Of a stretch of DNA of 64,000 bases, positions 1 through 64,000 are shown in pieces. Below the pieces are notes generated by a model. It had not been told where the DNA came from. It saw only the letters and a list, made by a program, of their open reading frames with translations, and did no database searches. Origin of the DNA: Pseudomonas purpurea (lineage in GTDB: Bacteria > Pseudomonadota > Gammaproteobacteria > Pseudomonadales > Pseudomonadaceae). How positions within the stretch are numbered: position 1 is the first letter of the stretch; every line of letters starts with the position of its first letter. The stretch is taken from contig NZ_CP150918.1 in NCBI RefSeq assembly GCF_039908635.1, forward strand, positions 4,542,001 to 4,606,000, given 5' to 3'. The translations under genes were made by a program, and so were the position numbers.

Positions 1-921
1 ATCCGCGCCAAGGCGCTGGTGAACGCTGCCGGCCCATGGGTCGCCAAGTTCATCAAGGACGACCTGAAGATGGAATCGCCTTACGGCATCCGCCTGATCC
101 AGGGCAGCCACCTGATCGTGCCGAAGCTGTACGAAGGCGAGCACGCGCACATCCTTCAGAACGAAGACCAGCGCATCGTGTTCACCATTCCGTACCTCAA
201 TCACTTCACCCTGATTGGCACCACTGACCGCGAATACACCGGCGACCCGGCAAAAGTGGCGATCACCGAAGGCGAAACCGATTACCTGATCAAGGTCGTC
301 AACGCCCACTTCAAGAAGCAAGTGAGCCGCGACGACATCGTGCACACCTATTCCGGTGTTCGCCCGCTGTGCAACGACGAATCCGACAACCCATCGGCTG
401 TCACACGCGACTACACCCTGGCGCTGTCCGGCAGTGGCGAAGAAGCACCGCTGCTGTCGGTGTTCGGCGGCAAGCTGACCACCTACCGCAAACTGGCCGA
501 ATCGGCCATGGCGCAGCTGACGCCGTACTTCACGCACATCAAGCCAAGCTGGACCGCCACCGCGCCCCTGCCGGGCGGCGAAGACATGACCACGCCACAA
601 GCCTTGAGCGCCTTGATTCGCGACAAGTTCGACTGGGTGCCAACCGAAATTGCCCGCCGCTGGGCCACCACCTACGGCAGCCGCACCTGGCGCATGCTTG
701 AGGGCGTGCAGAACCTCAGCGACCTGGGCGAACACTTGGGTGGCGGCCTCTACACCCGCGAAGTCGATTACCTGTGCAGCGAAGAGTGGGCCACCACCGC
801 CCACGACATCCTGTGGCGCCGCAGCAAACTCGGGCTGTTCACCACCCCGGCGGAACAACAGAACGTGCAGCACTACCTGAACAAGGTCGAGCAGAACCGC
901 AGCAAGATCGAAGCGGCCTGA
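1..921 (+). CDS. glpD: Aerobic glycerol-3-phosphate dehydrogenase, C-terminal part (5' end outside window)
   Basis: Reading frame 1 is open from the first base, so the gene is cut by the window edge and about 306 C-terminal residues remain of a family usually just over 500 long. GlpD is an FAD enzyme of the inner-membrane face that oxidises sn-glycerol-3-phosphate to dihydroxyacetone phosphate and passes electrons to quinone. Recognisable family segments are NAAGPWV near the start, TYSGVRPL, and FGGKLTTYRKLAE, followed by the C-terminal helical domain. The downstream intrinsic terminator ends the transcript. The first codons visible are inside the gene, not a start. Identity is confident from these motifs; regulation by GlpR would lie upstream and cannot be seen. 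Confidence 0.95.
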   Translation: MRAKALVNAAGPWVAKFIKDDLKMESPYGIRLIQGSHLIVPKLYEGEHAHILQNEDQRIVFTIPYLNHFTLIGTTDREYTGDPAKVAITEGETDYLIKVVNAHFKKQVSRDDIVHTYSGVRPLCNDESDNPSAVTRDYTLALSGSGEEAPLLSVFGGKLTTYRKLAESAMAQLTPYFTHIKPSWTATAPLPGGEDMTTPQALSALIRDKFDWVPTEIARRWATTYGSRTWRMLEGVQNLSDLGEHLGGGLYTREVDYLCSEEWATTAHDILWRRSKLGLFTTPAEQQNVQHYLNKVEQNRSKIEAA

Positions 922-940
922 TCGATATTCCGGTTAAACG

Positions 941-974
941 AAAGCCCCTGAATCTCATGATTCAGGGGCTTTTT
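941..974 (+). terminator. Intrinsic terminator of glpD
   Basis: A perfect 14-bp stem (941-954 with 959-972), loop TCAT, runs into a short T tract at 970-974, about 20 bases after the glpD stop. This is a standard rho-independent terminator. Confidence 0.9.
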
Positions 975-1000
975 GCATTCTGATGCCCATCACAGATCCA

Positions 1001-1092
1001 CTGTGGGAGCGAGCTTGCTCGCGATAGGGCCCGCACATCCAACATTGAGCTCGCCTGGCACACCGCTATCGCGAGCAAGCTCGCTCCCACAG
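1001..1092. repeat. REPIN, GTGGGAGCGAGC family
   Basis: Two inverted copies of a Pseudomonas REP palindrome, CTGTGGGAGCGAGCTTGCTC at 1001-1020 (continuing to 1026) and its reverse complement ending at 1092, are separated by about 40 bases of unrelated sequence. The same family recurs in opposite orientation at 20015-20107. It lies between the glpD terminator and the aat promoter region. Confidence 0.9.
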
Positions 1093-1117
1093 GGGAAGTG
1101 CCGGGCACAGGATTGCA

Positions 1118-1131
1118 TTCGGTTTTCCGAA
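1118..1131. promoter_or_regulatory. AauR-type operator, site 1
   Basis: TTCGGTTTTCCGAA is a perfect inverted repeat TTCGG-N4-CCGAA, the motif I recall for AauR binding in P. putida. It sits about 110 bases upstream of the sigma-54 promoter of aatJ, the right place for an enhancer-binding protein. The regulator gene itself is at 6765-8093. Confidence 0.8.
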
Positions 1132-1148
1132 CGCGACCCTGTGGTCAA

Positions 1149-1162
1149 TTCGGTAAACCGGA
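1149..1162. promoter_or_regulatory. AauR-type operator, site 2
   Basis: TTCGGTAAACCGGA matches TTCGG-N4-CCGAA at nine of ten fixed positions. Its centre is 31 bases (about three helical turns) from the centre of site 1, which would put both sites on one face of the DNA for cooperative binding. Confidence 0.7.
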
Positions 1163-1238
1163 TTAATAACCGGGGAAAATACCGTCACAAATACTTAATA
1201 GCCTTCTAAATCAATACGTTGATGCGAGCCACCTGGCC

Positions 1239-1254
1239 TGGCACGACTCATGCT
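1239..1254 (+). promoter_or_regulatory. Sigma-54 promoter of the aat operon
   Basis: TGGCACGACTCATGCT fits the -24/-12 consensus TGGCACG-N4-TTGCW with one mismatch and the exact GG-N10-GC spacing. Transcription should start near 1265, giving a leader of about 108 bases before aatJ. The AauR-type sites lie upstream. Confidence 0.85.
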
Positions 1255-1372
1255 CTACACTCTGGGACGAATGCCGGATGTGCCAACACTTCAGGAGCCG
1301 TCAAGGCATTCGCAGTACAAAAAAAGGGCCGATGAACTGGCTCCATATAAAAACAATGTCGAGGAAAATTTG

Positions 1373-2287
1373 ATGCGCATCGTTCCCCATCTTCTGGGCG
1401 CAGCTATCGCTGCCGCACTGATTAGCACTCCAGTTTTCGCAGCCGAACTCACCGGCACGCTGAAGAAGATCAAAGAGTCCGGCACCATCACCCTGGGCCA
1501 TCGCGACGCTTCCATTCCGTTTTCCTACATCGCGGACGCTACCGGCAAACCGGTCGGCTACTCCCACGATATTCAGCTGAAAATCGTCGAAGCCATCAAA
1601 AAAGACCTGGACATGCCTAACCTGCAGGTCAAGTACAACCTGGTCACCTCGCAAACCCGTATTCCGCTGGTGCAGAACGGCACCGTGGACGTCGAGTGCG
1701 GCTCCACCACCAATAACGTCGAGCGTCAGCAACAAGTTGACTTCTCTGTCGGCATCTTCGAAATCGGTACGCGTCTGCTGTCCAAAAAGGACTCGACCTA
1801 CAAGGATTTCGCTGACCTCAAAGGCAAGAACGTCGTGACCACCGCAGGCACCACGTCCGAGCGCATCCTCAAGTCGATGAACGCCGACAAGCAGATGGGC
1901 ATGAACGTCATCTCCGCCAAAGACCACGGCGAGTCCTTCCAGATGCTGGAATCGGGCCGCGCTGTTGCCTTCATGATGGACGATGCGCTGCTGGCCGGTG
2001 AAATGGCCAAGGCCAAGAAGCCGACCGACTGGGCCGTGACCGGCACACCACAGTCCTATGAAATTTACGGCTGCATGGTCCGCAAGGGCGACGAGCCGTT
2101 CAAGAAGGCTGTCGATGACGCCATCAAGGCGACCTACGCTTCGGGCGAAATCAACAAGATCTACGAAAAGTGGTTCTTGCAGCCAATCCCGCCAAAAGGC
2201 CTGAACCTGATGTTCCCGATGAGCGACGAGCTCAAGGCCCTGATCGCCAATCCGACCGACAAAGCGGCTGACGACAAAAAATCCTGA
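1373..2287 (+). CDS. aatJ: Glutamate/aspartate ABC transporter, periplasmic binding protein
   Basis: A 304-residue solute-binding protein of the GltI/AatJ type that captures acidic amino acids in the periplasm for the AatQMP transporter. The start at 1373 is chosen because GAGGAAA (1361-1367) lies just upstream and translation begins with a classical signal peptide (MRIVPHLL, hydrophobic alanine-rich core, cleavage around VFAAE). An upstream in-frame start at 1250 would overlap the sigma-54 promoter and destroy the signal peptide. Family segments include SGTITLGHRD, IPFSYI and the repeated lobes of SBP family 3. It is first in the operon and separated from the permease genes by a strong hairpin, consistent with excess binding protein over membrane components. 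Confidence 0.93.
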   Translation: MRIVPHLLGAAIAAALISTPVFAAELTGTLKKIKESGTITLGHRDASIPFSYIADATGKPVGYSHDIQLKIVEAIKKDLDMPNLQVKYNLVTSQTRIPLVQNGTVDVECGSTTNNVERQQQVDFSVGIFEIGTRLLSKKDSTYKDFADLKGKNVVTTAGTTSERILKSMNADKQMGMNVISAKDHGESFQMLESGRAVAFMMDDALLAGEMAKAKKPTDWAVTGTPQSYEIYGCMVRKGDEPFKKAVDDAIKATYASGEINKIYEKWFLQPIPPKGLNLMFPMSDELKALIANPTDKAADDKKS

Positions 2288-2303
2288 TTTCTGACTAACC
2301 TTA

Positions 2304-2335
2304 CCTTCTGAAAGGGCCCGCGCCCTTTCAGAAGG
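2304..2335 (+). promoter_or_regulatory. Intercistronic hairpin between aatJ and aatQ
   Basis: A perfect 14-bp stem (2304-2317 with 2322-2335) with loop CCGC follows the aatJ stop but has no T tract. Such hairpins after binding-protein genes usually protect the upstream mRNA 3' end or give partial termination, so the binding protein is made in excess. About 145 bases remain before aatQ, with nothing else recognised in them. Confidence 0.75.
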
Positions 2336-2480
2336 CTGTCACTCCCTGCTGGCACTTTTTTGGAAGCACTCGAACCGGTGGTTGTCGAGCCGATCGTGTG
2401 TGCCTGATTTTCGAATCAGGCGGGAACGGACTTTCCCCAGGCGGGCACTTGTACATCGATCGATCTGAGGGGAGACCCTA

Positions 2481-3228
2481 ATGAATTACAACTGGGACTG
2501 GGGCGTGTTCTTCAAGTCCACCGGCGTGGGCAGCGAGACCTATCTCGACTGGTTCATTTCCGGGCTGGGCTGGACCATCGCCATCGCCATCGTGGCCTGG
2601 ATCATCGCGTTGCTGCTGGGTTCGATTCTGGGTGTCATGCGCACCGTACCGAATCGCCTGGTATCGGGCATCGCCACCTGCTACGTGGAACTCTTTCGTA
2701 ACGTGCCGCTGCTGGTTCAGCTGTTCATCTGGTACTTCCTGGTGCCCGACCTGCTGCCCGCCGACCTGCAAGAGTGGTACAAGCAGGACCTGCACCCGAC
2801 TACCTCCGCCTACCTGAGCGTTGTCGTGTGCCTGGGCCTGTTCACCGCTGCCCGGGTGTGCGAACAAGTGCGCACCGGTATCCAGGCGCTGCCGCGTGGC
2901 CAGGAATCGGCCGCCCGCGCCATGGGTTTCAGCCTGCCGCAGATCTACTGGAACGTGCTGCTGCCCCAGGCCCTACCGGATCATCATTCCGCCGCTCACC
3001 TCGGAATTTCTCAACGTCTTCAAGAACTCGTCCGTGGCGTCCCTGATCGGCCTGATGGAGCTGCTCGCGCAGACCAAACAGACCGCAGAATTCTCCGCCA
3101 ACCTGTTCGAAGCCTTCACCCTGGCGACCCTGATCTACTTCACCCTGAACATGAGCCTGATGCTGCTGATGCGTGTGGTCGAGAAGAAAGTTGCCGTACC
3201 CGGCCTGATCTCCGTAGGGGGTAAATGA
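2481..3228 (+). pseudogene. aatQ: Acidic amino acid ABC transporter permease with a +1 frameshift
   Basis: This is an inner-membrane permease of the GltJ/AatQ type (expected 248 residues). Frame 1 reads MNYNWDWGVFF through the transmembrane segments to LLPQAL near 2972, then becomes nonsense. The proper C-terminus (RIIIPPLTSEFLNVFKNSS to LISVGGK, stop 3226-3228) continues in another frame. Removing one C from the CCC at 2971-2973 restores LLPQAYRIIIPP, the conserved permease EAA-loop region. The start has GGGGAG a few bases upstream. The restored stop overlaps the next gene by 4 bp, as expected in an intact operon. Either a sequencing insertion or a real loss of acidic amino acid uptake; all other operon members look intact, which favours an error. 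Confidence 0.85.
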
Positions 3229-3899
3229 TGGAATTCGACTTCTCGGGCGTCATTCCGTCCCTGCCGGGCTTGTGGAACGGCATGGTCATGACCCTGCAAC
3301 TGATGGCGCTCGGCGTCGTCGGCGGGATCATCCTCGGCACGATCCTGGCGCTGATGCGCCTGTCCCACAACAAGCTGCTGTCGAACATTGCCGGCGCCTA
3401 CGTCAACTACTTCCGTTCGATCCCACTGCTGCTGGTGATCACCTGGTTCTACCTGGCGGTGCCGTTCGTCCTGCGCTGGATCACCGGCGAAGACACCCCG
3501 ATCGGCGCGTTCGCCTCGTGCATCGTGGCGTTCATGATGTTCGAAGCGGCGTACTTCTGCGAAATCGTCCGTGCCGGCGTGCAGTCGATTCCAAAAGGCC
3601 AGATGGGCGCCGCCCAGGCTCTGGGCATGACGTATGGCCAGATGATGCGTTTGATCATCCTGCCGCAAGCATTCCGCAAGATGACCCCGCTGCTGCTGCA
3701 ACAGAGCATCATCCTGTTTCAGGACACCTCGCTGGTGTACGCGGTCGGTCTGGTGGACTTCCTCAATGCTTCGCGGGCCAGTGGCGACATCATCGGCCGC
3801 TCCAATGAGTTCCTGATCTTCGCAGGTCTCGTGTACTTCACAATCAGCTTTGCCGCCTCGCTGCTGGTCAAGCGTCTGCAAAAAAGGTTTGCCGTATGA
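3225..3899 (+). CDS. aatM: Acidic amino acid ABC transporter permease
   Basis: A 224-residue membrane permease of the HisM/GltK type, the second half of the heterodimeric channel with AatQ. It has hydrophobic segments across its length and the permease EAA loop around residues 125-150 ([20 protein letters not shown]), which docks on the ATPase. Two adjacent ATG codons (3225 and 3228) are possible starts; the first overlaps the preceding stop as ATGATG and the protein differs by one Met only. It overlaps aatP by 4 bp, indicating translational coupling. Intact and unremarkable; identity is firm from context. Confidence 0.92.
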
Positions 3900-4630
3900 T
3901 CTCTATCAAGAATGTCAACAAGTGGTATGGCGACTTCCAGGTACTGACTGATTGCAGCACCGAGGTCAAAAAAGGCGAAGTGATCGTGGTGTGCGGGCCG
4001 TCCGGCTCCGGCAAATCCACCCTGATCAAATGCGTCAACGCCCTGGAACCGTTCCAGAAAGGCGACGTGGTGGTCGATGGCACGTCCATCGCCGACCCGA
4101 AGACCGACCTGCCGAAACTGCGTTCGCGCGTGGGCATGGTGTTCCAGCATTTCGAACTGTTCCCGCACCTGACCATCACCGAAAACCTGACCATCGCGCA
4201 GATCAAGGTGTTGGGCCGCAGCAAGGAAGAGGCCACCAAGAAAGGCCTGCAACTGCTCGAGCGCGTCGGTCTTTCCGCTCACGCTCACAAGCACCCGGGC
4301 CAGCTCTCTGGTGGTCAGCAGCAGCGTGTGGCGATTGCCCGTGCGCTGGCGATGGACCCTATCGTCATGCTGTTCGACGAACCGACCTCGGCACTCGACC
4401 CGGAAATGGTCAACGAAGTGCTCGACGTGATGGTGCAACTAGCGCACGAAGGCATGACCATGATGTGCGTGACCCACGAAATGGGCTTCGCCCGTAAAGT
4501 GGCAGACCGGGTGATTTTCATGGACCAGGGCAAGATCATCGAAGACTGCCAGAAAGAAGAGTTCTTCGGCGACATCAGCGCCCGCTCCGAGCGTGCACAG
4601 CACTTCCTCGAGAAGATCCTGCAGCACTAA
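3896..4630 (+). CDS. aatP: Acidic amino acid ABC transporter ATPase
   Basis: A 244-residue ATP-binding subunit of the GltL/AatP type energising uptake through AatQM. Visible motifs are Walker [10 protein letters not shown] (about residues 34-42), the Q-loop in [11 protein letters not shown], the signature LSGGQQQR, Walker B VMLFDEP followed by SALDPE, and the switch His in CVTHEMGFA. The length is normal for the family. It is the last gene of the transporter operon and is followed within 10 bases by a terminator, so the downstream sensor gene is probably transcribed separately. Confidence 0.95.
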
Positions 4631-4637
4631 AACCGGT

Positions 4638-4663
4638 ACTGCTCTCGATAGGAGAGCAGTTTT
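4638..4663 (+). terminator. Intrinsic terminator of the aat operon
   Basis: A 9-bp perfect stem ACTGCTCTC / GAGAGCAGT (4638-4646 with 4652-4660), loop of five bases, followed by TTTT at 4660-4663. Confidence 0.88.
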
Positions 4664-4668
4664 GCCCT

Positions 4669-4801
4669 TGTGGCGAGGGAGCTCGCTCCCGCTCGGCTGC
4701 GAAGCAGTCGTAGAACCAGCCAGTGCGGTGTATCAGATAAATTGCATTGGCAAGTTTCAGGGCCGCTCTGCGCCCCAGCGGGAGCAAGCTCCCTCGCCAC
4801 A
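4669..4801. repeat. REPIN, GTGGCGAGGGAGC family
   Basis: Inverted pair of the REP palindrome TGTGGCGAGGGAGCTCGCTC (4669-4688) and, in reverse complement, GCGGGAGCAAGCTCCCTCGC ending in CACA at 4801, with a non-conserved spacer that retains a CTGCGAAGCAG stem beside the left arm. Five more pairs of this family are in the window (18701, 35714, 42736, 43463, 60972). Confidence 0.9.
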
Positions 4802-4866
4802 GGTTCTGCGCTCGACTGAATAAAGGGTAAGCCCGCTGCCACGCTGGTTGACCCAAGGCATCTGTG

Positions 4867-6764
4867 ATGAAATGCGACCCCACTCTCTATCGCGCCGCAC
4901 CGCCATCACTCGCCGTGAAACCCCGTCTGATTCGCCATCTGTTTCTGCCGCCACTGGTCATCTTGCTGATGGTCGGTCTCGGTTACGTCGGTTTCTGGAC
5001 CAGCGAACACTACGGCATCCGCAGCCTGAGCGAGAACGGACAGCGTCAGCTGGAACTGCACGCCCGCACGGTCGAAAGCGAGATCAGCAAATACACCTAC
5101 CTGCCCAGCCTGCTGGAACTCGAATCAAGTGTTTCGCAATTGCTGGACGACCCGTCGCCGGAACACCGGCAAGCGGTCAATGATTACCTTGAAGGCCTGA
5201 ACCGGCGCAGCCGCAGTCGGGCTATCTACGTGATGGACACCACTGGCCGCGTGCTGGCCACCAGTAACTGGCGCGATGTCGACAGCTACCTCGGTGAAGA
5301 CCTGTCCTTTCGCGCTTATTTCCAGAACGCCATACGCGGCCAGCCCGGACGTTTCTACGGCATTGGCAGCACCAACGGCGAACCCGGCTACTACCTGGCC
5401 CACGGCCTGGAAGAGCAAGGCAAGATCATCGGCGTCGCGGTGGTCAAGGTCCGCCTCGAAGCCCTCGAAGAACGCTGGCAACGTGCCCGACTGGAAGCCT
5501 TCGTCAGCGACGAAAACGGCATCATCATCCTTTCCAGCGACCCGGCGCGACGACTCAAATCGGTCATGCCCCTGAGCGACGAGACCAAGGAACGCCTGGC
5601 CCGCAGCCTTCAATACTATTGGTTCCCGCTCAACGAACTCGAGCCGCTGGCTCGCGAGCGGCTGGCCGAAGGCGTGGAGAAACTGACCTTCCCGGCCAAC
5701 ACCGAACTGGTGTCCGACGAAGAAGAAGTCAGCTACCTGTCACAGACCCGGCCCTTGAGCGACACACCGTGGAACTTCACCCTGCTCACGCCGTTGCAGG
5801 ATTTGCGGCGCGAGGCAATCAATCAGGGAATCCTGGTGGCGGTGGCGTTTGCCCTGGTGGCGTTTTTGTTGATTGCCTGGAACGAGCGACGCAAAGTCAT
5901 CGCCACCCGCCTCGCCGCCCGTGAAGCGCTGCAAGAGGCCAACAACCAACTGGAGCGCAGGATCACCGAGCGCACCGGCGACCTGCGCGCCAGCAACGAG
6001 CGCCTCAAGAGCCAGATCCGCGAGCGGCGCCAGGCCGAAGAAACCTTGCGCCGCGCCCAGGATGAACTGGTGCAGGCCGGCAAACTCGCCGCCATCGGGC
6101 AGATGTCCACCAGCATCGCCCATGAATTGAATCAACCGCTGGCGGCCCTGCGCACGCTGTCGGGCAACACGGTTCGGTTCCTCGAACGTGGTCAGCTCGA
6201 TGTCGCCAGTACCAACCTCAAGACCATCAACGAACTGATCGACCGCATGGGCCGGATCACCGCCAGCCTGCGCTCCTTCGCCCGGCGCGGTGACGATCAG
6301 GGTCAGGCCAGCCTGGGCAAAGCCGTAGACGCAGCGTTGCAACTGCTGGGCAGTCGCGTGGAGTCCGCGCACTTGCAGGTGCATCGGCACTTTTCCGATG
6401 TTCAGGTGCAGATCGACCAGACCCGTCTGGAGCAGATTCTGGTCAACCTGATCGGCAACGCGCTCGACGCCATGCAAGCGCAGCCACTGCCGGTGCTATG
6501 GCTGGAGGGCGACGCTGTCGAGGGCAAATATCGCCTGCGCGTGCGCGACAATGGCCACGGCATTGACCTCGAGACGCGCAAACATTTGTTCGAACCTTTC
6601 TTCACCACCAAACCTGGCGAACAGGGCCTGGGCCTCGGCCTGACCCTCTCGGCAAGCCTGGCCGCCGCCACTGGCGGCCATTTGGGCGTCGAGCACCCGG
6701 CCAGCGGTGGTACCGCTTTCGTCCTCAGTTTACCGTTGGTAAGCCCCCTTCCCGCCGAGCCAAT

Positions 6765-6768
<4 letters not shown>
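4867..6768 (+). CDS. aauS: Sensor histidine kinase for acidic amino acids
   Basis: A 633-residue DctB-like membrane sensor. Near the N-terminus a transmembrane helix (LFLPPLVILLMVGLGYVGFW) is followed by a periplasmic double-Cache region of about 250 residues, a second transmembrane helix near residues 317-336, a coiled coil, then the HisKA domain with phospho-acceptor His419 in SIAHELNQPLAAL and an ATPase domain (N box LIGNALDAM, G1 RDNGHGI, G2 GLGLGLTLS). GTG at 4864 and ATG at 4867 are both possible starts. The stop overlaps the regulator start as ATGA. In P. putida AauS senses acidic amino acids and activates AauR; the adjacency to the transporter and the AauR-like sites at 1118 supports the same role here. 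Confidence 0.88.
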
Positions 6769-8093
<1,325 letters not shown>

Positions 8094-8105
8094 CCCGCCG
8101 CGAGA

Positions 8106-8450
8106 ATGCCCGTGGATTTACTGTTGAAGGCTGCACTCGGTGCCGCGGTGGTGGTGATCCTCGCCGCACTGGCCAAGACCAGGAACTATTACATCGCAGG
8201 GCTGGTGCCGCTGTTTCCGACCTTTGCGCTGATTGCCCACTACATCGTCGGCAAGGGCCGCTCGCTGGATGACCTGAAGACCACCATCGTGTTTGGCATG
8301 TGGTCGATCATTCCGTACTTCGTGTACCTGGCGACCTTGTACGTGATGGTCGACCGGATGCGACTGGAGGCATCGCTGGCGGTGGCGGCGGTGGCGTGGT
8401 TGATGGCGGCGACGGTGTTGGTCAGCGTTTGGGTGCGCCTGCACGCCTGA
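8106..8450 (+). CDS. glpM: GlpM family inner-membrane protein
   Basis: A 114-residue, almost wholly hydrophobic protein with about four transmembrane helices (LLLKAALGAAVVVILAAL, IAGLVPLFPTFALIAHYIV, FGMWSIIPYFVYLATLYVM and a C-terminal helix). It matches what I know of GlpM, described in P. aeruginosa as influencing alginate production. Its biochemical role is not known. It begins 12 bases after aauR and may be co-transcribed with it. Recognition is from the length, helix pattern and the IIPYFVYL segment. Confidence 0.8.
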   Translation: MPVDLLLKAALGAAVVVILAALAKTRNYYIAGLVPLFPTFALIAHYIVGKGRSLDDLKTTIVFGMWSIIPYFVYLATLYVMVDRMRLEASLAVAAVAWLMAATVLVSVWVRLHA

Positions 8451-8482
8451 CGTTGCTGGCGGCCGTGGCCACCGCCCCATCC

Positions 8483-8517
8483 TGCAGGTGCCGCCCGGAG
8501 CACGCTCGGCACCTGCA
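8483..8517. terminator. Hairpin between convergent glpM and the EamA pair
   Basis: A perfect 11-bp inverted repeat (TGCAGGTGCCG at 8483-8493, complement at 8507-8517) lies between the convergent stops. Neither side has a strong T tract, so it is a weak or rho-assisted bidirectional terminator at best. Confidence 0.5.
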
Positions 8518-8522
8518 AAAGC

Positions 8523-8906
8523 TCAGGCCTCTTCCCCCTCGGCCAGCAACGCAATCCCGCCCACGATCACCGCCACGCCAAGCCAGTGCAGCAAGCTGAT
8601 CTGCTCGCCCAAGCCCAGCCACGAACCGAGCAAGACCCCGACAAACACCAGCGAGCTCAGGGGAAACGCCAGCGACAAACTGCTGCGTCGCAGGATCAGC
8701 ATCCAGACGAAGAACGCCCCGATATAGCAGGCAATGGCCGTCAACACCCCCGGATTGCCGGCCACGGCCAGCAGCCATTGCCAGGTGAAATCCATCTGCC
8801 CCAGTTGATCGCCACCGACCTTGGTGGCGATCTGGCCGCCACTTTCAAAGGCGATCAGCAACACCCAGAGCACGACCGTACCCAGCCGTCCGTGCAACCA
8901 CCCCAT
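8523..8906 (-). CDS. Small four-helix EamA/SMR-like membrane protein (second of a pair)
   Basis: About 127 residues with four hydrophobic helices, the half-size form of the drug/metabolite transporter fold. The start at 8906 is chosen because GGAAGGG lies 8-9 bases upstream; in-frame ATGs further up (8924, 8927) overlap that ribosome site. The first helix has a Glu (LIAFESGGQIATK), a position where SMR-type exporters keep a membrane-embedded carboxylate. It follows a paralogous small protein by about 30 bases on the same strand, so the two probably form a heterodimer as in other paired SMR systems. Substrate unknown; the arginase-fold gene upstream hints at an amine or guanidine compound. Confidence 0.75.
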   Translation of the reverse strand: MGWLHGRLGTVVLWVLLIAFESGGQIATKVGGDQLGQMDFTWQWLLAVAGNPGVLTAIACYIGAFFVWMLILRRSSLSLAFPLSSLVFVGVLLGSWLGLGEQISLLHWLGVAVIVGGIALLAEGEEA

Positions 8907-8937
8907 TGTGTTGTTCCCTTCCATCATTGATTGAGCG

Positions 8938-9312
8938 TCAGACATGGGCCACACACACAAGCATGACGCCCGCCGTAATCACCAGGGTGCCGAGCCAGCG
9001 GCGGCGGCTGACGGTTTCCCCCAGCACCACTTTGCCGGCCAGCACCACCCCGCAATACGCCAGCGCCGCGGCTGGAAACAACAGGCTCAAGGGCGCTCGG
9101 GACAGGGCTTCAAGCCAGACGAAAAATTCGATCACATAGGCGCCGATCCCGCACCAGAGCAGCGGTGCATTGAACACCTGACCCCAGAATGCGTTCAAGC
9201 GAAAACCGCCTTCAAGCTCGGGCAAACGGTCCAGGCCGAGTTTGAAACAGAGCTGGCCAATGACGTCGAGGACAATCGAAAACGCCACCAGTAAAACCAC
9301 GGTCAGGGTCAC
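8938..9312 (-). CDS. Small four-helix EamA/SMR-like membrane protein (first of a pair)
   Basis: 124 residues with four transmembrane helices, related to the next gene downstream in size and layout: helix 1 is rich in V/L with an Asp (IVLDVIGQLCFK) where the partner has Glu, helix 2 carries VIEFFVWLEALSRAPLSLLFP, matching the AFFVWMLILRRSSLSLAFP region of the partner. The start is GTG, overlapping the stop of the upstream arginase-fold gene by 4 bp, so the three genes are co-translated. The likely function is one subunit of a heteromeric small-molecule exporter or flippase in the inner membrane. No substrate can be read from the sequence. Confidence 0.78.
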   Translation of the reverse strand: MTLTVVLLVAFSIVLDVIGQLCFKLGLDRLPELEGGFRLNAFWGQVFNAPLLWCGIGAYVIEFFVWLEALSRAPLSLLFPAAALAYCGVVLAGKVVLGETVSRRRWLGTLVITAGVMLVCVAHV

Positions 9313-10229
9313 GGGAACAACTCCTCGAACAGGCTGATCAGCGCTTGGTTGGTGGTTGAATTGCGCAGCAGGTCGTCAGCGCTCCAGCGCTCGGGAGGCG
9401 GCTGGTCGGACTTGGCTTCCCAGCGCTTGAAGGCGTTACTGAAGGCCGGCTGGGCGAACTCGCCACAGACGTCGATGCCCAGGATCCGCTTGCCCGCCGC
9501 CAGTGCGCGCAACGCTTGCAACAAGTGAGTCAGGCGCATGCCGCCCTGATCCCAATTGGTGGCCGCGTCTTCGCTGGCCAGCACATCTTTGTCGAGGGTG
9601 ATCCACACCGCTTCGGTGGGCAGGCTCTCGATCAACTGCGCCAGAAACACCGGCCAATCGAGGTCGGCCAGGTTGCGCCAGTGCAGGTGGTTTTCGAGTT
9701 GCCGGTGCCCGGCGCCATCGCCGATTCGGCCCCAGACCTGGGACGGCGGGTGTTGCCAGGGAAACAATTGCAGGTCGCCACGCTTCAGCGCACCGAGGTT
9801 ACCGCCGCGCAGTTGCGGGTTATGCAAGTCGTCGCTGCACGGGCCGAGGGTGACGATACGCTTGATGTTCGGCAGTTTCAGCGCCCGGTTGACCCAAGAA
9901 CCACAATGACGACGGGGCGCAAAACACACCCAGTCGGGGTGGTTATCGAAGTGGATCAGGCTGACCGGTTCTGCAACATCGGCGAGAAAGGCCGGGGTCA
10001 GGTGGTGGTAGTCACCGGAGCCGACAAAGAAGATTTCCGGTTGCGGGCCCGTGTGGCGAGGCCGTTGGCGCAGGCGCTCGGAAAAACGCCGGTAGTTTTT
10101 CTCGCTGGACCATAAGCGCAGTTTCGGGCCCAGGTCGAGCAGGTCCAGACGCCGCGCCTGGCCGCTTTCCAGCAATCGAGCGATGGGCGCCTGGGCTGTC
10201 AGGCTGTGGTCGAGATCTAAAATATTCAA
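9309..10229 (-). CDS. Arginase-fold (ureohydrolase-like, UPF0489-type) protein
   Basis: A 306-residue soluble protein that starts [10 protein letters not shown] from a TTG codon. It has the metal-ligand layout of the ureohydrolase fold: GSGDYHH (near residue 70), HFDNHPDW (residues 92-99), [11 protein letters not shown] (near 220) and GIDVCGE (near 255). True arginases and agmatinases carry D-A-H-x-D and S-x-D-x-D-x-D-P; here these are altered to FDNHPD and TLDKDV, so the substrate is probably not arginine and activity is uncertain. It leads an operon with two small EamA/SMR-like genes. A hydrolase of, or binding protein for, a guanidino or amide compound coupled to export is an inference from context only. 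Confidence 0.7.
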
Positions 10230-10412
10230 GGTTTGGATTCACCCTTGTCAGACCCCCTCAGACACCGGCTCCATCACTCATGAAGGCCGGCCGAACGGGC
10301 TTGCGGGAGTAAATGCAAGGGACGGGCCAGCCGCAATCCGATGCCACCCCGCCGGCATGTTCGGCGGAGGGCGTTCCTTGACTGCATTCGGGGAACGATC
10401 AATGCGCTGCGC

Positions 10413-11183
10413 TCAATCAAACTTGTAGCTGATCGCCGCCTGCACTTCGCCCTGGTTCACGTTGCCCTTTTCCTTGACGATGCTGCTGTCCGCCGCCGAA
10501 CCGGTCAGGTGAATCCAGCTGGCGCTGGTCACCAGCGACCAGTGTTGCGTCAGCGGGAATTCAAAGCTCTGGGTCAAGGCCACGTTCTGCAAGCCGCCGC
10601 TGGCGTTGTACTCGCGAATGCCCGAGGCCCGGGACTCCTTGTCCGTCACACCGAAGAAGGTCTGGGTCTGGCGCCCATCGGCAAAATGCGCCGTCAGGTT
10701 ACTGCTGCCGATCACCCCGCCGCCCAGCGGATAGCCTATTTCCCCGCCGACCCGACCCAGTACGCCGCCCTGGCCGCCATTACCGCCCACGGCCTGGCCG
10801 ACCTGGGCAAACACCCGCCAGAAGTCGGCCGGGCTGTACTGAATGAAACCACCGACCTCGCCCATATCCGGCACATCGTGCAAGCCGTACAACGACCGGT
10901 TGGCACTGCGCCCCGGCAGGTAATTGATGAATGGCCCGGCGCTCAAACCATTGGTTTTCAGGGCGCTCCAGGTCAAGCCGTCGTCGGTGCCGAGGCTGAC
11001 ATCGCCCCAGTCCAGATCGAAGTACGGCACGGGGACTGTTTCGTAGCGGCTGCCGGTCGGGTCGTAGGGTTGATAGCTGATTCCCAACCCTGCTTCACCG
11101 GTGATGCCGTCCGCCCACGCCGTGGCGCAAACACCGCACAGGCACAGCAGACTGGCGAATACAGCAGAGATAAACCTGAACAT
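10413..11183 (-). CDS. MipA/OmpV family outer-membrane protein
   Basis: A 256-residue protein with a signal peptide (MFRFISAVFASLLCLCGVCATAWA) and alternating hydrophobic residues typical of a beta-barrel, ending in ...AAISYKFD with a C-terminal aromatic near the end as in barrel proteins. The early segment GEAGLGISYQPYDPTGS, the SLGTDDGLTW stretch and the glycine-rich PLGGGV region match the MipA/OmpV family. The role of these proteins is poorly defined (murein-interaction scaffold in E. coli MipA, antigen OmpV in Vibrio). It is divergent from the sigma-54 operon beginning at 11415 and could share its regulatory region (11184-11334). Confidence 0.78.
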   Translation of the reverse strand: MFRFISAVFASLLCLCGVCATAWADGITGEAGLGISYQPYDPTGSRYETVPVPYFDLDWGDVSLGTDDGLTWSALKTNGLSAGPFINYLPGRSANRSLYGLHDVPDMGEVGGFIQYSPADFWRVFAQVGQAVGGNGGQGGVLGRVGGEIGYPLGGGVIGSSNLTAHFADGRQTQTFFGVTDKESRASGIREYNASGGLQNVALTQSFEFPLTQHWSLVTSASWIHLTGSAADSSIVKEKGNVNQGEVQAAISYKFD

Positions 11184-11254
11184 GGTGCGATTCCTTATCG
11201 TGACATGCGCGCATCAATCCTCAGGTCCGGCGCCCTGCGCAAGCACTCATGTTG

Positions 11255-11272
11255 TTTGTAGCGACCTACAAA
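11255..11272. promoter_or_regulatory. Candidate enhancer site of the 11415-18682 operon
   Basis: TTTGTAG-CGAC-CTACAAA is a perfect 7-4-7 inverted repeat, with another TTGTAG half-site at 11275-11280. It lies about 75 bases upstream of a sigma-54 promoter, a suitable position for the NtrC-type regulator encoded at the end of the same operon (17285-18682). It also lies upstream of the divergent mipA-like gene. The assignment to that regulator is inference. Confidence 0.6.
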
Positions 11273-11334
11273 AATTGTAGCTTCGAATCCTCCCCTACGC
11301 GCCGAAAGCCCGCCAGGCATGGGCCAAAACGACT

Positions 11335-11350
11335 TGGCACAGTCCCTGCT
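11335..11350 (+). promoter_or_regulatory. Sigma-54 promoter of the aminotransferase operon
   Basis: TGGCACAGTCCCTGCT has the -24 GG and -12 GC exactly 10 bases apart and matches TGGCAC-N5-TTGCW with a C for the first T. It lies 65 bases before the first gene of the operon, whose last gene encodes a sigma-54 activator. Confidence 0.8.
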
Positions 11351-11414
11351 CTACCCCACTGCAAGCGCAAACAGCGCGCCCTGCCCACTGCCTCGCCATA
11401 AACAGGTACTACAG

Positions 11415-12137
11415 ATGAATGACTGGCACATCGTGTGTGATTTCGACGGGACCATCACCCGCACCGACGTGATCGACAGCATCCTTCAACGCTTCGCCGA
11501 CCCAAGCTGGGAAGCCATCGAGGAACAGTGGCTGGCCGGTGACATCGGTTCGCGTGAATGCCTCAGTCGCCAGCTCTCGTTGGTCAAGGCCTCGCCTGCC
11601 GAGCTGCTCGGCTTTTTCGACACGGTTGAAATCGACCCGGATTTCCCCGACTTCGTCGACCACGTGGTCGGCCTCGGCGCCACCCTGGAAGTGGTCAGCG
11701 ACGGCATCGAGCAAGGCATCGCCCGGATCCTGGCACGCCACTACGTGAGCTTGCTGCCGATCCTCGCCAACCGCCTGCGGCAAGTCGACCACAACTGCTG
11801 GCGCATCGACTTTCCGTATTCCAGCGACGCCTGTCGCGCCGCTTCCGGCAACTGCAAATGCAAGTCCACCCCCAGCAGCAAACGCGTGCTGGTGATCGGT
11901 GACGGCCAGTCCGACATGTGCGTGGCCTCCACCGCCGACTTCGTGTTTGCCAAGGACCGCCTGGCCGAGCATTGCGAGCGCAACGGCATTGCCTACGCCC
12001 GCTTCGACAGCTTCGCCGAACTGCCTGCGTTGCTGGCCCAACTGCCAAACGGCAGTGCCGCCAACGCCAACACCTTCTCGCTTGATCACCCCTGCGAACA
12101 CCCTTCTGACCAACAGGAACTCTTCCACCATGTCTGA
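11415..12137 (+). CDS. HAD-superfamily phosphatase (MtnX/SerB-like)
   Basis: A 240-residue soluble phosphatase of HAD subfamily IB. Motif I is CDFDGTITRTDV with nucleophile Asp9 and acid Asp11; motif II is in VVSDGIEQGI; motif III/IV is VLVIGDGQSDMCVA. The CRAASGNCKCK segment resembles the Cys cluster of MtnX-like phosphatases. The start at 11415 is preferred because translation opens directly with the catalytic motif; the longer frame upstream would overlap the sigma-54 promoter. It overlaps the aminotransferase gene by 8 bp. There are no other methionine salvage genes here, so an MtnX role is unlikely; it probably dephosphorylates an intermediate of the pathway encoded by this operon. The substrate cannot be read from sequence. 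Confidence 0.8.
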   Translation: MNDWHIVCDFDGTITRTDVIDSILQRFADPSWEAIEEQWLAGDIGSRECLSRQLSLVKASPAELLGFFDTVEIDPDFPDFVDHVVGLGATLEVVSDGIEQGIARILARHYVSLLPILANRLRQVDHNCWRIDFPYSSDACRAASGNCKCKSTPSSKRVLVIGDGQSDMCVASTADFVFAKDRLAEHCERNGIAYARFDSFAELPALLAQLPNGSAANANTFSLDHPCEHPSDQQELFHHV

Positions 12138-13524
12138 TATCCGAATCGCTACCGCAGAAGACCAGGTCCTTCTGGACAAAGAAGCCAAGTACTGCTCGTA
12201 CGGCGACACCGTTCACTACATCGATCCGCCGCGTATTTTCAGCCGCTGTGAAGGCTCCTACGTCTGGGACACCGAAGACCAGGCTTACCTCGACCTGCAA
12301 ATGTGGTACTCGGCCGTCAACTTCGGTTACGCCAACCCGCGCCTGAACAATGCGCTGAAACAGCAGATCGACACCCTGCCGCAGATCGCCAGCCAATACC
12401 TGCACAAAGGCAAGATCGAGCTGTCTGAAATGATCGCGGTCGACGCCAAGAAGAAGTTCGGCCTCGACGGTCGCGTGCACTTCAACGTCGGCGGTTCGCA
12501 GTCCATCGAGGACTCGCTGAAAGTCGTGCGTAACGCCACCAACGGCAAGAGCCTGATGTTTGCCTTCGAGGGCGGCTACCACGGTCGCACCCTCGGCGCC
12601 TCGTCGATCACCTCGAGCTACCGCTACCGTCGCCGCTACGGTCACTTCGGTGAGCGCGCCAACTTCATCCCGTTCCCGTACCACTTCCGTGGCCCCAAAG
12701 GCATGACCAAGGAAGAATACGGCAGCCATTGCGTACAACAATTCGCCCGTCTGTTTGAAACCGAATACAACGGCGTCTGGGACCCGAAGGTCGGCCAGAG
12801 CGAATACGCGGCGTTCTACGTCGAGCCGATCCAGGGCACCGGCGGCTACGTGATCCCGCCGATGAACTTCTACAGCGAACTCAAGCACGTGCTGGACCAG
12901 CACGGCATCCTGATGGTCGTCGACGAAATCCAGATGGGCTTCTGGCGCACCGGCAAGCTGTGGTCGATCGAGCACTTCGACGTCAAACCGGACGTGATCG
13001 TTTTCGGTAAGGCGCTGACCAACGGCCTCAACCCACTGGGCGGTATTTGGGCGAAAGAAGAACTGATCAACCCGAAAATCTTCCCGCCAGGCTCGACTCA
13101 CTCCACCTTCGCCTCCAACCCGCTGGGCACGGCTGTCGGCCTGGAAATGTTCAAGATGACCAGCGAAGTCGATTACGGCGCGATGGTCATGGCCAAGGGC
13201 AAATACTTCCTGGAAGGCCTCAAGGACCTGCAAAAACGCTACCCGATCATCGGCGATGTCGACGGCCTGGGCCTGGCGCTGCGCTGCGAAATCTGCGGCC
13301 CGGACGGTTTCACGCCGGACAAGGCCACCCTGGACTTCATGGTTGAAGAAGGCATGAAGGGCGACATCGAAATCGACGGCAAGCGCCTGGGCCTGATTCT
13401 CGATGTGGGCGGTTACTACAAGAACGTGATCACCCTCGCGCCGTCGCTGGAAATCAGCTACCCGGAAATCGACCTGGGCATCGCCCTGCTCGACCGTCTG
13501 CTGGCTCGAGCGATGAAGCGATGA
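12130..13524 (+). CDS. Class III PLP-dependent aminotransferase
   Basis: A 464-residue fold-type I aminotransferase of the class III group (relatives act on ornithine, GABA, diaminobutyrate and similar amines). Visible features are the GGYHGRTLG loop, the Asp-containing VVDEIQMGFWRTG motif, and the PLP-binding Lys294 in VFGKALTNGLNP, then STFASNPLG. The ATG at 12130 has CAGGAA upstream and overlaps the HAD gene. The next gene starts within its stop codon. Annotation pipelines usually call such genes aspartate aminotransferase family; no specific substrate is evident. With the phosphatase, hydrolase and acyltransferase-like genes it suggests a small amine-containing metabolite. Confidence 0.85.
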   Translation: MSDIRIATAEDQVLLDKEAKYCSYGDTVHYIDPPRIFSRCEGSYVWDTEDQAYLDLQMWYSAVNFGYANPRLNNALKQQIDTLPQIASQYLHKGKIELSEMIAVDAKKKFGLDGRVHFNVGGSQSIEDSLKVVRNATNGKSLMFAFEGGYHGRTLGASSITSSYRYRRRYGHFGERANFIPFPYHFRGPKGMTKEEYGSHCVQQFARLFETEYNGVWDPKVGQSEYAAFYVEPIQGTGGYVIPPMNFYSELKHVLDQHGILMVVDEIQMGFWRTGKLWSIEHFDVKPDVIVFGKALTNGLNPLGGIWAKEELINPKIFPPGSTHSTFASNPLGTAVGLEMFKMTSEVDYGAMVMAKGKYFLEGLKDLQKRYPIIGDVDGLGLALRCEICGPDGFTPDKATLDFMVEEGMKGDIEIDGKRLGLILDVGGYYKNVITLAPSLEISYPEIDLGIALLDRLLARAMKR

Positions 13525-14384
13525 TCGAGCCAGAGATCGATATGGGCGAAGGTAGCGCCGGTTTCGTTCTCGGCAGTGGTGAGGTCGCGGTGTTGTTGAT
13601 CCACGGCCTGACCGGCACCCCGACGGAGTTGCGTCGGGTGGCCATCGGCCTGGCCAAGGCAGGGTGCACGGTGTACGTGCCCACCCTGGCCGGGCACTGC
13701 GGTGACAACGCCGACCTGCAAGCCACGGGCTGGCGCGACTGGTACGAAGGCGTGCGCAAGACGTTCGCCGGCATTCGCCGTAAACACGAACAGGTGTTCG
13801 TCGGCGGCCTGTCCATGGGCGCGGTCATGTCCATGTACCTGGCCTCCGAGCACCCGGGACAGATCAGCGGCCTGCTGATGTATTCCACTACCTTGCGCTA
13901 CGACGGCTGGAGCATTCACAAACTGGCGTTCCTGACGCCTTTGCTGATGAAAATCCCGTTCGGCGTGCACATTTGCCGTTTCGAAGAAAAGCCGCCCTAT
14001 GGCATCAAGAACGAGCGCCTGCGGGCCATCGTCGAGCGCCAGATGAAGGCAGGTGAAAGCAGCAATGCCGGGCTGTTGACCATGGAAGGCGTCACCGTGC
14101 GCGAACTGCACCGGATGAACGCTGTGGTCAAGAAACGCATGCCTTCGATCAACGTCCCCGCGCTGGTGCTGCACTCACGCGAGGACGACATCACCAGCCG
14201 CTGGAACGCCGATTACGTGGAACGCAAACTCGGCGGCCCCGTGACCAAGATTCTGCTGGATAACTGCTACCACATGATCACGGTCGACCTGCAGTACCGC
14301 CGCGTCGTGGAGTTGAGCGCGGACTTCATCGCCCAGCGGACGGTGACCCCGCCCGTGCGCGAAGCGTATCGACAGCTGGCGTAG
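13521..14384 (+). CDS. Alpha/beta hydrolase (carboxylesterase type)
   Basis: A 287-residue alpha/beta hydrolase without signal peptide. The oxyanion region is LLIHGLTGTPTELR (near residue 30), the nucleophile elbow is GGLSMG with Ser98, an acid is likely in SREDDITS, and the catalytic His is in DNCYHMITVD. The layout matches the EST30/monoacylglycerol-lipase-like carboxylesterases. It overlaps the aminotransferase stop by 4 bp (ATGA), so the two are translationally coupled. Within this operon it could cleave or form an ester, thioester or amide of the product; the substrate is unknown. Confidence 0.82.
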   Translation: MIEPEIDMGEGSAGFVLGSGEVAVLLIHGLTGTPTELRRVAIGLAKAGCTVYVPTLAGHCGDNADLQATGWRDWYEGVRKTFAGIRRKHEQVFVGGLSMGAVMSMYLASEHPGQISGLLMYSTTLRYDGWSIHKLAFLTPLLMKIPFGVHICRFEEKPPYGIKNERLRAIVERQMKAGESSNAGLLTMEGVTVRELHRMNAVVKKRMPSINVPALVLHSREDDITSRWNADYVERKLGGPVTKILLDNCYHMITVDLQYRRVVELSADFIAQRTVTPPVREAYRQLA

Positions 14385-14398
14385 CCTAAGGAACCGAC

Positions 14399-15526
14399 GT
14401 GATCACCGCCCAAGCCTTTTCAACCATCGAGGCCATCGAACGCTGCGCCTGGAATGACTGCTTCCCCGCAGAGCTCGAGGACTGGGACTACTATCGGGCC
14501 GTTGAAAAGGCAGGGATCGCCGATTTCCAGTGGCGTTACCTGACGCTGGAAGAGGACGGTCGCGTGATCGCGGCCGCGGTGGCGTTCACCACCGTGTACT
14601 CGCTCGACACCACGGTTCAGGGGTTGGCCAAGCGGGTCACCGAACGGTTGCGCCGCTGGTTGCCGGGCCTGCTGGATATCCACCTGTATGCCCTCGGCTC
14701 ACCGGTTGCCGAGCAGTGCCACGTGGGCACGGCTCGCTCCGTGACCGAGGCGCAGCGCCCGGCGTTGCTGCGCCAGTTGCTGACGCTCGCCCGCAGTGAC
14801 GCCAACCAGGCGGGCATCGGCTTGCTGGCGGTCAAGGATGCACCCAGCAACGACCCACAATGGCTGGACGTCTGCCGTGAGGCCGGGTTGCAGGACATGC
14901 CCGGGCTGCCGAGCGCCGTGCTGCCCATCGCGTTCGGCTCTCTGGACGCGTACCTGGGCTCTCTGGGCAAATCAACCCGCAAGGACCTGCGCCGCAAACT
15001 CCGGGCCAAGGGTCCGCGCATCGAATGGCGACGTTCGGTGGATGACGTCCTGCCGACCATGATGCGCCTGTACGAAGCCACGCTGGCGCGCAGCGATCTG
15101 GAGTTCGAACGCCTGTCACCCGCGTACTTCACCAACATCCTCGAACACCTCGACGACCGCGCCGCGTGCGTGCTGTATTGGGTCGACGAGCAACTGGTGG
15201 CGTTCAACCTGGTGCTGCTCGACGAGCAGCGGCTGGTGGACAAATTTTTCGCCCACGACCTGGACCAGACCCGCGAGTACAACCTGTACTTCAGAAGCTG
15301 GCTGGCCAATGTCGACTACTGTATTGAGCATAAGATCCCGTTGTACGAGTGCGGCCAGGCCGGGTATGCCAGTAAGCTGCGGCTCGGTTGCTCGTTTGAA
15401 GGCAATACACTGTTCTTTCACCACCGCAACCGACTGCTCAACGCCCTGTTGAAAGTCGTCAAACTGTTTATCCGACCGGATCGATCCGACCCTGCCATGG
15501 CTGCTGCGATAAGCGAAACCCGATGA
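14399..15526 (+). CDS. FemAB/BioF2-like GNAT-fold transferase
   Basis: A 375-residue protein with GTG start at 14399, preceded by AAGGA (14388-14392). The central segment (LGSLGKSTRKDLRRKL) and the C-terminal region (DKFFAHDLDQTREYNLYF and LYECGQAGYASKLRLG) are typical of the large GNAT-fold family related to FemAB and acetyltransferase_6 proteins, which move aminoacyl or acyl groups onto amines. There is no membrane segment. It overlaps the following histidine kinase gene by 4 bp. In context it may acylate the amine installed by the aminotransferase. The acyl donor and acceptor are unknown. Confidence 0.75.
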   Translation: MITAQAFSTIEAIERCAWNDCFPAELEDWDYYRAVEKAGIADFQWRYLTLEEDGRVIAAAVAFTTVYSLDTTVQGLAKRVTERLRRWLPGLLDIHLYALGSPVAEQCHVGTARSVTEAQRPALLRQLLTLARSDANQAGIGLLAVKDAPSNDPQWLDVCREAGLQDMPGLPSAVLPIAFGSLDAYLGSLGKSTRKDLRRKLRAKGPRIEWRRSVDDVLPTMMRLYEATLARSDLEFERLSPAYFTNILEHLDDRAACVLYWVDEQLVAFNLVLLDEQRLVDKFFAHDLDQTREYNLYFRSWLANVDYCIEHKIPLYECGQAGYASKLRLGCSFEGNTLFFHHRNRLLNALLKVVKLFIRPDRSDPAMAAAISETR

Positions 15527-17295
15527 TCAGAGACCGCCGCCGTAAAGCCCGCCCCTTCGCCATCTCCCGCTGGAGCCTGCAACGCAAGCTGGTTCTGGCG
15601 TTCTGGCTGGTCAGCGTGATCCCGACCATGATCGCCGCCGAACTCGCGGCCACGACCCTGTCGCAGATTTTCGATAGCAACGTGCGGATCTGGTTGCAGG
15701 AGTCGACCAAAATCGTCGAAGACGAAATCACCGAAATCCTGCGCGACAACGCCCGAGTGGCGCAGTTGTTCCTGCGCTATACCCGCCCGCCCACCGACCA
15801 CTCCTCGACCAAGCACGACAAGCTGACCGCCGACATCGCCGATTCGATGGGCATCGATGTGGTGGCACTGGTGCGCATCAGCGACCGCAAAGTGGTGTTC
15901 AGCACGGCCGCCAATGACATCGTGCGGCAAATCAACACCGCGCCCAAAGCCGTATTGCAGACGCTGCAAGTCGGCGGCGTCGCCACCGGCACGGTGGTCT
16001 CGACCTTTGAGACAACCCAGGACGGTGTCGACTATCAACTGGTGATCGCCACTTACCTGGACAGCAGCTTCCTCACCAGCGTGGCCGAAGTGCACTCCCT
16101 GGACTTGCGCTTGTACCTGGCCAAGGCCGATGACTTCTCGGAGATTTTCTCCACCCAGCGCTTCGAGGATCACCCGCAACTGGTGCCGCACAAAATCGAA
16201 GAAATCCTGCGCAGCACCAAGGAACCCATCGAGCAATTCACCAACCGCTACAGCGGCATTTATCGACCGATCCTCAACGATAACGGTGAACTCCAGGGCG
16301 TGATTTTCAGCGGCCTGCTGCGCCACACCAGCCTTGTCGGGCTGGTCAACCAAAGCAGCCTGTTCGTGTTTATTTTCCTGCTCAGTTCCGCCGCTTCACT
16401 GTGCGTCGGCTGGCTGGTGTCCCAACGCCTGACGCGGCCCCTGCGCGGGCTGTCCAAAGGCGTACAAGCAGTGATTACAGGGGATTACCGCCAACGGGTG
16501 CCGGTTATCGGTGGCGATGAACTGGCCGAACTCAGCAGCACCTTCAACCACATGAGCCAACGTCTGGGCGAGTTGCAGCACCTGGAATCCCAACTGCGCC
16601 GTCGCGACCGTTTGCATGCCCTCGGTGAAGTCGCGATGGGCCTGGCCCATGAAATCCGCAACCCGCTGGGCATCATCAAAACCGCGACCCAACTGCTGCA
16701 CCGCCGCGCCGACCTGCCGGAGACCGATAAACGGCACCTGGAATACGTGGTCAGCGAAGTCAGCCGGATCAACGACCTGATCACCGATTTCCTCGACTTC
16801 GCCAAACCCAGCGCCCCGATGCGCGCCACCGTGCTGGCACGGCCGCTGGTGGATGAACTGATGGGCTTTTGCGCACCGGAACTGGCCACCCACAACATTG
16901 ATGCGCGGATCGAAGACAAGGCGCCCGGCGCAACCCTGCACGCCGACGCCCGCCAGCTCAAGCAGGCGTGCCTGAACCTGGTGCTCAACGCCATCGACGC
17001 CATGCCCGACGGCGGACGCCTGACCCTGGGCATCAGCAGCGACGACGAATACACCGTCATCAGCGTGTCCGACACCGGCCAGGGCATCGAATCGGACATG
17101 CTCGAACGCATCTTTACCCCGTTTGTCACCACCAAGGCTTCCGGTACGGGCCTGGGCCTGGCGAAAGTTTTCTCGATCATGGAAAACCATGACGGACGGG
17201 TCGAATGCGTCAGTGAAAAAGATGCCGGCGCCACGTTCAGCCTGTACATTCCCGCCAACGGTGAAGACGATGGCGAGGACGGCGATGACGCATAA
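15523..17295 (+). CDS. Membrane sensor histidine kinase of the aminotransferase operon
   Basis: A 590-residue sensor. The first transmembrane helix is near residues 24-46, followed by a Cache-like periplasmic domain of about 230 residues, a second transmembrane helix (SLFVFIFLLSSAASLCVGWLV-type segment near residues 280-302), a HAMP domain, a HisKA domain with His376 in GLAHEIRNPLGIIK and an ATPase domain (N box LNLVLNAIDAM, G1 SDTGQGI, G2 GTGLGLAKV). The acidic tail (EDDGEDGDD) overlaps the start of the regulator gene. It follows the biosynthetic genes in overlapping reading frames, so sensor and enzymes are one transcript. It probably detects a small extracellular ligand related to the substrate or product. 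Confidence 0.87.
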   Translation: MIRDRRRKARPFAISRWSLQRKLVLAFWLVSVIPTMIAAELAATTLSQIFDSNVRIWLQESTKIVEDEITEILRDNARVAQLFLRYTRPPTDHSSTKHDKLTADIADSMGIDVVALVRISDRKVVFSTAANDIVRQINTAPKAVLQTLQVGGVATGTVVSTFETTQDGVDYQLVIATYLDSSFLTSVAEVHSLDLRLYLAKADDFSEIFSTQRFEDHPQLVPHKIEEILRSTKEPIEQFTNRYSGIYRPILNDNGELQGVIFSGLLRHTSLVGLVNQSSLFVFIFLLSSAASLCVGWLVSQRLTRPLRGLSKGVQAVITGDYRQRVPVIGGDELAELSSTFNHMSQRLGELQHLESQLRRRDRLHALGEVAMGLAHEIRNPLGIIKTATQLLHRRADLPETDKRHLEYVVSEVSRINDLITDFLDFAKPSAPMRATVLARPLVDELMGFCAPELATHNIDARIEDKAPGATLHADARQLKQACLNLVLNAIDAMPDGGRLTLGISSDDEYTVISVSDTGQGIESDMLERIFTPFVTTKASGTGLGLAKVFSIMENHDGRVECVSEKDAGATFSLYIPANGEDDGEDGDDA

Positions 17296-18682
17296 CCTTC
17301 TGGTGGTGGACGACGAGCCCAAGCTCTGCGACCTGCTGGCCTCTGCCCTGGGCCAGAACGACATCCAGGTGTTTACCGCCGGCAACGGCCTGCATGCGCT
17401 CAAAGTGCTGGAGCAGGAAGACATCGACCTGGTCATCAGCGATTGGCGCATGCCCGGCATGGACGGGCCGCAGCTGCTGGCGGAAATCAAGGTGCGTTAC
17501 CCGCAACTGCCGGTGATCGTCATGACCGCCTACAGCACGGTGAAAAACGCCGTGCAGTCGATGCGCAACGGCGCTTTTGACTACATCGCCAAGCCGTTCG
17601 ACATCGACGAGCTGGACATCACGGTCAGCAAGGCCCTGCAATTTCGCGACATCCTCAAAGACAACCAGCGCATGCGCGCCGAACTCGACGAGCATCAGCA
17701 GATCGACAGCCTGGTGGGCGACAGCCCGACCTTCCGCCGGGTCCTGCAAGCGGTGGACTCGGTGCGTGAAAGCAACGCCACCATCCTGCTCACCGGCGAA
17801 AGCGGCACCGGCAAGGAAATGGTCGCCCGGGCCATCCACAAACACGGCAACCGCGCCGACAAACCGTTTGTCGCGGTGAACTGCGCGGCCATCCCGGAAG
17901 GCCTGCTGGAAAGCGAAATGTTCGGTCATCGCAAAGGCGCGTTCACCGGCGCCGTGGCTGACCGCGTGGGGCGCTTCATGCAGGCCGACAAGGGCACGCT
18001 GTTCCTCGACGAAGTCGGCGACATGCCGCTGGCCTTGCAGGCAAAAATCCTGCGGGCCTTGCAGGAACGGGTGATCGAGCCGGTGGGCGACCCGCGCGAG
18101 CGCAAGGTCGATGTGCGGGTCATCGCGGCCACCAACAAGAACCTGCTGGAAGCGGTGGCCAACAAGGAGTTTCGCGAGGACCTGTATTACCGCCTCAACG
18201 TGTTTCCGATTCCGCTGCCGGCCTTGCGCGAGCGAGCCGAAGACATCGCGCCGCTGGCCCGCCACTTCGCCCACACCCTGGGTGCCGAAGCCGGTAAACG
18301 CATCAATGGTTTCAGCCCGGAAGCCTTGCAGGCCATGGCCAACTATTCATGGCCGGGGAACATCCGCGAACTGCAAAATTGCGTCGAGCGCGCCACCATC
18401 GTCGCCTCGGGCAGCGTGATCGAAGAAGACGACCTGCCGGCCTATCTGTTCGCCTCACGGCCCAACGACGGCAGCGCCAGTGCGATCCTCAGCGACGGCA
18501 GCAGCGTACCCGCTGACCTGGATGCCGCACTGATGGAAGTCGAGAAGGCCTACATCCTTGCCGCGCTCCAGCAAAGCAATGGCGTACAAGCCGCTGCCGC
18601 ACAATTGATCGGCATCTCCGAGCGTAGTTTCTGGTATCGGCTGAAGAAGCTCGGGATCCATGTGGACAAAATCGTGCGCTGA
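17285..18682 (+). CDS. Sigma-54-dependent response regulator of the aminotransferase operon
   Basis: A 465-residue NtrC-type regulator. The receiver domain has VVDDEPK at the N-terminus and acceptor Asp in VISDWRMPG; the AAA+ domain has Walker A GESGTGKE, the intact sigma-54 contact loop GAFTGA, GTLFLDEVGD and the arginine-finger region; a Fis-type helix-turn-helix ends the protein (AAAQLIGISERSFWYRLKK). The start at 17285 overlaps the kinase gene by 11 bp. All domains look functional. With a sigma-54 promoter at 11335 in front of the first gene, the operon is likely to be autoregulated. I do not recognise a named orthologue. Confidence 0.87.
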   Translation: MTHNLLVVDDEPKLCDLLASALGQNDIQVFTAGNGLHALKVLEQEDIDLVISDWRMPGMDGPQLLAEIKVRYPQLPVIVMTAYSTVKNAVQSMRNGAFDYIAKPFDIDELDITVSKALQFRDILKDNQRMRAELDEHQQIDSLVGDSPTFRRVLQAVDSVRESNATILLTGESGTGKEMVARAIHKHGNRADKPFVAVNCAAIPEGLLESEMFGHRKGAFTGAVADRVGRFMQADKGTLFLDEVGDMPLALQAKILRALQERVIEPVGDPRERKVDVRVIAATNKNLLEAVANKEFREDLYYRLNVFPIPLPALRERAEDIAPLARHFAHTLGAEAGKRINGFSPEALQAMANYSWPGNIRELQNCVERATIVASGSVIEEDDLPAYLFASRPNDGSASAILSDGSSVPADLDAALMEVEKAYILAALQQSNGVQAAAAQLIGISERSFWYRLKKLGIHVDKIVR

Positions 18683-18700
18683 AACGCTCGACGCGCCCCC

Positions 18701-18823
18701 TGTGGCGAGGGAGCTTGCTCCCGCTGGGCTGCGCAGCGGCCCTAAACCCGTCGCCGCGTACTTTCAGATAGAAACAATCTGCGACTGCCACGCAGTCGAA
18801 CGGGAGCAAGCTCCCTCGCCACA
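18701..18823. repeat. REPIN, GTGGCGAGGGAGC family
   Basis: Left arm TGTGGCGAGGGAGCTTGCTC (18701-18720) and inverted right arm ending CTCCCTCGCCACA at 18823, spacer about 75 bases. It sits between convergent genes (regulator on plus, hydrolase on minus), a usual extragenic place for REPINs. Confidence 0.9.
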
Positions 18824-18849
18824 AAGGCGCACCTTCGGCCTGTTGAACG

Positions 18850-19884
18850 TTACAACAGGTTCGGTGCCGCCACCGGATCGATCTGCGCCCAATGCGAGGT
18901 GTCTTCTCGATGGGTTTTCAGGTACGGCAACACCGCCGCCAGCAACGGCGCCTTGAAGGCTTCCTGAAAACGGTGGGCCAACCCCGGAATCAGCTTCAAC
19001 TGGCTGCCCTGAATATGCGCTGCCAGGTGAATGCCGTGCATCACCGGCAGCAGCGGATCGGCGGTGCCGTGCACCACCAGGGTCGGCACCCGCAGTTGGT
19101 TCAGCAGCGTCACCCGGCTCGGTTCGGCGAGGATTGCCATGATCTGGCGTTTCACGCCTTCGGGGTTGAACGCCCGGTCATAGGAGACCGCCGCCTGATG
19201 CAACAACGCCTGGCGATCATCCCTCACCTGCGGGCTGCCCAGCGCCGCCAACAAGTCGGCCTGCTGTTCCAGCGCCACCTCGCGGCTTGGCGCACTGCGC
19301 CGCGACAGCAACTGCACCAACGCCGCGTTCGGCGCCGGCAGCCCTTCGGCACCGGAACTGGTCATGATCAGCGTCAGGCTTTCCACCCGCTGCGGCGCCA
19401 TGGCCGCCATATGCTGGGCGATCATCCCGCCCATGCTCGCGCCCAGCACATGGAATTGTTCCACGTGCAGGGCGTCCATCAAACCCAGTGCATCGTCGGC
19501 CATGTCGGTCAGCGTATAAGGCGCCGCCACCGGCAAGCCCAGTTTGTAGCGCAACACTTCGAAGGTCAGGTTGGCGCTCGCGGGGGCTTGCCGCCAAGTG
19601 GATAACCCGACGTCACGGTTGTCATAGCGAATCACCCGAAAACCCTGCTGACAGAGCGCCACCACCACTTCATCCGGCCAGTGAATCAACTGCCCGCCCA
19701 ACCCCATCACCAGCAGCAATGCCGGGTCCGAGGCGCGACCAATGCTCTGGTACGCCAGGCTCACCTGTGGAAGATCGACCCGCTGGGTCGGCACATTGAC
19801 GTCGCAACGCGCAGCCGCCAAGGACGGCAGGCCGAACAACAGCCCGGCCAGAAGCAGTGCAGTGGAAAAAAATCGTACCCGCAT
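18850..19884 (-). CDS. Secreted or periplasmic alpha/beta hydrolase
   Basis: 344 residues beginning [25 protein letters not shown], a clear signal peptide, which fixes the start at 19884; the longer open frame upstream is a translation of REP sequence. The mature part is a classic alpha/beta hydrolase: [14 protein letters not shown] (oxyanion), a nucleophile elbow GASMGGM, an acid in [12 protein letters not shown] and the catalytic His in PGLAHRFQE. It resembles haloperoxidase/epoxide-hydrolase-like and proline-iminopeptidase-like proteins, but exported. It is a single gene bordered by REPINs on both sides. Substrate unknown. Confidence 0.8.
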
Positions 19885-20014
19885 GAAAAACACCGAAACG
19901 CAGAACCCCAGTAGAGCGCGAGTCTGATGATGTTTGTTCAAGCGCGCTGCCACAGTTGCGTGACAGTTTGATGAAGAGTGCCGAACGGTCGTTTTGGGGA
20001 CCGCGTTATCGTTC

Positions 20015-20107
20015 ATCGCGAGCAAGCTCGCTCCCACACTGGATCTTCGTCATGAACAAATTCTGTGTTCACTGAAGATCAAACGTGGGAGCGAGCTTGC
20101 TTGCGAA
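20015..20107. repeat. REPIN, GTGGGAGCGAGC family (inverted order)
   Basis: ATCGCGAGCAAGCTCGCTCC starts at 20015 and its inverted partner CGTGGGAGCGAGCTTGCTTG ends near 20107. The arms are the same family as at 1001 but arranged in the opposite order, and the right arm has diverged (TTGCTTGCGAA). Confidence 0.88.
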
Positions 20108-20125
20108 GGCGCCCGAGCAGGCGCC
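20108..20125 (-). terminator. Hairpin downstream of metE
   Basis: GGCGCC-CGAGCA-GGCGCC forms a 6-bp GC stem just after the metE stop on the minus strand. There is no strong T tract, so it is a weak terminator at best. Confidence 0.45.
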
Positions 20126-20133
20126 CCAGGGCT

Positions 20134-22446
20134 TTAGGCCAACTGGCTACGCAACTGTCGCGCCGCTGCCACCATGTTCACCAACGCGGCTTCGGTCTCC
20201 GGCCAGGCGCGGGTTTTCAGGCCGCAGTCCGGGTTGACCCACAGCCGTTCGGCCGGGATGCGCTGGACTGCTTTGCTGATCAACTTGACCATCTCGGCCG
20301 TGTCCGGCACCCGAGGCGAGTGGATGTCATAGACCCCCGGACCGATGTCGTTCGGGTAGTCGAACGCTTCGAAGGCTTCCAGCAACTCCATGTCCGAACG
20401 CGAGGTTTCGATGGTGATCACGTCCGCGTCCATGGCCGCGATGGACTGGATCACGTCGTTGAACTCGCTGTAGCACATGTGGGTGTGGATCTGGGTTTCA
20501 TCACGCACACCCGAGGCACTCAGGCGGAACGCTTCCACCGCCCAGTCCAGGTACGCCTGCCATTGCGCCCGACGCAGCGGCAAGCCTTCGCGGAAAGCAG
20601 CTTCGTCGATCTGCACAATCTTGATCCCGGCCTTTTCCAGGTCGACCACTTCGTCACGCAGGGCCAGCGCCAACTGTTGCGCCTGAACCTTGCGCGAAAC
20701 GTCTTCACGCGGGAACGACCACATCAGCATGGTCACGGGACCGGTCAGCATGCCTTTCATGACCTTATCGGTCAGGCTCTGGGCGTACGTGATCCAGTCG
20801 ACCGTCATGGCTTTCGGACGACTCAAGTCGCCGTAGATGACGGCCGGTTTCACACAGCGCGAACCGTAGCTCTGAACCCAGCCGAAACGGGTGAACAGGT
20901 AACCGTCCAGTTGCTCGGCGAAGTATTCGACCATGTCGTTGCGCTCGGCTTCACCGTGCACCAACACGTCAAGACCGAGGCGCTCCTGAACCTGCACCGC
21001 GTGGCGGATTTCGCTGTGCATGGCATCGGTGTAATCGTTGGCCGACAACTTGCCCTGCTTGAACGCCTGACGCGCCAGCCGGATTGACGCGGTTTGCGGG
21101 AACGAACCGATGGTGGTGGTCGGGAACGCCGGCAGTTTCAGGCCGGCACGTTGCAAGTCGATGCGCTTGGCAAATGGGGCATGGCGTTGGCTGTCGGTGT
21201 CGCGAATGGCCTTGATCCGCGCCTGCACTTCGGCTTTGTGAATCCGTGGCGACTGCGCACGGCTGGCCTGTACAGCACGGCTTTGGGCCAGGGCGGCTTT
21301 GACTTTCAGCGACTGCGGGTCGTTCAGGGCATCGCGCAGCACGGCGATTTCGCCACACTTCTGCACGGCAAACGCCAACCAGCTCTTGAACTCGGCATCG
21401 AGTTTGTCTTCACGGTCCAGGTCGACCGGGCTGTGCAGCAGCGAGCAGGAACTGCTGACCCACAGGTTGTCGCCGAAACGTTCCTGCGCCGGTTGCAGTT
21501 GCGCCAGCGCTTGTTCCAGTTCACAGCGCCAGACGTTGCGGCCATTGACCAGGCCCACCGACAACACTTTGTAGGTCGGCAGACGGTCGAGCACTTGGCC
21601 GAGTTGGTCCGGCGCCCGCACGGCGTCGATGTGCAGGCCGTCCACCGGCAGGCTCACGGCCAGCCCGAGGTTGTCTTCCAGGCCACTGAAGTAGGTGGCC
21701 ACGAGTTTCTTCAGCGGCGAGTACTGAAGGATGTGGTAGGCGCGTTCGAAGGCGTTTTTCCAGGCTTGCGGCAGGTCGAGGGCGAGGATCGGTTCGTCGA
21801 TCTGCACCCACTCCACGCCTTGGGCCTTGAGGCGGTTGAGGATTTCACCGTACAGCGGCAGCAGGCGTTCAAGCAGGTCGAGCTTGTCGAAGTCATTGCC
21901 CTTGGTTTTACCCAGCCACAGGTAAGTCAGCGGGCCGATGATCACCGGTTTGACGGTGTGACCCAGCGCCTGGGCTTCATCGACTTCGTCGAACAACTGT
22001 TCCCAGTTCAGCGTGAACACTTGATCGGCGGTGAACTCCGGGACCAGATAGTGGTAGTTGGTGTCGAACCACTTGGTCAGTTCCTGGGCGTACTGTGCCT
22101 TGGCGTGGTCGCCGCCGCAGCACCCGGTGCTGGCGCCACGGGCCATGGCGAACAAGGTGTCGAGGGTCGGGCGGCCCTGAGCGTCCAGGGTGGAGTCGAA
22201 GCGCTCGGGGATCACGCCAAAGGTCAGCGAGTGAGTCAGCACCTGGTCGTACCAGGCGAAATCACCCACTGGCAGCAGGTCAATGCCGGCGTCTTTTTGC
22301 AGTTGCCAGTGTCTGGCCCGCAATTCACGGCCCACTGTCAGCAATGCGGACTGTTCGAGGTCGCCCTTCCAATAGGATTCAAGGGCTTTTTTCAGTTCGC
22401 GGTCGGCACCGATGCGTGGAAAACCGAGTGTATGGGCCAAGGCCAT
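20134..22446 (-). CDS. metE: Cobalamin-independent methionine synthase
   Basis: A 770-residue zinc enzyme that transfers methyl from 5-methyltetrahydropteroyl-triglutamate to homocysteine, the last step of methionine synthesis. The N-terminal half opens [12 protein letters not shown], the C-terminal half contains [10 protein letters not shown], the zinc ligands in [20 protein letters not shown] and the final Cys in [10 protein letters not shown]. The start at 22446 has AGGAGGAAC upstream. It is divergent from metR, its usual activator. The length is normal and the frame is intact. No B12 riboswitch is visible in the short leader. Confidence 0.97.
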
Positions 22447-22499
22447 GGCGTGTTCCTCCTGAGTAAATGATGGCGCTATTGTCGACAGCCAACCCAACA

Positions 22500-22512
22500 T
22501 GAGACAAACTCA
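22500..22512. promoter_or_regulatory. Candidate MetR binding site
   Basis: TGAG-ACAAA-CTCA is a perfect 4-5-4 palindrome resembling the known MetR half-site pattern TGAA-N5-TTCA. It lies in the 108-base divergent region between metE and metR. Confidence 0.6.
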
Positions 22513-22554
22513 ACCTTTTCGTGTTGATCACAAAATTTGCTCATGGAGACCCTG

Positions 22555-23472
22555 GTGCTCGAAATCCGTCACCTGAAGACCTTGCACGCCTTGCGCGAAG
22601 CCGACAGCCTGGTCGAAGCCGCCGAACGCCTGCACCTGACCCAGTCCGCCCTGTCTCACCAGTTCAAAGAGCTGGAAGAGCGCATGGGCATGCCGTTGTT
22701 TGTGCGCAAGACCAAACCGGTGCGCTTCACCAGCGCCGGCCTGCGCCTGCTGCAACTGGCCGACGCCACCCTGCCGCTGCTGCGCGGCGCCGAGCGTGAC
22801 ATTGCGCGACTGGCCGGCGGCACCGCCGGGCGGCTGCACATGGCCATCGAATGCCACAGCTGCTTTCAGTGGCTGATGCCGACCATCGACCAGTTCCGCG
22901 ACGCCTGGCCGGAAGTCGAACTGGACCTGGCCTCGGGCTTCTCCTTCGCCCCGCTGCCGGCCCTGGCCCGTGGCGACCTCGACCTGGTGGTGACGTCCGA
23001 CCCGGTGGAACTGGCCGGGATCACCTACGTGCCGTTGTTCACCTACGAAGCGATGCTCGCGGTGGCCAACCAGCATCGGCTGGCGAGCAAACCGTACATC
23101 GTCCCCGAAGACCTGCTCAGCGAAACCCTGATCACCTACCCGGTGGAACGGGATCGGCTGGACATCTTCACCCGCTTCCTGGAGCCGGCCGACATCGAAC
23201 CGGCGCAGGTCCGCACCTCGGAGCTGACGGTGATGATGATGCAACTGGTGGCCAGTGGCCGGGGCGTGTGTGGCATGCCGCATTGGGCGCTGCATGAATA
23301 CAGCTCACGGGGTTACGTGAAGGCCAAGCGGCTGGGAGAGAAAGGTTTGTTTGCCACGCTGTACGCCGGGATCCGCGCGGACATGCTGGATGCGCCGTAC
23401 ATGCGCGACTTCCTGCTGACGGCCAAGGACACGTCGTTCTCGACCCTCGATGGTGTCAGCGCGGTGCGCTGA
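22555..23472 (+). CDS. metR: LysR-type activator of methionine genes
   Basis: About 305 residues with an N-terminal winged helix-turn-helix (LVEAAERLHLTQSALSHQFKE) and a LysR effector domain containing AIECHSCFQWLMP, the MetR homocysteine-pocket region. I chose GTG at 22555 because GGAG (22545-22548) lies six to seven bases upstream and the product then begins as in E. coli MetR (LEIRHLKTL); an ATG at 22543 would add four residues and contains that ribosome site. It is divergent from metE and expected to activate it with homocysteine as co-inducer. Confidence 0.92.
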   Translation: MLEIRHLKTLHALREADSLVEAAERLHLTQSALSHQFKELEERMGMPLFVRKTKPVRFTSAGLRLLQLADATLPLLRGAERDIARLAGGTAGRLHMAIECHSCFQWLMPTIDQFRDAWPEVELDLASGFSFAPLPALARGDLDLVVTSDPVELAGITYVPLFTYEAMLAVANQHRLASKPYIVPEDLLSETLITYPVERDRLDIFTRFLEPADIEPAQVRTSELTVMMMQLVASGRGVCGMPHWALHEYSSRGYVKAKRLGEKGLFATLYAGIRADMLDAPYMRDFLLTAKDTSFSTLDGVSAVR

Positions 23473-23476
23473 CACC
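23452..23476 (+). terminator. Hairpin over the metR stop codon
   Basis: GGTGTCAGCGC / GCGCTGACACC is an 11-bp perfect stem with loop GGT spanning the metR stop. No T tract follows, so termination is uncertain, but the stem would also stabilise the 3' end. Confidence 0.5.
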
Positions 23477-23493
23477 CTCACGCGACACTGTCC

Positions 23494-23515
23494 CTGCGGC
23501 GAGGGAGCTTGCGAA
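23494..23515. repeat. Degenerate solitary REP copy
   Basis: CTGCGGCGAGGGAGCTTGCG resembles the left arm of the GTGGCGAGGGAGC family, but the palindrome is truncated and no inverted partner lies nearby. It is probably a decaying remnant. Confidence 0.6.
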
Positions 23516-23598
23516 CGCCTGCGGATGCCGCTGCCTCCAACATCAGTGCCCGGCAGGCGTGGGCATGGCGGGCGTTCATTCGCTGGACAGTCATGGGT

Positions 23599-24237
23599 TC
23601 AGGCCGTACGACGTTGCTCGAGCATCAGCCGCACCGCCAGCGCCGCCAGTACAAACCCCATGAAATAACGCTGAACCACCAGCCAGGTCGGGTTGTTGAC
23701 GAACCACGAGGCGATGCCCGCCGCGAACAAGGCAATCAACAGGTTGACTGAAAAGCTCACCGTGATCTGGACCGTGCCCAGGATCAGGCTTTGGGTAAAC
23801 ACCGAACCGTGCTCCGGGGTGATGAACTGCGGGAACACCGAGAGGTAGAACACCGCGATTTTAGGGTTCAGGGCGCTGGTCAAAAAACCCATCAGCACCA
23901 GTTTTCGCGAGGAATCCGGCGGCAGTTGCTGCGCTTCGAACGGTGAACGCGCACCGGGTTTGAGCGCCTGCCAGGCCAGCCACAACAGGTACAGGGCCCC
24001 GGCCCATTTCAGTACCTCATAGGCCATCGGCACCGCGAGAAACACCGCGGTCAACCCCGCCGCCGCCGCGAACAGGTGAACAAAGAACCCCGCCACCACG
24101 CCCAGCAACGACGTCACCCCGGCCTTGCGCCCCTGGCAGATCGAACGGGAAATCAGGTAGATCATGTTCGGCCCCGGCGTGAGCACCATGAGCAGCGCGG
24201 CGGCGGCGAAAATCAGCAAGTCTTGCGTGGGAATCAT
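23599..24237 (-). CDS. LysE/RhtB family amino acid exporter
   Basis: A 212-residue inner-membrane protein with about six hydrophobic helices. It starts DLLIFAAAALLMVLTPGPNM, the family hallmark (TPGPN), and has GFLTSALNPKIAVFYLSVFPQF in the middle, another RhtB/LysE signature. These proteins export amino acids or derivatives such as homoserine, threonine, lysine or arginine; the substrate cannot be read from sequence. It precedes no obvious biosynthetic partner; the NUDIX gene lies 25 bases upstream on the same strand and may be co-transcribed. Confidence 0.88.
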   Translation of the reverse strand: MIPTQDLLIFAAAALLMVLTPGPNMIYLISRSICQGRKAGVTSLLGVVAGFFVHLFAAAAGLTAVFLAVPMAYEVLKWAGALYLLWLAWQALKPGARSPFEAQQLPPDSSRKLVLMGFLTSALNPKIAVFYLSVFPQFITPEHGSVFTQSLILGTVQITVSFSVNLLIALFAAGIASWFVNNPTWLVVQRYFMGFVLAALAVRLMLEQRRTA

Positions 24238-24262
24238 GGAGCAATCCTTTGTCCGTGGACGG

Positions 24263-24700
24263 TCAGGCCGAAGGGGTCAGCGATGAGCGATAAAACGGCA
24301 GGATCAGGTCCCGTGTCAATGGCGCCAACACCAGATCGCCATCGGTTGCAGGGTCGATCCAGACCACTTCCTCGATCTCTGCCGCCGGGGTGACGTCGCA
24401 CGCGATATGCACCAGGAACAACTCGGCCTGCACTTCGAAGCCCGGCTCATTGACGGCGGGCGCCGAGAAGTGTCCGAGGTAGCTCGCCTGGGCGGGTTCG
24501 ATCACCAGCCCGAGTTCTTCTTCCAGCTCACGGGTCAGGGCATCGACCGGCCGCTCATGGGCTTCAATCTTGCCGCCCGGTTGCATGAAGGCCTGGGTGC
24601 CGCGCTTGCGCACCAGCAGGGTGCGATTATCGGTGCCGATCAAAAGCGCGGCGGCAATGCGGATGATGGAGGGCAATGGAGCCGTGGATAAAACAGTCAT
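24263..24700 (-). CDS. NUDIX hydrolase
   Basis: About 145 residues. The NUDIX box is complete: GGKIEAHERPVDALTRELEE followed by ELGL, matching G-x5-E-x7-R-E-x2-E-E-x-G. Such enzymes hydrolyse nucleoside diphosphates linked to other groups (oxidised nucleotides, NADH, sugar nucleotides); the substrate is not specified by the box. The ATG at 24700 is chosen because the following residues begin the beta-strand IIRIAAALLIG directly; there is no strong ribosome site. It could share a transcript with the LysE-type gene downstream. Confidence 0.85.
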   Translation of the reverse strand: MTVLSTAPLPSIIRIAAALLIGTDNRTLLVRKRGTQAFMQPGGKIEAHERPVDALTRELEEELGLVIEPAQASYLGHFSAPAVNEPGFEVQAELFLVHIACDVTPAAEIEEVVWIDPATDGDLVLAPLTRDLILPFYRSSLTPSA

Positions 24701-24774
24701 GAGAATGCTGGCCTTGAACGCAAAGGCGCAAGGATCACACGCCCATGACCGTCGGGGCAATTGATGCCCCCGGT

Positions 24775-26130
24775 TCAGCCTGTTGCAGCGATGAACTCTT
24801 GTGGCTCCGGGATTTTTACAAAAACACTGTACTTGCCACCTTCCATGGCCTCGAAGGCAATGAGTTTTTCCACCAACGGCCCGCTCAACACCTTGCCGGC
24901 ATTGAGCAACAACATGCCATTGTCGGCATTCAGGTTGCGCGCCAGCACCATGCCCGCCGCCAGATCACGGGTGCCCATCACCTTCACGTTCGGGTCCGCC
25001 AGGGTGACATCGCTCAAGTACGCCGCACACACCTTGATGAAGTCTTCTACCAGGTCCGGATCGTAGAGTTTGCCGGTGTATTGGCGGATATAGACCAGCG
25101 CTTCATCGCTGTTCATCTGCCGTTCGAGGATCAAGCCGCGCTGCAATTCGATGAAGTCCACTGCCAGCTTCAACAACCGCGAGCCGAAGGGAATCGCCTC
25201 GCCCTTGAGGCGATCCGGAAAACCGCTGCCATCCCAGCGCTCCTGATGATGAAGGATCAGCCGCGCGGCATCCTTCATCGGGTCGAGGGTCATCAACAGC
25301 GACTCGCTCTGTTTCGGGTAACTGCGATAGCGCTCGCGGTCCGTGTGGTGCAGCAGGTCTGCGGGCGCCGTCATCATGCTGTCGGTCCAGCTCATCTTGC
25401 CAATGTTGTAGAGCGCGGCCGCCATGATCAGGTTGCGGCTGCTGACTTCGTCCAACTCATGGAGTTTGCAGTAAACCCGGATCAACTCGATGGTCTGCCG
25501 GCTGGTCTGCTTGGAGGGCGGCAGGCGCAGGTTGGCCAGCAGCGAGAACATCTCGGTGCCGGTGACATAGCTGTGCTTGAGCTCTTCGTATGCCAGGTCA
25601 AGCATGTCGGCGGTCTGTTGAAGCTCGGCCGTGCGCGCCAGCACGCGCTTTTCCAGGGACTCGTTGAGCATCTTCAACTGCTCGTTCTGATCCCAGGTCA
25701 CCTGCACCAGCCGTATCCGCTCGCGCTCGCAGTCCTGGTGAAACAAGGACTGGCGCAACGTCAGCAGCATCTCTTCGTCGCTCCAGGGTTTGCTGAGGTA
25801 ACGATCGATCTGCCCGTCATTGATGGCCTTGATAATCGTCGGCAGATCCGCATACCCCGTCAGCAGGATGCGGACCGTGTCGGGGTAGCGTTCATGGATA
25901 TGGGCCAGCAGGGTCGCACCGTCCATGTTGGGCATGCGTGCGTCGGTCATCACCAGGTCAACCGGCTGCTGCGCCATGATTTCCAGGGCCTGGGCGCCAC
26001 TGGTCGCCAGAACCACCTCATAGGGCTGGGTGCGCAACAAGCGGCGCAGGCTGTTGAGAATCGGTTCCTCGTCATCGACCAGCAGCACCCTGGGTTTACT
26101 GGCTTGGGTCATCGGGGGTTGCTCTTCCAT
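24775..26130 (-). CDS. Response regulator with degenerate HD-GYP output domain
   Basis: 451 residues: a receiver domain (VLLVDDEEP; acceptor Asp in LVMTDARMPNMDG; Lys in LSKPW), a coiled-coil linker (about residues 135-170), an HD-GYP-like domain and a C-terminal extension of about 90 residues (MGTRDLAAGMVLARNL). Active HD-GYP phosphodiesterases have LHDIGK; here it is LYNIGK, so both the His and Asp metal ligands are lost. The later HHQERWDGSGFP motif is kept. The protein probably binds c-di-GMP or a partner rather than hydrolysing it. It is divergent from the GGDEF-EAL cluster and likely belongs to the same signalling locus. Confidence 0.85.
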   Translation of the reverse strand: MEEQPPMTQASKPRVLLVDDEEPILNSLRRLLRTQPYEVVLATSGAQALEIMAQQPVDLVMTDARMPNMDGATLLAHIHERYPDTVRILLTGYADLPTIIKAINDGQIDRYLSKPWSDEEMLLTLRQSLFHQDCERERIRLVQVTWDQNEQLKMLNESLEKRVLARTAELQQTADMLDLAYEELKHSYVTGTEMFSLLANLRLPPSKQTSRQTIELIRVYCKLHELDEVSSRNLIMAAALYNIGKMSWTDSMMTAPADLLHHTDRERYRSYPKQSESLLMTLDPMKDAARLILHHQERWDGSGFPDRLKGEAIPFGSRLLKLAVDFIELQRGLILERQMNSDEALVYIRQYTGKLYDPDLVEDFIKVCAAYLSDVTLADPNVKVMGTRDLAAGMVLARNLNADNGMLLLNAGKVLSGPLVEKLIAFEAMEGGKYSVFVKIPEPQEFIAATG

Positions 26131-26347
26131 GGCGTCACCTCGCTTGAAACAGACACATGATCGCGTGCGCGCCCAGGAAACGTCCTCAATTCCCGGCGCT
26201 TGACCTACAGGCTAGATGATTTTTCGTGCCACTCCGAAGTGATTTGAGACACGCCGCCGGGCGAACTCAAAAGAGCACGGCTATGCTCAGTCAACACGGA
26301 TCCAGTGTCTGTACCCGCACTGTCAGGTGATCAGGAAGGGATGCCAC

Positions 26348-26392
26348 ATGAACACGACGTTATTGAACATCGGTAAGGGTGCAACCCGATGA
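26348..26392 (+). CDS. Possible 14-codon leader ORF before the REC-PAS-GGDEF-EAL gene
   Basis: ATG at 26348 preceded by AGGAAGGG (26333-26340) opens a frame MNTTLLNIGKGATR whose TGA overlaps the ATG of the next gene (ATGA at 26389-26392). The start spacing is good and the overlap suggests translational coupling. However, the next gene also has its own AAGGG, so this could be chance. No codon pattern typical of an attenuator peptide is visible. Confidence 0.35.
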   Translation: MNTTLLNIGKGATR

Positions 26393-28683
26393 AGACGCCG
26401 CTGGGCCAGGCCAACCGGCGGATCTTGATCGTCGACGATACGGCGTCGATCCATCAGGACTTTGGCAAGATCCTCGCCCCGCAGATCTTTGATGACGACG
26501 CACTGAGCAGCGCCGAAGAAGCCTTGTTCGGAGCCCCGGCGGCGGTTGCCCTGCAAGGTTTTGTGCTCGATTCCGCCTTTCAGGGCCTGGAAGCCCTGGC
26601 CAAGGTCGAAGCCGCCCTGGCCAAGGACCTGCCGTATGCCATGGCCTTCATTGATATGCGCATGCCGCCGGGCTGGGATGGCCTGGAAACCATCGAACGG
26701 CTGTGGCAGGTCGATCCCAAGCTGCAAGTTGCGCTCTGCACAGCCTATTCCGACTACTCCTGGGACGACATCGCCGAGCGCCTGGAGCTGGGCGATCGCC
26801 TGCTGATCCTGAAGAAACCCTTCGATGCCATCGAAATCCGCCAGATGGCCAGCGCCCTGACGGTCAAGTGGCAAATGACCGAAGACGCCGCGCTGAAGAT
26901 GAACCTGCTGGAGCAAGCTGTTGAAGAACGCACCCGCGAGCTGTCCGACGCCAACGTCATCGTCCAGAACAGCCCGACCATTTTGTACCGGCTGCGCGGC
27001 GAGCCGTCGTTTCCGCTGATGTACATCTCCCACAACATCACCAAGTTCGGCCACCTGGCGGCACACTTGGTGGCTTCGGCCAACTGGGCTCAAGAATTGA
27101 TTCACCCCGAGGACCAGGACAAGGTCGACGCGGCCATGGCGCGGGTGCTCGACCGGCATGCCGCCGGCGCGTCCATCGAGTTCCGCCTGCGAACCGGTGA
27201 TGGCGACTGGCGCTGGGTCGAAAACCGCTATGTCCCGGTGCGCGACCATGACGGTCGGCTGCTGGAGGTCGAAGGCATCATCATCGACATCACCGAACGC
27301 AAGCTGGCCGAAGAAAAAATCGCCCAACTGGCACGCACCGACGGGCTGACCGGCCTGGCCAACCGCGCCACCCTGATCGAACGGCTGCACCAGGCTTTCG
27401 CCGCGACCCGCCGTGGGGCAACACCCTTTGCAATCTTCTACCTGGACCTCGACCACTTCAAACGCATCAACGACACCCTGGGCCATCCCATCGGGGACTT
27501 GTTGTTGCAGGAAGTCGCCCGGCGCATCAAGGCCTGCGTGCGGGAAAACGACGTGGTGGCACGTTTGGGCGGTGACGAATTCGCGATCTTGCAACTGGAC
27601 ATCGGCGACCCGTCGCACTGTGCCTCCCTCGCCGCCAAGATTCGCGACAGGCTGGTGCTGCCCTACTCGCTGGACGGTAACAATGTGCGGGTCTCGGTCA
27701 GCATCGGCATCAGCACCTGCACCCAGGAAACCCCCAGTGCCGACACCCTGCTGACCCAGGCCGACATGGCGCTGTACCGTTCCAAGGAAAAGGGCCGCAA
27801 CCAGTACCACTTCCACTCCGAGGAGATCAATCAGGAAGTGGTCGACCGGATGACCATTGCCAATGACTTGAAACAGGCCCTGGAACTGGACGAGCTGGAG
27901 CTGCATTACTTGCCGGAAGTGGACCTGGGCACCGGCAGGATCCTCGGCATGCAAGCCCAGGTGCGCTGGAACCACCCGCAACGCGGCCTTCTTGAGGCGG
28001 ACACCTTCATGCCCGCGGCCGAAAAAACCGGCACCGTCATCGCCCTCGGGCACTGGTTGCTGGATCGCGCCTGCCAGCAAATGCGCCAATGGCGCGACCA
28101 GGGCATGTCGCCCCCGGTGATCGCCATCAAGCTGTCCCTGGCCCAGCTCAAAAGCGGTCCGGACCTGATTTATGACGTGCTGCGCACCACCGCTCGCTGG
28201 AACCTCTGCCCGTGGGACCTGCGCTTCGACGTCACCGAAGCCACGCTGGCGCAGACCAAATGGACCCACAACGATGTGCTGCCACGCTTGCGCGAGCTGG
28301 GAGTGAAAATCGCCATTGATGATTTCGGCACCGAATACTCCTCGTTCGACTACCTCAAGACCTACCGGGTCAATCACCTGAAAATCGCCCAGGCGTTCAT
28401 TGATAGCGCCAGCCGCGATGCGGCCAGTGCGACCACCCTGCGCGCCATCATCAACTTTGCCCGGGACGTGGGCATCGGCATCATCGCCGAGGGCGTCGAG
28501 ACACAGGAACAGCGCAGTTCGCTGATGTCCACCGGTTCACCCATGAACGCCCAGGGTTATTACTTCAGCAAAGCCGTCAGCAGTGAACAGGCCGCCGAGT
28601 TGTTGCAGGCCGGCAGTATCGTGCCCACCACTCTGCCGACCCCGACCGCGCAAGATCCGCCGCCCCCGGAGGCCACGCGATGA
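26389..28683 (+). CDS. REC-PAS-GGDEF-EAL protein, likely diguanylate cyclase with inactive EAL
   Basis: 764 residues. The receiver domain (residues 10-160) has acceptor Asp89 in AFIDMRMP, later than the usual position of about 54 because of an insert. A PAS domain follows (about 185-305). The GGDEF domain has intact GGDEF at 394-398, the metal Asp in YLDLDHFKRIND, and the inhibitory RxxD (RENDVV, 385-388), so cyclase activity is likely. In the EAL domain the namesake motif reads QAQ (522-524, in GMQAQVRW) and KID reads KIA, so phosphodiesterase activity is probably lost. It overlaps the next gene by 4 bp. It should make c-di-GMP under receiver control. Confidence 0.88.
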   Translation: MKTPLGQANRRILIVDDTASIHQDFGKILAPQIFDDDALSSAEEALFGAPAAVALQGFVLDSAFQGLEALAKVEAALAKDLPYAMAFIDMRMPPGWDGLETIERLWQVDPKLQVALCTAYSDYSWDDIAERLELGDRLLILKKPFDAIEIRQMASALTVKWQMTEDAALKMNLLEQAVEERTRELSDANVIVQNSPTILYRLRGEPSFPLMYISHNITKFGHLAAHLVASANWAQELIHPEDQDKVDAAMARVLDRHAAGASIEFRLRTGDGDWRWVENRYVPVRDHDGRLLEVEGIIIDITERKLAEEKIAQLARTDGLTGLANRATLIERLHQAFAATRRGATPFAIFYLDLDHFKRINDTLGHPIGDLLLQEVARRIKACVRENDVVARLGGDEFAILQLDIGDPSHCASLAAKIRDRLVLPYSLDGNNVRVSVSIGISTCTQETPSADTLLTQADMALYRSKEKGRNQYHFHSEEINQEVVDRMTIANDLKQALELDELELHYLPEVDLGTGRILGMQAQVRWNHPQRGLLEADTFMPAAEKTGTVIALGHWLLDRACQQMRQWRDQGMSPPVIAIKLSLAQLKSGPDLIYDVLRTTARWNLCPWDLRFDVTEATLAQTKWTHNDVLPRLRELGVKIAIDDFGTEYSSFDYLKTYRVNHLKIAQAFIDSASRDAASATTLRAIINFARDVGIGIIAEGVETQEQRSSLMSTGSPMNAQGYYFSKAVSSEQAAELLQAGSIVPTTLPTPTAQDPPPPEATR

Positions 28684-30554
28684 ACCCAGCGTTTGCCCAG
28701 ACCAACCGGCGCATCCTGATCATTGATGACACTCCTTCGATCCATCAGGACTTTCGCAAGATCCTGGGGCCCGATGCCCAGGGTGAAAGTGCCCTGGCCG
28801 ATACCGAGGCGTGCCTGTTCGGTACACCCCCCAAAAGCCGTCCAACCTTTGACCTCGACTCAGCCTATCAAGGCAAAGAGGCGCTGGACCTGGTCACCCG
28901 CGCCCAGGCGGAGGGCCGGCCTTATGCCCTGGCCTTCACGGACATGCGCATGCCACCTGGCTGGGATGGCCTGGAAACCATCGAGCGCTTGTGGAAAGTC
29001 GACCCAAACCTGCAAATCGCCTTGTGCACGGCATTTTCCGATTACTCCTGGGAAGCGATGGCCGAACGGCTGGAGTTCGGTGACCAGTTGCTGGTGCTGA
29101 AGAAGCCGTTCGACAGCCTGGAAATCCGTCAGATGGCCAGTGCCCTGACGTGGAAATGGCAGATGGCCCAGGACGCCGCCCTCAAGATGCTCAGCCTTGA
29201 GCGAACCATCGAGGAGCGCGTCCATGAGTTGCTCAAGGTCTCCCACCTGTTGCAGTACGACGTCCTCACCGAACTGCCCAACAGCACCTTGCTCGGTGAT
29301 CGCCTGAATCAGGCCCTGGCCCTTTCACGGCGCCATGACAAACAACTGGCGGTGATGTTTCTGGGCCTTGACCGCTTCAAGCGCATCAACAATGCCCTGG
29401 GCCACCCGACCGGCGATGAAATGCTCAAGCGCGTCGGCCAGAGCCTGGTGAGCAGCGTGCGCGAGTCCGACTCGGTGTTTCGCTACGGCGCGGACGAGTT
29501 CGTGGTGATCCTGGCCGACATCCACCACCCCCAGCAGACCAAAGGCGTCGCTGAAAAACTCCTGGCCGCGGTCAGCACACCCCAGCATATCGCCGGCCAT
29601 GACCTGCGCGTGACCGCCAGCCTGGGTATCAGCATCTACCCCGACGACGGCTTCGATGCCGTGGCGCTGATCAAAAAAGCCGAAACCGCGATGCGTAACG
29701 TCAAGGAAAGCGGCCCGAACGATTTCAGCTTCTTCATTGACGAAATGAACCTGCGCGCACGCCAACAACAAAGCATCGAATCGGGCATTCGCCTGGCCCT
29801 GGAGCGCAACGAATTTGTTCTGCATTACCAACCCAAACTTGACCTCAACAGCGGCCGAGTGGTCGGTGCCGAAGCGTTGATACGCTGGTTCAAGCCGGAT
29901 CATGGCTGGATCTACCCGTCGGACTTCATCGGCGTGGCTGAAGACAGCGGGTTGATCGTGCCCTTGAGCAAGTGGGTGCTGGGCCAGGCCTGTCGACAGG
30001 CCTGCGCCTGGCAAAAGGCGGGGCTGCCGGCGATCTGCATGTCGGTGAACGTGTCCGCCATCGACTTTCGCCAACGCGGTTTTGTTGACGGGATTGTGGA
30101 CATATTGCGCCAGACCGGGCTTGAACCGAGTTTGCTGGAACTGGAAATCACCGAAAGTGTGTTGATGCAAAGCATCGACACCACGGTCCTGATCCTGCAA
30201 GCCATCAAGGCCTTGGGCGTCAGGTTGGCCATTGATGACTTTGGCACGGGTTATTCGAGCCTGAGCTACTTGCGCAAATTCCCGGTGGACGTCCTGAAAA
30301 TCGATCAGTCGTTCGTGCGCGGCGTGAGCTACGACAGCAACGATGCAGCGCTGGTCAGCGCCATCATCAGCCTGGGCAAGAGCCTGCACCTGAACATCAT
30401 CGCCGAAGGCATCGAGACCCTTGAGCAACTGGACTTTCTCAAAGCCCACCAGTGCGAAGAAGGCCAGGGTTATTACTTCAGCAGAGCCGTGTCCCCCGAG
30501 GACTTCGCACACTTCCTGAAACCGGCAACGCCGTATCCATTAGCAGGTCAGTAG
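28680..30554 (+). CDS. REC-GGDEF-EAL protein, likely c-di-GMP phosphodiesterase with inactive GGDEF
   Basis: 624 residues with the same receiver type as the preceding gene (acceptor Asp88 in AFTDMRMP), but no PAS. The GGDEF motif reads GADEF (270-274) and the metal-binding Asp of FLDLDRFK is Gly (FLGLDRFK), so cyclase activity is unlikely; the RxxD site (261-264) is kept. The EAL domain is complete: EAL at 398-400 in GAEALIRW, SVNVSAIDF, ELEITESVL, IDDFGTGYSSLSYL, LKIDQSF and IAEGIETLEQ. It should degrade c-di-GMP. The pairing with the preceding cyclase-type gene, in overlapping frames, looks like division of a bifunctional ancestor. Confidence 0.88.
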   Translation: MNPAFAQTNRRILIIDDTPSIHQDFRKILGPDAQGESALADTEACLFGTPPKSRPTFDLDSAYQGKEALDLVTRAQAEGRPYALAFTDMRMPPGWDGLETIERLWKVDPNLQIALCTAFSDYSWEAMAERLEFGDQLLVLKKPFDSLEIRQMASALTWKWQMAQDAALKMLSLERTIEERVHELLKVSHLLQYDVLTELPNSTLLGDRLNQALALSRRHDKQLAVMFLGLDRFKRINNALGHPTGDEMLKRVGQSLVSSVRESDSVFRYGADEFVVILADIHHPQQTKGVAEKLLAAVSTPQHIAGHDLRVTASLGISIYPDDGFDAVALIKKAETAMRNVKESGPNDFSFFIDEMNLRARQQQSIESGIRLALERNEFVLHYQPKLDLNSGRVVGAEALIRWFKPDHGWIYPSDFIGVAEDSGLIVPLSKWVLGQACRQACAWQKAGLPAICMSVNVSAIDFRQRGFVDGIVDILRQTGLEPSLLELEITESVLMQSIDTTVLILQAIKALGVRLAIDDFGTGYSSLSYLRKFPVDVLKIDQSFVRGVSYDSNDAALVSAIISLGKSLHLNIIAEGIETLEQLDFLKAHQCEEGQGYYFSRAVSPEDFAHFLKPATPYPLAGQ

Positions 30555-30579
30555 CACTGCTGCGCCAAGGAGGCTTCTG

Positions 30580-31539
30580 ATGTGGCCACACGGACCGACC
30601 CTCGTCTTGCCCCTGCTGCTTGCGGCTGCCCTGGCTGCGAGCGCCGAGCCGCTGGATGAGCCGCTGAAACCCTTGCCACCGGTGCCAAAACAGGACCCGC
30701 AGCGCGTTGAGCTTGGCCGTCTGCTGTTCAACGAACCCCGTTTATCAGTCAACAACAGCCTGTCGTGCGCCAGCTGTCATCAGCTGGAAAAAGGCGGGGC
30801 CGACGACAAAGGGTTCTCCATCGGCGTCACTGGCACCCCCGTGGCGTTCAATACCCCAAGTGTGTTCAATGCCAGCCTTAATTTCCGGCAGTTCTGGGAT
30901 GGCCGCGCCGACACCCTGGAGGCGCAAGCCCACGAAGTGGTGCAAAACCCGAGCGAGATGGGCAGTCATTGGGAGCATGTCATTGAGACCCTCACCGCCG
31001 ACCCGGCCTATCAATCGGCGTTCGGCAAGGCCTACCCCGACGGGGTGACCACCACCAATGTGCAGGATGCACTGGCCACCTACGAACGCACGCTGCTGAG
31101 CAGCAACTCGCGTTTCGACCAATACCTGCTGGGCAATACCGACATCCTCGATATCGACGAGAAGTACGGTTACCAGCGCTTCAAGGACTACGGCTGTATC
31201 GCCTGCCATCAGGGCGTGAACATCGGCGGCAACATGTTCCAGAAGTTTGGTGTGATGGGCGATTACTTCCAGGCCCGGGGCAACCCGCTGGAGTCGGACC
31301 TGGGGCGCTACCTGGTGACCAAGGACGATGAGGACCGCTACGTGTTCAAGGTCCCCAGCCTGCGCAACGTCGCGGTGACCGCACCGTACTTTCACGACGC
31401 CTCGGCCAAGACCCTCGAAGAAGCCGTGGACATCATGTTCAAGTTTCAATTGGGGCGCGTGCCGTCGACCGACGACAAAACCCTGATCATCAAATTCCTC
31501 AAGACCCTGACCGGTGAATGGGGAGGCAAGCCGTTATGA
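30580..31539 (+). CDS. Di-haem cytochrome c peroxidase family protein
   Basis: 319 residues, exported (hydrophobic LVLPLLLAAALAASA after the start). Two haem c sites are visible, SCASCHQ and CIACHQG, plus the family segments RVELGRLLFNEPRLS and FKVPSLRNVAVTAPYFHDAS. Members reduce hydrogen peroxide with electrons from cytochrome c or azurin; MauG-like relatives oxidise other proteins. The start follows AAGGAGG. It begins 26 bases after the phosphodiesterase gene and overlaps the following kinase gene by 4 bp, which places a periplasmic redox enzyme inside a signalling operon. It may be an actuator, or it may pass a redox state to the adjacent sensor. Confidence 0.9.
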   Translation: MWPHGPTLVLPLLLAAALAASAEPLDEPLKPLPPVPKQDPQRVELGRLLFNEPRLSVNNSLSCASCHQLEKGGADDKGFSIGVTGTPVAFNTPSVFNASLNFRQFWDGRADTLEAQAHEVVQNPSEMGSHWEHVIETLTADPAYQSAFGKAYPDGVTTTNVQDALATYERTLLSSNSRFDQYLLGNTDILDIDEKYGYQRFKDYGCIACHQGVNIGGNMFQKFGVMGDYFQARGNPLESDLGRYLVTKDDEDRYVFKVPSLRNVAVTAPYFHDASAKTLEEAVDIMFKFQLGRVPSTDDKTLIIKFLKTLTGEWGGKPL

Positions 31540-33347
31540 CCGTCTCTCGCAACCTCAGCCTGGCCATCCTGGCAGGCATGGCCGCGCTCCTGGCCTCGAT
31601 CCTGCTGTTCCTGTATTTCATGTCCAGCTCCGACCAGACCACGACCTATACCGAATCACGGGACCTGATTCGCCAGATCAAACAACTGGACGCGCAATGG
31701 GAAGCTGAAATCCTCAAGGCCCGCATCGCCATCAGCCACAACTACGACCCGCTGGTTTCCCCCCTGACCGAAATGATCCGGTTGTGGGAACGGTTCGACA
31801 CGATGGAATCCAGCCATGGCCGCAACGACTCCGCACTGTGGGCAACCAGCCATGACGGTTACTTGAACGCCATCAAGGAAAAAACCCGGCTGGTGGAGCA
31901 GTTCAAATCCCACAACGCCGTGCTGCGCAACTCCCTGGCGTTTCTGCCGACCGCCGAAGACGACATCCAGAACCAGCTCGCCAACGTGAGCGACGAAGAC
32001 AAACTGCAACTGCAGAATATCGCCACCGACACCTATGACTTGCTGCTCAGCAGCCTGGAGTTTTCCCAGGTCACCACCGACGACAGGGCGGCGGACATTC
32101 TGGTGGGCCTGAACAAACTGGCGGTGAACCAGCAGCGGTTACCCGAACAATTCCATGGGCCGGTGGAGATTCTCAGCAACCACATCGCGTTGATCCTGCG
32201 CGAACAACCGATCGTCAACACGTTGCTGGAGAAGATCGAAACGATCCAGGTCGCCGAACGGCTGGACGACATCACGTCCCTGCTGAACAAGGATCAGCAG
32301 CTCAACGACGCGGTGAACCAGAAGTATCACTTCTACTTGCTGGTGTTCTCCACGCTGCTGGTGCTGTTACTGCTGTACCTGGCGATTCGCCTGATGCGCA
32401 GCTTCTCGGAGATCAATCGCGTCAACAAGGCCCTGCAAACCGCCAACGAAGAGCTTGAACAGCGGGTCGAAGAACGCACCCGGGAACTGCGCGATACCCA
32501 AAGCGAGCTGCTGGACACCGCGCGCATGGCGGGCATGGCCGAGATTGCCACCAACGTTTTGCACAATGTCGGCAACGTGCTCAACAGCGTGAACATTTCC
32601 GCCGACCTGGTGACCCGCAAGCTGCGCACCAGCAAGGCTCTCGGCCTGGGCAAGGCCATGCAACTGATCAACGAACACCCGCAAGACCTCGGGCACTTCA
32701 TCACCGAAGATGAAAAGGGCAAGTTGCTCCCCGGTTACCTGAATCAACTGGTGGACGCCATTGCACTCGAGCAGCAAGGCATCACCGATGAGCTGGCGCA
32801 GTTAAGCAAAAGCGTCGATCACATCAAGGACATCGTCGCCACGCAACAATCCTATGCCGGCGCCACCAGCCTGATGGAACCGCTGTACCTCAGCGAACTG
32901 CTTGAGGACGCCCTGCGCATGAACTCCGGCGCCCTGACCCGGCACCACGTCACGGTGGTCAAGGATTACAGTGACGTTCCGCAAGTGATGGGCGACAAAC
33001 ACCGGCTGCTACTGATCCTGATCAACCTGATCAGCAACGCCAAGTACGCCATGTCCGACCTCAGCGACCGTCCTCGGGAAATGACCCTGGGGGTCAAGGT
33101 CATCGACGCCACCACCCTGCAAGTCAGCGTCAAGGACGAAGGCGAAGGCATCGCCCCGGAGAACATGACGCGGATCTTTGCGCACGGCTTCACCACTCGC
33201 AAGGAAGGCCACGGCTTCGGCCTGCACAGTTGCGCCCTGGCCGCGATCGAAATGAACGGCCACCTCACCGCCCACAGTGACGGGCCGGGCAAAGGCGCGC
33301 TGTTCACCTTGCAAATCCCCTTGAAAACCGTGGCAGGTGAAGCATGA
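31536..33347 (+). CDS. Membrane histidine kinase with all-helical periplasmic domain
   Basis: 603 residues. The first transmembrane helix (LAILAGMAALLASILLFLYF) is followed by an entirely alpha-helical periplasmic region of about 230 residues, which resembles the DAHL type of sensor, a second transmembrane helix near residues 264-286, a coiled coil, and the kinase core. The phospho-acceptor region is TNVLHNVGNVLNSV with His343, a variant HN-x-GN box rather than HE-x-x-P. The ATPase domain has LINLISNAKYAM and DEGEGI, and FGLHSC replaces the usual GLGL. The ATG at 31536 overlaps the peroxidase stop. It probably senses a periplasmic cue linked to the peroxidase and signals to the three receiver proteins nearby. 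Confidence 0.85.
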   Translation: MTVSRNLSLAILAGMAALLASILLFLYFMSSSDQTTTYTESRDLIRQIKQLDAQWEAEILKARIAISHNYDPLVSPLTEMIRLWERFDTMESSHGRNDSALWATSHDGYLNAIKEKTRLVEQFKSHNAVLRNSLAFLPTAEDDIQNQLANVSDEDKLQLQNIATDTYDLLLSSLEFSQVTTDDRAADILVGLNKLAVNQQRLPEQFHGPVEILSNHIALILREQPIVNTLLEKIETIQVAERLDDITSLLNKDQQLNDAVNQKYHFYLLVFSTLLVLLLLYLAIRLMRSFSEINRVNKALQTANEELEQRVEERTRELRDTQSELLDTARMAGMAEIATNVLHNVGNVLNSVNISADLVTRKLRTSKALGLGKAMQLINEHPQDLGHFITEDEKGKLLPGYLNQLVDAIALEQQGITDELAQLSKSVDHIKDIVATQQSYAGATSLMEPLYLSELLEDALRMNSGALTRHHVTVVKDYSDVPQVMGDKHRLLLILINLISNAKYAMSDLSDRPREMTLGVKVIDATTLQVSVKDEGEGIAPENMTRIFAHGFTTRKEGHGFGLHSCALAAIEMNGHLTAHSDGPGKGALFTLQIPLKTVAGEA

Positions 33348-34750
33348 GCACCCCGCCGAACCGGCGCATACTGTTGATCGACGACACCCCGTCGATACAT
33401 GAGGACTTTCGCAAGATCCTGACGCCCGAAGCGCAGCACACTGCCGAGCTGGACGACATGGAGGCCGCGTTGTTCGGCAGCGAGGCCAAACCCGCGGCAA
33501 CGCTGTTTGAACTGGACTCGGCTTATGGTGGCCAGGAAGGCTTGAGTAAACTGCTGCAAGCCATGGAGGAGCAACGCCCCTACGCACTGGCCTTCGTCGA
33601 TATGCGCATGCCCCAAGGCTGGGACGGCGCCGAAACCATCGAGCACTTGTGGAAAGAAGACCCGCGCCTGCAAGTGGTGGTCTGCACTGCCTACTCCGAC
33701 CACTCATGGGACGAACTGCTGGAGCGCTTGCAGGCCCGTGACCGTCTGTTGATTCTGAAAAAGCCCTTCGACAACATCGAAGTCCAGCAAATGGCCAACA
33801 CCCTGACGTCCAAGTGGGACATGACCCAACGCGCCAGCGTGCAACTGGACCAATTGGGCCACCTGGTGGAGCGCCGGACCCAGCAATACCGGCAGGCGAG
33901 CGTCGATCTGCAACAGGAAATCGATGAGCGCAAACTGCTCGAAAGCCAACTGGTGCAGTCGGAAAAACTTGCCTCCCTGGGCCAACTCGCGGCCGGGGTT
34001 GCCCATGAAATCAACAACCCCATTGGCTTCATTTCCTCCAACCTCGGCGCGCTGGACGGCTACTTCAAGCAACTGCAGGAAATGCTCGACGCCTACCTGG
34101 ACGCCGAGGAAGCCATCGGTTCGAGTGAGCTGATCGCACGCCTGAAAGCGTTGCGTGAGCGGATCGAGCTGGACTTCCTGCGCGACGACATTCCGCAGTT
34201 GATCAAGGAGTCCAAGGACGGCATCGCCCGGGTCGGGCAAATCGTCAAGGACCTCAAGGATTTTTCCAGGGTGGACCCCACGCAGGAATGGCAGTGGGCC
34301 AACCTGCAACACGGCATCGACTCGACGCTGAACATCGTCGCCAATGAAATCAAGTACAAGGCCGATGTGGTCAAGCTGTACCAGCCCCTCCCGGACGTCG
34401 AATGCCTGCCCTCGCAAATCAATCAGGTGGTCATGAACCTCATCGTCAACGCCGCCCAGGCCATAGGGCCCGAGCGCGGCACCATTACCTTGAGCAACGG
34501 GCTTGAAGGGGAAAAGGTCTGGATAGAAGTCGCTGACACCGGTTCAGGCATCGAGCCGCACAGTTTGCAGAAAATCTTCGACCCGTTTTTCACCACCAAA
34601 CCGGTGGGCCAGGGCACCGGTCTTGGCCTGTCGCTGTCGTACGGCATCGTGAAAAAGCATCGTGGCGAGATTTCGGTGCGCAGTGAGGTCGGGGTGGGGA
34701 CAACGTTTCGGATTGAACTGCCGCTGCGACAATCAAAACCCGCGGCTTGA
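33344..34750 (+). CDS. Receiver-histidine kinase protein (REC first)
   Basis: 468 residues: an N-terminal receiver (ILLIDDTPSIHEDF; acceptor Asp86 in AFVDMRMP), a coiled coil (about 165-205), then HisKA with His221 in GVAHEINNPIGF and an ATPase domain (LIVNAAQAIG, DTGSGI, GTGLGLSLSYG). It has no transmembrane segment. The receiver is the same unusual type as in the two upstream GGDEF-EAL proteins, with about 30 extra residues before the acceptor Asp. A cytoplasmic REC-kinase after a membrane kinase suggests a phosphorelay in which this protein is activated by the upstream sensor and then phosphorylates further partners. It overlaps the preceding gene by 4 bp. Confidence 0.87.
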   Translation: MSTPPNRRILLIDDTPSIHEDFRKILTPEAQHTAELDDMEAALFGSEAKPAATLFELDSAYGGQEGLSKLLQAMEEQRPYALAFVDMRMPQGWDGAETIEHLWKEDPRLQVVVCTAYSDHSWDELLERLQARDRLLILKKPFDNIEVQQMANTLTSKWDMTQRASVQLDQLGHLVERRTQQYRQASVDLQQEIDERKLLESQLVQSEKLASLGQLAAGVAHEINNPIGFISSNLGALDGYFKQLQEMLDAYLDAEEAIGSSELIARLKALRERIELDFLRDDIPQLIKESKDGIARVGQIVKDLKDFSRVDPTQEWQWANLQHGIDSTLNIVANEIKYKADVVKLYQPLPDVECLPSQINQVVMNLIVNAAQAIGPERGTITLSNGLEGEKVWIEVADTGSGIEPHSLQKIFDPFFTTKPVGQGTGLGLSLSYGIVKKHRGEISVRSEVGVGTTFRIELPLRQSKPAA

Positions 34751-34893
34751 CCAGCGGCGAAAGCGGCGTCGGGTTCAGTGCCGCGGTTGCCCACGGCAGG
34801 CAGAGTGATTGCCCGCGCAGTCACGGTGCGCCAGTATGTGCGCCTGCAACCGGCCAGCGCGTGACGCGGCCAAGTCATCCGACAGGGCTGGAT

Positions 34894-35688
34894 ATGACGC
34901 ACTCGCTGCAAGACATCGCCTGGCATCGCTCGGTCGGGCAACTGATCGACGCGCTGGATAAACCCGTCTTCTGGACCCGACTGGTGCGTCAGTTGGGTCA
35001 GTACGTGACCTTCGACAGCTGGGTCGCCCTGCTTTTCAATGGCGAACAAGCGCCCCTGGTGTTTGCCGAATGCCCGAGTGAAGACGGCCGCCCCGACCTG
35101 CTGTTCCAGGATTACCTCAAGGGCCTGTTCCTGCTCGACCCGTTCTACCTCAATTGCCGCGAGCACACGCGCACCGGGCTCTATCGCCTGGCCGACGTGG
35201 CGCCGGAGCATTTCGAGCAAACCGAGTATTACCAGCGCTACTTTCGTCTGAATGTGGTGGCCGACGAAATCCAGTTCAATTGTCTGCTCGAAGGCGAACG
35301 CATCCTGTGCCTGTCGCTGGGCAGCAAACAACACTTTGACCCCGAGCAGATGGCGCTGCTGTCGCTGATCGAGCCCTGGGTGTTGAGCCTGATGCGTCAG
35401 CGCCTTGCCCATGACCTGCGCGAAATGCCCGTGCAAACCGCCCCGGACATCGACTGGCGGGCCCGGCTGGTGGCCTCGGTGCAGCAACTCAACGGCGTGC
35501 AACTGACCGCCCGCGAACTGGATGTCGGGCGCCTGATGCTCGGCGGTTGCTCCAGCAAGGACATCGCTCGTAAGCTGCAAATCTCTGTTGAAACCGTGAA
35601 AGTCCATAAGAAACACATCTACAGCAAGCTAGGGATCAAATCCCAGGCCGAGCTGTTTTCGATCTTTCTCCAGGCACAAAATGCCTGA
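34894..35688 (+). CDS. LuxR-type transcription regulator
   Basis: A 264-residue protein. The C-terminal helix-turn-helix is LTARELDVGRLMLGGCSSKD followed by IARKLQISVETVKVHKKHIY, a typical LuxR/GerE domain. The N-terminal 190 residues are not a receiver or a recognised acyl-homoserine-lactone domain; they resemble the uncharacterised N-terminal domain seen in many orphan LuxR regulators. The start at 34894 (MTHSLQDIAWH) is preferred; the longer frame upstream has an atypical composition. It lies 143 bases after the REC-kinase gene on the same strand and may be the transcription output of that locus, or an independent gene. Confidence 0.82.
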   Translation: MTHSLQDIAWHRSVGQLIDALDKPVFWTRLVRQLGQYVTFDSWVALLFNGEQAPLVFAECPSEDGRPDLLFQDYLKGLFLLDPFYLNCREHTRTGLYRLADVAPEHFEQTEYYQRYFRLNVVADEIQFNCLLEGERILCLSLGSKQHFDPEQMALLSLIEPWVLSLMRQRLAHDLREMPVQTAPDIDWRARLVASVQQLNGVQLTARELDVGRLMLGGCSSKDIARKLQISVETVKVHKKHIYSKLGIKSQAELFSIFLQAQNA

Positions 35689-35713
35689 CACCCTGTTCTG
35701 GCACAGGAGATCT

Positions 35714-35861
35714 CTGTGGCGAGGGCGCTTGCTCCCGCTGGATCGCGTAGCGATCCCAAAACAGGCAATACATTCGGTCAGACAAAGCCCGTCAGCAGGT
35801 TTTGCGACTGATGCGCAGCCGAGCGGGACGATGCGGCGCTCCAACAAGCTTCCTCGCCACA
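35714..35861. repeat. REPIN with a disrupted right arm, GTGGCGAGGGAGC family
   Basis: Left arm TCTGTGGCGAGGGCGCTTGC starts near 35712. The right arm should read GCGGGAGCAAGCTCCCTCGCC but reads GCGGGACGATGCGGCGCTCC then AACAAGCTTCCTCGCCACA (to 35861), so about 15 extra bases split it. It is probably no longer mobile. Confidence 0.8.
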
Positions 35862-35915
35862 GAAACCTGTATGCCACTGCCCTACATTTACCGAGTCCGA
35901 ACCCAAGGAAACCGT

Positions 35916-37532
35916 ATGAGCCTGTCCCTCCTGAGCCGCTACGCCTTCTTTGCCGTCTGCGTGATATTTACCCTCGCCAGCCTGCCGTTTCTTGAACATG
36001 ACTGGCTCTGGCCGATCAGCATCGTCACCGGCCTGCTGAGCCTGCTGGGCATTTTCGACCTGCTGCAAAGCCCCCACGCGGTGCGCCGCAACTACCCGAT
36101 CCTGGGCAACATCCGCTACCTGGTAGAAGGCATCCGCCCGGAAATCCGCCAGTACCTGCTCGAATCCGACAGCGACGCCCTGCCCTTCTCCCGCGCCCAG
36201 CGCTCGCTGGTTTACTCGCGAGCCAAAAATGAAAGCGCCGACAAACCCTTCGGCACGCTGATCGACGTGTACCAGTCGGGCTTCGAATTCATCGGCCACT
36301 CCATGCGCCCGGCGCCGTTGAGCGACCCGAGCGGCTTTCGGGTGATTGTCGGCGGTCCGCAGTGCACCCAGCCGTATTCGGCGTCGGTGTTCAACATCTC
36401 GGCGATGAGTTTTGGTTCGCTGAGCGCCAACGCCATTCGCGCGCTGAACCAGGGCGCCAAACTCGGCAATTTCGCCCACGACACCGGCGAAGGCAGCATC
36501 AGCCCCTATCACCGTGAACACGGTGGCGACCTGACCTGGGAACTGGGCAGCGGGTACTTCGGCTGCCGCACCGCTGACGGCCGGTTCGACCCGGAACGCT
36601 TCGCCGCCCAGGCACAGACCCCACAAGTGCGGATGATCGAAATCAAAATGAGCCAGGGCGCCAAGCCCGGCCACGGTGGCATCCTGCCCAAACACAAGGT
36701 GACCAAGGAAATCGCGCAAACACGCGGCATCATGATGGGCGAAGACTGCGTGTCGCCGTCGCGGCACAGCGCGTTTTCCACGCCCATCGAGATGATGCAC
36801 TTCATCAAGCAACTGCGTGAGCTGTCGGGCGGTAAACCGGTGGGCTTCAAATTCTGCCTGGGCCACCCGTGGGAGTTCATGGGCATCGCCAAGGCCATGC
36901 TGGAAACCGGCATCCTGCCGGACTTCATCGTGGTCGATGGCAAGGAAGGCGGGACCGGCGCCGCGCCCGTGGAGTTCACCGACCACATTGGCGTGCCGAT
37001 GCGCGAAGGGCTGCTGTTCGTGCACAACACCCTGGTGGGCCTGAACCTGCGGGACAAAATCAAACTCGGCGCCAGCGGCAAGATTGTCAGCGCCTTCGAC
37101 ATCGCCAGCGTCCTGGCCATCGGCGCCGACTGGGCCAACTCGGCTCGCGGTTTCATGTTCGCCATCGGCTGTATCCAGTCGCAGAGCTGCCACACCAACA
37201 AGTGCCCGACCGGCGTCGCCACCCAGGACACCCTGCGCCAGCGTGCCCTGGTGGTGCCGGACAAAGCCCAGCGGGTGTTCAATTTCCACCGCAGCACCCT
37301 CAAGGCCCTCGCCGAAATGCTCGCCGCCGCCGGCCTCGAACACCCCTCGCAGTTGTCGGCCAAACACCTGGTACGGCGCATGTCGGCGACCGAAATCAAA
37401 CTGTTCTCGCAGTTGCATGTGTTCCTCAAACCCGGCGAATTGCTGACCGGCGAAGTCAACGGCGAGTTCTATTCGCGGATGTGGCAGATGGCACGGGCCG
37501 ACAGCTTCGAGCCCAATGACGTCGCCGCCTGA
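35916..37532 (+). CDS. FMN-binding glutamate-synthase-like protein
   Basis: 538 residues. After a start with good ribosome site (AAGGAAACCGT ATG) come two hydrophobic helices (YAFFAVCVIFTLASLPFL and a second to about residue 50), then a domain like the FMN barrel of the glutamate synthase large subunit: SAMSFGSLS, HRTGEGS-type region read here as DTGEGSISPYH, EIKMSQGAKPGHGG, GKEGGTGAAP, and a Cys cluster CIQSQSCHTNKCPTGVA resembling the [3Fe-4S] site. It lacks the amidotransferase domain, so it is not a complete glutamate synthase. Such stand-alone proteins are common in Pseudomonas and their reaction is not established. A membrane anchor is likely. Confidence 0.85.
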   Translation: MSLSLLSRYAFFAVCVIFTLASLPFLEHDWLWPISIVTGLLSLLGIFDLLQSPHAVRRNYPILGNIRYLVEGIRPEIRQYLLESDSDALPFSRAQRSLVYSRAKNESADKPFGTLIDVYQSGFEFIGHSMRPAPLSDPSGFRVIVGGPQCTQPYSASVFNISAMSFGSLSANAIRALNQGAKLGNFAHDTGEGSISPYHREHGGDLTWELGSGYFGCRTADGRFDPERFAAQAQTPQVRMIEIKMSQGAKPGHGGILPKHKVTKEIAQTRGIMMGEDCVSPSRHSAFSTPIEMMHFIKQLRELSGGKPVGFKFCLGHPWEFMGIAKAMLETGILPDFIVVDGKEGGTGAAPVEFTDHIGVPMREGLLFVHNTLVGLNLRDKIKLGASGKIVSAFDIASVLAIGADWANSARGFMFAIGCIQSQSCHTNKCPTGVATQDTLRQRALVVPDKAQRVFNFHRSTLKALAEMLAAAGLEHPSQLSAKHLVRRMSATEIKLFSQLHVFLKPGELLTGEVNGEFYSRMWQMARADSFEPNDVAA

Positions 37533-37590
37533 AAACACCCACCACGCCGATCCCTTGCGGGGTTGGCCCTGTCCCCAAGGAAGGACGTTT

Positions 37591-37875
37591 ATGCTCAAAG
37601 TGATTGCCCGGGATTTCATCAAGCCCGAACACCTCGACACCGTTCGCCCGTGGTACGCCGAACTCGTGGAAAAGACCCGCCTGGAACCCGACTGTATCGC
37701 CTACGACCTGTTCGTCGATCAGAAAGACCCCGGGCACTTTGTCTTCATTGAGCAGTGGCCGAACCAGGCTGCGCTGGATGCTCATTGCCAGTCGGAGCAC
37801 TTTCGCCGACTGGTGCCGCAGATCAATCGTTATCAGGCCAGGGACTGCATCGTCGTGCTGATGGATGCGTTCTGA
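37591..37875 (+). CDS. Antibiotic biosynthesis monooxygenase (ABM) domain protein
   Basis: A 94-residue single-domain protein. The opening LKVIARDFIKPEHLDTV, the central RLEPDCIAYDLF and the DPGHFVFIEQWPNQAALDAH stretch are typical of the YgiN-like ferredoxin-fold ABM family, members of which are quinol monooxygenases or act on small aromatic substrates without cofactor. AAGGAAGGA precedes the ATG at 37591. It follows the glutamate-synthase-like gene by about 60 bases and is likely to be co-transcribed. The substrate is unknown. Confidence 0.85.
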   Translation: MLKVIARDFIKPEHLDTVRPWYAELVEKTRLEPDCIAYDLFVDQKDPGHFVFIEQWPNQAALDAHCQSEHFRRLVPQINRYQARDCIVVLMDAF

Positions 37876-37951
37876 GATCCCGCCTGACCGGACCACCAAC
37901 TGCCGGGCACCTGGAAATCCTCGTTGGTCGGTCAGGTCGGCCCCGCCAGAA

Positions 37952-39511
37952 TCAAGGCTGGCGACATAACGGCTGCGTGACCGCCGTGGCATCAGCACAA
38001 ATCACGAACAGCCGGATTTGAGCGTCACCTGCAACGAAAGTACTGATCAAGTGCCAGTAATCAGGGAAAGCAATCTTCTGTGACCGGCTCCCCGTAGCAT
38101 CCAGGACCCAGGCTCGGCCTGAGCTCGGTTTTACCTGCTCCAGCGTGTCGACGTACACCGTGTCAGCTTCTTGTTGAACCAGCGTCCAGATCTGGGTGCC
38201 CTGGGGGCGTCCGGAAGTGCCATCTTTTTGCGCAGGGGTATACAGCAACGGGATCACCCCGCTCTGGTTGTAGTAGCTGAAGGGGAAGTACAAAAACCCG
38301 TTCATCACCACGATGCTGTCTCCAGAAAGGACATGGCGATTGAGATGCTCAGCCAGGGCATCGACTTTGTTCACCTCGTCGTACACCGCATGCCCCTTCA
38401 ACCTGACGTTATGTAATCCCACGCCTTCCACCGCAACCATCAACACCAGCAGCACCACAGAAAATAACCGCCAGCGATCCCAAACCGCCTCCAGCGCTAT
38501 CGCCGCAATCATCGGCAAGCCCAACGCGGCAAACAGGAAATAGCGATCGACAAACAACGGGATAACAACAGAAACAACCACGATCAACGCCAATGGAAAC
38601 CAGGTATGGATCACCAGAAGCACGTTGAATCTGTTTTCACTGCGATCACGCAGGCCGATCAACAGTGACACCGCCAATAAAGCCACCGGCAATATTATCG
38701 CCAGCCAAATAGAAGACAGCGGTCCGTCGCTGTAACTGACAAATCTCCAGACGCTCACCAGCACCGTAGAAATGTCTGGCTGCTGGATCCAGTTCGGCCC
38801 TGAAAACCGTAGCTGGTGTATCAAGCTGGGCACCCAAGGCAGGAAAAGTACAACGATCAACCCATTGGCCAGCCACCACGCGGGCATCGACAGGGGTTGA
38901 TGCCGCACTGAGCGTTGACACCTCAACACCAGCAAGTAAGCCCAATGTGACGCCAGGCACACCCCCGCAAAGTAGTGGGTATACAACCCCGCGACCATCA
39001 ACAGCACATACACCGCGAGCGCACGATAATTGGCGGGGTTGCTGACCCAGTAGACCAATGCAACCGTGGCCCCGAGCAACAACAGGCCAAGCAGTGCGTA
39101 CATCCGGACTTCCTGGCTGTAACGAACGGCAAACGGCAGCAACGCCAGCAACACCCCAGCCAAAACCGCTGCGCGTCGAGTACTGATCAAGCAAACCAGC
39201 CAGATACCGAGCGCTACGGTCCCCACACCGGCCAGCACGCTGAAACTACGGGCAGAGAACACGCCAGGTCCAAATACGCTCATCCACCCATGCAGCAACA
39301 CGTAATAGAGCGGTGGGTGGACATCTTGAGCGGTATGAAAAAGGATCTGAGGCACCGGGCGCAAACTCAGCAACAAGGTAAAACCTTCATCTGACCAAAT
39401 GGCCGGCTCGCTCAGACCATAAAAACGTACCAGTGCCGCCATTGCGATAAGCGGTAGCCACCAAAAGGTCCTGAACCCATACCTGCTGCTTGCTTCACCC
39501 TTGAAATTCAA
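37952..39511 (-). CDS. GT39-type membrane glycosyltransferase
   Basis: 519 residues with about a dozen hydrophobic helices. Near the N-terminus WSDEGFTLLL contains the acidic Asp-Glu that marks GT-C enzymes, and AQDVHPPLYYVLLHGW is the next conserved loop; such enzymes move sugars from polyprenyl-phosphate carriers in the periplasm. The start is TTG at 39511, preceded by GGAG. The C-terminal 120 residues form a soluble domain. The base composition looks lower in GC than its neighbours, and the gene stands alone between convergent and divergent neighbours, so lateral acquisition is possible. Acceptor (lipid A, protein or polysaccharide) is unknown. Confidence 0.8.
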   Translation of the reverse strand: MNFKGEASSRYGFRTFWWLPLIAMAALVRFYGLSEPAIWSDEGFTLLLSLRPVPQILFHTAQDVHPPLYYVLLHGWMSVFGPGVFSARSFSVLAGVGTVALGIWLVCLISTRRAAVLAGVLLALLPFAVRYSQEVRMYALLGLLLLGATVALVYWVSNPANYRALAVYVLLMVAGLYTHYFAGVCLASHWAYLLVLRCQRSVRHQPLSMPAWWLANGLIVVLFLPWVPSLIHQLRFSGPNWIQQPDISTVLVSVWRFVSYSDGPLSSIWLAIILPVALLAVSLLIGLRDRSENRFNVLLVIHTWFPLALIVVVSVVIPLFVDRYFLFAALGLPMIAAIALEAVWDRWRLFSVVLLVLMVAVEGVGLHNVRLKGHAVYDEVNKVDALAEHLNRHVLSGDSIVVMNGFLYFPFSYYNQSGVIPLLYTPAQKDGTSGRPQGTQIWTLVQQEADTVYVDTLEQVKPSSGRAWVLDATGSRSQKIAFPDYWHLISTFVAGDAQIRLFVICADATAVTQPLCRQP

Positions 39512-39761
39512 CGTTAAGCTCCTTTATCACTGCCTCCTGGCATTGAGCGCTTGATGCCTGGAACGCTCAACGATCGATGTTTCAGCATAGTGGCAAATAT
39601 GGCTGTGTCCGCAGGCGCAAGCCTCACGAGACATCCCGTAATATCCAGCCTTTGCAATTCCCGGCGAATACCGCCACCCTGCGCGCCGCCGGCAGGTGGC
39701 GCGCAACCTCTTGGGTGCCAGATCACTCTTTTTACTCACACCCGTTCAAGAGCCCGTAGTC

Positions 39762-40886
39762 ATGACTAATGGACGCGACCCTCGCATCGACTTCTTTCGC
39801 GGTCTGGCGCTGATCTTCATTTTCTGGGATCACGTGCCGCAAAACCCGCTGGCCCACTTCACCGTGCGCAACTTCGGCTTCAGCGATGCGGCGGAGATTT
39901 TCGTGTTCCTGGCCGGTTACGCGGCGGTGCTGGCCTACGGCAAGATCGCCCGGCGCGACGGGTTTCTGATCGCCACGGTGAAAATCCTGCGCCGCGCCTG
40001 GGTGCTGTACGTGGTGCATATCTTCTTGTTGGCGCTGTTGATGGGCATCGTATTTTTTGCCAACAGCCACGTGGAAACCCGCGACCTGGTGCAGGAAATG
40101 GGCTTGCAGTATTTCCTCAGCAACCCGCAGCAAGCGCTGGTCGATGAGCTGCTGTTGCGCTTCAAACCCAACCTGATGGACCCGCTGCCGCTGTACATCC
40201 TGCTGCTGATCGGGCTGCCCGCCGTGTTGCCGCTGATGCTGCGCAAGGCCGAGTACGTGGTGGGGCTTTCGGTGATGTTGTACCTCGCGGCGCCATGGTT
40301 TCAGTGGAACCTGGCCGCCACCGACGGCGGCGTGTGGTTCTTCAACCCGATGGCCTGGCAACTGCTGTTTATCCTCGGCGGTGCAGCGGCGATCCACGGG
40401 CAACGTCCGCGTGTGCCGCAAACGCGCGCATTGCCTCGCCAGCCGTTGTTTGTCGCCGCGGCGGTCTATCTGCTGGTGACGGGGCTGATCGCCCTGTCAT
40501 GGAAATGGCCAGCGATTCACGATGCCTTCATGCCCAAAATGCTCGGTGAATGGCTGTACCCGATCAGCAAGACCAACCTGTCGCCGGTACGGCTGCTGCA
40601 CTTCCTGGCCATGGCGTATGTCGTCGCCAAACTGCTGCCCAGCCACGGTTGGACCCAGAACTGGCTCGCACAGCAAAGCTGCCGCATGGGCCGTTACTCG
40701 CTGGAAGTGTTCTGCTTTGGCGTGTTGCTGGCACCGCTGGCGGACATGCTCAACGCCCAGGCCAGCGATGCACTGGCTATGCAGATCTTCAGTGCAACGC
40801 TGGGGGTTGCGCTGATGGCAATGCTGGGGGCGTGGCTGGACTTCAACAAACGGCTGAACCGGCCAATGCCCATGGCCACGGCCTGA
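39762..40886 (+). CDS. OpgC-domain membrane acyltransferase
   Basis: A 374-residue integral membrane protein with about ten helices. It begins with RDPRIDFFRGLALIFIFWDH, the OpgC/acyltransferase-3 signature with the R-x-D-x2-R motif, followed by FGFSDAAEIFVFLAGYAA. OpgC enzymes transfer succinyl groups to osmoregulated periplasmic glucans; whether this protein has that exact donor is not shown. The ATG at 39762 is preferred as the longer frame adds a poor leader. A strong terminator follows. Confidence 0.85.
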   Translation: MTNGRDPRIDFFRGLALIFIFWDHVPQNPLAHFTVRNFGFSDAAEIFVFLAGYAAVLAYGKIARRDGFLIATVKILRRAWVLYVVHIFLLALLMGIVFFANSHVETRDLVQEMGLQYFLSNPQQALVDELLLRFKPNLMDPLPLYILLLIGLPAVLPLMLRKAEYVVGLSVMLYLAAPWFQWNLAATDGGVWFFNPMAWQLLFILGGAAAIHGQRPRVPQTRALPRQPLFVAAAVYLLVTGLIALSWKWPAIHDAFMPKMLGEWLYPISKTNLSPVRLLHFLAMAYVVAKLLPSHGWTQNWLAQQSCRMGRYSLEVFCFGVLLAPLADMLNAQASDALAMQIFSATLGVALMAMLGAWLDFNKRLNRPMPMATA

Positions 40887-40891
40887 AACGC

Positions 40892-40925
40892 AAAAGCCCC
40901 GGTCAATCGACCGGGGCTTTTGCTT
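40892..40925. terminator. Bidirectional terminator between opgC-like gene and permease
   Basis: A perfect 13-bp stem (40892-40904 with 40909-40921), AAAAGCCCCGGTC and complement, loop AATC. A-runs and T-runs flank both sides, so it can end both convergent transcripts. Confidence 0.9.
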
Positions 40926-40941
40926 TTACAGCGTCACACAC

Positions 40942-42363
40942 TTACGACGCCGAACCCACCGTACCTTGCGCAGCCGTGTTCGGTTGCAGCTCGAATACGT
41001 AGAACACCGCAGTCAGCAGCACCAGGAATGCCGGGCCGACGTACAGCGCAATGCGGGTCTCCGGGAAGTACGCCATCAGGCCGACCACCAGCACCAGGAA
41101 CGCCAGCGCCAGGTAGGAGCTGATCGGGTACAGCCACATGCGGTACTTCAGCGCCGCACGTTCGGTCGGGCTCAGGCCTTTGCGGAACTTGAGCTGCGCC
41201 AGCAGGATCATCACCCAAGTCCAGATCGCCCCGAAGGTCGCAATCGCGGTCACCCAGACGAAGACTTTCTCGGGCACCAGGTAGTTGAGCAGCACGCCCA
41301 CCAGCAACGCACCAATCGACAGCAGTAGCGCACGGCGTGGCACACCGTTGTTCGAGGTCTTGGCGAAACCGGCCGGGGCCTGGCCATTCTGCGCCAGGCT
41401 ATAGAGCATGCGCCCGGTGCTGAAGATACCGCCGTTGCAAGACGACAGTGCAGCGGTGATCACCACGAAGTTGATGATACCGGCAGCGGTTTTGATGCCC
41501 AGACGCTCGAAGGTCATCACGAACGGGCTGCCCTGAGTGCCGATTTCGTTCCACGGGTAGATCGACAGAATCACGAACAGTGCGCCGACGTAAAACAGCA
41601 GAATGCGCCAGAACACCGAGCCGATGGCATTGGGAATGGTCTTCTGCGGGTTCTTCGCTTCACCGGCCGTGAGGCCGATCATCTCGACGCCCAGGTAGGC
41701 GAACATCACCATTTGCAGGGACATCAACACACCCTGCACACCGTTTGGCATGAAGCCGCCGTGGGTCCACAGGTTGGAAATCCCCAGCGCCACGCCATCA
41801 TTGCCGAAGCCGAACGCGATGATGCCGATGCCGCCGAGCACCATCGCAATGATGGTGACGATCTTGATCAGGGCGAACCAGAACTCGAACTCACCGAAGG
41901 CCTTGACCGCGATCAGGTTGATCGAGCCCATGCTCACCAGCGCCGCCAGTGCCCAGATCCAGCGCGGCACATCGGGGAACCAGATGCCCATGTACACCGC
42001 CACCGCGGTGATTTCCGCGACGCAGGTCACCAGCCACAGGAACCAGTAGTTCCAGCCCGTCAGAAAACCCGCCAACGGGCCGAGGTAATCTTGCGCGTAA
42101 CGGCTGAAGGAGCCGGCCACCGGGTTATGCACGGCCATCTCGCCCAGGGCGCGCATGATCACCAGGATCGCCAGACCACCAATGATGTAGGACAGCATGA
42201 TTGCCGGGCCGGCCATTTCGATGGCCTTGGCCGAGCCCAGGAACAGACCGACGCCGATACAGGCGCCCAGCGCCATCAAGCGAATATGCCGTTCGCCGAG
42301 TTCGCGTTTAAGCGGTCCGCCTTGAGCGGTCTCGCCGTGAGGCAGGGGATTGCCAACTGGCAT
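40942..42363 (-). CDS. APC-family amino acid permease
   Basis: About 473 residues with twelve hydrophobic helices. Typical AAT-family segments: RHIRLMALGACIGVGLFLGS in helix 1, MRALGEMAVHNPVAGSFSRY, GWNYWFLW, and FAYLGVEMIGLTAGEA. It most resembles the ProY/HutT-like subgroup, but substrate (proline, histidine, aromatic or D-amino acids) cannot be settled by eye. The ATG at 42363 is chosen, with GAGG about 12 bases upstream; a GTG at 42399 would add 12 residues. It ends at the strong bidirectional terminator. Confidence 0.87.
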   Translation of the reverse strand: MPVGNPLPHGETAQGGPLKRELGERHIRLMALGACIGVGLFLGSAKAIEMAGPAIMLSYIIGGLAILVIMRALGEMAVHNPVAGSFSRYAQDYLGPLAGFLTGWNYWFLWLVTCVAEITAVAVYMGIWFPDVPRWIWALAALVSMGSINLIAVKAFGEFEFWFALIKIVTIIAMVLGGIGIIAFGFGNDGVALGISNLWTHGGFMPNGVQGVLMSLQMVMFAYLGVEMIGLTAGEAKNPQKTIPNAIGSVFWRILLFYVGALFVILSIYPWNEIGTQGSPFVMTFERLGIKTAAGIINFVVITAALSSCNGGIFSTGRMLYSLAQNGQAPAGFAKTSNNGVPRRALLLSIGALLVGVLLNYLVPEKVFVWVTAIATFGAIWTWVMILLAQLKFRKGLSPTERAALKYRMWLYPISSYLALAFLVLVVGLMAYFPETRIALYVGPAFLVLLTAVFYVFELQPNTAAQGTVGSAS

Positions 42364-42735
42364 AGGGTACAACCTCGTCTTGTTATTGGATGTGACCACC
42401 GAGTGTGCGAAGCCCCGGCCGATAGGCCTGGACTTCCCGATACCGGGACTACTTCGTGGGTAGAACCGTCTTGTAGGACAAAACCTTCAAGATCAGCGGG
42501 GCGTGCAGTATAAAAAGCTCTATACAGAACCTTTCACTCTATAAACGACTAAATTCAGTGATAAATCTCGGTAAAAGCCCGGTTTACCGAGGCGCATTAC
42601 CTGTATTTCATCAATTGAGTGGTCGTTCGAATGTTGCCGAGTATTGCACAGCCTTGGTGCATCGTCATGCCCTAGACGTTGGTCTTATTTATCCATCGAA
42701 GTGTCTAGAACAACACTTGCAGCCTGAAAAATCTC
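42364..42735. other. Intergenic region between permease and REPIN
   Basis: About 370 bases without a convincing gene. The part nearest the permease (42364-42550) must contain its promoter; no clear -35/-10 or sigma-54 element stands out. The rest has lower GC and holds nothing I recognise. Confidence 0.6.
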
Positions 42736-42857
42736 TGTGCAAGGGAGCTTGCTCCCGCCGACCGATCCGCGCTCGGGCGCACAGATTTATCGGCAAGACT
42801 CAATGGCAGAAATAAGGGCCGCTTTGCAGCCCAGCGGGAGCAAGCTCCCTCGCCACA
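42736..42857. repeat. REPIN upstream of the RAYT gene
   Basis: Left arm TGTGCAAGGGAGCTTGCTCC (42736-42755) and inverted right arm ending CTCCCTCGCCACA at 42857. The left arm has CA in place of GCG of the family consensus. It lies 126 bases before the RAYT start. Confidence 0.9.
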
Positions 42858-42983
42858 GGTAATTGCGACGCAAACTGGATCCTTCATACATTCATTTAGG
42901 AATACTCACTCAGGAGTTGCGGCTACGTGTAGGTAGATGGATGACTAGGGTGAGTTTGACTCACTGCTTAAGGATGCAAAGGA

Positions 42984-43442
42984 ATGCCCCCTCGCCCAAA
43001 CTCACACCTGCTACGCCATGGACGCTGTTCAGAACCGGGTAGGGCCTATCTCATAACAGCCGTTGTGCATCAGCGCCGCCATATTTTCAGCGAATGGTCG
43101 TTGGGACGGCTGTTGGTGGCAGAACTCAGAAGGGCTCATGAGGAGCAAAGGGTCAACTCGATAGCCTGGGTCATCATGCCGGACCACTTTCATTGGCTGG
43201 TACAACTCGAACAGCACACCCTGGCGCAACTCATTCAGGCCACCAAATCCCGTAGCACGCTCACTATCAACCGGGCGTTAAACCGCAAAGGTGCTTTCTG
43301 GCAAACCGGCTATCACGATCAGGCAATCCGTGATGACGAAGATCTTCTGCCCTTTGCTCGCTACATTGTTGCAAACCCATTGCGCGCAGGGCTGGTGGAA
43401 AAAATTGGCGACTACCCGCTCTGGGATGCCTGTTGGCTCTAA
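42984..43442 (+). CDS. REP-associated tyrosine transposase (RAYT)
   Basis: A 152-residue Y1-type (HUH) transposase. The metal-binding HUH motif is PDHFHWL with His68 and His70; the catalytic Tyr is probably Tyr127 in FARYIVANPLRAGLV, a RAYT signature. AAGGA (42970-42974) precedes the ATG by nine bases. REPINs of the GTGGCGAGGGAGC family flank it on both sides (ending 42857 and starting 43463). RAYT proteins cut REP hairpins and are thought to be responsible for REPIN spread, while not moving themselves. The frame looks intact, so this is the probable mobiliser of the family in this genome. Confidence 0.92.
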   Translation: MPPRPNSHLLRHGRCSEPGRAYLITAVVHQRRHIFSEWSLGRLLVAELRRAHEEQRVNSIAWVIMPDHFHWLVQLEQHTLAQLIQATKSRSTLTINRALNRKGAFWQTGYHDQAIRDDEDLLPFARYIVANPLRAGLVEKIGDYPLWDACWL

Positions 43443-43462
43443 TAAATAGCCCCGCACAACCC

Positions 43463-43608
43463 TGTGGCGAGGGAGCTTACTCCCGCTCGGCTGCGCAGCA
43501 GTCGCAAAACCTGAAATCCAGATTTGACAGACAAACCGCAATTGCAGGGTTTGAGTCTGCTTCGCCCGAGCACGGACCGGCCCAGCAGGAGCAAGCTCCC
43601 TCGCCACA
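43463..43608. repeat. REPIN downstream of the RAYT gene
   Basis: Left arm TGTGGCGAGGGAGCTTACTC (43463-43482) and inverted right arm GCAGGAGCAAGCTCCCTCGC, ending CCACA at 43608. It begins 20 bases after the RAYT stop. Confidence 0.9.
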
Positions 43609-43703
43609 GGTATCAATGCGCTTTTGAAATTTGTCTATTCACAATTTTTTCACCAGCGCCAACCAGCGTCTAAGCTTCAGACAAGTCAGATCAATCTGCG
43701 TGA

Positions 43704-46700
43704 ATGGATCAGTCGACTATGGGCGCTTTGTGGCAAACCGATTCGAGTGAAGCAGTGGTGCCAACAAACCGTGTGGATGAAGCGCCGTCACCGAAGAAAC
43801 CTCGCCGTAGCAGACATGCCTGGCGATTGTTCTGGCTATTGCTGCTGATTGCCCTGATTGCCCTGGGCTTCGCCGCCTCCAAGGAAATGCGCACCTCGAA
43901 ATGGCAGGCCCGGGAGTTCAGTTCGCTCGCCGCCTCCTTGAGCTATTCCCTGGAAGCCGGCCCCAGTGATTCGATTTTCTATCCGGGCGCCGGGCCCTTC
44001 GACAAACGCCTGGGTTACAGCGCGCTGGGCGAATTCCTGCCTCGGCTGCTCAAGCGCAATTACCTGGTGCAGGCACAAACCCGCTTCTCCCCCCAATTGT
44101 TCGACTACAGCGAAAAAGGCTTTTTCGTGCCCTACGCCGAAAAAATCCAGGCCGGGCTGTCCATCACCGATTGCCGCGCCGCGCCGCTGTACCAGTTCAA
44201 GTACCCGCAACAACTCTATTCAAGCTTTGCCTCGATCCCGCCGGTGATGGTGCAAAGCCTGTTGTTCATCGAGAACCGCTACCTGCTCGACCCCAAACAA
44301 CCCTTGGCCAACCCGGCCGTGGACTGGCCGCGCTTTGGCAAGGCGGCGTGGTCACAAATCGCCAAACTGCTGCACTTGCCCGGCCAGACCGCTGGGGGCA
44401 GCACCCTGGCCACTCAACTGGAAAAATACCGCCATTCGCCGGACGGATTGACCGTGTCCGGAGGTGAAAAAATCCGCCAGATGATTTCCGCCAGTGTGCG
44501 CGCCTATCAGGACGGACCGCAGACCCTCGAAGCGCGCAAGAACATCGTGCGTGATTACCTTAACAGCGTGCCGTTGTCAGCCGTGCCCGGTCACGGTGAA
44601 GTCCATGGCATGGCCGAAGGGCTGCGGGTCTGGTACGGCGCAGACTTCGCCAAGGTCAACGAACGCCTGGCCAGTGACGCCACCGATTCAAAGAGCCTGG
44701 CGGAGAAAGGCCTGGCCCTGCGTGAAGTGCTGTCGCTGATGATCGCCCAGCGCCGGCCTTCGCATTACCTGGCCAAGGGCCGGGCGGAACTGGCCGAACT
44801 CACCGACAGCCACATTCGCCTGTTGTCGCAGAACAACGTGATCGACCCCAGACTCACGGCGGCCGCACTGGCCAGCAAAGTGACCTACCGCGACTGGCAG
44901 CAGCAGCCGACTATTCAGCCGATCGAAACCAACAAAGGCATCAGCGTCGCCCGCAGTCGCCTGGCCACCCTGCTCAACCGGCCACTGTATGACCTCGACC
45001 GTCTCGACCTTTCGGCTACCAGTACCTTGCAAAGCGATTTGCAAGCCCAGGCCACCGAGTACCTGAAACACCTGGCCGACCCGACGTTCGCCGCGCAAAT
45101 GGGCCTGCTTGGCGAACGTTTGCTGACGCCCACCAGCACCACTCAGGTGCGCTACAGCTTCACCCTGCTGGAGCTGACGCCCGACGGTTCGCGCGTACGG
45201 GTACAGACGGACAGCACCGACCAACCGTTCGACATCAACGAAGGCAGCAAGCTGGAACTGGGTTCCACCGCCAAGCTGAGGGTGCTGACCACCTACCTGC
45301 AAATCATCTCGGAACTGCACGACCGCTATGGCGCGCAAACGCCAGCAGAACTGAAGAAAGTCGAGGTGGCCGACCAGGATCGCCTGACCCGCTGGGCCGT
45401 CGACTACCTGATCCAGAACAATGACCGCAGCCTGCCGAAAATGCTCGCCGCCGCCCTCGACCGCAAGTACTCGGCGAGCCCCGGCGAGGCGTTCTTTACC
45501 GGTGGAGGCCTGCACACGTTCCACAACTTTCGCAGTGAAGACAACGGCCGCATGCCGACCCTGCGCGATGCCTTGCGCGAGTCGATCAACCTGCCGTTCA
45601 TTCGCCTGATGCGTGACCTGGTGCGCTACAGCACTTACTCCGGCCCCAGCAACAGCGCCCAATTGCTCAAGGATGACGACGATCCACGTCGGCAGGAGTA
45701 CCTGGCGCAATTCGCCGACCGCGAAGGCACGTCGTTCCTGCTGCGCTTCTGGAAAAAATACCGGAACAAGGACACCCAGGCTCGCCTCGACACCTTCCTG
45801 GACAGCATGCACCCCACCGCCATTCGCCTGGCCGCCGTGCACCGCTACCTGCTGCCGGAGGCCAGTCAGGAAAGTTTCAACAGCTTCGTGCGCTCGCACC
45901 TGAAGGCCGTCAAGACCACCGATAAAAAAACCGGCAAGAGCACCGAAAAACTCACCGACGAACGTCTGGACAAACTCTATACAAGCTATGGTCCCGGCGC
46001 GTTCGACTTGCCCGACCAGGGCTTCATCGCCAAGGTCCACCCGCTGGACCTGTGGCTGATGGGCTACCTGCTGAACAACCCCGACGCCAAGTTCAGCCAG
46101 ATTGTGAAAGCCAGCGAATTCGAGCGGCAGGAAGTCTATAGCTGGCTGTTCAAGAGCCGGCACAAGAGCGCGCGTGACAGCCGCATCCGCACCATGCTGG
46201 AGATCGAAGCGTTCCTCGACATTCACCAGCGCTGGCAGAAAGTCGGCTATCCGTTCGATCACCTGGTGCCGTCACTGGCCACCGCCATCGGCAGCTCCGG
46301 CGATCGCCCGGCGGCGCTGGCGGAACTGATCGGCACCATCCTCAACGACGGCGTGCGCATGCCGACTTTGCGCATCGACAGCCTGCATTTCGCCGCCGAT
46401 ACGCCCTATGAAACCCAACTGATCAACGACCCGGACAACGGCAAACGGGTCATGCCGTCGGAAGTCGCCACGGCCTTGCGCGAAGCCCTCTCGCAAGTGG
46501 TGGACGCCGGTACGGCGAAACGCGTGGCGGGCAGTTTCAAACTGGCCGATGGCACACCGCTGGCCATGGGCGGCAAGACCGGGACCGGCGATAACCGCAT
46601 CGAAGCCATCGGGCCCGGCGGACGGATTCTCAGCTCCAAATCGATCAACCGCACCGCCACGTTTGTCTTCTACATCGGCGACAGCCACTTCGGCACCCTC

Positions 46701-46850
46701 ACCGCCTACGTGCCCGGCGCCTCGGCGCAGGCCTTCAAGTTCACCTCGGCGTTGCCTGTGCAAGTGCTCAAGGGCATGGCGCCGATTCTCACGCCGTACT
46801 TGCAACCGGGCACCCACACCCTGTGTCAGGCGACCATGGCCAACCGTTGA
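43704..46850 (+). CDS. Large bifunctional transglycosylase-transpeptidase (class A PBP-like)
   Basis: 1048 residues: a basic cytoplasmic tail, one transmembrane helix (about 39-58), a GT51 transglycosylase domain with FIENRYLLDP and GGSTLATQLEKYRHS (glycan-polymerising motifs), and a penicillin-binding transpeptidase domain with SxxK as STAK (in LGSTAKLRVL), SxN as SIN (in RESINLPF) and KTG as GGKTGTGDN. It is longer than PBP1a/b of Pseudomonas (about 770-820) and has inserted segments between the SxN and KTG motifs. It is a monocistronic gene. It is likely to be an accessory cell-wall polymerase; no partner is encoded nearby. The start at 43704 lacks a strong ribosome site; 43719 is an alternative. 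Confidence 0.85.
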   Translation: MDQSTMGALWQTDSSEAVVPTNRVDEAPSPKKPRRSRHAWRLFWLLLLIALIALGFAASKEMRTSKWQAREFSSLAASLSYSLEAGPSDSIFYPGAGPFDKRLGYSALGEFLPRLLKRNYLVQAQTRFSPQLFDYSEKGFFVPYAEKIQAGLSITDCRAAPLYQFKYPQQLYSSFASIPPVMVQSLLFIENRYLLDPKQPLANPAVDWPRFGKAAWSQIAKLLHLPGQTAGGSTLATQLEKYRHSPDGLTVSGGEKIRQMISASVRAYQDGPQTLEARKNIVRDYLNSVPLSAVPGHGEVHGMAEGLRVWYGADFAKVNERLASDATDSKSLAEKGLALREVLSLMIAQRRPSHYLAKGRAELAELTDSHIRLLSQNNVIDPRLTAAALASKVTYRDWQQQPTIQPIETNKGISVARSRLATLLNRPLYDLDRLDLSATSTLQSDLQAQATEYLKHLADPTFAAQMGLLGERLLTPTSTTQVRYSFTLLELTPDGSRVRVQTDSTDQPFDINEGSKLELGSTAKLRVLTTYLQIISELHDRYGAQTPAELKKVEVADQDRLTRWAVDYLIQNNDRSLPKMLAAALDRKYSASPGEAFFTGGGLHTFHNFRSEDNGRMPTLRDALRESINLPFIRLMRDLVRYSTYSGPSNSAQLLKDDDDPRRQEYLAQFADREGTSFLLRFWKKYRNKDTQARLDTFLDSMHPTAIRLAAVHRYLLPEASQESFNSFVRSHLKAVKTTDKKTGKSTEKLTDERLDKLYTSYGPGAFDLPDQGFIAKVHPLDLWLMGYLLNNPDAKFSQIVKASEFERQEVYSWLFKSRHKSARDSRIRTMLEIEAFLDIHQRWQKVGYPFDHLVPSLATAIGSSGDRPAALAELIGTILNDGVRMPTLRIDSLHFAADTPYETQLINDPDNGKRVMPSEVATALREALSQVVDAGTAKRVAGSFKLADGTPLAMGGKTGTGDNRIEAIGPGGRILSSKSINRTATFVFYIGDSHFGTLTAYVPGASAQAFKFTSALPVQVLKGMAPILTPYLQPGTHTLCQATMANR

Positions 46851-46931
46851 TCACACGATAACTATGTAGCTCATTCACGCGGCACGTCTGAGTAGGCTGG
46901 GGCTTTCCCGACTGACTCAAGGAGACGAGCC

Positions 46932-49900
46932 GTGTCTGAATTTCCAGGAAGCCCACACGGGTTACCCGCCCTCAACAATCAGGGCGCACATTTTCAACTC
47001 ATCAAGAATGCCATTTCGCCGCACCATTTCCAGGCGACTGCCGATCGACGTGCCGCACTCAAGCAAACCCGGCCGATCACGCCCGCTTGGTACGACAACG
47101 CGTCACCGGAACAGAAGAACCAGCTTAAGGCCCTCAATGATGCACTCTTGAAATCCCAGAACGAGCAGGACCGGATTTTCAAGAAAACCCTGAAAAACAT
47201 TCATGACTTCGCCAGGGAGCTGCTGCTGCCGGAGCTGAAAAAACTCGATGCCAACCTCGACCCCGATACAACCTGGCTGAGGCTCTATGCCCCAAAAAGC
47301 CTGGGCCTGTTCGGCATCAAGAGCGGTGGCTTTGCCGTCAAGACGTTTTCGTTGTTGCACGCTGCGCTGCACAACTTCGAATCAGAGGAAGTCGAGCCCG
47401 GATTCTTTGACAGCAGCTCTGGCTTCATCAGCCAACCCGACAAGCGAGGACACTTCGATCGCGTCCGAACGTCGCTGGGCATCGAGACTTTCACACGCCT
47501 GTCTCGAACCCTGGACATTGGTGGGAAGTACCAGGCTTACCTCAAGGGTTTTCTGCGCCCTGAAGACCCGGTCGCCCGCACGTTTCTGCAGAACAAGGTG
47601 ACAACCCATCAGAAAAACGCCCTGAAAGCCGCGGCGTACATGGCACTGGTCAAAAAAGACATTGAGCAACGCGATTACGAACTGCTGCTGAAGGTGGTCG
47701 CTGGTCAACAAAAGATCATGGAGGGTGACAAGCAGGTTTTCTTCACCAGCCTGAGTGTCATGGGCCTGAGGCTGTCCGACTGCATGGTCTTCATGCCCAC
47801 CGTTCCACATCGCTATCACCACGGCTATGTGATTGCCTACATTCCCGATGACCCTGAACACCCGGTCAAGCGCTACGCCTCGTTTTCCGAGTTCGAACAA
47901 GAGTTGACCCGACAATTCATGTTCCGCCCGCAAGGCAGTGCCAGCGGACAAGCGACTCTGGAACCGACCGACTACCAGGTTTTTTTCAGCCGGTTCGTGG
48001 CCGAGCGAGACAAATCCTATTACTTCAGTCGCTTTACCGAGCAGGTCAGCGACGGTCCACCGGAGTCCTTTGCGGTCGCCTGGCGGCGTCATGAACTGGT
48101 TCGGATCACCGAACAGGCGCTGCTGCATACCGCGCTGCCAGGCCCACCGGATCGGGATACACGCCGCGACCCGATAGACTCCCCCAACTTCTACATCCGG
48201 GGTGTGACCATGAGAGGCAAAGGGTTGTGGGAGTCTTTCGACCCTTGGTCATTGCTTCACGACATCAAGCTGGATCGTCTGTTTGAGGATGCCCGCATCA
48301 TGGCGGTCCCCACCGAGGATCAGAATGCCAAGGCGCGATCAGCGCGCTGGGCCAACTACCTGAACATCGGTTTCACCACTGTCGGTGTATTTGCGATGTT
48401 CGTGCCGGGCCTCGGCGAAGCCATGCTGGTGGTCATGGCCGGCCAGTTGCTGTCAGAAGTCCTCGAAGGCGCCATAGAACTCAGCGAAGGTGACCGCGAG
48501 GCCGGTTGGGCGCACATTAGCGACGTCATCGAAAACGTCGCCACCGCCGCCGTCCTCGCGCCGGTGTTCCACTACACGGTTTCACCTTTCATCGAGGGAT
48601 TGAAGCCGATCAAACTGCCCGATGGCAAAACCCGCTTGTGGAAACCCGACCTGGAACCTTACCGCTTCAAGGGGCGACTGCCGGAACACCTCGCCCCGAT
48701 TGAACCGGGCGTCTACCGGCATGCCGGAAAAAACCTCGTGCAGCTCGATACACACTTCTATGAGGTCAAGGACAACTTCCGAACCGGCCCTGCAACAACT
48801 CCAGCACCCCGCGCGCACCGACGCCTACCAACCGGCATTCAGCCATAACGGTGCCGGCGCTTACGTGCTCGACGTCGAGCAACCCCGCACATGGGACACG
48901 ACAACCCTGCTACGTCGGATGGGACGCTCGGTGAACGACCTGAGCGAGAGCCAACGTGAAGAGGCCCTGCGGACCAGCGGCACACAGCCCGACGAACTGC
49001 GCAGGATGTACGTCGAAAACGCCACGCCCCCTCCGTTGTTCGACGACACGCTCACCCGGTTGGCCGTCGACGACGACGTGCAAACCTTCATCGACCAGAT
49101 GAACAGCGACGATCCCGCGTTCTACGCCCAGGCAAGCCCCATCACTCAATTGCACCTTATGACGCGTTACGGCCTCTGGCCCGACGGTGTCTCGATGCGA
49201 ATTCTCGACAATCAGTTCAGCACCGTCTGGGAGTACACCAGCTCAAAAGCGGCGCAGGGCCGCAAACTGATCGTGCAATTGAGTGAACGACAGTTACTCG
49301 AGAACAAGCTGCTGGACAGTGTGATGGAAACACTCGATGCCAATGCGACGTCGGTCATTCTCGACCAACCGCTCGGCAGCCCGCACGCCTCGCTCACGGT
49401 TCGTACCCGCCAGCTACGCCAGAAACTGGCAGCACTGGCACAGCAAAACCGGGCAGCGCTGTTCAATGATGACTACGCCAGCCGCAGCCATACCCGCGAC
49501 AAGCCTGCCGGGGTGATCAAGCGCCAGTTCCCTGAACTGCCCACAACCGTGATCGAACGCCTGTTGACCCGCGCCGATCCACTGGAAGGCGCCGCCATCA
49601 ATGACGAAGAGCGCATTCCCCTGCGTTTGAAAAATATCGCCCGGGAGCTGCAATCCGAAGTACAGGCCACCCGGGCCAGTGAAGGGTTTGTTCGCGATTC
49701 GCTGTTTACCCGACACACCGAACGGCTGGTACTCGGCGCCCTGCGCCAGAACACCGACACCTTCGGTGACCTGCGAATCGAGGTCCGCGAGGGCCGCGTC
49801 GACGGTCCACTGAGCAGTGACGCGGGCCCACGGGATGCCTCGACCGTCAGGTTGCTGATCAACAAGGCAGCGCAGCGCTACGAGGTCCGCGACGCACAAC

Positions 49901-52077
49901 ACAACCTGCTGCATGAGGCGGATGACTTCTATGAGTCCATCCTGCGCGCACTGCCCGACAAACAGCGCAGAGCCCTGGGTTACCGCGTTGGCCAGGGCGA
50001 GTTCTTCAAACAATGGGTCGCGGCCAAAACCGAACGGCCCAGCGTGCGCCGCACACTATTGGCAGAACCGCCCGTGCGGGGGGCGCCGCGTCGCGAAACC
50101 CTGCTTTTGGTTCGCGGTGGAGGCCAGAGCAGAGAAGCCACGACCCTGACCGAAAAGGTCCAGGACCTCTACCCCAGCATGAACCTCCATGACGTAACCT
50201 CGTTCGTTGAATCCTTGAACCGTCACCCCGAGCCATTCGCCGCCGTCGAGCAGCTTGAGCAAGAGCTCGATGAACTGCGCGTCACCCTGAACAAATGGCG
50301 CTATCAACAGCCCGAAAAATGGGGCCCCGGCAGCCCGAATTTTGTCGACGGCGGACGATACATCTCCAAGCAACTGATCAAGTGTTTCGAAAGGCAAACC
50401 CGAACGCTCGATGCACCGGGGCCGCAGTTGGACAGCGGTTACACCCTGGATTTGTCGAGTGCTTACAAGCAGGACATCAGTGTGGGCCACTGGTGGAAAA
50501 CGCTGCCGGATCTGGGCAAGTACCTGGATAAAATCACGGCACTGAACCTGGACAACACCCCGTTTCCCACGCAAGCCAATGGCCTGCTGAAAGACTTCCG
50601 ACAGCTGCGCAGCCTGTCGGCACGTCGATGCCATTTGACCGCGCTGCCTGAACACATCGGCCAGATGCACTGGCTCAAGACGCTACGGTTGAGCGACAAC
50701 TTCATCCCGTTGACGGACGAGAATGTTCAGCAACTCAAAGACCTGACGCGCCTGGAAATCCTGAGGCTCGATAACAATCCATTGGGGCATCTACCAGACG
50801 TCAGCCGCATGCCGGCGTTGCGCGAATTGACGCTGTTCAATACCAACATCGACACCTGGCCAGAAGGTCTCTGGGCCAAACGCCGACCCCGCGGGTTTTT
50901 CCTCGACATGAGGTTCAACCCCATTACAAAGATCCCCGAGGTCGTTCCGGGCTCCGATGAAGCGTTCATCGTGGCGCGAACACGCCTCAATTCAATAGAC
51001 CTGTCGGAGCCGAACCGACTGCAATATGAAAACTATCGGACTTCGGCGGGAATCCCCCGCCGTCACGCCTACAACGCACCCGCCGAAAACGTCAGGGAAA
51101 AATGGCCAAGGTCCAATGATGCGGGCTGGTGGGGACCTCTCGATGGGCGAGGCGTTGCCAGGCCCGTAGCCTGGTCTGACCTGGGCGCCGAACCCGGCTC
51201 AACTGATTTTTTCAGTGTCATCGATAGCCTGACGCAGTCCGCCGACTACCGCGCCAGCGGCGACGCACGCCTGCAATTGTCTTCACGGGTGTGGCGAACC
51301 ATCGATGCCATGGACCTGAATGCCGGGCTGCGTGAAAAGCTGTTCGCCATGGCCTCCACCCCCGCCAACTGCGCCGACGCGGGTGCTCAACTCTTCAACA
51401 ACATGGGCGTGCAAGTGCTGGCCGCCGAGGCGCACGCGTTTTCAACCTCCAACGCCGTGCTGGAGAGCAAACTGGTGGCGCTGGCCAGGGGCGCCGCACG
51501 CCTGGAGCGGGTCAACGAAATTGCGCGCGCCGACATCCAGGCACGCGGAGGTGACCCGGATGACGTCGAAGTCTATCTGGCCTACCAGACCTCCCTGGCC
51601 AAGCGCCTGGACCTGCCGTGGCAGTCGCAACGCATGCTCTATCGGGTCGTTGCCGGTGTCAGCGAAACCAGCATCGAGCAAGCCTTTGAAACGGTGACCG
51701 CGCTTGAGGAAGGCGACGGCCTGGTGGACTCGATGAATGAGCGAGACTTCTGGATCAACTACCTGAACGAGCGCTTCCCAGGCAAGTTCAGAGAAAATGA
51801 AGCGCTGTATCAGACAAGGTCGGGCCTGTTGACCGACCTGATCACGGCGCAACGGGAGTGGGCCGCCTCCGAGGAGTTGACCGCCGGGCAACGAACCATG
51901 TTGCAAGAGCGCCTGGCCGTTCTGGTGGACAGCCTGTCGATACCTCGCGAGGAGGTCTTTACCGATCAGCCGATGTCGGTGCAAACAGAGGATCGCCTGA
52001 ACAATGAAATGCACGATCAGGAAAAGAACCTGAGCAGGCGCCTGACACACGATGCACTGAAAAAAGCCGGCCTGTAA
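46932..52077 (+). pseudogene. DUF6543-LRR-NEL E3-ubiquitin-ligase-like effector with a frameshift
   Basis: About 1714 residues if one base is removed. Frame 1 starts at GTG 46932 after AGGAG and runs to a stop at 48846-48848; the C-terminal two thirds continue in another frame to 52077. Deleting one C of the CC at 48779-48780 joins YEVKDNF to EPALQQLQHPARTDAYQP, which matches the expected run of such proteins. The N-terminal part resembles the dermonecrotic-toxin-like DUF6543 domain and includes a hydrophobic stretch (FTTVGVFAMFVPGLGEAML). Leucine-rich repeats are at about 50534-50875 (LRSLSARRCHLTALPEHIG and following). The C-terminus is a NEL domain with the catalytic C-x-D at 51370-51378 (ANCADAG). 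Probably an exported effector; the secretion system is not in the window. Confidence 0.83.
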
Positions 52078-52110
52078 CAGGCTGCCCCCACCCTCACAGC
52101 AATGTGCTCG

Positions 52111-52134
52111 AAAGGTGAATGCGCCTTCACCTTT
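52111..52134 (+). terminator. Terminator of the NEL effector gene
   Basis: AAAGGTGAA-TGCGCC-TTCACCTTT, a 9-bp perfect stem ending in TTTT, 34 bases after the stop. Confidence 0.8.
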
Positions 52135-52158
52135 TGAGTCTTGACGCTTGAAGCGTGA

Positions 52159-53394
52159 TCACACTTGCGAATCCCAAATCACCGTTACGCTGCCAGAAAA
52201 TCGCTCGCTCCCCAGTTTCAGCATCTGCCGGACACCGTCCTTTTCCACCGAGAAATGCAGGGTTCCCGGTTTACGCGCCACATACAGGCTCGGTTCAAAG
52301 TGCTCGGTGCCTTGACCATCCAGCAACAGGGGCTGACGATTCACGGCTTGGCCAAGGCTCGTCATCCCCGCAGGAAGGGTCACGGCCACATCGACGGCCA
52401 CGCGGTTTCCCGCCACATCTTGTAGGCCACAGGTGTTGCCCACGTTGATAGCACAACTCAATTGCATCTTGAACGGCGTCGAGGCCCAGAGGTTGAAGGT
52501 CTGGTCGCGGAACAAGCGAGTCAGCTTGCGGTGCTGCTGCAACCAGGCCTGCCAACCGCCCTGAGGTATCAGTTGCACCTGATTGCCGCCGGGAGGGATT
52601 TCCACGGCAAGCACATGCTCCACGGTCAGGGTGAAGTCCAGCATAAGGCTGCCATCACTGGGACGCATGATGTCGCCCGTATCAAAATCGCCACCCGGTC
52701 CTACGCTGTACACCATCGGGCCCCGATACGTGCCGGGAGCCATCTTGAGCGGATCGGGTGTTTTCAGTTGGTAAGCGAAATCCATGTTTTCGTAGGCGAT
52801 GTCAGGAATGTCGAACAGGGCCTGGTTGGAACACACGCCTGCCACCGGAGTCATCCAGAAGAAAGACCAACTGAAATCCGTGTATTTAGAATAGGGCCCT
52901 TCGGTGCAAGGCCTGGGCGCCTCGATCCAACTCCCATTCCACCAAAGCTTGTCGTGCGCCCGATAGGCATCCAAATCATCCAGGCCAACCAGATCCTGCA
53001 CCCGCTGTGACAATCGCTAAGCCCCGCCGATGCCGGCGATCCGCACCTGAACGGTAAAGGACTGACCGCTCTCATTGGTCACACTCACATCTCGCCAACC
53101 GGCCGGGACACTGAAGATGGCCCCCTGACGTGGATCGGGGTGATTAGCCACAATGGATCGAGCAGATTCCATCGTGATAGAAGTGCCGAGACTGAATATC
53201 CCCCAGCGCTTGCACTCCGACGGCAGTCGCTCACAGTAGCCGCTGTTGCGTGTCGTGTTCTTGAATTCATTGACATGTGGCCGGGATGGGTCAGGGCTGA
53301 ATTCAGCGGTGATCTGTATCACCTCCGCTTGCGCTGGCGCTGCGCACAATAGAACCCCGGCCAATACCCAACCATTGCAGCGCTTCAGACTCAT
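52159..53394 (-). pseudogene. Fimbrial tip adhesin paralogue interrupted by an amber codon
   Basis: Two open segments, 53394-53017 (signal peptide MSLKRCNGWVLAGVLLCAAPAQA) and the remainder to 52159, are in the same frame and separated only by TAG at codon 126 (53017-53019). Together they make 412 codons, against 413 for the paralogue at 54671-55909, with matching blocks such as QGGWQAWLQ, RLFRDQTFNL, PGTLHF and VTVIWDS. Aligning RIAGIGGA-stop with RIAGVGSNW places the stop on a conserved Trp, so a single TGG to TAG change explains it. The gene is a CfaE/CooD-like minor tip adhesin. As it stands it is probably inactive, unless the stop is read through or is a base-calling error. Confidence 0.85.
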
Positions 53395-53882
53395 GGATTC
53401 ACCGCCTCGAACATCAGGTGCACCGTCCCGAAGTACGAACCCGGGACGTAACCATCAACCGGCTTCACCGCCTCGATCTCCAGTTGTACCCGCTGCCCGA
53501 CACGCGCCTGTTCGTCATTGACCACCGGCGTGTCGAGCAACGACAACAACTCCCGGTTGAACCGCACGTTCAGCTCGATACGCTCGCGCCCGTTGAACAG
53601 GTAAGGCATCACTGCCAACCGCGCAGAAACGCTGCCATTCACATTCTTCACATCGAACGGTTCGCGCAACGGGCGCAGCTCTTCGGTCACCGGGTGCCAA
53701 GCCATGACCTGCTCGCGCTCCAGAAACCCCGAATTGACCGGCAGCACATAAAACTCGTGGGTAGGAAGGGTGACCGAGACATGAAATTCCTGCTCTTCAC
53801 GTATGCCCCAGGCCAGGCTGCTGACCAGTAACAGGGCGCCACCCACCCTCGCACGCAGCCCTGCTTCCCGGTAACGACTCAC
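53391..53882 (-). CDS. Second CS1/CblA-type fimbrial subunit
   Basis: 163 residues with a signal peptide (GGALLLVSSLAWG) and a composition of beta-strands without Cys, as in alpha-type pilins. It has VTLPTHEFYVLPVNSGFL near the N-terminus, corresponding to FIPTATFNVAPQNPDFG of the major subunit at 59068, and ends GTVHLMFEAVNP where the major subunit ends GVFTVVYEPVMKP, which fits the donor-strand-exchange fold of the CS1/CblA family. It overlaps both neighbours by 4 bp (53391-53394 and 53879-53882). It is likely a minor or terminal subunit paired with the second adhesin. Confidence 0.78.
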   Translation of the reverse strand: MSRYREAGLRARVGGALLLVSSLAWGIREEQEFHVSVTLPTHEFYVLPVNSGFLEREQVMAWHPVTEELRPLREPFDVKNVNGSVSARLAVMPYLFNGRERIELNVRFNRELLSLLDTPVVNDEQARVGQRVQLEIEAVKPVDGYVPGSYFGTVHLMFEAVNP

Positions 53883-54619
53883 CCTTTCACCTCATGTTTT
53901 TTCTGCTCGGCACCTTCCACCAGCTTGAACTGGTAATGCCTGCCGGCCTGCTTCTGGAAGCTGAAGACCTTGCCCGGCATCACATGGCTTTTAGTCACCG
54001 GAGCGCAGTCGTTTTCATCCTTGACGGCGCAGTCCTTGAACTCGTCGACTACCACCACCGTATTGCCATTATTGGTCAGCGTGTAGTTAACGGCGCCGTT
54101 GTCAATCTGGGTGCTATAGCGAGAGTCCTTGGGGCGCACGAAAAAAATCGTGCCATAGCCCGCCAACACATTGACCCCGGCCGACAGTGATTGCTTGTAT
54201 TGCTCACGCTCCTCGACAGGGATCGCGAACTCATCTTCTTTCTCGGGGACAACCGGGACAAACCGCACCCGGAAATAACGCTCGCGATCACGCTCGCCCA
54301 TAAACAGCAGACGCGTACCCTGCATACCGTTGGCCGGGACGATCAGCCGCGCAGGACTGGCCATCAGCCCCTCTCGGGAAGCACCGTCACCTTGTGGCTT
54401 GAGCTCCGCTTCTTCGGGTTTACCCTGCGCGTCGTAGATAATTTCCAGAATGTTGACCTTGACGAATGCCGTGCTGTCACCGCCATTGAATACCCGTTTC
54501 AGGTAAGTACTTTTGTCCCCGTCCAGGTAGTCGTAAACCACCCCCACATTGATTGCCGGCCCGGCGTGGGCGATCAGCGGCAACAAACCTGCACACAGCA
54601 GTACCCATCGATAATTCAT
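53879..54619 (-). CDS. Fimbrial periplasmic chaperone (alpha/CS1 type)
   Basis: A 246-residue exported protein (MNYRWVLLCAGLLPLIAHA signal peptide). The region LIVPANGMQGTRLLFMG and YFRVRFVPVVP resembles the chaperone G1-strand and conserved Arg/Lys region of CfaA/CooB chaperones, which bind CS1-type subunits and deliver them to the usher. The C-terminal domain holds DCAVKDENDCAP with two Cys that could form a disulphide. It lies between the intact tip adhesin and the minor subunit, on the same strand, with a 4-bp overlap to the latter. It is the only chaperone in the operon, so it must serve all subunits. Confidence 0.83.
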   Translation of the reverse strand: MNYRWVLLCAGLLPLIAHAGPAINVGVVYDYLDGDKSTYLKRVFNGGDSTAFVKVNILEIIYDAQGKPEEAELKPQGDGASREGLMASPARLIVPANGMQGTRLLFMGERDRERYFRVRFVPVVPEKEDEFAIPVEEREQYKQSLSAGVNVLAGYGTIFFVRPKDSRYSTQIDNGAVNYTLTNNGNTVVVVDEFKDCAVKDENDCAPVTKSHVMPGKVFSFQKQAGRHYQFKLVEGAEQKKHEVKG

Positions 54620-54670
54620 TTTCTTGTCCTCTTGGTAATAAACAGTGATCGGCTGAAATCGGTGGGGTGA

Positions 54671-55909
54671 TCAGACTTCCGAATCCCAGATCACCGTGAC
54701 GTTACCCGCGTAGGTTTTGGCGGGCCCGGTGAGCATTTCCTCGACGGCCGGGCGGGCGATTTCGAAGTGCAGGGTTCCCGGTTTTCGATCGATGTAGTGG
54801 CCGGGTTGAAAGAGCTCGGTGCCACTGCCGTCGCGCAACAACGGGCGCCGGTTGACCGGTTGCCCCGCCGCGTCGGTCATGCCATTGGGCAGGGTGACGG
54901 CGATATCCACAGGCACTGCGCCCCCGGAGTTGGGCTCATACAACATGCAGGTATTGCCACCGTCGCCATACTGACAAGCGAGGCGCATCTTGAAACGGCT
55001 GGACGCCGACAGATTGAACGTCTGGTCCCGGAACAAGCGCTCCGGTTTGCGGTTGCGTTGCAGCCAGGCCTGCCAGCCCCCTTGAGGGACCAACTCCACA
55101 CGGTTACCGCCCGGAGGTACTTCCACTTTGAGGGTGTGTTGAACATCCAGGGTGAAGTTAAAGGTCATCAGGCCATCGACCGGGATCATGATGTCGCCGA
55201 AATCGAAATCACCTCGGGGTTGCATCGTGTAAGTGATATTGCCGACGTATTGCCCCGTCGACATGCTCAATGGCTTGGGTGTTTTAAGTTCGTAGGCATA
55301 TTCAAGCGTGCGATACAGCAAGTCAGGGATTTCAGTACCGGGGGTCACGGTACACGCCCCGGCGTTTTCCGGTACAACCCAGAAAAAGTTTGCTGACGTG
55401 GTGTCTGCCGTAAAAAAACTGGTCGCGATACATGGAGCAGGCGGCGTCCGCCAAAATGTGCTCCATCCCACTCCCGGCCAGCCCCAGTAAGAGACATTCG
55501 GCGCCTTCCAATTGCTTCCGACACCGGCAATTCGCATCTCTACCGTCTCGACTTCCCCGGTACCGACATGCGTGACCTGTACAGGTCGCCACTCCGACGG
55601 CACCTTGAACATCGCCGCTCGTCGAGAATCAGGCCCCGCGGTGAGTGCCGGCATGGGTGCGTTGGCTAGCGCCCTGAAGCTTTCGTCTCGCAGACTGAAA
55701 ATCCCCAGCCTCTCGCATTGAAGCTGGATATGCGACTTGCACACGGAACTGATCGGGGTGGTGTTGGTGAACTTGTTCACCTGGGGGTTTGTCGGGTCCG
55801 GCCGGAATACGGCCGTGATGTCATAGGTCACGGCACGCACCGGATCAGCGAATAGCATGCCGACGAAGAACACACCTTGAAGGCGTCGTCCAAACTGTTT
55901 GTTCATCAT
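54671..55909 (-). CDS. Fimbrial tip adhesin (CfaE/CooD-like), intact copy
   Basis: A 412-residue exported protein (signal peptide ending near FADPVRA). Its segments, VFRPDPTNPQVNKFTNTT, LGIFSLRDESF, PQGGWQAWLQRNRKP, LFRDQTFNLSA and NVTVIWDSEV, are shared with the amber-interrupted paralogue at 52159-53394. In CS1-type fimbriae this minor subunit sits at the tip and carries receptor binding, and it also starts assembly at the usher. Two adjacent ATGs (55909, 55906) are possible starts; an AGG-rich ribosome site precedes. The gap to the usher gene is three bases, so the two are co-translated. Receptor unknown. Confidence 0.84.
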   Translation of the reverse strand: MMNKQFGRRLQGVFFVGMLFADPVRAVTYDITAVFRPDPTNPQVNKFTNTTPISSVCKSHIQLQCERLGIFSLRDESFRALANAPMPALTAGPDSRRAAMFKVPSEWRPVQVTHVGTGEVETVEMRIAGVGSNWKAPNVSYWGWPGVGWSTFWRTPPAPCIATSFFTADTTSANFFWVVPENAGACTVTPGTEIPDLLYRTLEYAYELKTPKPLSMSTGQYVGNITYTMQPRGDFDFGDIMIPVDGLMTFNFTLDVQHTLKVEVPPGGNRVELVPQGGWQAWLQRNRKPERLFRDQTFNLSASSRFKMRLACQYGDGGNTCMLYEPNSGGAVPVDIAVTLPNGMTDAAGQPVNRRPLLRDGSGTELFQPGHYIDRKPGTLHFEIARPAVEEMLTGPAKTYAGNVTVIWDSEV

Positions 55910-55912
55910 TGA

Positions 55913-58459
55913 TCAACCTGCCTGTTCAGCCTTGTAAGTGGAGTCGGCGAGGGTGTCCGCCGTGCAGCGCAAGTCACCGATCATCAACACATCCTGCTCG
56001 ACGCGGGCCTTGCTCGGGTCGAGACGGAACTGGCACAGCAACTGATTGCCATGACGCACTTCCAGGGTCGGCGAACCGGCGTTCATTTCCATGGAGAAGA
56101 ACCCGTCGACTTCACTCACCCCACGACTGGCGTGGTTGATGATGTGATGGCCTCTAAGTGGCTGACCCTGCGGGTCGAGCAAACGACCGAGCACGGTCAG
56201 GGTTCGCATTACGCGGACCTTGCGATACTCCACGCCACCCTTGTTCAGGTGATAGCTCGTTCGGGCCGGCTGGATGGTGGCGGCCGGCACATGGTTGCCT
56301 TCGAAGTCGAAGCTCACGGAGCTGCTCTTGTAGGCCGTGATTGGCACAAAGTTGCGCCCCGGACGCAGGGCCGTGCTGCCACCGCTCAAGTCGTCGGCGC
56401 GCAAGGCGATTTCATCCACGTCCGACTCCACATCGATAATCATTCCAGCACCCTGCCCATTGTGCTGGCTGGTGAGGGCCATTGTCTGACCGCCCACGGC
56501 GAAGGTGCTGTTCAGGTTCAAGCCGCCGGTGAAGTCGCCGCTGTAAGAGGAGCGCTGGACAAAGGCGTCACCCATCAGTGTGTCCGTCATGAAGTTCGCG
56601 GTGCCGGACACGCCCACACCGTAAGTGTCGGTAATGCCGGTGGCCGAGACGCTTTGCAGCACATGGTTTTGCAGGTCTTTGCGGTAAGTCAGCGATGCAT
56701 TGTTATCCCGCCCGCCATCGCGTGAAGTACGCGAACCAATGCTGCCGGAGATGTGCTCCCCCGGCGCCCCAAGGGCCAGGCTGACGCTCAGGTCCACACC
56801 ACGGTTACGGTCATTACCGCTGCTGACACTGCCCGGTCGATCAAACACGGTAAATCGCCAGTTGGCATCGCTGCCAAACAGGTTGCCGCGCTGGCTCCAG
56901 CCCAGGTCCAGGCCCATGCCTTCGACGTTACCTTCACTGTGGGATACGCGGGCGTTGAGCGAGGTGCGCTGGTTCAAACGATGACTCACCGACAACGACG
57001 AATTGCTGGCCTGGCCGTTGTAGACGTTGCGCTGGCGAATACGCGTGCCGTCCGGCAGGGTTTCGTAGGTGTTGCGCGTGTCCAGCCAACTGCGGTTGTG
57101 GCTGGCAACCACGTTGCCCGAGCTATAGCTGTATAGCCCTTGCACATCGAGGCCGGTGCCCTGGTTCTGAGTCTGATAGATGTTGGCAAACACGCTGGCG
57201 TTGTTGGCCATCGTCCAGTCGACCGAGGTGCCCAATTGCAACGCGTCACGAACCTGACGCCCCGAGACCCCAAGGATCACGCGTGGGTGCAACAGGAAGT
57301 TGAACGCGGCACCGGCCGTCATGTCGCCCTCGGCATGCTCCTCCCAGTTACTCAGCAGTTTGCTTTCCCGACCGGCAAACAGGTTATAGCGCCAACGTTC
57401 ATCGTGGTTGCGCCAGTTGTTGGGCTTGTAGACCAGCTCCTGAGTGCTGGAGGTTATCTGGCCGTCTTCGATCAGGCGTATTTCGACTTCATAAATACCA
57501 CCGGGCAATGGCCGGGTATCGAGGGTCTGCAAACCGGCGGGCACCGGTTGCGTGTTGATCAGCAGACCATTGCGATAGATCTCCACCGACCCCAGACGAT
57601 TGGCCGTGACGTAAATCGGGTAGACGCTGGGTGTGGGGTTGTTGACCGCCAGGCTGTCGGAGCTGCCGTACATCACGCCGATCGCCGTATCCGGGCTGGC
57701 GCCAAATGCACGCGGCTGACGACTCAAGCCCTCGGAGTTGGGCGTGAAATAACCCAGGCGCACAAAGGTGCCTTGCAATTCTCGCTGGCTGTAGAGTTCG
57801 TATACCGCGTGATAGAGCTTGTCATCCTCCCCCCCCAAGCGTGCCAGTTGCATATTCACGCTTTGGGTCCAGTTGCCCAGGCTGGCGCTGGCCTCCAGGC
57901 CATAACGGCCGCCCAGGTCCTGCCCTTGCCCACCGTTGAGGTTCAACTGGTTGTGCACGATCAAGCCGCTGCTGCCGCCTTCGGGTAACGCGTAATGGCG
58001 TTTGGTTTCAGTGTCGCGCTCGGCGTTTTCAGTGACAATCGATACCAGCGACTTAGCCAGGTTGTAATGCACGGCCAGCATCTGCTCTGGGCAACTGCCT
58101 TCGCAGGCGCCCAGGGCCACGCCTTTTTGCAAATAAGCCGACCATATTTCACGTTCATTGGCCTGGAAGCGACTGTCACTGGTATCGGTGAATTCGAGCA
58201 AGGTGATGCGATCATCGCGCGTTAACACAATCATCGCCTCACCGAGCATTTGTTGATCAAGTTCCATCCGAACAGCCAGCGGCACGTCGAAGAAGTGCTC
58301 CTCGAAATCCGCAGGCAAACCTTTGGCTTGAGCGAGCAAACCTCGGGGAGTTGTACTGTCTTTAGTAGGTGCCGCTAATGCACTTGCACTTGCACTTGCA
58401 CTTGCACTTACACACGCACACAAAACAAGCGCAGCCGCGATGGGCGTCATCGGGAACAT
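55913..58459 (-). CDS. Outer-membrane usher (CS1/CfaC type)
   Basis: About 848 residues. The usher forms the barrel that secretes and assembles fimbrial subunits. Visible landmarks: signal peptide with a run of Ser-Ala repeats, an N-terminal periplasmic domain with GACEGSCPEQ (possible disulphide), a beta-barrel rich in SVSLALGAPG-like strands, a plug-like region near GLQTLDTRPLPGGIYEVEIR, and C-terminal periplasmic domain with a TLTVLGRLLDPQGQPLRG motif. ATG at 58459 and 58450 and TTG at 58474 are all possible starts; none has a good ribosome site, so expression may depend on coupling or on the hairpins upstream. Confidence 0.87.
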   Translation of the reverse strand: MFPMTPIAAALVLCACVSASASASASALAAPTKDSTTPRGLLAQAKGLPADFEEHFFDVPLAVRMELDQQMLGEAMIVLTRDDRITLLEFTDTSDSRFQANEREIWSAYLQKGVALGACEGSCPEQMLAVHYNLAKSLVSIVTENAERDTETKRHYALPEGGSSGLIVHNQLNLNGGQGQDLGGRYGLEASASLGNWTQSVNMQLARLGGEDDKLYHAVYELYSQRELQGTFVRLGYFTPNSEGLSRQPRAFGASPDTAIGVMYGSSDSLAVNNPTPSVYPIYVTANRLGSVEIYRNGLLINTQPVPAGLQTLDTRPLPGGIYEVEIRLIEDGQITSSTQELVYKPNNWRNHDERWRYNLFAGRESKLLSNWEEHAEGDMTAGAAFNFLLHPRVILGVSGRQVRDALQLGTSVDWTMANNASVFANIYQTQNQGTGLDVQGLYSYSSGNVVASHNRSWLDTRNTYETLPDGTRIRQRNVYNGQASNSSLSVSHRLNQRTSLNARVSHSEGNVEGMGLDLGWSQRGNLFGSDANWRFTVFDRPGSVSSGNDRNRGVDLSVSLALGAPGEHISGSIGSRTSRDGGRDNNASLTYRKDLQNHVLQSVSATGITDTYGVGVSGTANFMTDTLMGDAFVQRSSYSGDFTGGLNLNSTFAVGGQTMALTSQHNGQGAGMIIDVESDVDEIALRADDLSGGSTALRPGRNFVPITAYKSSSVSFDFEGNHVPAATIQPARTSYHLNKGGVEYRKVRVMRTLTVLGRLLDPQGQPLRGHHIINHASRGVSEVDGFFSMEMNAGSPTLEVRHGNQLLCQFRLDPSKARVEQDVLMIGDLRCTADTLADSTYKAEQAG
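58381..58410. repeat. Hexanucleotide tandem repeat in the usher signal peptide
   Basis: CACTTG repeated four times plus CACTTA (plus strand), coding for alternating Ser-Ala on the minus strand near the signal peptide C-terminus. Being six bases long, changes in copy number keep the frame and vary the length by two residues. Confidence 0.85.
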
Positions 58460-58472
58460 GAACTGAATACTC

Positions 58473-58487
58473 AAGTTTCGGAAACTT
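58473..58487. promoter_or_regulatory. Perfect 7-1-7 palindrome just before the usher gene
   Basis: AAGTTTC-G-GAAACTT lies 14 bases upstream of the preferred usher ATG. It could be a small RNA hairpin that hides the translation start, or an operator. Function is inference. Confidence 0.5.
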
Positions 58488-58500
58488 AAAAAGATCCGAC

Positions 58501-58522
58501 AGGCCGCCGATAACGGCGACCT
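58501..58522 (-). terminator. Hairpin after the major pilin gene (partial terminator)
   Basis: On the minus strand AGGTCGCCG-TTAT-CGGCGGCCT makes a 9-bp stem (one G-T pair), with CTTTTT about eight bases further. It lies between the major subunit and usher genes, a usual place for a stem that lets pilin mRNA exceed usher mRNA. Confidence 0.65.
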
Positions 58523-58558
58523 TTCGGTTTACACCATCAAGCAATTAACGCGGGTAAA

Positions 58559-59068
58559 TCACGGTTTCATAACAGGTTCATAGACGACGGTAAAAACTCC
58601 GGCAAAATCCCCTGTTTGCGCGGCAGTCGGCGTGGAGGTTCTGATCGTCATTGTGCGCTGCACGCCGGCGACGGAGTCCGTTTCGTTGACGATTTCCTCA
58701 GATTTATCAGTCAACTCAACACTGCCCATGGAAACCGTCATCGGAATACCGCTAGTGCCGTTGTAGAGAGTCGCAGCAGCCTGACCACCCTCGATGAAAG
58801 CATTAATTGCACCTTTTGCATCGGTGTGCTTGAGGTTATGAACGGCACTCACCGGTTGAAAACCGGCACTGCTGTCGTTGCTATTGACCAAGCGAATTTC
58901 CAGGTCCTTACCGAAGTCAGGATTTTGCGGCGCAACGTTAAATGTAGCGGTCGGAATGAACGTACGTACGTTAATAGTTTGCGAGATCGGCTCAACAGCA
59001 AATGCCAGAGAAGAATTCAGTGCCAAAACCGCCAGCGGGGTTACGATTGCAAATTTCTTGAACATCAT
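58559..59068 (-). CDS. Major fimbrial subunit (CS1/CblA type)
   Basis: A 169-residue exported protein (FAIVTPLAVLALNSSLAFAVEP signal region). The mature N-terminus PISQTINVRTFIPTATFNV is the donor strand and adjacent strand of CS1/CblA-type pilins, the C-terminus ends GVFTVVYEPVMKP. It has no Cys, as usual for alpha-type fimbriae. The first gene of the operon, followed by a partial terminator, so it should be the most abundant product. The base composition of this gene and the upstream region is lower in GC than the core genome, a sign of possible acquisition. ATG at 59068 or 59065; AGG upstream. Confidence 0.86.
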   Translation of the reverse strand: MMFKKFAIVTPLAVLALNSSLAFAVEPISQTINVRTFIPTATFNVAPQNPDFGKDLEIRLVNSNDSSAGFQPVSAVHNLKHTDAKGAINAFIEGGQAAATLYNGTSGIPMTVSMGSVELTDKSEEIVNETDSVAGVQRTMTIRTSTPTAAQTGDFAGVFTVVYEPVMKP

Positions 59069-59554
59069 TCGATACCTGTCTTTTCAATAAGAATTGGGTC
59101 ATTGAAAGTTACAACAAAGCGAAGATCAATCAGGCACCTTGATAGCACTTTGTCTCAACTTTCAACGCCGCAATAATCGGGTAATTCCTATAGAAAGTAA
59201 GTAGGCAAATTCCGAAGAGACTGTAGCTAGAGCGCCACAAGCCTGGTATGACAAAACCTGAAATATCAAAAAAAGCTGTTACCAACCGTAAGAGTCAGAC
59301 TACAAACAGACGCAATAGAAAAACAATACAGAATATGGACCCACGTTGTGTCCGTAAGACCTGTACCACACAACTAGCAAACACAGGCCAATACCAAACC
59401 ATTAGAGAGTTAACACTAATTTTCAAACACGCATCGGATTTAAAACCTGCAAATAATTGATACTGAAAACAGCCTGGCACTTGTCCGGGAACGGCATGCC
59501 CCTTCCGCCACTTTTTGCATCCGACCGTTGGTCCTCGGACCTTGCTTTTTTGCA
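59069..59554. other. AT-rich intergenic region upstream of the fimbrial operon
   Basis: About 490 bases of clearly lower GC than the rest of the window. It must hold the promoter of the fimbrial operon (minus strand) and possibly binding sites for H-NS-like (MvaT) proteins, which prefer such DNA. A small palindrome GGTCC-TC-GGACC lies at 59530-59541 before TTGCTTTTTT. No gene or clear promoter can be supported. Confidence 0.55.
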
Positions 59555-59577
59555 AAGATATATCTTAAGTTGTATCT
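59555..59577 (+). promoter_or_regulatory. Candidate PadR/YqjI operator
   Basis: AAGATATATCTT is a perfect 12-bp palindrome at 59555-59566, followed by a second TATCT at 59573-59577. It lies 22-44 bases before the PadR-type gene, suitable for autorepression. Confidence 0.6.
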
Positions 59578-59598
59578 AAACACGACGAGAGAACGAAA

Positions 59599-60177
59599 AT
59601 GAGAGACCATCATTCCCACCGCGAACACGTCGACAGCCGCGATGGCTTCGAAAAACGCCCTGGCCCCGGCCGTGAACGCGGCGGTCGCGGCCCCCGGGTA
59701 TTCGCCCCCGGTGACCTGAAATTACTGCTGCTGGCGCTGATCGCCGAACAGCCGTGCCACGGCTACGACCTGATCCGCCAGATCGAAAGCATGTTCGACG
59801 GCGCCTACAGCCCCAGCCCCGGCGTGATCTACCCGACCCTGACGTTCCTGGAAGAAAGCGAAATGATTCTGGGCGACGCCGATGGCGGAAAAAAACGCTA
59901 CAGCATCACCGACGCCGGACGTCTGTCTTTAACGGACCAGGCGATTGCCCTGGACGGCGTGCGCATGCGCATCGAAGTCAGCAAGCGTTCGTTGCGCGGC
60001 CACGACCGCCCCGCCGAAATTCACGAAGCGGTGCACAACCTGCGCCACGCCCTGCAAATGCATCACGGTCGCTGGAGCGCCGAAGAGATTCTTCGGGTAC
60101 GCGACCTGCTCAACAACACCGCCAAAGCCATCGTCGATGGCCCCTCCCCACTCGCGGCACAGGAGAACGCCGAATGA
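59599..60177 (+). CDS. PadR-type metal-responsive repressor (YqjI-like)
   Basis: 192 residues. The N-terminus is rich in His (RDHHSHREHVDSRDG) and Gly/Arg, like E. coli YqjI, in which a His-rich N-terminal extension binds nickel. The winged helix-turn-helix has LLLALIAEQPCHGYDLIRQI and SPSPGVIYPTLTFLEE, the PadR signature. The gene overlaps the following siderophore-interacting reductase by 4 bp, the same gene pair as yqjI-yqjH in E. coli, where YqjI represses the reductase and nickel relieves repression. The palindrome upstream is a plausible operator. The metal is inference. Confidence 0.85.
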   Translation: MRDHHSHREHVDSRDGFEKRPGPGRERGGRGPRVFAPGDLKLLLLALIAEQPCHGYDLIRQIESMFDGAYSPSPGVIYPTLTFLEESEMILGDADGGKKRYSITDAGRLSLTDQAIALDGVRMRIEVSKRSLRGHDRPAEIHEAVHNLRHALQMHHGRWSAEEILRVRDLLNNTAKAIVDGPSPLAAQENAE

Positions 60178-60960
60178 ATTCAGTGAACGTGCAAACCATC
60201 CACCGCGTCAGCCACGAAATCAAACGCCGGCGCCTGGAAGTACTGCGCGTGGTCGACCTGACCCCGCGCATGCGCCGCATCACCCTCGGCGGGCCAGCAT
60301 TGGCCGGGTTTGTCAGCGTGGGCACCGACGACCATGTGAAGTTGTTGTTCCCACAGACCGCCGAAGAACAGGGCCGCGCTGGAAACCCTGGTGATCGGCG
60401 CGGGCAAGGACAACGGCCCGATGCCCGCCATGCGCGACTACACCCCGCGCCGCTACGACCTGAACACCCTGGAACTGGACATCGACTTCGTGCTGCACGG
60501 CGACGGCCCTGCCTCGACCTGGGCCGAACAGGCCAAACCCGGTCAACACCTGCACATCGCCGGGCCACGGGGTTCGATGGTGGTACCGGATGTCTTCGAC
60601 AGCTACTTATTGATCGGCGACGAAACCGCCCTCCCGGCCATTGCCCGTCGTCTCGAAGGGCTGGCCGCCAACCGGCGCGCGCTGGTGGTGGTGGAAATCG
60701 AGAACGGCGCTGAACAGCAAATCCTCGAAAGTCAGGCAGAGGTCAAGATGATCTGGGTCTTGCGCGAAACGGGTCAGAACCACCTGCTGACGACCGTGCA
60801 ACAGCTGTCAATGCCGAGCGGCGAGTTGTATGCATGGATCGCAACGGAATCCAGAGTCTCACGGCAGATCCGTCGCGTGCTGCTGGACGAGAAGGGTTTG
60901 AATCAGGATCAGGTGAAGGCCGTGGGCTACTGGAAGCTGGACGAAAGCGACGAAGAGTAA
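60174..60960 (+). pseudogene. YqjH-like siderophore-interacting ferric reductase with a frameshift
   Basis: An FAD-dependent reductase of the SIP family that uses NAD(P)H to release iron from ferric siderophores. Frame 1 gives RVVDLTPRMRRITLGGPAL and [12 protein letters not shown], then becomes nonsense; the rest ([50 protein letters not shown]) continues in another frame. Removing one G from GGG at 60371-60373 restores [17 protein letters not shown]. The start overlaps the PadR gene by 4 bp. RDYTPRRYD contains the flavin-binding R-x-Y-T-x-R. Restored length is about 261 residues, normal for the family. Error or true loss cannot be told from one sequence. Confidence 0.83.
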
Positions 60961-60971
60961 TCATCCATCCC

Positions 60972-61104
60972 CGTGGCGAGGGAGCTTGCTCCCGCTCGGC
61001 GGCGCAGCCGTCGTAAAACGGCTGATGCTATCTTCCTGATGCAACCTGAGTGAATGGTTTTGGGGTCGCTTCGCAACCCAGCGGGAGCAAGCTCCCTCGC
61101 CACG
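60972..61104. repeat. REPIN, GTGGCGAGGGAGC family
   Basis: CGTGGCGAGGGAGCTTGCTC (60972-60991) and inverted GCGGGAGCAAGCTCCCTCGC ending CCACG at 61104. The terminal base of each arm is changed in a compensating manner (C-G instead of T-A), keeping the pairing. It sits between convergent genes. Confidence 0.9.
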
Positions 61105-61121
61105 AAAGCAATATGGGATAG

Positions 61122-61775
61122 CTACGACCGCCCTTTCCAGCGGTCCAGCGCGACGACCACTAAAGCAATCGCCACAAACCCCAGCAAAATGCCCCCAGCG
61201 TTGATGAACACCTGGGGGTAACCGAGTTTTTCAACGTTAATGAACGGGTATTGATACAACCCCAGCAAATGCCCGCGCAGCAACGCGTAGGCGAAATACA
61301 CCAGTGGATAAATCACCCACACCGCGATATGCCGCAAACGCAATGTGCCCTTGGGCACACAGCACCACCAGTAGCCCAGAAACAGCAGCGGCATCACGTC
61401 GTGCAACAACTCATCGGCCAGAAACTGCCAACCCTGCGGGTGCCACAAATGCCGCAGCAACAGGTTGTACGCCAGGCCCACCACCGCGATGCTCACCGCA
61501 ATCGCGCTGCTGACCCAAGGCGTCAGGAAAAAACCTCGGGCCTTTGACGTTCGGCCCGTCAGCGCATGGCTGAGCACCACCGCCACCAGGGTGTTGGTCA
61601 ACACGGTAAAGAAACTGAAAAAGCTCACCAGCCCGCCGAGCAAACTCGCCCCGACGCTCCAGCGCCCGTAGAAAATCAGGTACAGCTGAATGCTCAACCC
61701 GACCCAGCCCAGCACCGCTGCCGCGGTAATGAAAGCGCGCATCCCCCGCGATCGGGCAACCGGCTCGGCGTGCAT
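61122..61775 (-). CDS. Pr6Pr family membrane protein
   Basis: A 217-residue integral membrane protein with about six hydrophobic helices (VLGWVGLSIQLYLIFYG, SFFSFFTVLTNTLVAVVL, LLHDVMPLLFLGYWWCCVP, WVIYPLVYFAYALLRGHLLG and others). The SFFTVLTN motif, the HD in LLHDVMP and the IYPLVYFAYALLRG segment are what I know as Pr6Pr/FAR-17a-related proteins. No function is established. It lies 9 bases downstream of a VF530-like gene on the same strand and is probably co-transcribed. Confidence 0.8.
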   Translation of the reverse strand: MHAEPVARSRGMRAFITAAAVLGWVGLSIQLYLIFYGRWSVGASLLGGLVSFFSFFTVLTNTLVAVVLSHALTGRTSKARGFFLTPWVSSAIAVSIAVVGLAYNLLLRHLWHPQGWQFLADELLHDVMPLLFLGYWWCCVPKGTLRLRHIAVWVIYPLVYFAYALLRGHLLGLYQYPFINVEKLGYPQVFINAGGILLGFVAIALVVVALDRWKGRS

Positions 61776-61784
61776 CGCGGCTCC

Positions 61785-62015
61785 TTACAGCGGACGTTTG
61801 GTGCGCATCAGCTTCACGTAGAGACGCTCGACCTTCTCCCGCGCCCACGGCGTTTTACGCAGGAACGTCAGGCTGGACTTGATGCTGGGGTCGCTCTTGA
61901 AGCAACGAATGTCGATCCGCTCGGCCAGCCCCGCCCACTCGTAGTGTTGAACCAACGCCGTGAGGATCTGTTCCAGCGTCACGCCGTGCAACGGGTTGGT
62001 GTTCTGTTCGGTCAT
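61785..62015 (-). CDS. VF530 family (DUF2132) small DNA-binding protein
   Basis: A 76-residue protein recognisable by [18 protein letters not shown] and [21 protein letters not shown], the conserved segments of VF530/DUF2132. A structure of this family suggested a DNA-binding fold; the cellular role is unknown. It is intact and leads the pair with the Pr6Pr gene. Confidence 0.9.
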
Positions 62016-62272
62016 GCCAGGCCTTTGAGCGAAGTAGGAAAAGGAAGCCGCGCACCTTAGCCGAGGGTGTCGTCCGGTGGAAGGACCTTACGCAATGGCG
62101 TTCGTCAGGTGCGAACTTAACTGTAGGAGAGTTCCAGACGATCCGTCGCCGTTCGTACCACCCAGGCTGCGCACAAAAAAAACCTGAAACCTATACATAT
62201 GTACCGCACTTGGCCCTTTCGCCCCCTTCACGCTGGCGCCCTCTTGTTTCCTACAACAGATGGAGCCTTTTC

Positions 62273-63247
62273 GTGCACGGAATCCCTAGCCAATCCACTG
62301 CCTCAGTCATCCTCGACGAAATCCTGCAATACCGCCGACGCTTTTCAGCGGCCGACCAAGACCTTAGCGCAGAAAACCGACTTGTGCGGCACACCCAATT
62401 GCCGCGCATCGAAGCCTTCGTGGCCCAGAACCGGCCGATCGAGTTTGTGCTGCCGGCGTTCCCGGCCAAATCGCCGAACCCCAACAAGGTGCTGGGCGAA
62501 GTGCCGGACATGGCCGAAAAACTCTCGCTGACCTTCCTCAATGAGGTCTGCCGCACCATCCAGCAGCATTACGCCCCCGGCGCACGGCTGACGATCTGTT
62601 CCGACGGCCACGTATTTTCCGACCTGATCGGCGTTTCCGATGCCACCATCAACGTCTATCAGGACCAGATCAAGGCACTGATACGCGATGAAAACCTGCA
62701 ACACCTGGCGGTGCTGAACCTGGGTGACATTCAGGAGTTCTCACCCCTGATCGGCAACTACGATGCCCTGCGCGACACGCTTATCAAGGGCTATGCCGAC
62801 CCGCTGGACGCCATCCGCGATCAACTGATCAGCGACGAGGACGGCACCCGGTTGTACCGCGCCATTACCCGATTCCTGTTTGAAGACGGTTTGCTGCCGG
62901 ACTACCAGGGTTCCAAGACCGCGCTGCAACGCGACGCCCGGCAACGCGCCTACGGGGTGATCCAGAGCAGTTGGGCCTGGGGCAATTTGCTGGCCCGGTG
63001 CTTTCCCGACGCGATTCGGCTGTCGATCCACCCGCAACCGGCGTCGAGCCTGAAGATGGGCATCCACATGCTGCCGACCAAGGACGACTGGTTGACGCCA
63101 TGGCACGGCACCGCCGTGGAAATCGACGGCAGCTTCGTGCTGATGAAAAAGGCCGAAGCCCTGGAAATCAACGCCGAGCCGGTGTGGATCGATGGCGCTC
63201 ACAGCCATTACCAGGTCACCACCCAGCCACGCGCCGAAGTGGCCTGA
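62273..63247 (+). CDS. pvcA: Isonitrile (isocyanide) synthase
   Basis: About 324 residues. PvcA/IsnA enzymes turn the amino group of L-tyrosine or L-tryptophan into an isonitrile using ribulose-5-phosphate. Segments typical of the family are LPAFPAKSPNPNKVLG, TICSDGHVFSDLIGV, and IRLSIHPQP followed by GIHMLPTKDDWLTPWHG. The start is taken at GTG 62273 because GGAG lies seven bases upstream; the longer frame from 62210 has no support. It is followed within 40 bases by a dioxygenase gene of PvcB type, the canonical partner. Whether Tyr or Trp is the substrate cannot be told from the sequence alone. Confidence 0.9.
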   Translation: MHGIPSQSTASVILDEILQYRRRFSAADQDLSAENRLVRHTQLPRIEAFVAQNRPIEFVLPAFPAKSPNPNKVLGEVPDMAEKLSLTFLNEVCRTIQQHYAPGARLTICSDGHVFSDLIGVSDATINVYQDQIKALIRDENLQHLAVLNLGDIQEFSPLIGNYDALRDTLIKGYADPLDAIRDQLISDEDGTRLYRAITRFLFEDGLLPDYQGSKTALQRDARQRAYGVIQSSWAWGNLLARCFPDAIRLSIHPQPASSLKMGIHMLPTKDDWLTPWHGTAVEIDGSFVLMKKAEALEINAEPVWIDGAHSHYQVTTQPRAEVA

Positions 63248-63286
63248 CGGCCGCGTTCTCCCTGCCTATACGTCCGGTGAATCACC

Positions 63287-64000
63287 ATGAACCCTCACAC
63301 GCGTTTTCACGTCACACCTCATCAGCCTTTCGGCCTGCTCATCGGCCCGGCGTTCAGCGGCCAAACCGTCGAGCAACTGCCGGTCAGCGAACTGCGAGCG
63401 CTGGCCCGCGAGCATCATTTGCTGGTCCTGCGCGGCTTTGCGCCGACCTTCCGTGACTCACCGTCGCTGACCCGCTACGCCCGGCAGTGGGGCGAGATCA
63501 AGATGTGGCCGTTCGGCGCCGTGCTGGATGTGCGCGAACACCATGACGCCACCGACCACATTTTCGACCACAGTGGCGTGCCCTTGCATTGGGACGGCAT
63601 GTACAAGCCGACCATTCCCGAATTCCAACTGTTCAACTGCCTGCACGCCCCCGCCGAAAACGAGGGCGGTTGCACCACGTTCCTCAATACCCGCGCCCTG
63701 CTCGCCGACGTTCCGCCCGCGATTCTGGAGCTGTGGAAAACCGTGCGCGTGACCTACCGCATCCAGAAAGTCGTGCACTACGGCGGCGAGGTCTGTTCGC
63801 CGCTGCTGGTGGCCGACCCGCGCGACGGGCAGTGGGTACTGCGCTACAACGAACCGGCAGAAAAGGACAAACGCTTCCTCAACCGCCACGCCCTGGAGTA
63901 CCACGGCCTTGCGCCCGAACAGGTTGAAGCCTTCGAACAGGACCTGCATCGACGCCTGCACGACCCGCGTTTCTTCTACGCTCACACCTGGCAGCCGAAC
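63287..64000 (+). CDS. pvcB: Fe(II)/2-oxoglutarate dioxygenase of the isonitrile pathway (3' end outside window)
   Basis: The frame from ATG 63287 is open for 238 codons to the window edge, so the C-terminus is missing. It belongs to the TauD/TfdA family: LVLRGFAPTF near the N-terminus and the iron ligands in VPLHWDGMYKP (His-x-Asp). The second His lies beyond the window or near its end. In P. aeruginosa PvcB acts on tyrosine isonitrile to give an alkenyl isonitrile. The gap of about 40 bases to pvcA indicates one operon. The next genes (for instance pvcC/pvcD, or a glycosyltransferase as in rhabduscin clusters) would define the product and are not visible. Confidence 0.87.
   Translation, partial: MNPHTRFHVTPHQPFGLLIGPAFSGQTVEQLPVSELRALAREHHLLVLRGFAPTFRDSPSLTRYARQWGEIKMWPFGAVLDVREHHDATDHIFDHSGVPLHWDGMYKPTIPEFQLFNCLHAPAENEGGCTTFLNTRALLADVPPAILELWKTVRVTYRIQKVVHYGGEVCSPLLVADPRDGQWVLRYNEPAEKDKRFLNRHALEYHGLAPEQVEAFEQDLHRRLHDPRFFYAHTWQPN

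What the first reader, a model, noticed from the sequence alone, without database searches (positions are those of the whole stretch)
24775..35688. Signalling locus linking a di-haem peroxidase to c-di-GMP turnover and a two-kinase relay
On the plus strand, a REC-PAS-GGDEF-EAL gene, a REC-GGDEF-EAL gene, a cytochrome c peroxidase family gene, a membrane histidine kinase and a REC-histidine kinase follow each other with 4-bp overlaps at all junctions except one 25-base gap. A divergent REC-HD-GYP gene and a LuxR gene flank them. Seen: the gene order, overlaps and domains. Known: each family separately. Inferred: the peroxidase reports or answers periplasmic oxidants, the membrane kinase senses the result, and the REC proteins translate it into c-di-GMP level. 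I do not recall a described system of this composition.
Basis: partly seen in the sequence, partly recalled or inferred. Interest (0 to 1): 0.75.

Follow-up and report, generated by a model that had tools for sequence, protein, structure and literature searches.

The report
Peroxidase-coupled membrane sensor controlling c-di-GMP
Next to many bacterial membrane sensors of one all-helical type sits a gene for a two-haem peroxidase, and the pair is wired to different outputs, which suggests that the peroxidase is the outer part of a sensor for oxidants or redox state in the periplasm.

Summary
The locus is as described. Missed was the kinase's sensor domain: PF19443, DAHL. The peroxidase-DAHL pair is the conserved unit; the Pseudomonas operon is one variant. 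In 119 Pseudomonas genomes all 48 with this peroxidase have the DAHL kinase beside it. In 370 Gammaproteobacteria genomes 58 of 63 non-self over-cut-off DAHL genes have a di-haem peroxidase gene directly upstream, mostly with a 4-bp overlap, while the output switches between kinase, kinase-receiver and GGDEF/EAL. A phylum sample gives 29 of 29 loci looked at. On a tree 97 linked peroxidases part from 31 unlinked ones with one change (support 85); an asparagine is in 97 of 97 against 3 of 31. The DAHL model matches TorS, which binds a periplasmic protein, and equally McpS, which binds small ligands. Best reading: the peroxidase is a periplasmic co-sensor, here driving a paired cyclase and phosphodiesterase. 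Ligand, docking and phosphate flow are inferred. DAHL also has a peroxidase-free branch. My paper searches showed no description of the link. LuxR is not part.

The parts
24775..26130 (-). Divergent response regulator REC-HD-GYP of the NosR family; HD motif degenerate (YN or HN)
   Evidence: Pfam; NCBIfam NF053512 574.8 bits, cut-off 400; YN or HN in 23 of 23 aligned sequences; within 7.5 kb of the CCP in 45 of 48 Pseudomonas loci
26389..28683 (+). REC-PAS-GGDEF-EAL; likely diguanylate cyclase, EAL mostly degenerate
   Evidence: GGDEF and RxxD site intact in 15 of 15, EAL letters kept in 4 of 15
28680..30554 (+). REC-GGDEF-EAL; likely phosphodiesterase, GGDEF degenerate
   Evidence: GGDEF letters changed in 20 of 20, EAL letters intact in 20 of 20
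30580..31539 (+). Di-haem cytochrome c peroxidase family protein (CCP_MauG), probably periplasmic, proposed co-sensor
   Evidence: PF03150 E 5.9e-57; two CXXCH and a hydrophobic N-terminal leader read from the sequence; solved CCPs, best E 3e-76
31536..33347 (+). Membrane histidine kinase with DAHL sensor domain; start ATG 31536, 4-bp overlap with the CCP
33344..34750 (+). Soluble REC-HisKA-HATPase kinase
   Evidence: its REC is 58-59% identical to the RECs of the two GGDEF-EAL proteins

Best explanation
The di-haem peroxidase and the DAHL receptor form one two-protein sensory unit across the inner membrane. The peroxidase reacts with, or is redox-poised by, a periplasmic oxidant (hydrogen peroxide first; another haem ligand such as NO not excluded). 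Its state is read by the helical DAHL domain, most simply by docking, as TorT does on TorS. The DAHL protein passes this to whatever output it is fused to. In this locus it is a kinase whose phosphate should go to the three closely similar receiver domains (second kinase, cyclase, phosphodiesterase), so that one signal sets c-di-GMP by moving an antagonistic cyclase/phosphodiesterase pair; the degenerate HD-GYP regulator may tune the phosphodiesterase as HnoD tunes HnoB. Shown: gene order, overlap, conservation, state of the motifs. Inferred: docking, ligand, phosphate flow, enzyme activities, HD-GYP role.
For: CCP directly upstream of 58 of 63 non-self over-cut-off DAHL genes in 370 class genomes, 4-bp overlap in 42 of the 56 found; 29 of 29 phylum loci looked at; 48 of 48 Pseudomonas loci. 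Reverse test: of the 50 CCPs scoring highest against linked CCPs, 45 lie beside a DAHL hit and 2 of the other 5 also have a DAHL frame behind them. The output type needs 13 changes on the CCP tree (62 typed rows) while the pair stays. CCP and DAHL distances correlate, rho 0.51 against a permutation maximum of 0.23. DAHL model closest to TorS. 28 of 97 linked CCPs lack E114, Q104 or M275 (a gapped row counted), which fits sensing better than detoxification. RECs of three operon proteins 58-67% identical. Own genome has one NosR-family regulator over the cut-off and no FIST or HNOB hit.
Against: No contact between CCP and DAHL was tested; no CCP-DAHL fusion was seen in the loci read. 5 of 63 over-cut-off DAHL genes have no CCP, nor do 4 sub-cut-off class systems (L164-L167) and 5 betaproteobacterial ones, and 13 Pseudomonas genomes have a second DAHL kinase away from the CCP: DAHL can act without an adjacent CCP. 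Two of the 50 CCPs of the reverse test stand alone. TorS-like bundles also bind small ligands directly (McpS is tied with TorS). 69 of 97 linked CCPs keep the catalytic set, so an enzymatic role is open. The distance correlation is not corrected for species phylogeny and nearest neighbours agree in only 25 of 56.
Confidence: 0.62

Rival explanations
1. Enzyme-coupled sensing: the CCP does not touch the receptor; it makes or removes a small molecule (peroxide itself, or an oxidised product, MauG-like) that the DAHL domain binds.
Against: 28 of 97 linked CCPs lost at least one of those residues yet sit before DAHL, nearly all with both CXXCH sites; Asn218, which I do not recall as catalytic, is invariant in 97 of 97.
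Confidence: 0.25
2. The CCP is only a detoxifying enzyme that is co-transcribed with its own regulator; it is output, not sensor.
For: It is a standard-looking CCP by family and its window copy keeps the catalytic residues.
Against: In many lineages the neighbour is a DAHL-GGDEF-EAL protein in which I saw no DNA-binding part; unlinked CCPs lie on a separate side of the tree, and 25 of 31 keep the catalytic set; in the 58 class pairs the order is CCP then DAHL.
Confidence: 0.08
3. The five-gene Pseudomonas operon itself is the conserved system and the link to DAHL elsewhere is secondary.
For: Strong synteny in many Pseudomonas.
Against: Of 25 Pseudomonas loci read, 4 lack both GGDEF-EAL genes, 1 has only the first and 6 only the second; outside the genus the part that recurs throughout is CCP plus DAHL.
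Confidence: 0.03

Closest known systems
TorT-TorS (periplasmic protein plus helical sensor kinase)
   Different: The partner here is a di-haem peroxidase, not TorT (a binding-protein fold, recalled); outputs include GGDEF/EAL; DAHL is its own Pfam family
H-NOX/HnoK/HnoB/HnoD of Shewanella oneidensis and NosP/NahK/NarR
   Same: A separate sensor protein working on a kinase or a GGDEF-EAL protein; receiver-phosphodiesterase; degenerate HD-GYP regulator (PMC6335343 and PMC8846402, passages); the HD-GYP here is NosR family
   Different: The proposed sensor is a periplasmic c-type di-haem protein and the kinase is transmembrane; own genome has no HNOB or FIST hit
Bacterial di-haem cytochrome c peroxidases (CcpA/CcpR, MauG, MbnH)
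   Same: PF03150 fold, two CXXCH, Trp between haems, Met ligand
   Different: Linked CCPs form a separate branch with N218, Q211, W131 and sit before a receptor gene
VirA-like sensor kinases (NF010411)
   Same: Two stretches match, the best at residues 15-295; 142.5 bits in all; VirA works with periplasmic ChvE (recalled)
   Different: Far below that family's cut-off of 647 bits

Membership tests
Di-haem cytochrome c peroxidase (PF03150) | Over Pfam cut-off with two CXXCH sites | tested here: met
   192.9 bits against 25.6; CASCH at 63, CIACH at 206
Di-haem cytochrome c peroxidase (PF03150) | Catalytic and ligand residues (E114, Q104, M275 in recalled P. aeruginosa numbering) | tested here: met
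   E126, Q116, M286 in the window; all three in 69 of 97 linked CCPs
Di-haem cytochrome c peroxidase (PF03150) | Peroxidase activity | not testable with these tools
   needs protein
MauG / MbnH equivalogs | NCBIfam curated cut-off | tested here: not met
   182.5 of 362.85 (TIGR04039) and 144 of 443.85 (TIGR03791)
DAHL domain (PF19443) | Over Pfam cut-off | tested here: met
   169 bits against 38
TorS-type sensor with periplasmic protein partner | Helical two-module sensor fold as in TorS | tested here: met
TorS-type sensor with periplasmic protein partner | Physical complex with the partner | not testable with these tools
   no complex was predicted; proposed as experiment
H-NOX or NosP signalling | HNOB or FIST sensor in the genome | tested here: not met
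   no match for PF07700 or PF08495 in the own genome
NosR family HD-GYP regulator (NF053512) | NCBIfam curated cut-off | tested here: met
   574.8 against 400 bits
Active HD-GYP phosphodiesterase | HD metal-binding motif | tested here: not met
   YN or HN in 23 of 23 aligned sequences

The most novel reading that the evidence does not exclude
A widespread proteobacterial class of two-part receptors in which a c-type di-haem peroxidase has become the periplasmic sensing subunit of DAHL receptors, giving bacteria a modular way, independent of the output, to read periplasmic peroxide, NO or respiratory redox state into c-di-GMP and phosphorelays: the outer counterpart of the cytoplasmic H-NOX and NosP systems.
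Probability: 0.5. Interest if true: 0.87.

Novelty: new variant of a known kind. Interest (0 to 1): 0.76.

Why it matters
It gives a likely partner, and so a testable signal, to a sensor domain (DAHL) that is hardly described in the papers I could search, and it recasts a set of peroxidases as probable sensor subunits. A 2022 census of c-di-GMP inputs holds no hit for peroxid- or cytochrome c (term search of PMC8846402). One complex measured in one species would bear on dozens of differently wired systems.

Tried and rejected
Loss of the distal His of the peroxidatic haem (Pa His71, numbering recalled) looked specific at first (His in 1 of 56 class and 0 of 25 Pseudomonas linked CCPs against 4 of 4 unlinked); with 31 unlinked CCPs it is His in 7 only, against 1 of 97, so I dropped it as a marker. 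LuxR as operon member: rejected. Association of lost CCP catalytic residues with lost DAHL residues (best p 0.011 of 8 uncorrected tests) is too weak to use. Nearest-neighbour agreement of CCP and DAHL is only 25 of 56. Ten paper searches listed no title or abstract opening that links DAHL or c-di-GMP sensing to a di-haem peroxidase; most listed papers were not opened. The DAHL paper that I recall as founding (DOI from memory) is not held, so it could mention the link. PMC3770913 and PMC2996986 (passages) mention di-haem or cytochrome c peroxidases without a sensor role. A chain fusion for a docking model was considered and not made.

Biases: unlinked CCPs for the tree were taken mainly from the top of the PF03150 list and from Pseudomonas; no one-clade test was run. 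The phylum check covers 29 of 53 non-self over-cut-off hits, those for which loci were returned. Only the phylum of the window was sampled. The 97 linked rows include a CCP split over two frames (L120) and one cut by a contig end (L123).

Full report
OBSERVATION. The genome is a single 5.93-Mb contig; close relatives of the kinase (most 77-82% identical over the region searched) carry names such as P. frederiksbergensis, P. mandelii and P. brassicacearum, so it is a Pseudomonas (best 120 listed). One thing was missed: the sensor part of the membrane kinase is a DAHL domain (PF19443, 169 bits against a cut-off of 38).

GENUS. In 119 Pseudomonas genomes, 59 have a CCP match and 49 a match to the DAHL kinase (one of these, G050, covers the kinase domain only). 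48 genomes carry the close CCP (58% identity or more); in all 48 the DAHL kinase lies within 2 kb of it. The 11 genomes with only distant CCPs have no DAHL kinase match. A NosR-family HD-GYP gene lies within 7.5 kb of the CCP in 45 of 48, and occurs in 46 of 48 locus-bearing genomes against 14 of the other 71 (related genomes, so the Fisher p of 7e-18 is not a strict probability). Reading 25 loci (L050, L051, L062, L063 and L071): 14 have both GGDEF-EAL genes, 6 only the second, 1 only the first, 4 neither; the REC kinase is not seen in L050, L051 and L063. LuxR directly follows the last kinase in none of the 24 loci read for it; in the 8 where it was recognised it lies beyond two opposite-strand genes. 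A second DAHL kinase, away from the CCP, occurs in 13 genomes, all among the 48; none of the 11 copies fetched has a CCP as immediate neighbour.

CLASS. PF19443 in 370 gammaproteobacterial genomes: 62 with a match, 53 over the cut-off; 63 over-cut-off hits apart from the window's. I fetched the surroundings of all 63. 58 have a CCP gene directly upstream on the same strand: 56 (gaps -62 to +15, -4 in 42 of 56) and 2 (gap 71 and overlap 11). The five without: two in G440, one each in G324, G291, G170 (L133, L150, L159, L160). CCP genes occur in 216 of 370 genomes, at most 11 matches each, so such adjacency by chance should be rare (estimate, not computed). Downstream parts are GGDEF-EAL, GGDEF, kinase or kinase-receiver. 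Four sub-cut-off DAHL kinases with receiver proteins beside them (L164-L167) and five beta-type ones (L212-L216; L212 is followed by a Ser/Thr-kinase-receiver protein) lack a CCP: DAHL has a CCP-free branch.

PHYLUM. In 348 genomes 37 are over the cut-off. All 29 non-self loci returned have the CCP directly upstream, and in 7 an HD-GYP frame precedes it; 24 further non-self over-cut-off hits were not looked at. A few genomes are shared with the other samples.

REVERSE TEST. A profile of 16 linked CCPs (A4) was run on the same class sample. Of the 50 best CCPs, 45 lie beside a DAHL hit (coordinates compared by eye). Of the other five, one has a truncated DAHL frame and one a DAHL frame cut by the contig end; one is a broken CCP near an EAL frame; two stand alone.

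THE PEROXIDASE. Tree of 128 CCPs (97 linked, 31 unlinked): the label needs one change (shuffled mean 28.1, 0 of 500 as low; SH-aLRT 85 for the branch, not strong), while output type needs 13 changes among the 62 rows with an assigned type. Linked CCPs keep both CXXCH (first site gapped in 1-2 rows), the Trp between haems (96 of 97) and the Met ligand (91 of 97); Glu114 is kept in 72 of 97 and Gln104 in 83 of 97, against 30 and 31 of 31 (Pa numbering recalled). N218 is Asn in 97 of 97 against 3 of 31; Q211 is Gln in 89 of 97 against none of the 28 unlinked residues listed; W131 is Trp in 85 of 97. These lie in or just after the second haem motif (Q211, N218) or after the catalytic Glu (W131), and are the best guesses for a docking or signalling face (inference).

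THE OUTPUT. The RECs of the two GGDEF-EAL proteins and of the soluble kinase are 58-67% identical; the HD-GYP REC is only 27-31% identical to them. The first protein keeps GGDEF and its RxxD site in 15 of 15; the second keeps EAL in 20 of 20 with a changed GGDEF in 20 of 20; the HD-GYP has lost HD in 23 of 23. So one kinase could push a cyclase and a phosphodiesterase in opposite senses, with an HnoD-like regulator beside them. HnoD is reported to lack phosphodiesterase activity and to suppress HnoB by direct contact (PMC6335343, passages). The genome has one NosR-family regulator over the cut-off, no NahK over the cut-off, no FIST and no HNOB, so the known NO sensors of such networks are absent and the CCP-DAHL pair may stand in their place (inference).

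CO-INHERITANCE. Among 56 class pairs CCP and DAHL distances correlate (rho 0.51; 500 permutations, maximum 0.23), not corrected for species phylogeny; nearest neighbours agree in 25 of 56. Of 13 copies in six genomes with several pairs, 9 are nearer to a copy elsewhere than to their own paralogue for both proteins, the two of G406 tie on DAHL, L142 is nearer to its paralogue for both and L147 for DAHL only.

NOVELTY. The phrase 'DAHL domain' occurs in one paper of the library, a method paper; 'double all-helical' in one, which names Tlp10 of Campylobacter jejuni as bearer of this domain (passages). The c-di-GMP input census PMC8846402 has no hit for peroxid- or cytochrome c (term search). The DAHL paper that I recall as founding was not readable. 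I file it as a new variant of a known kind: a periplasmic-protein-coupled helical receptor, with an enzyme-fold haem protein as partner.

Noticed in passing
window 46932-52077: A protein with a ToxA_N domain (131.8 bits) followed by an LRR/NEL E3-ligase-like protein (172.3 bits); look like toxin or effector genes; not pursued
   Followed up: no
window 55913-58474: CS1-type pilus usher-like protein (CooC_C and TcfC domains)
   Followed up: no
window 15523-18682: HAMP histidine kinase followed by a sigma-54 response regulator
   Followed up: no
window 35871-37532: Protein matching part of glutamate synthase large subunit (126.5 bits, below cut-off); found near the locus in 15 of the 20 relatives L032-L051
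   Followed up: no
L212 6761-10200: Beta-type DAHL kinase without peroxidase, followed by a Ser/Thr protein kinase fused to a receiver domain
   Followed up: partly
L052-L061, L070: Second DAHL kinase in 13 Pseudomonas genomes (11 fetched), all of which also have the CCP locus; may share the one peroxidase
   Followed up: partly
L190 / L265: A GGDEF gene about 275 bases upstream of an unlinked CCP
   Followed up: no
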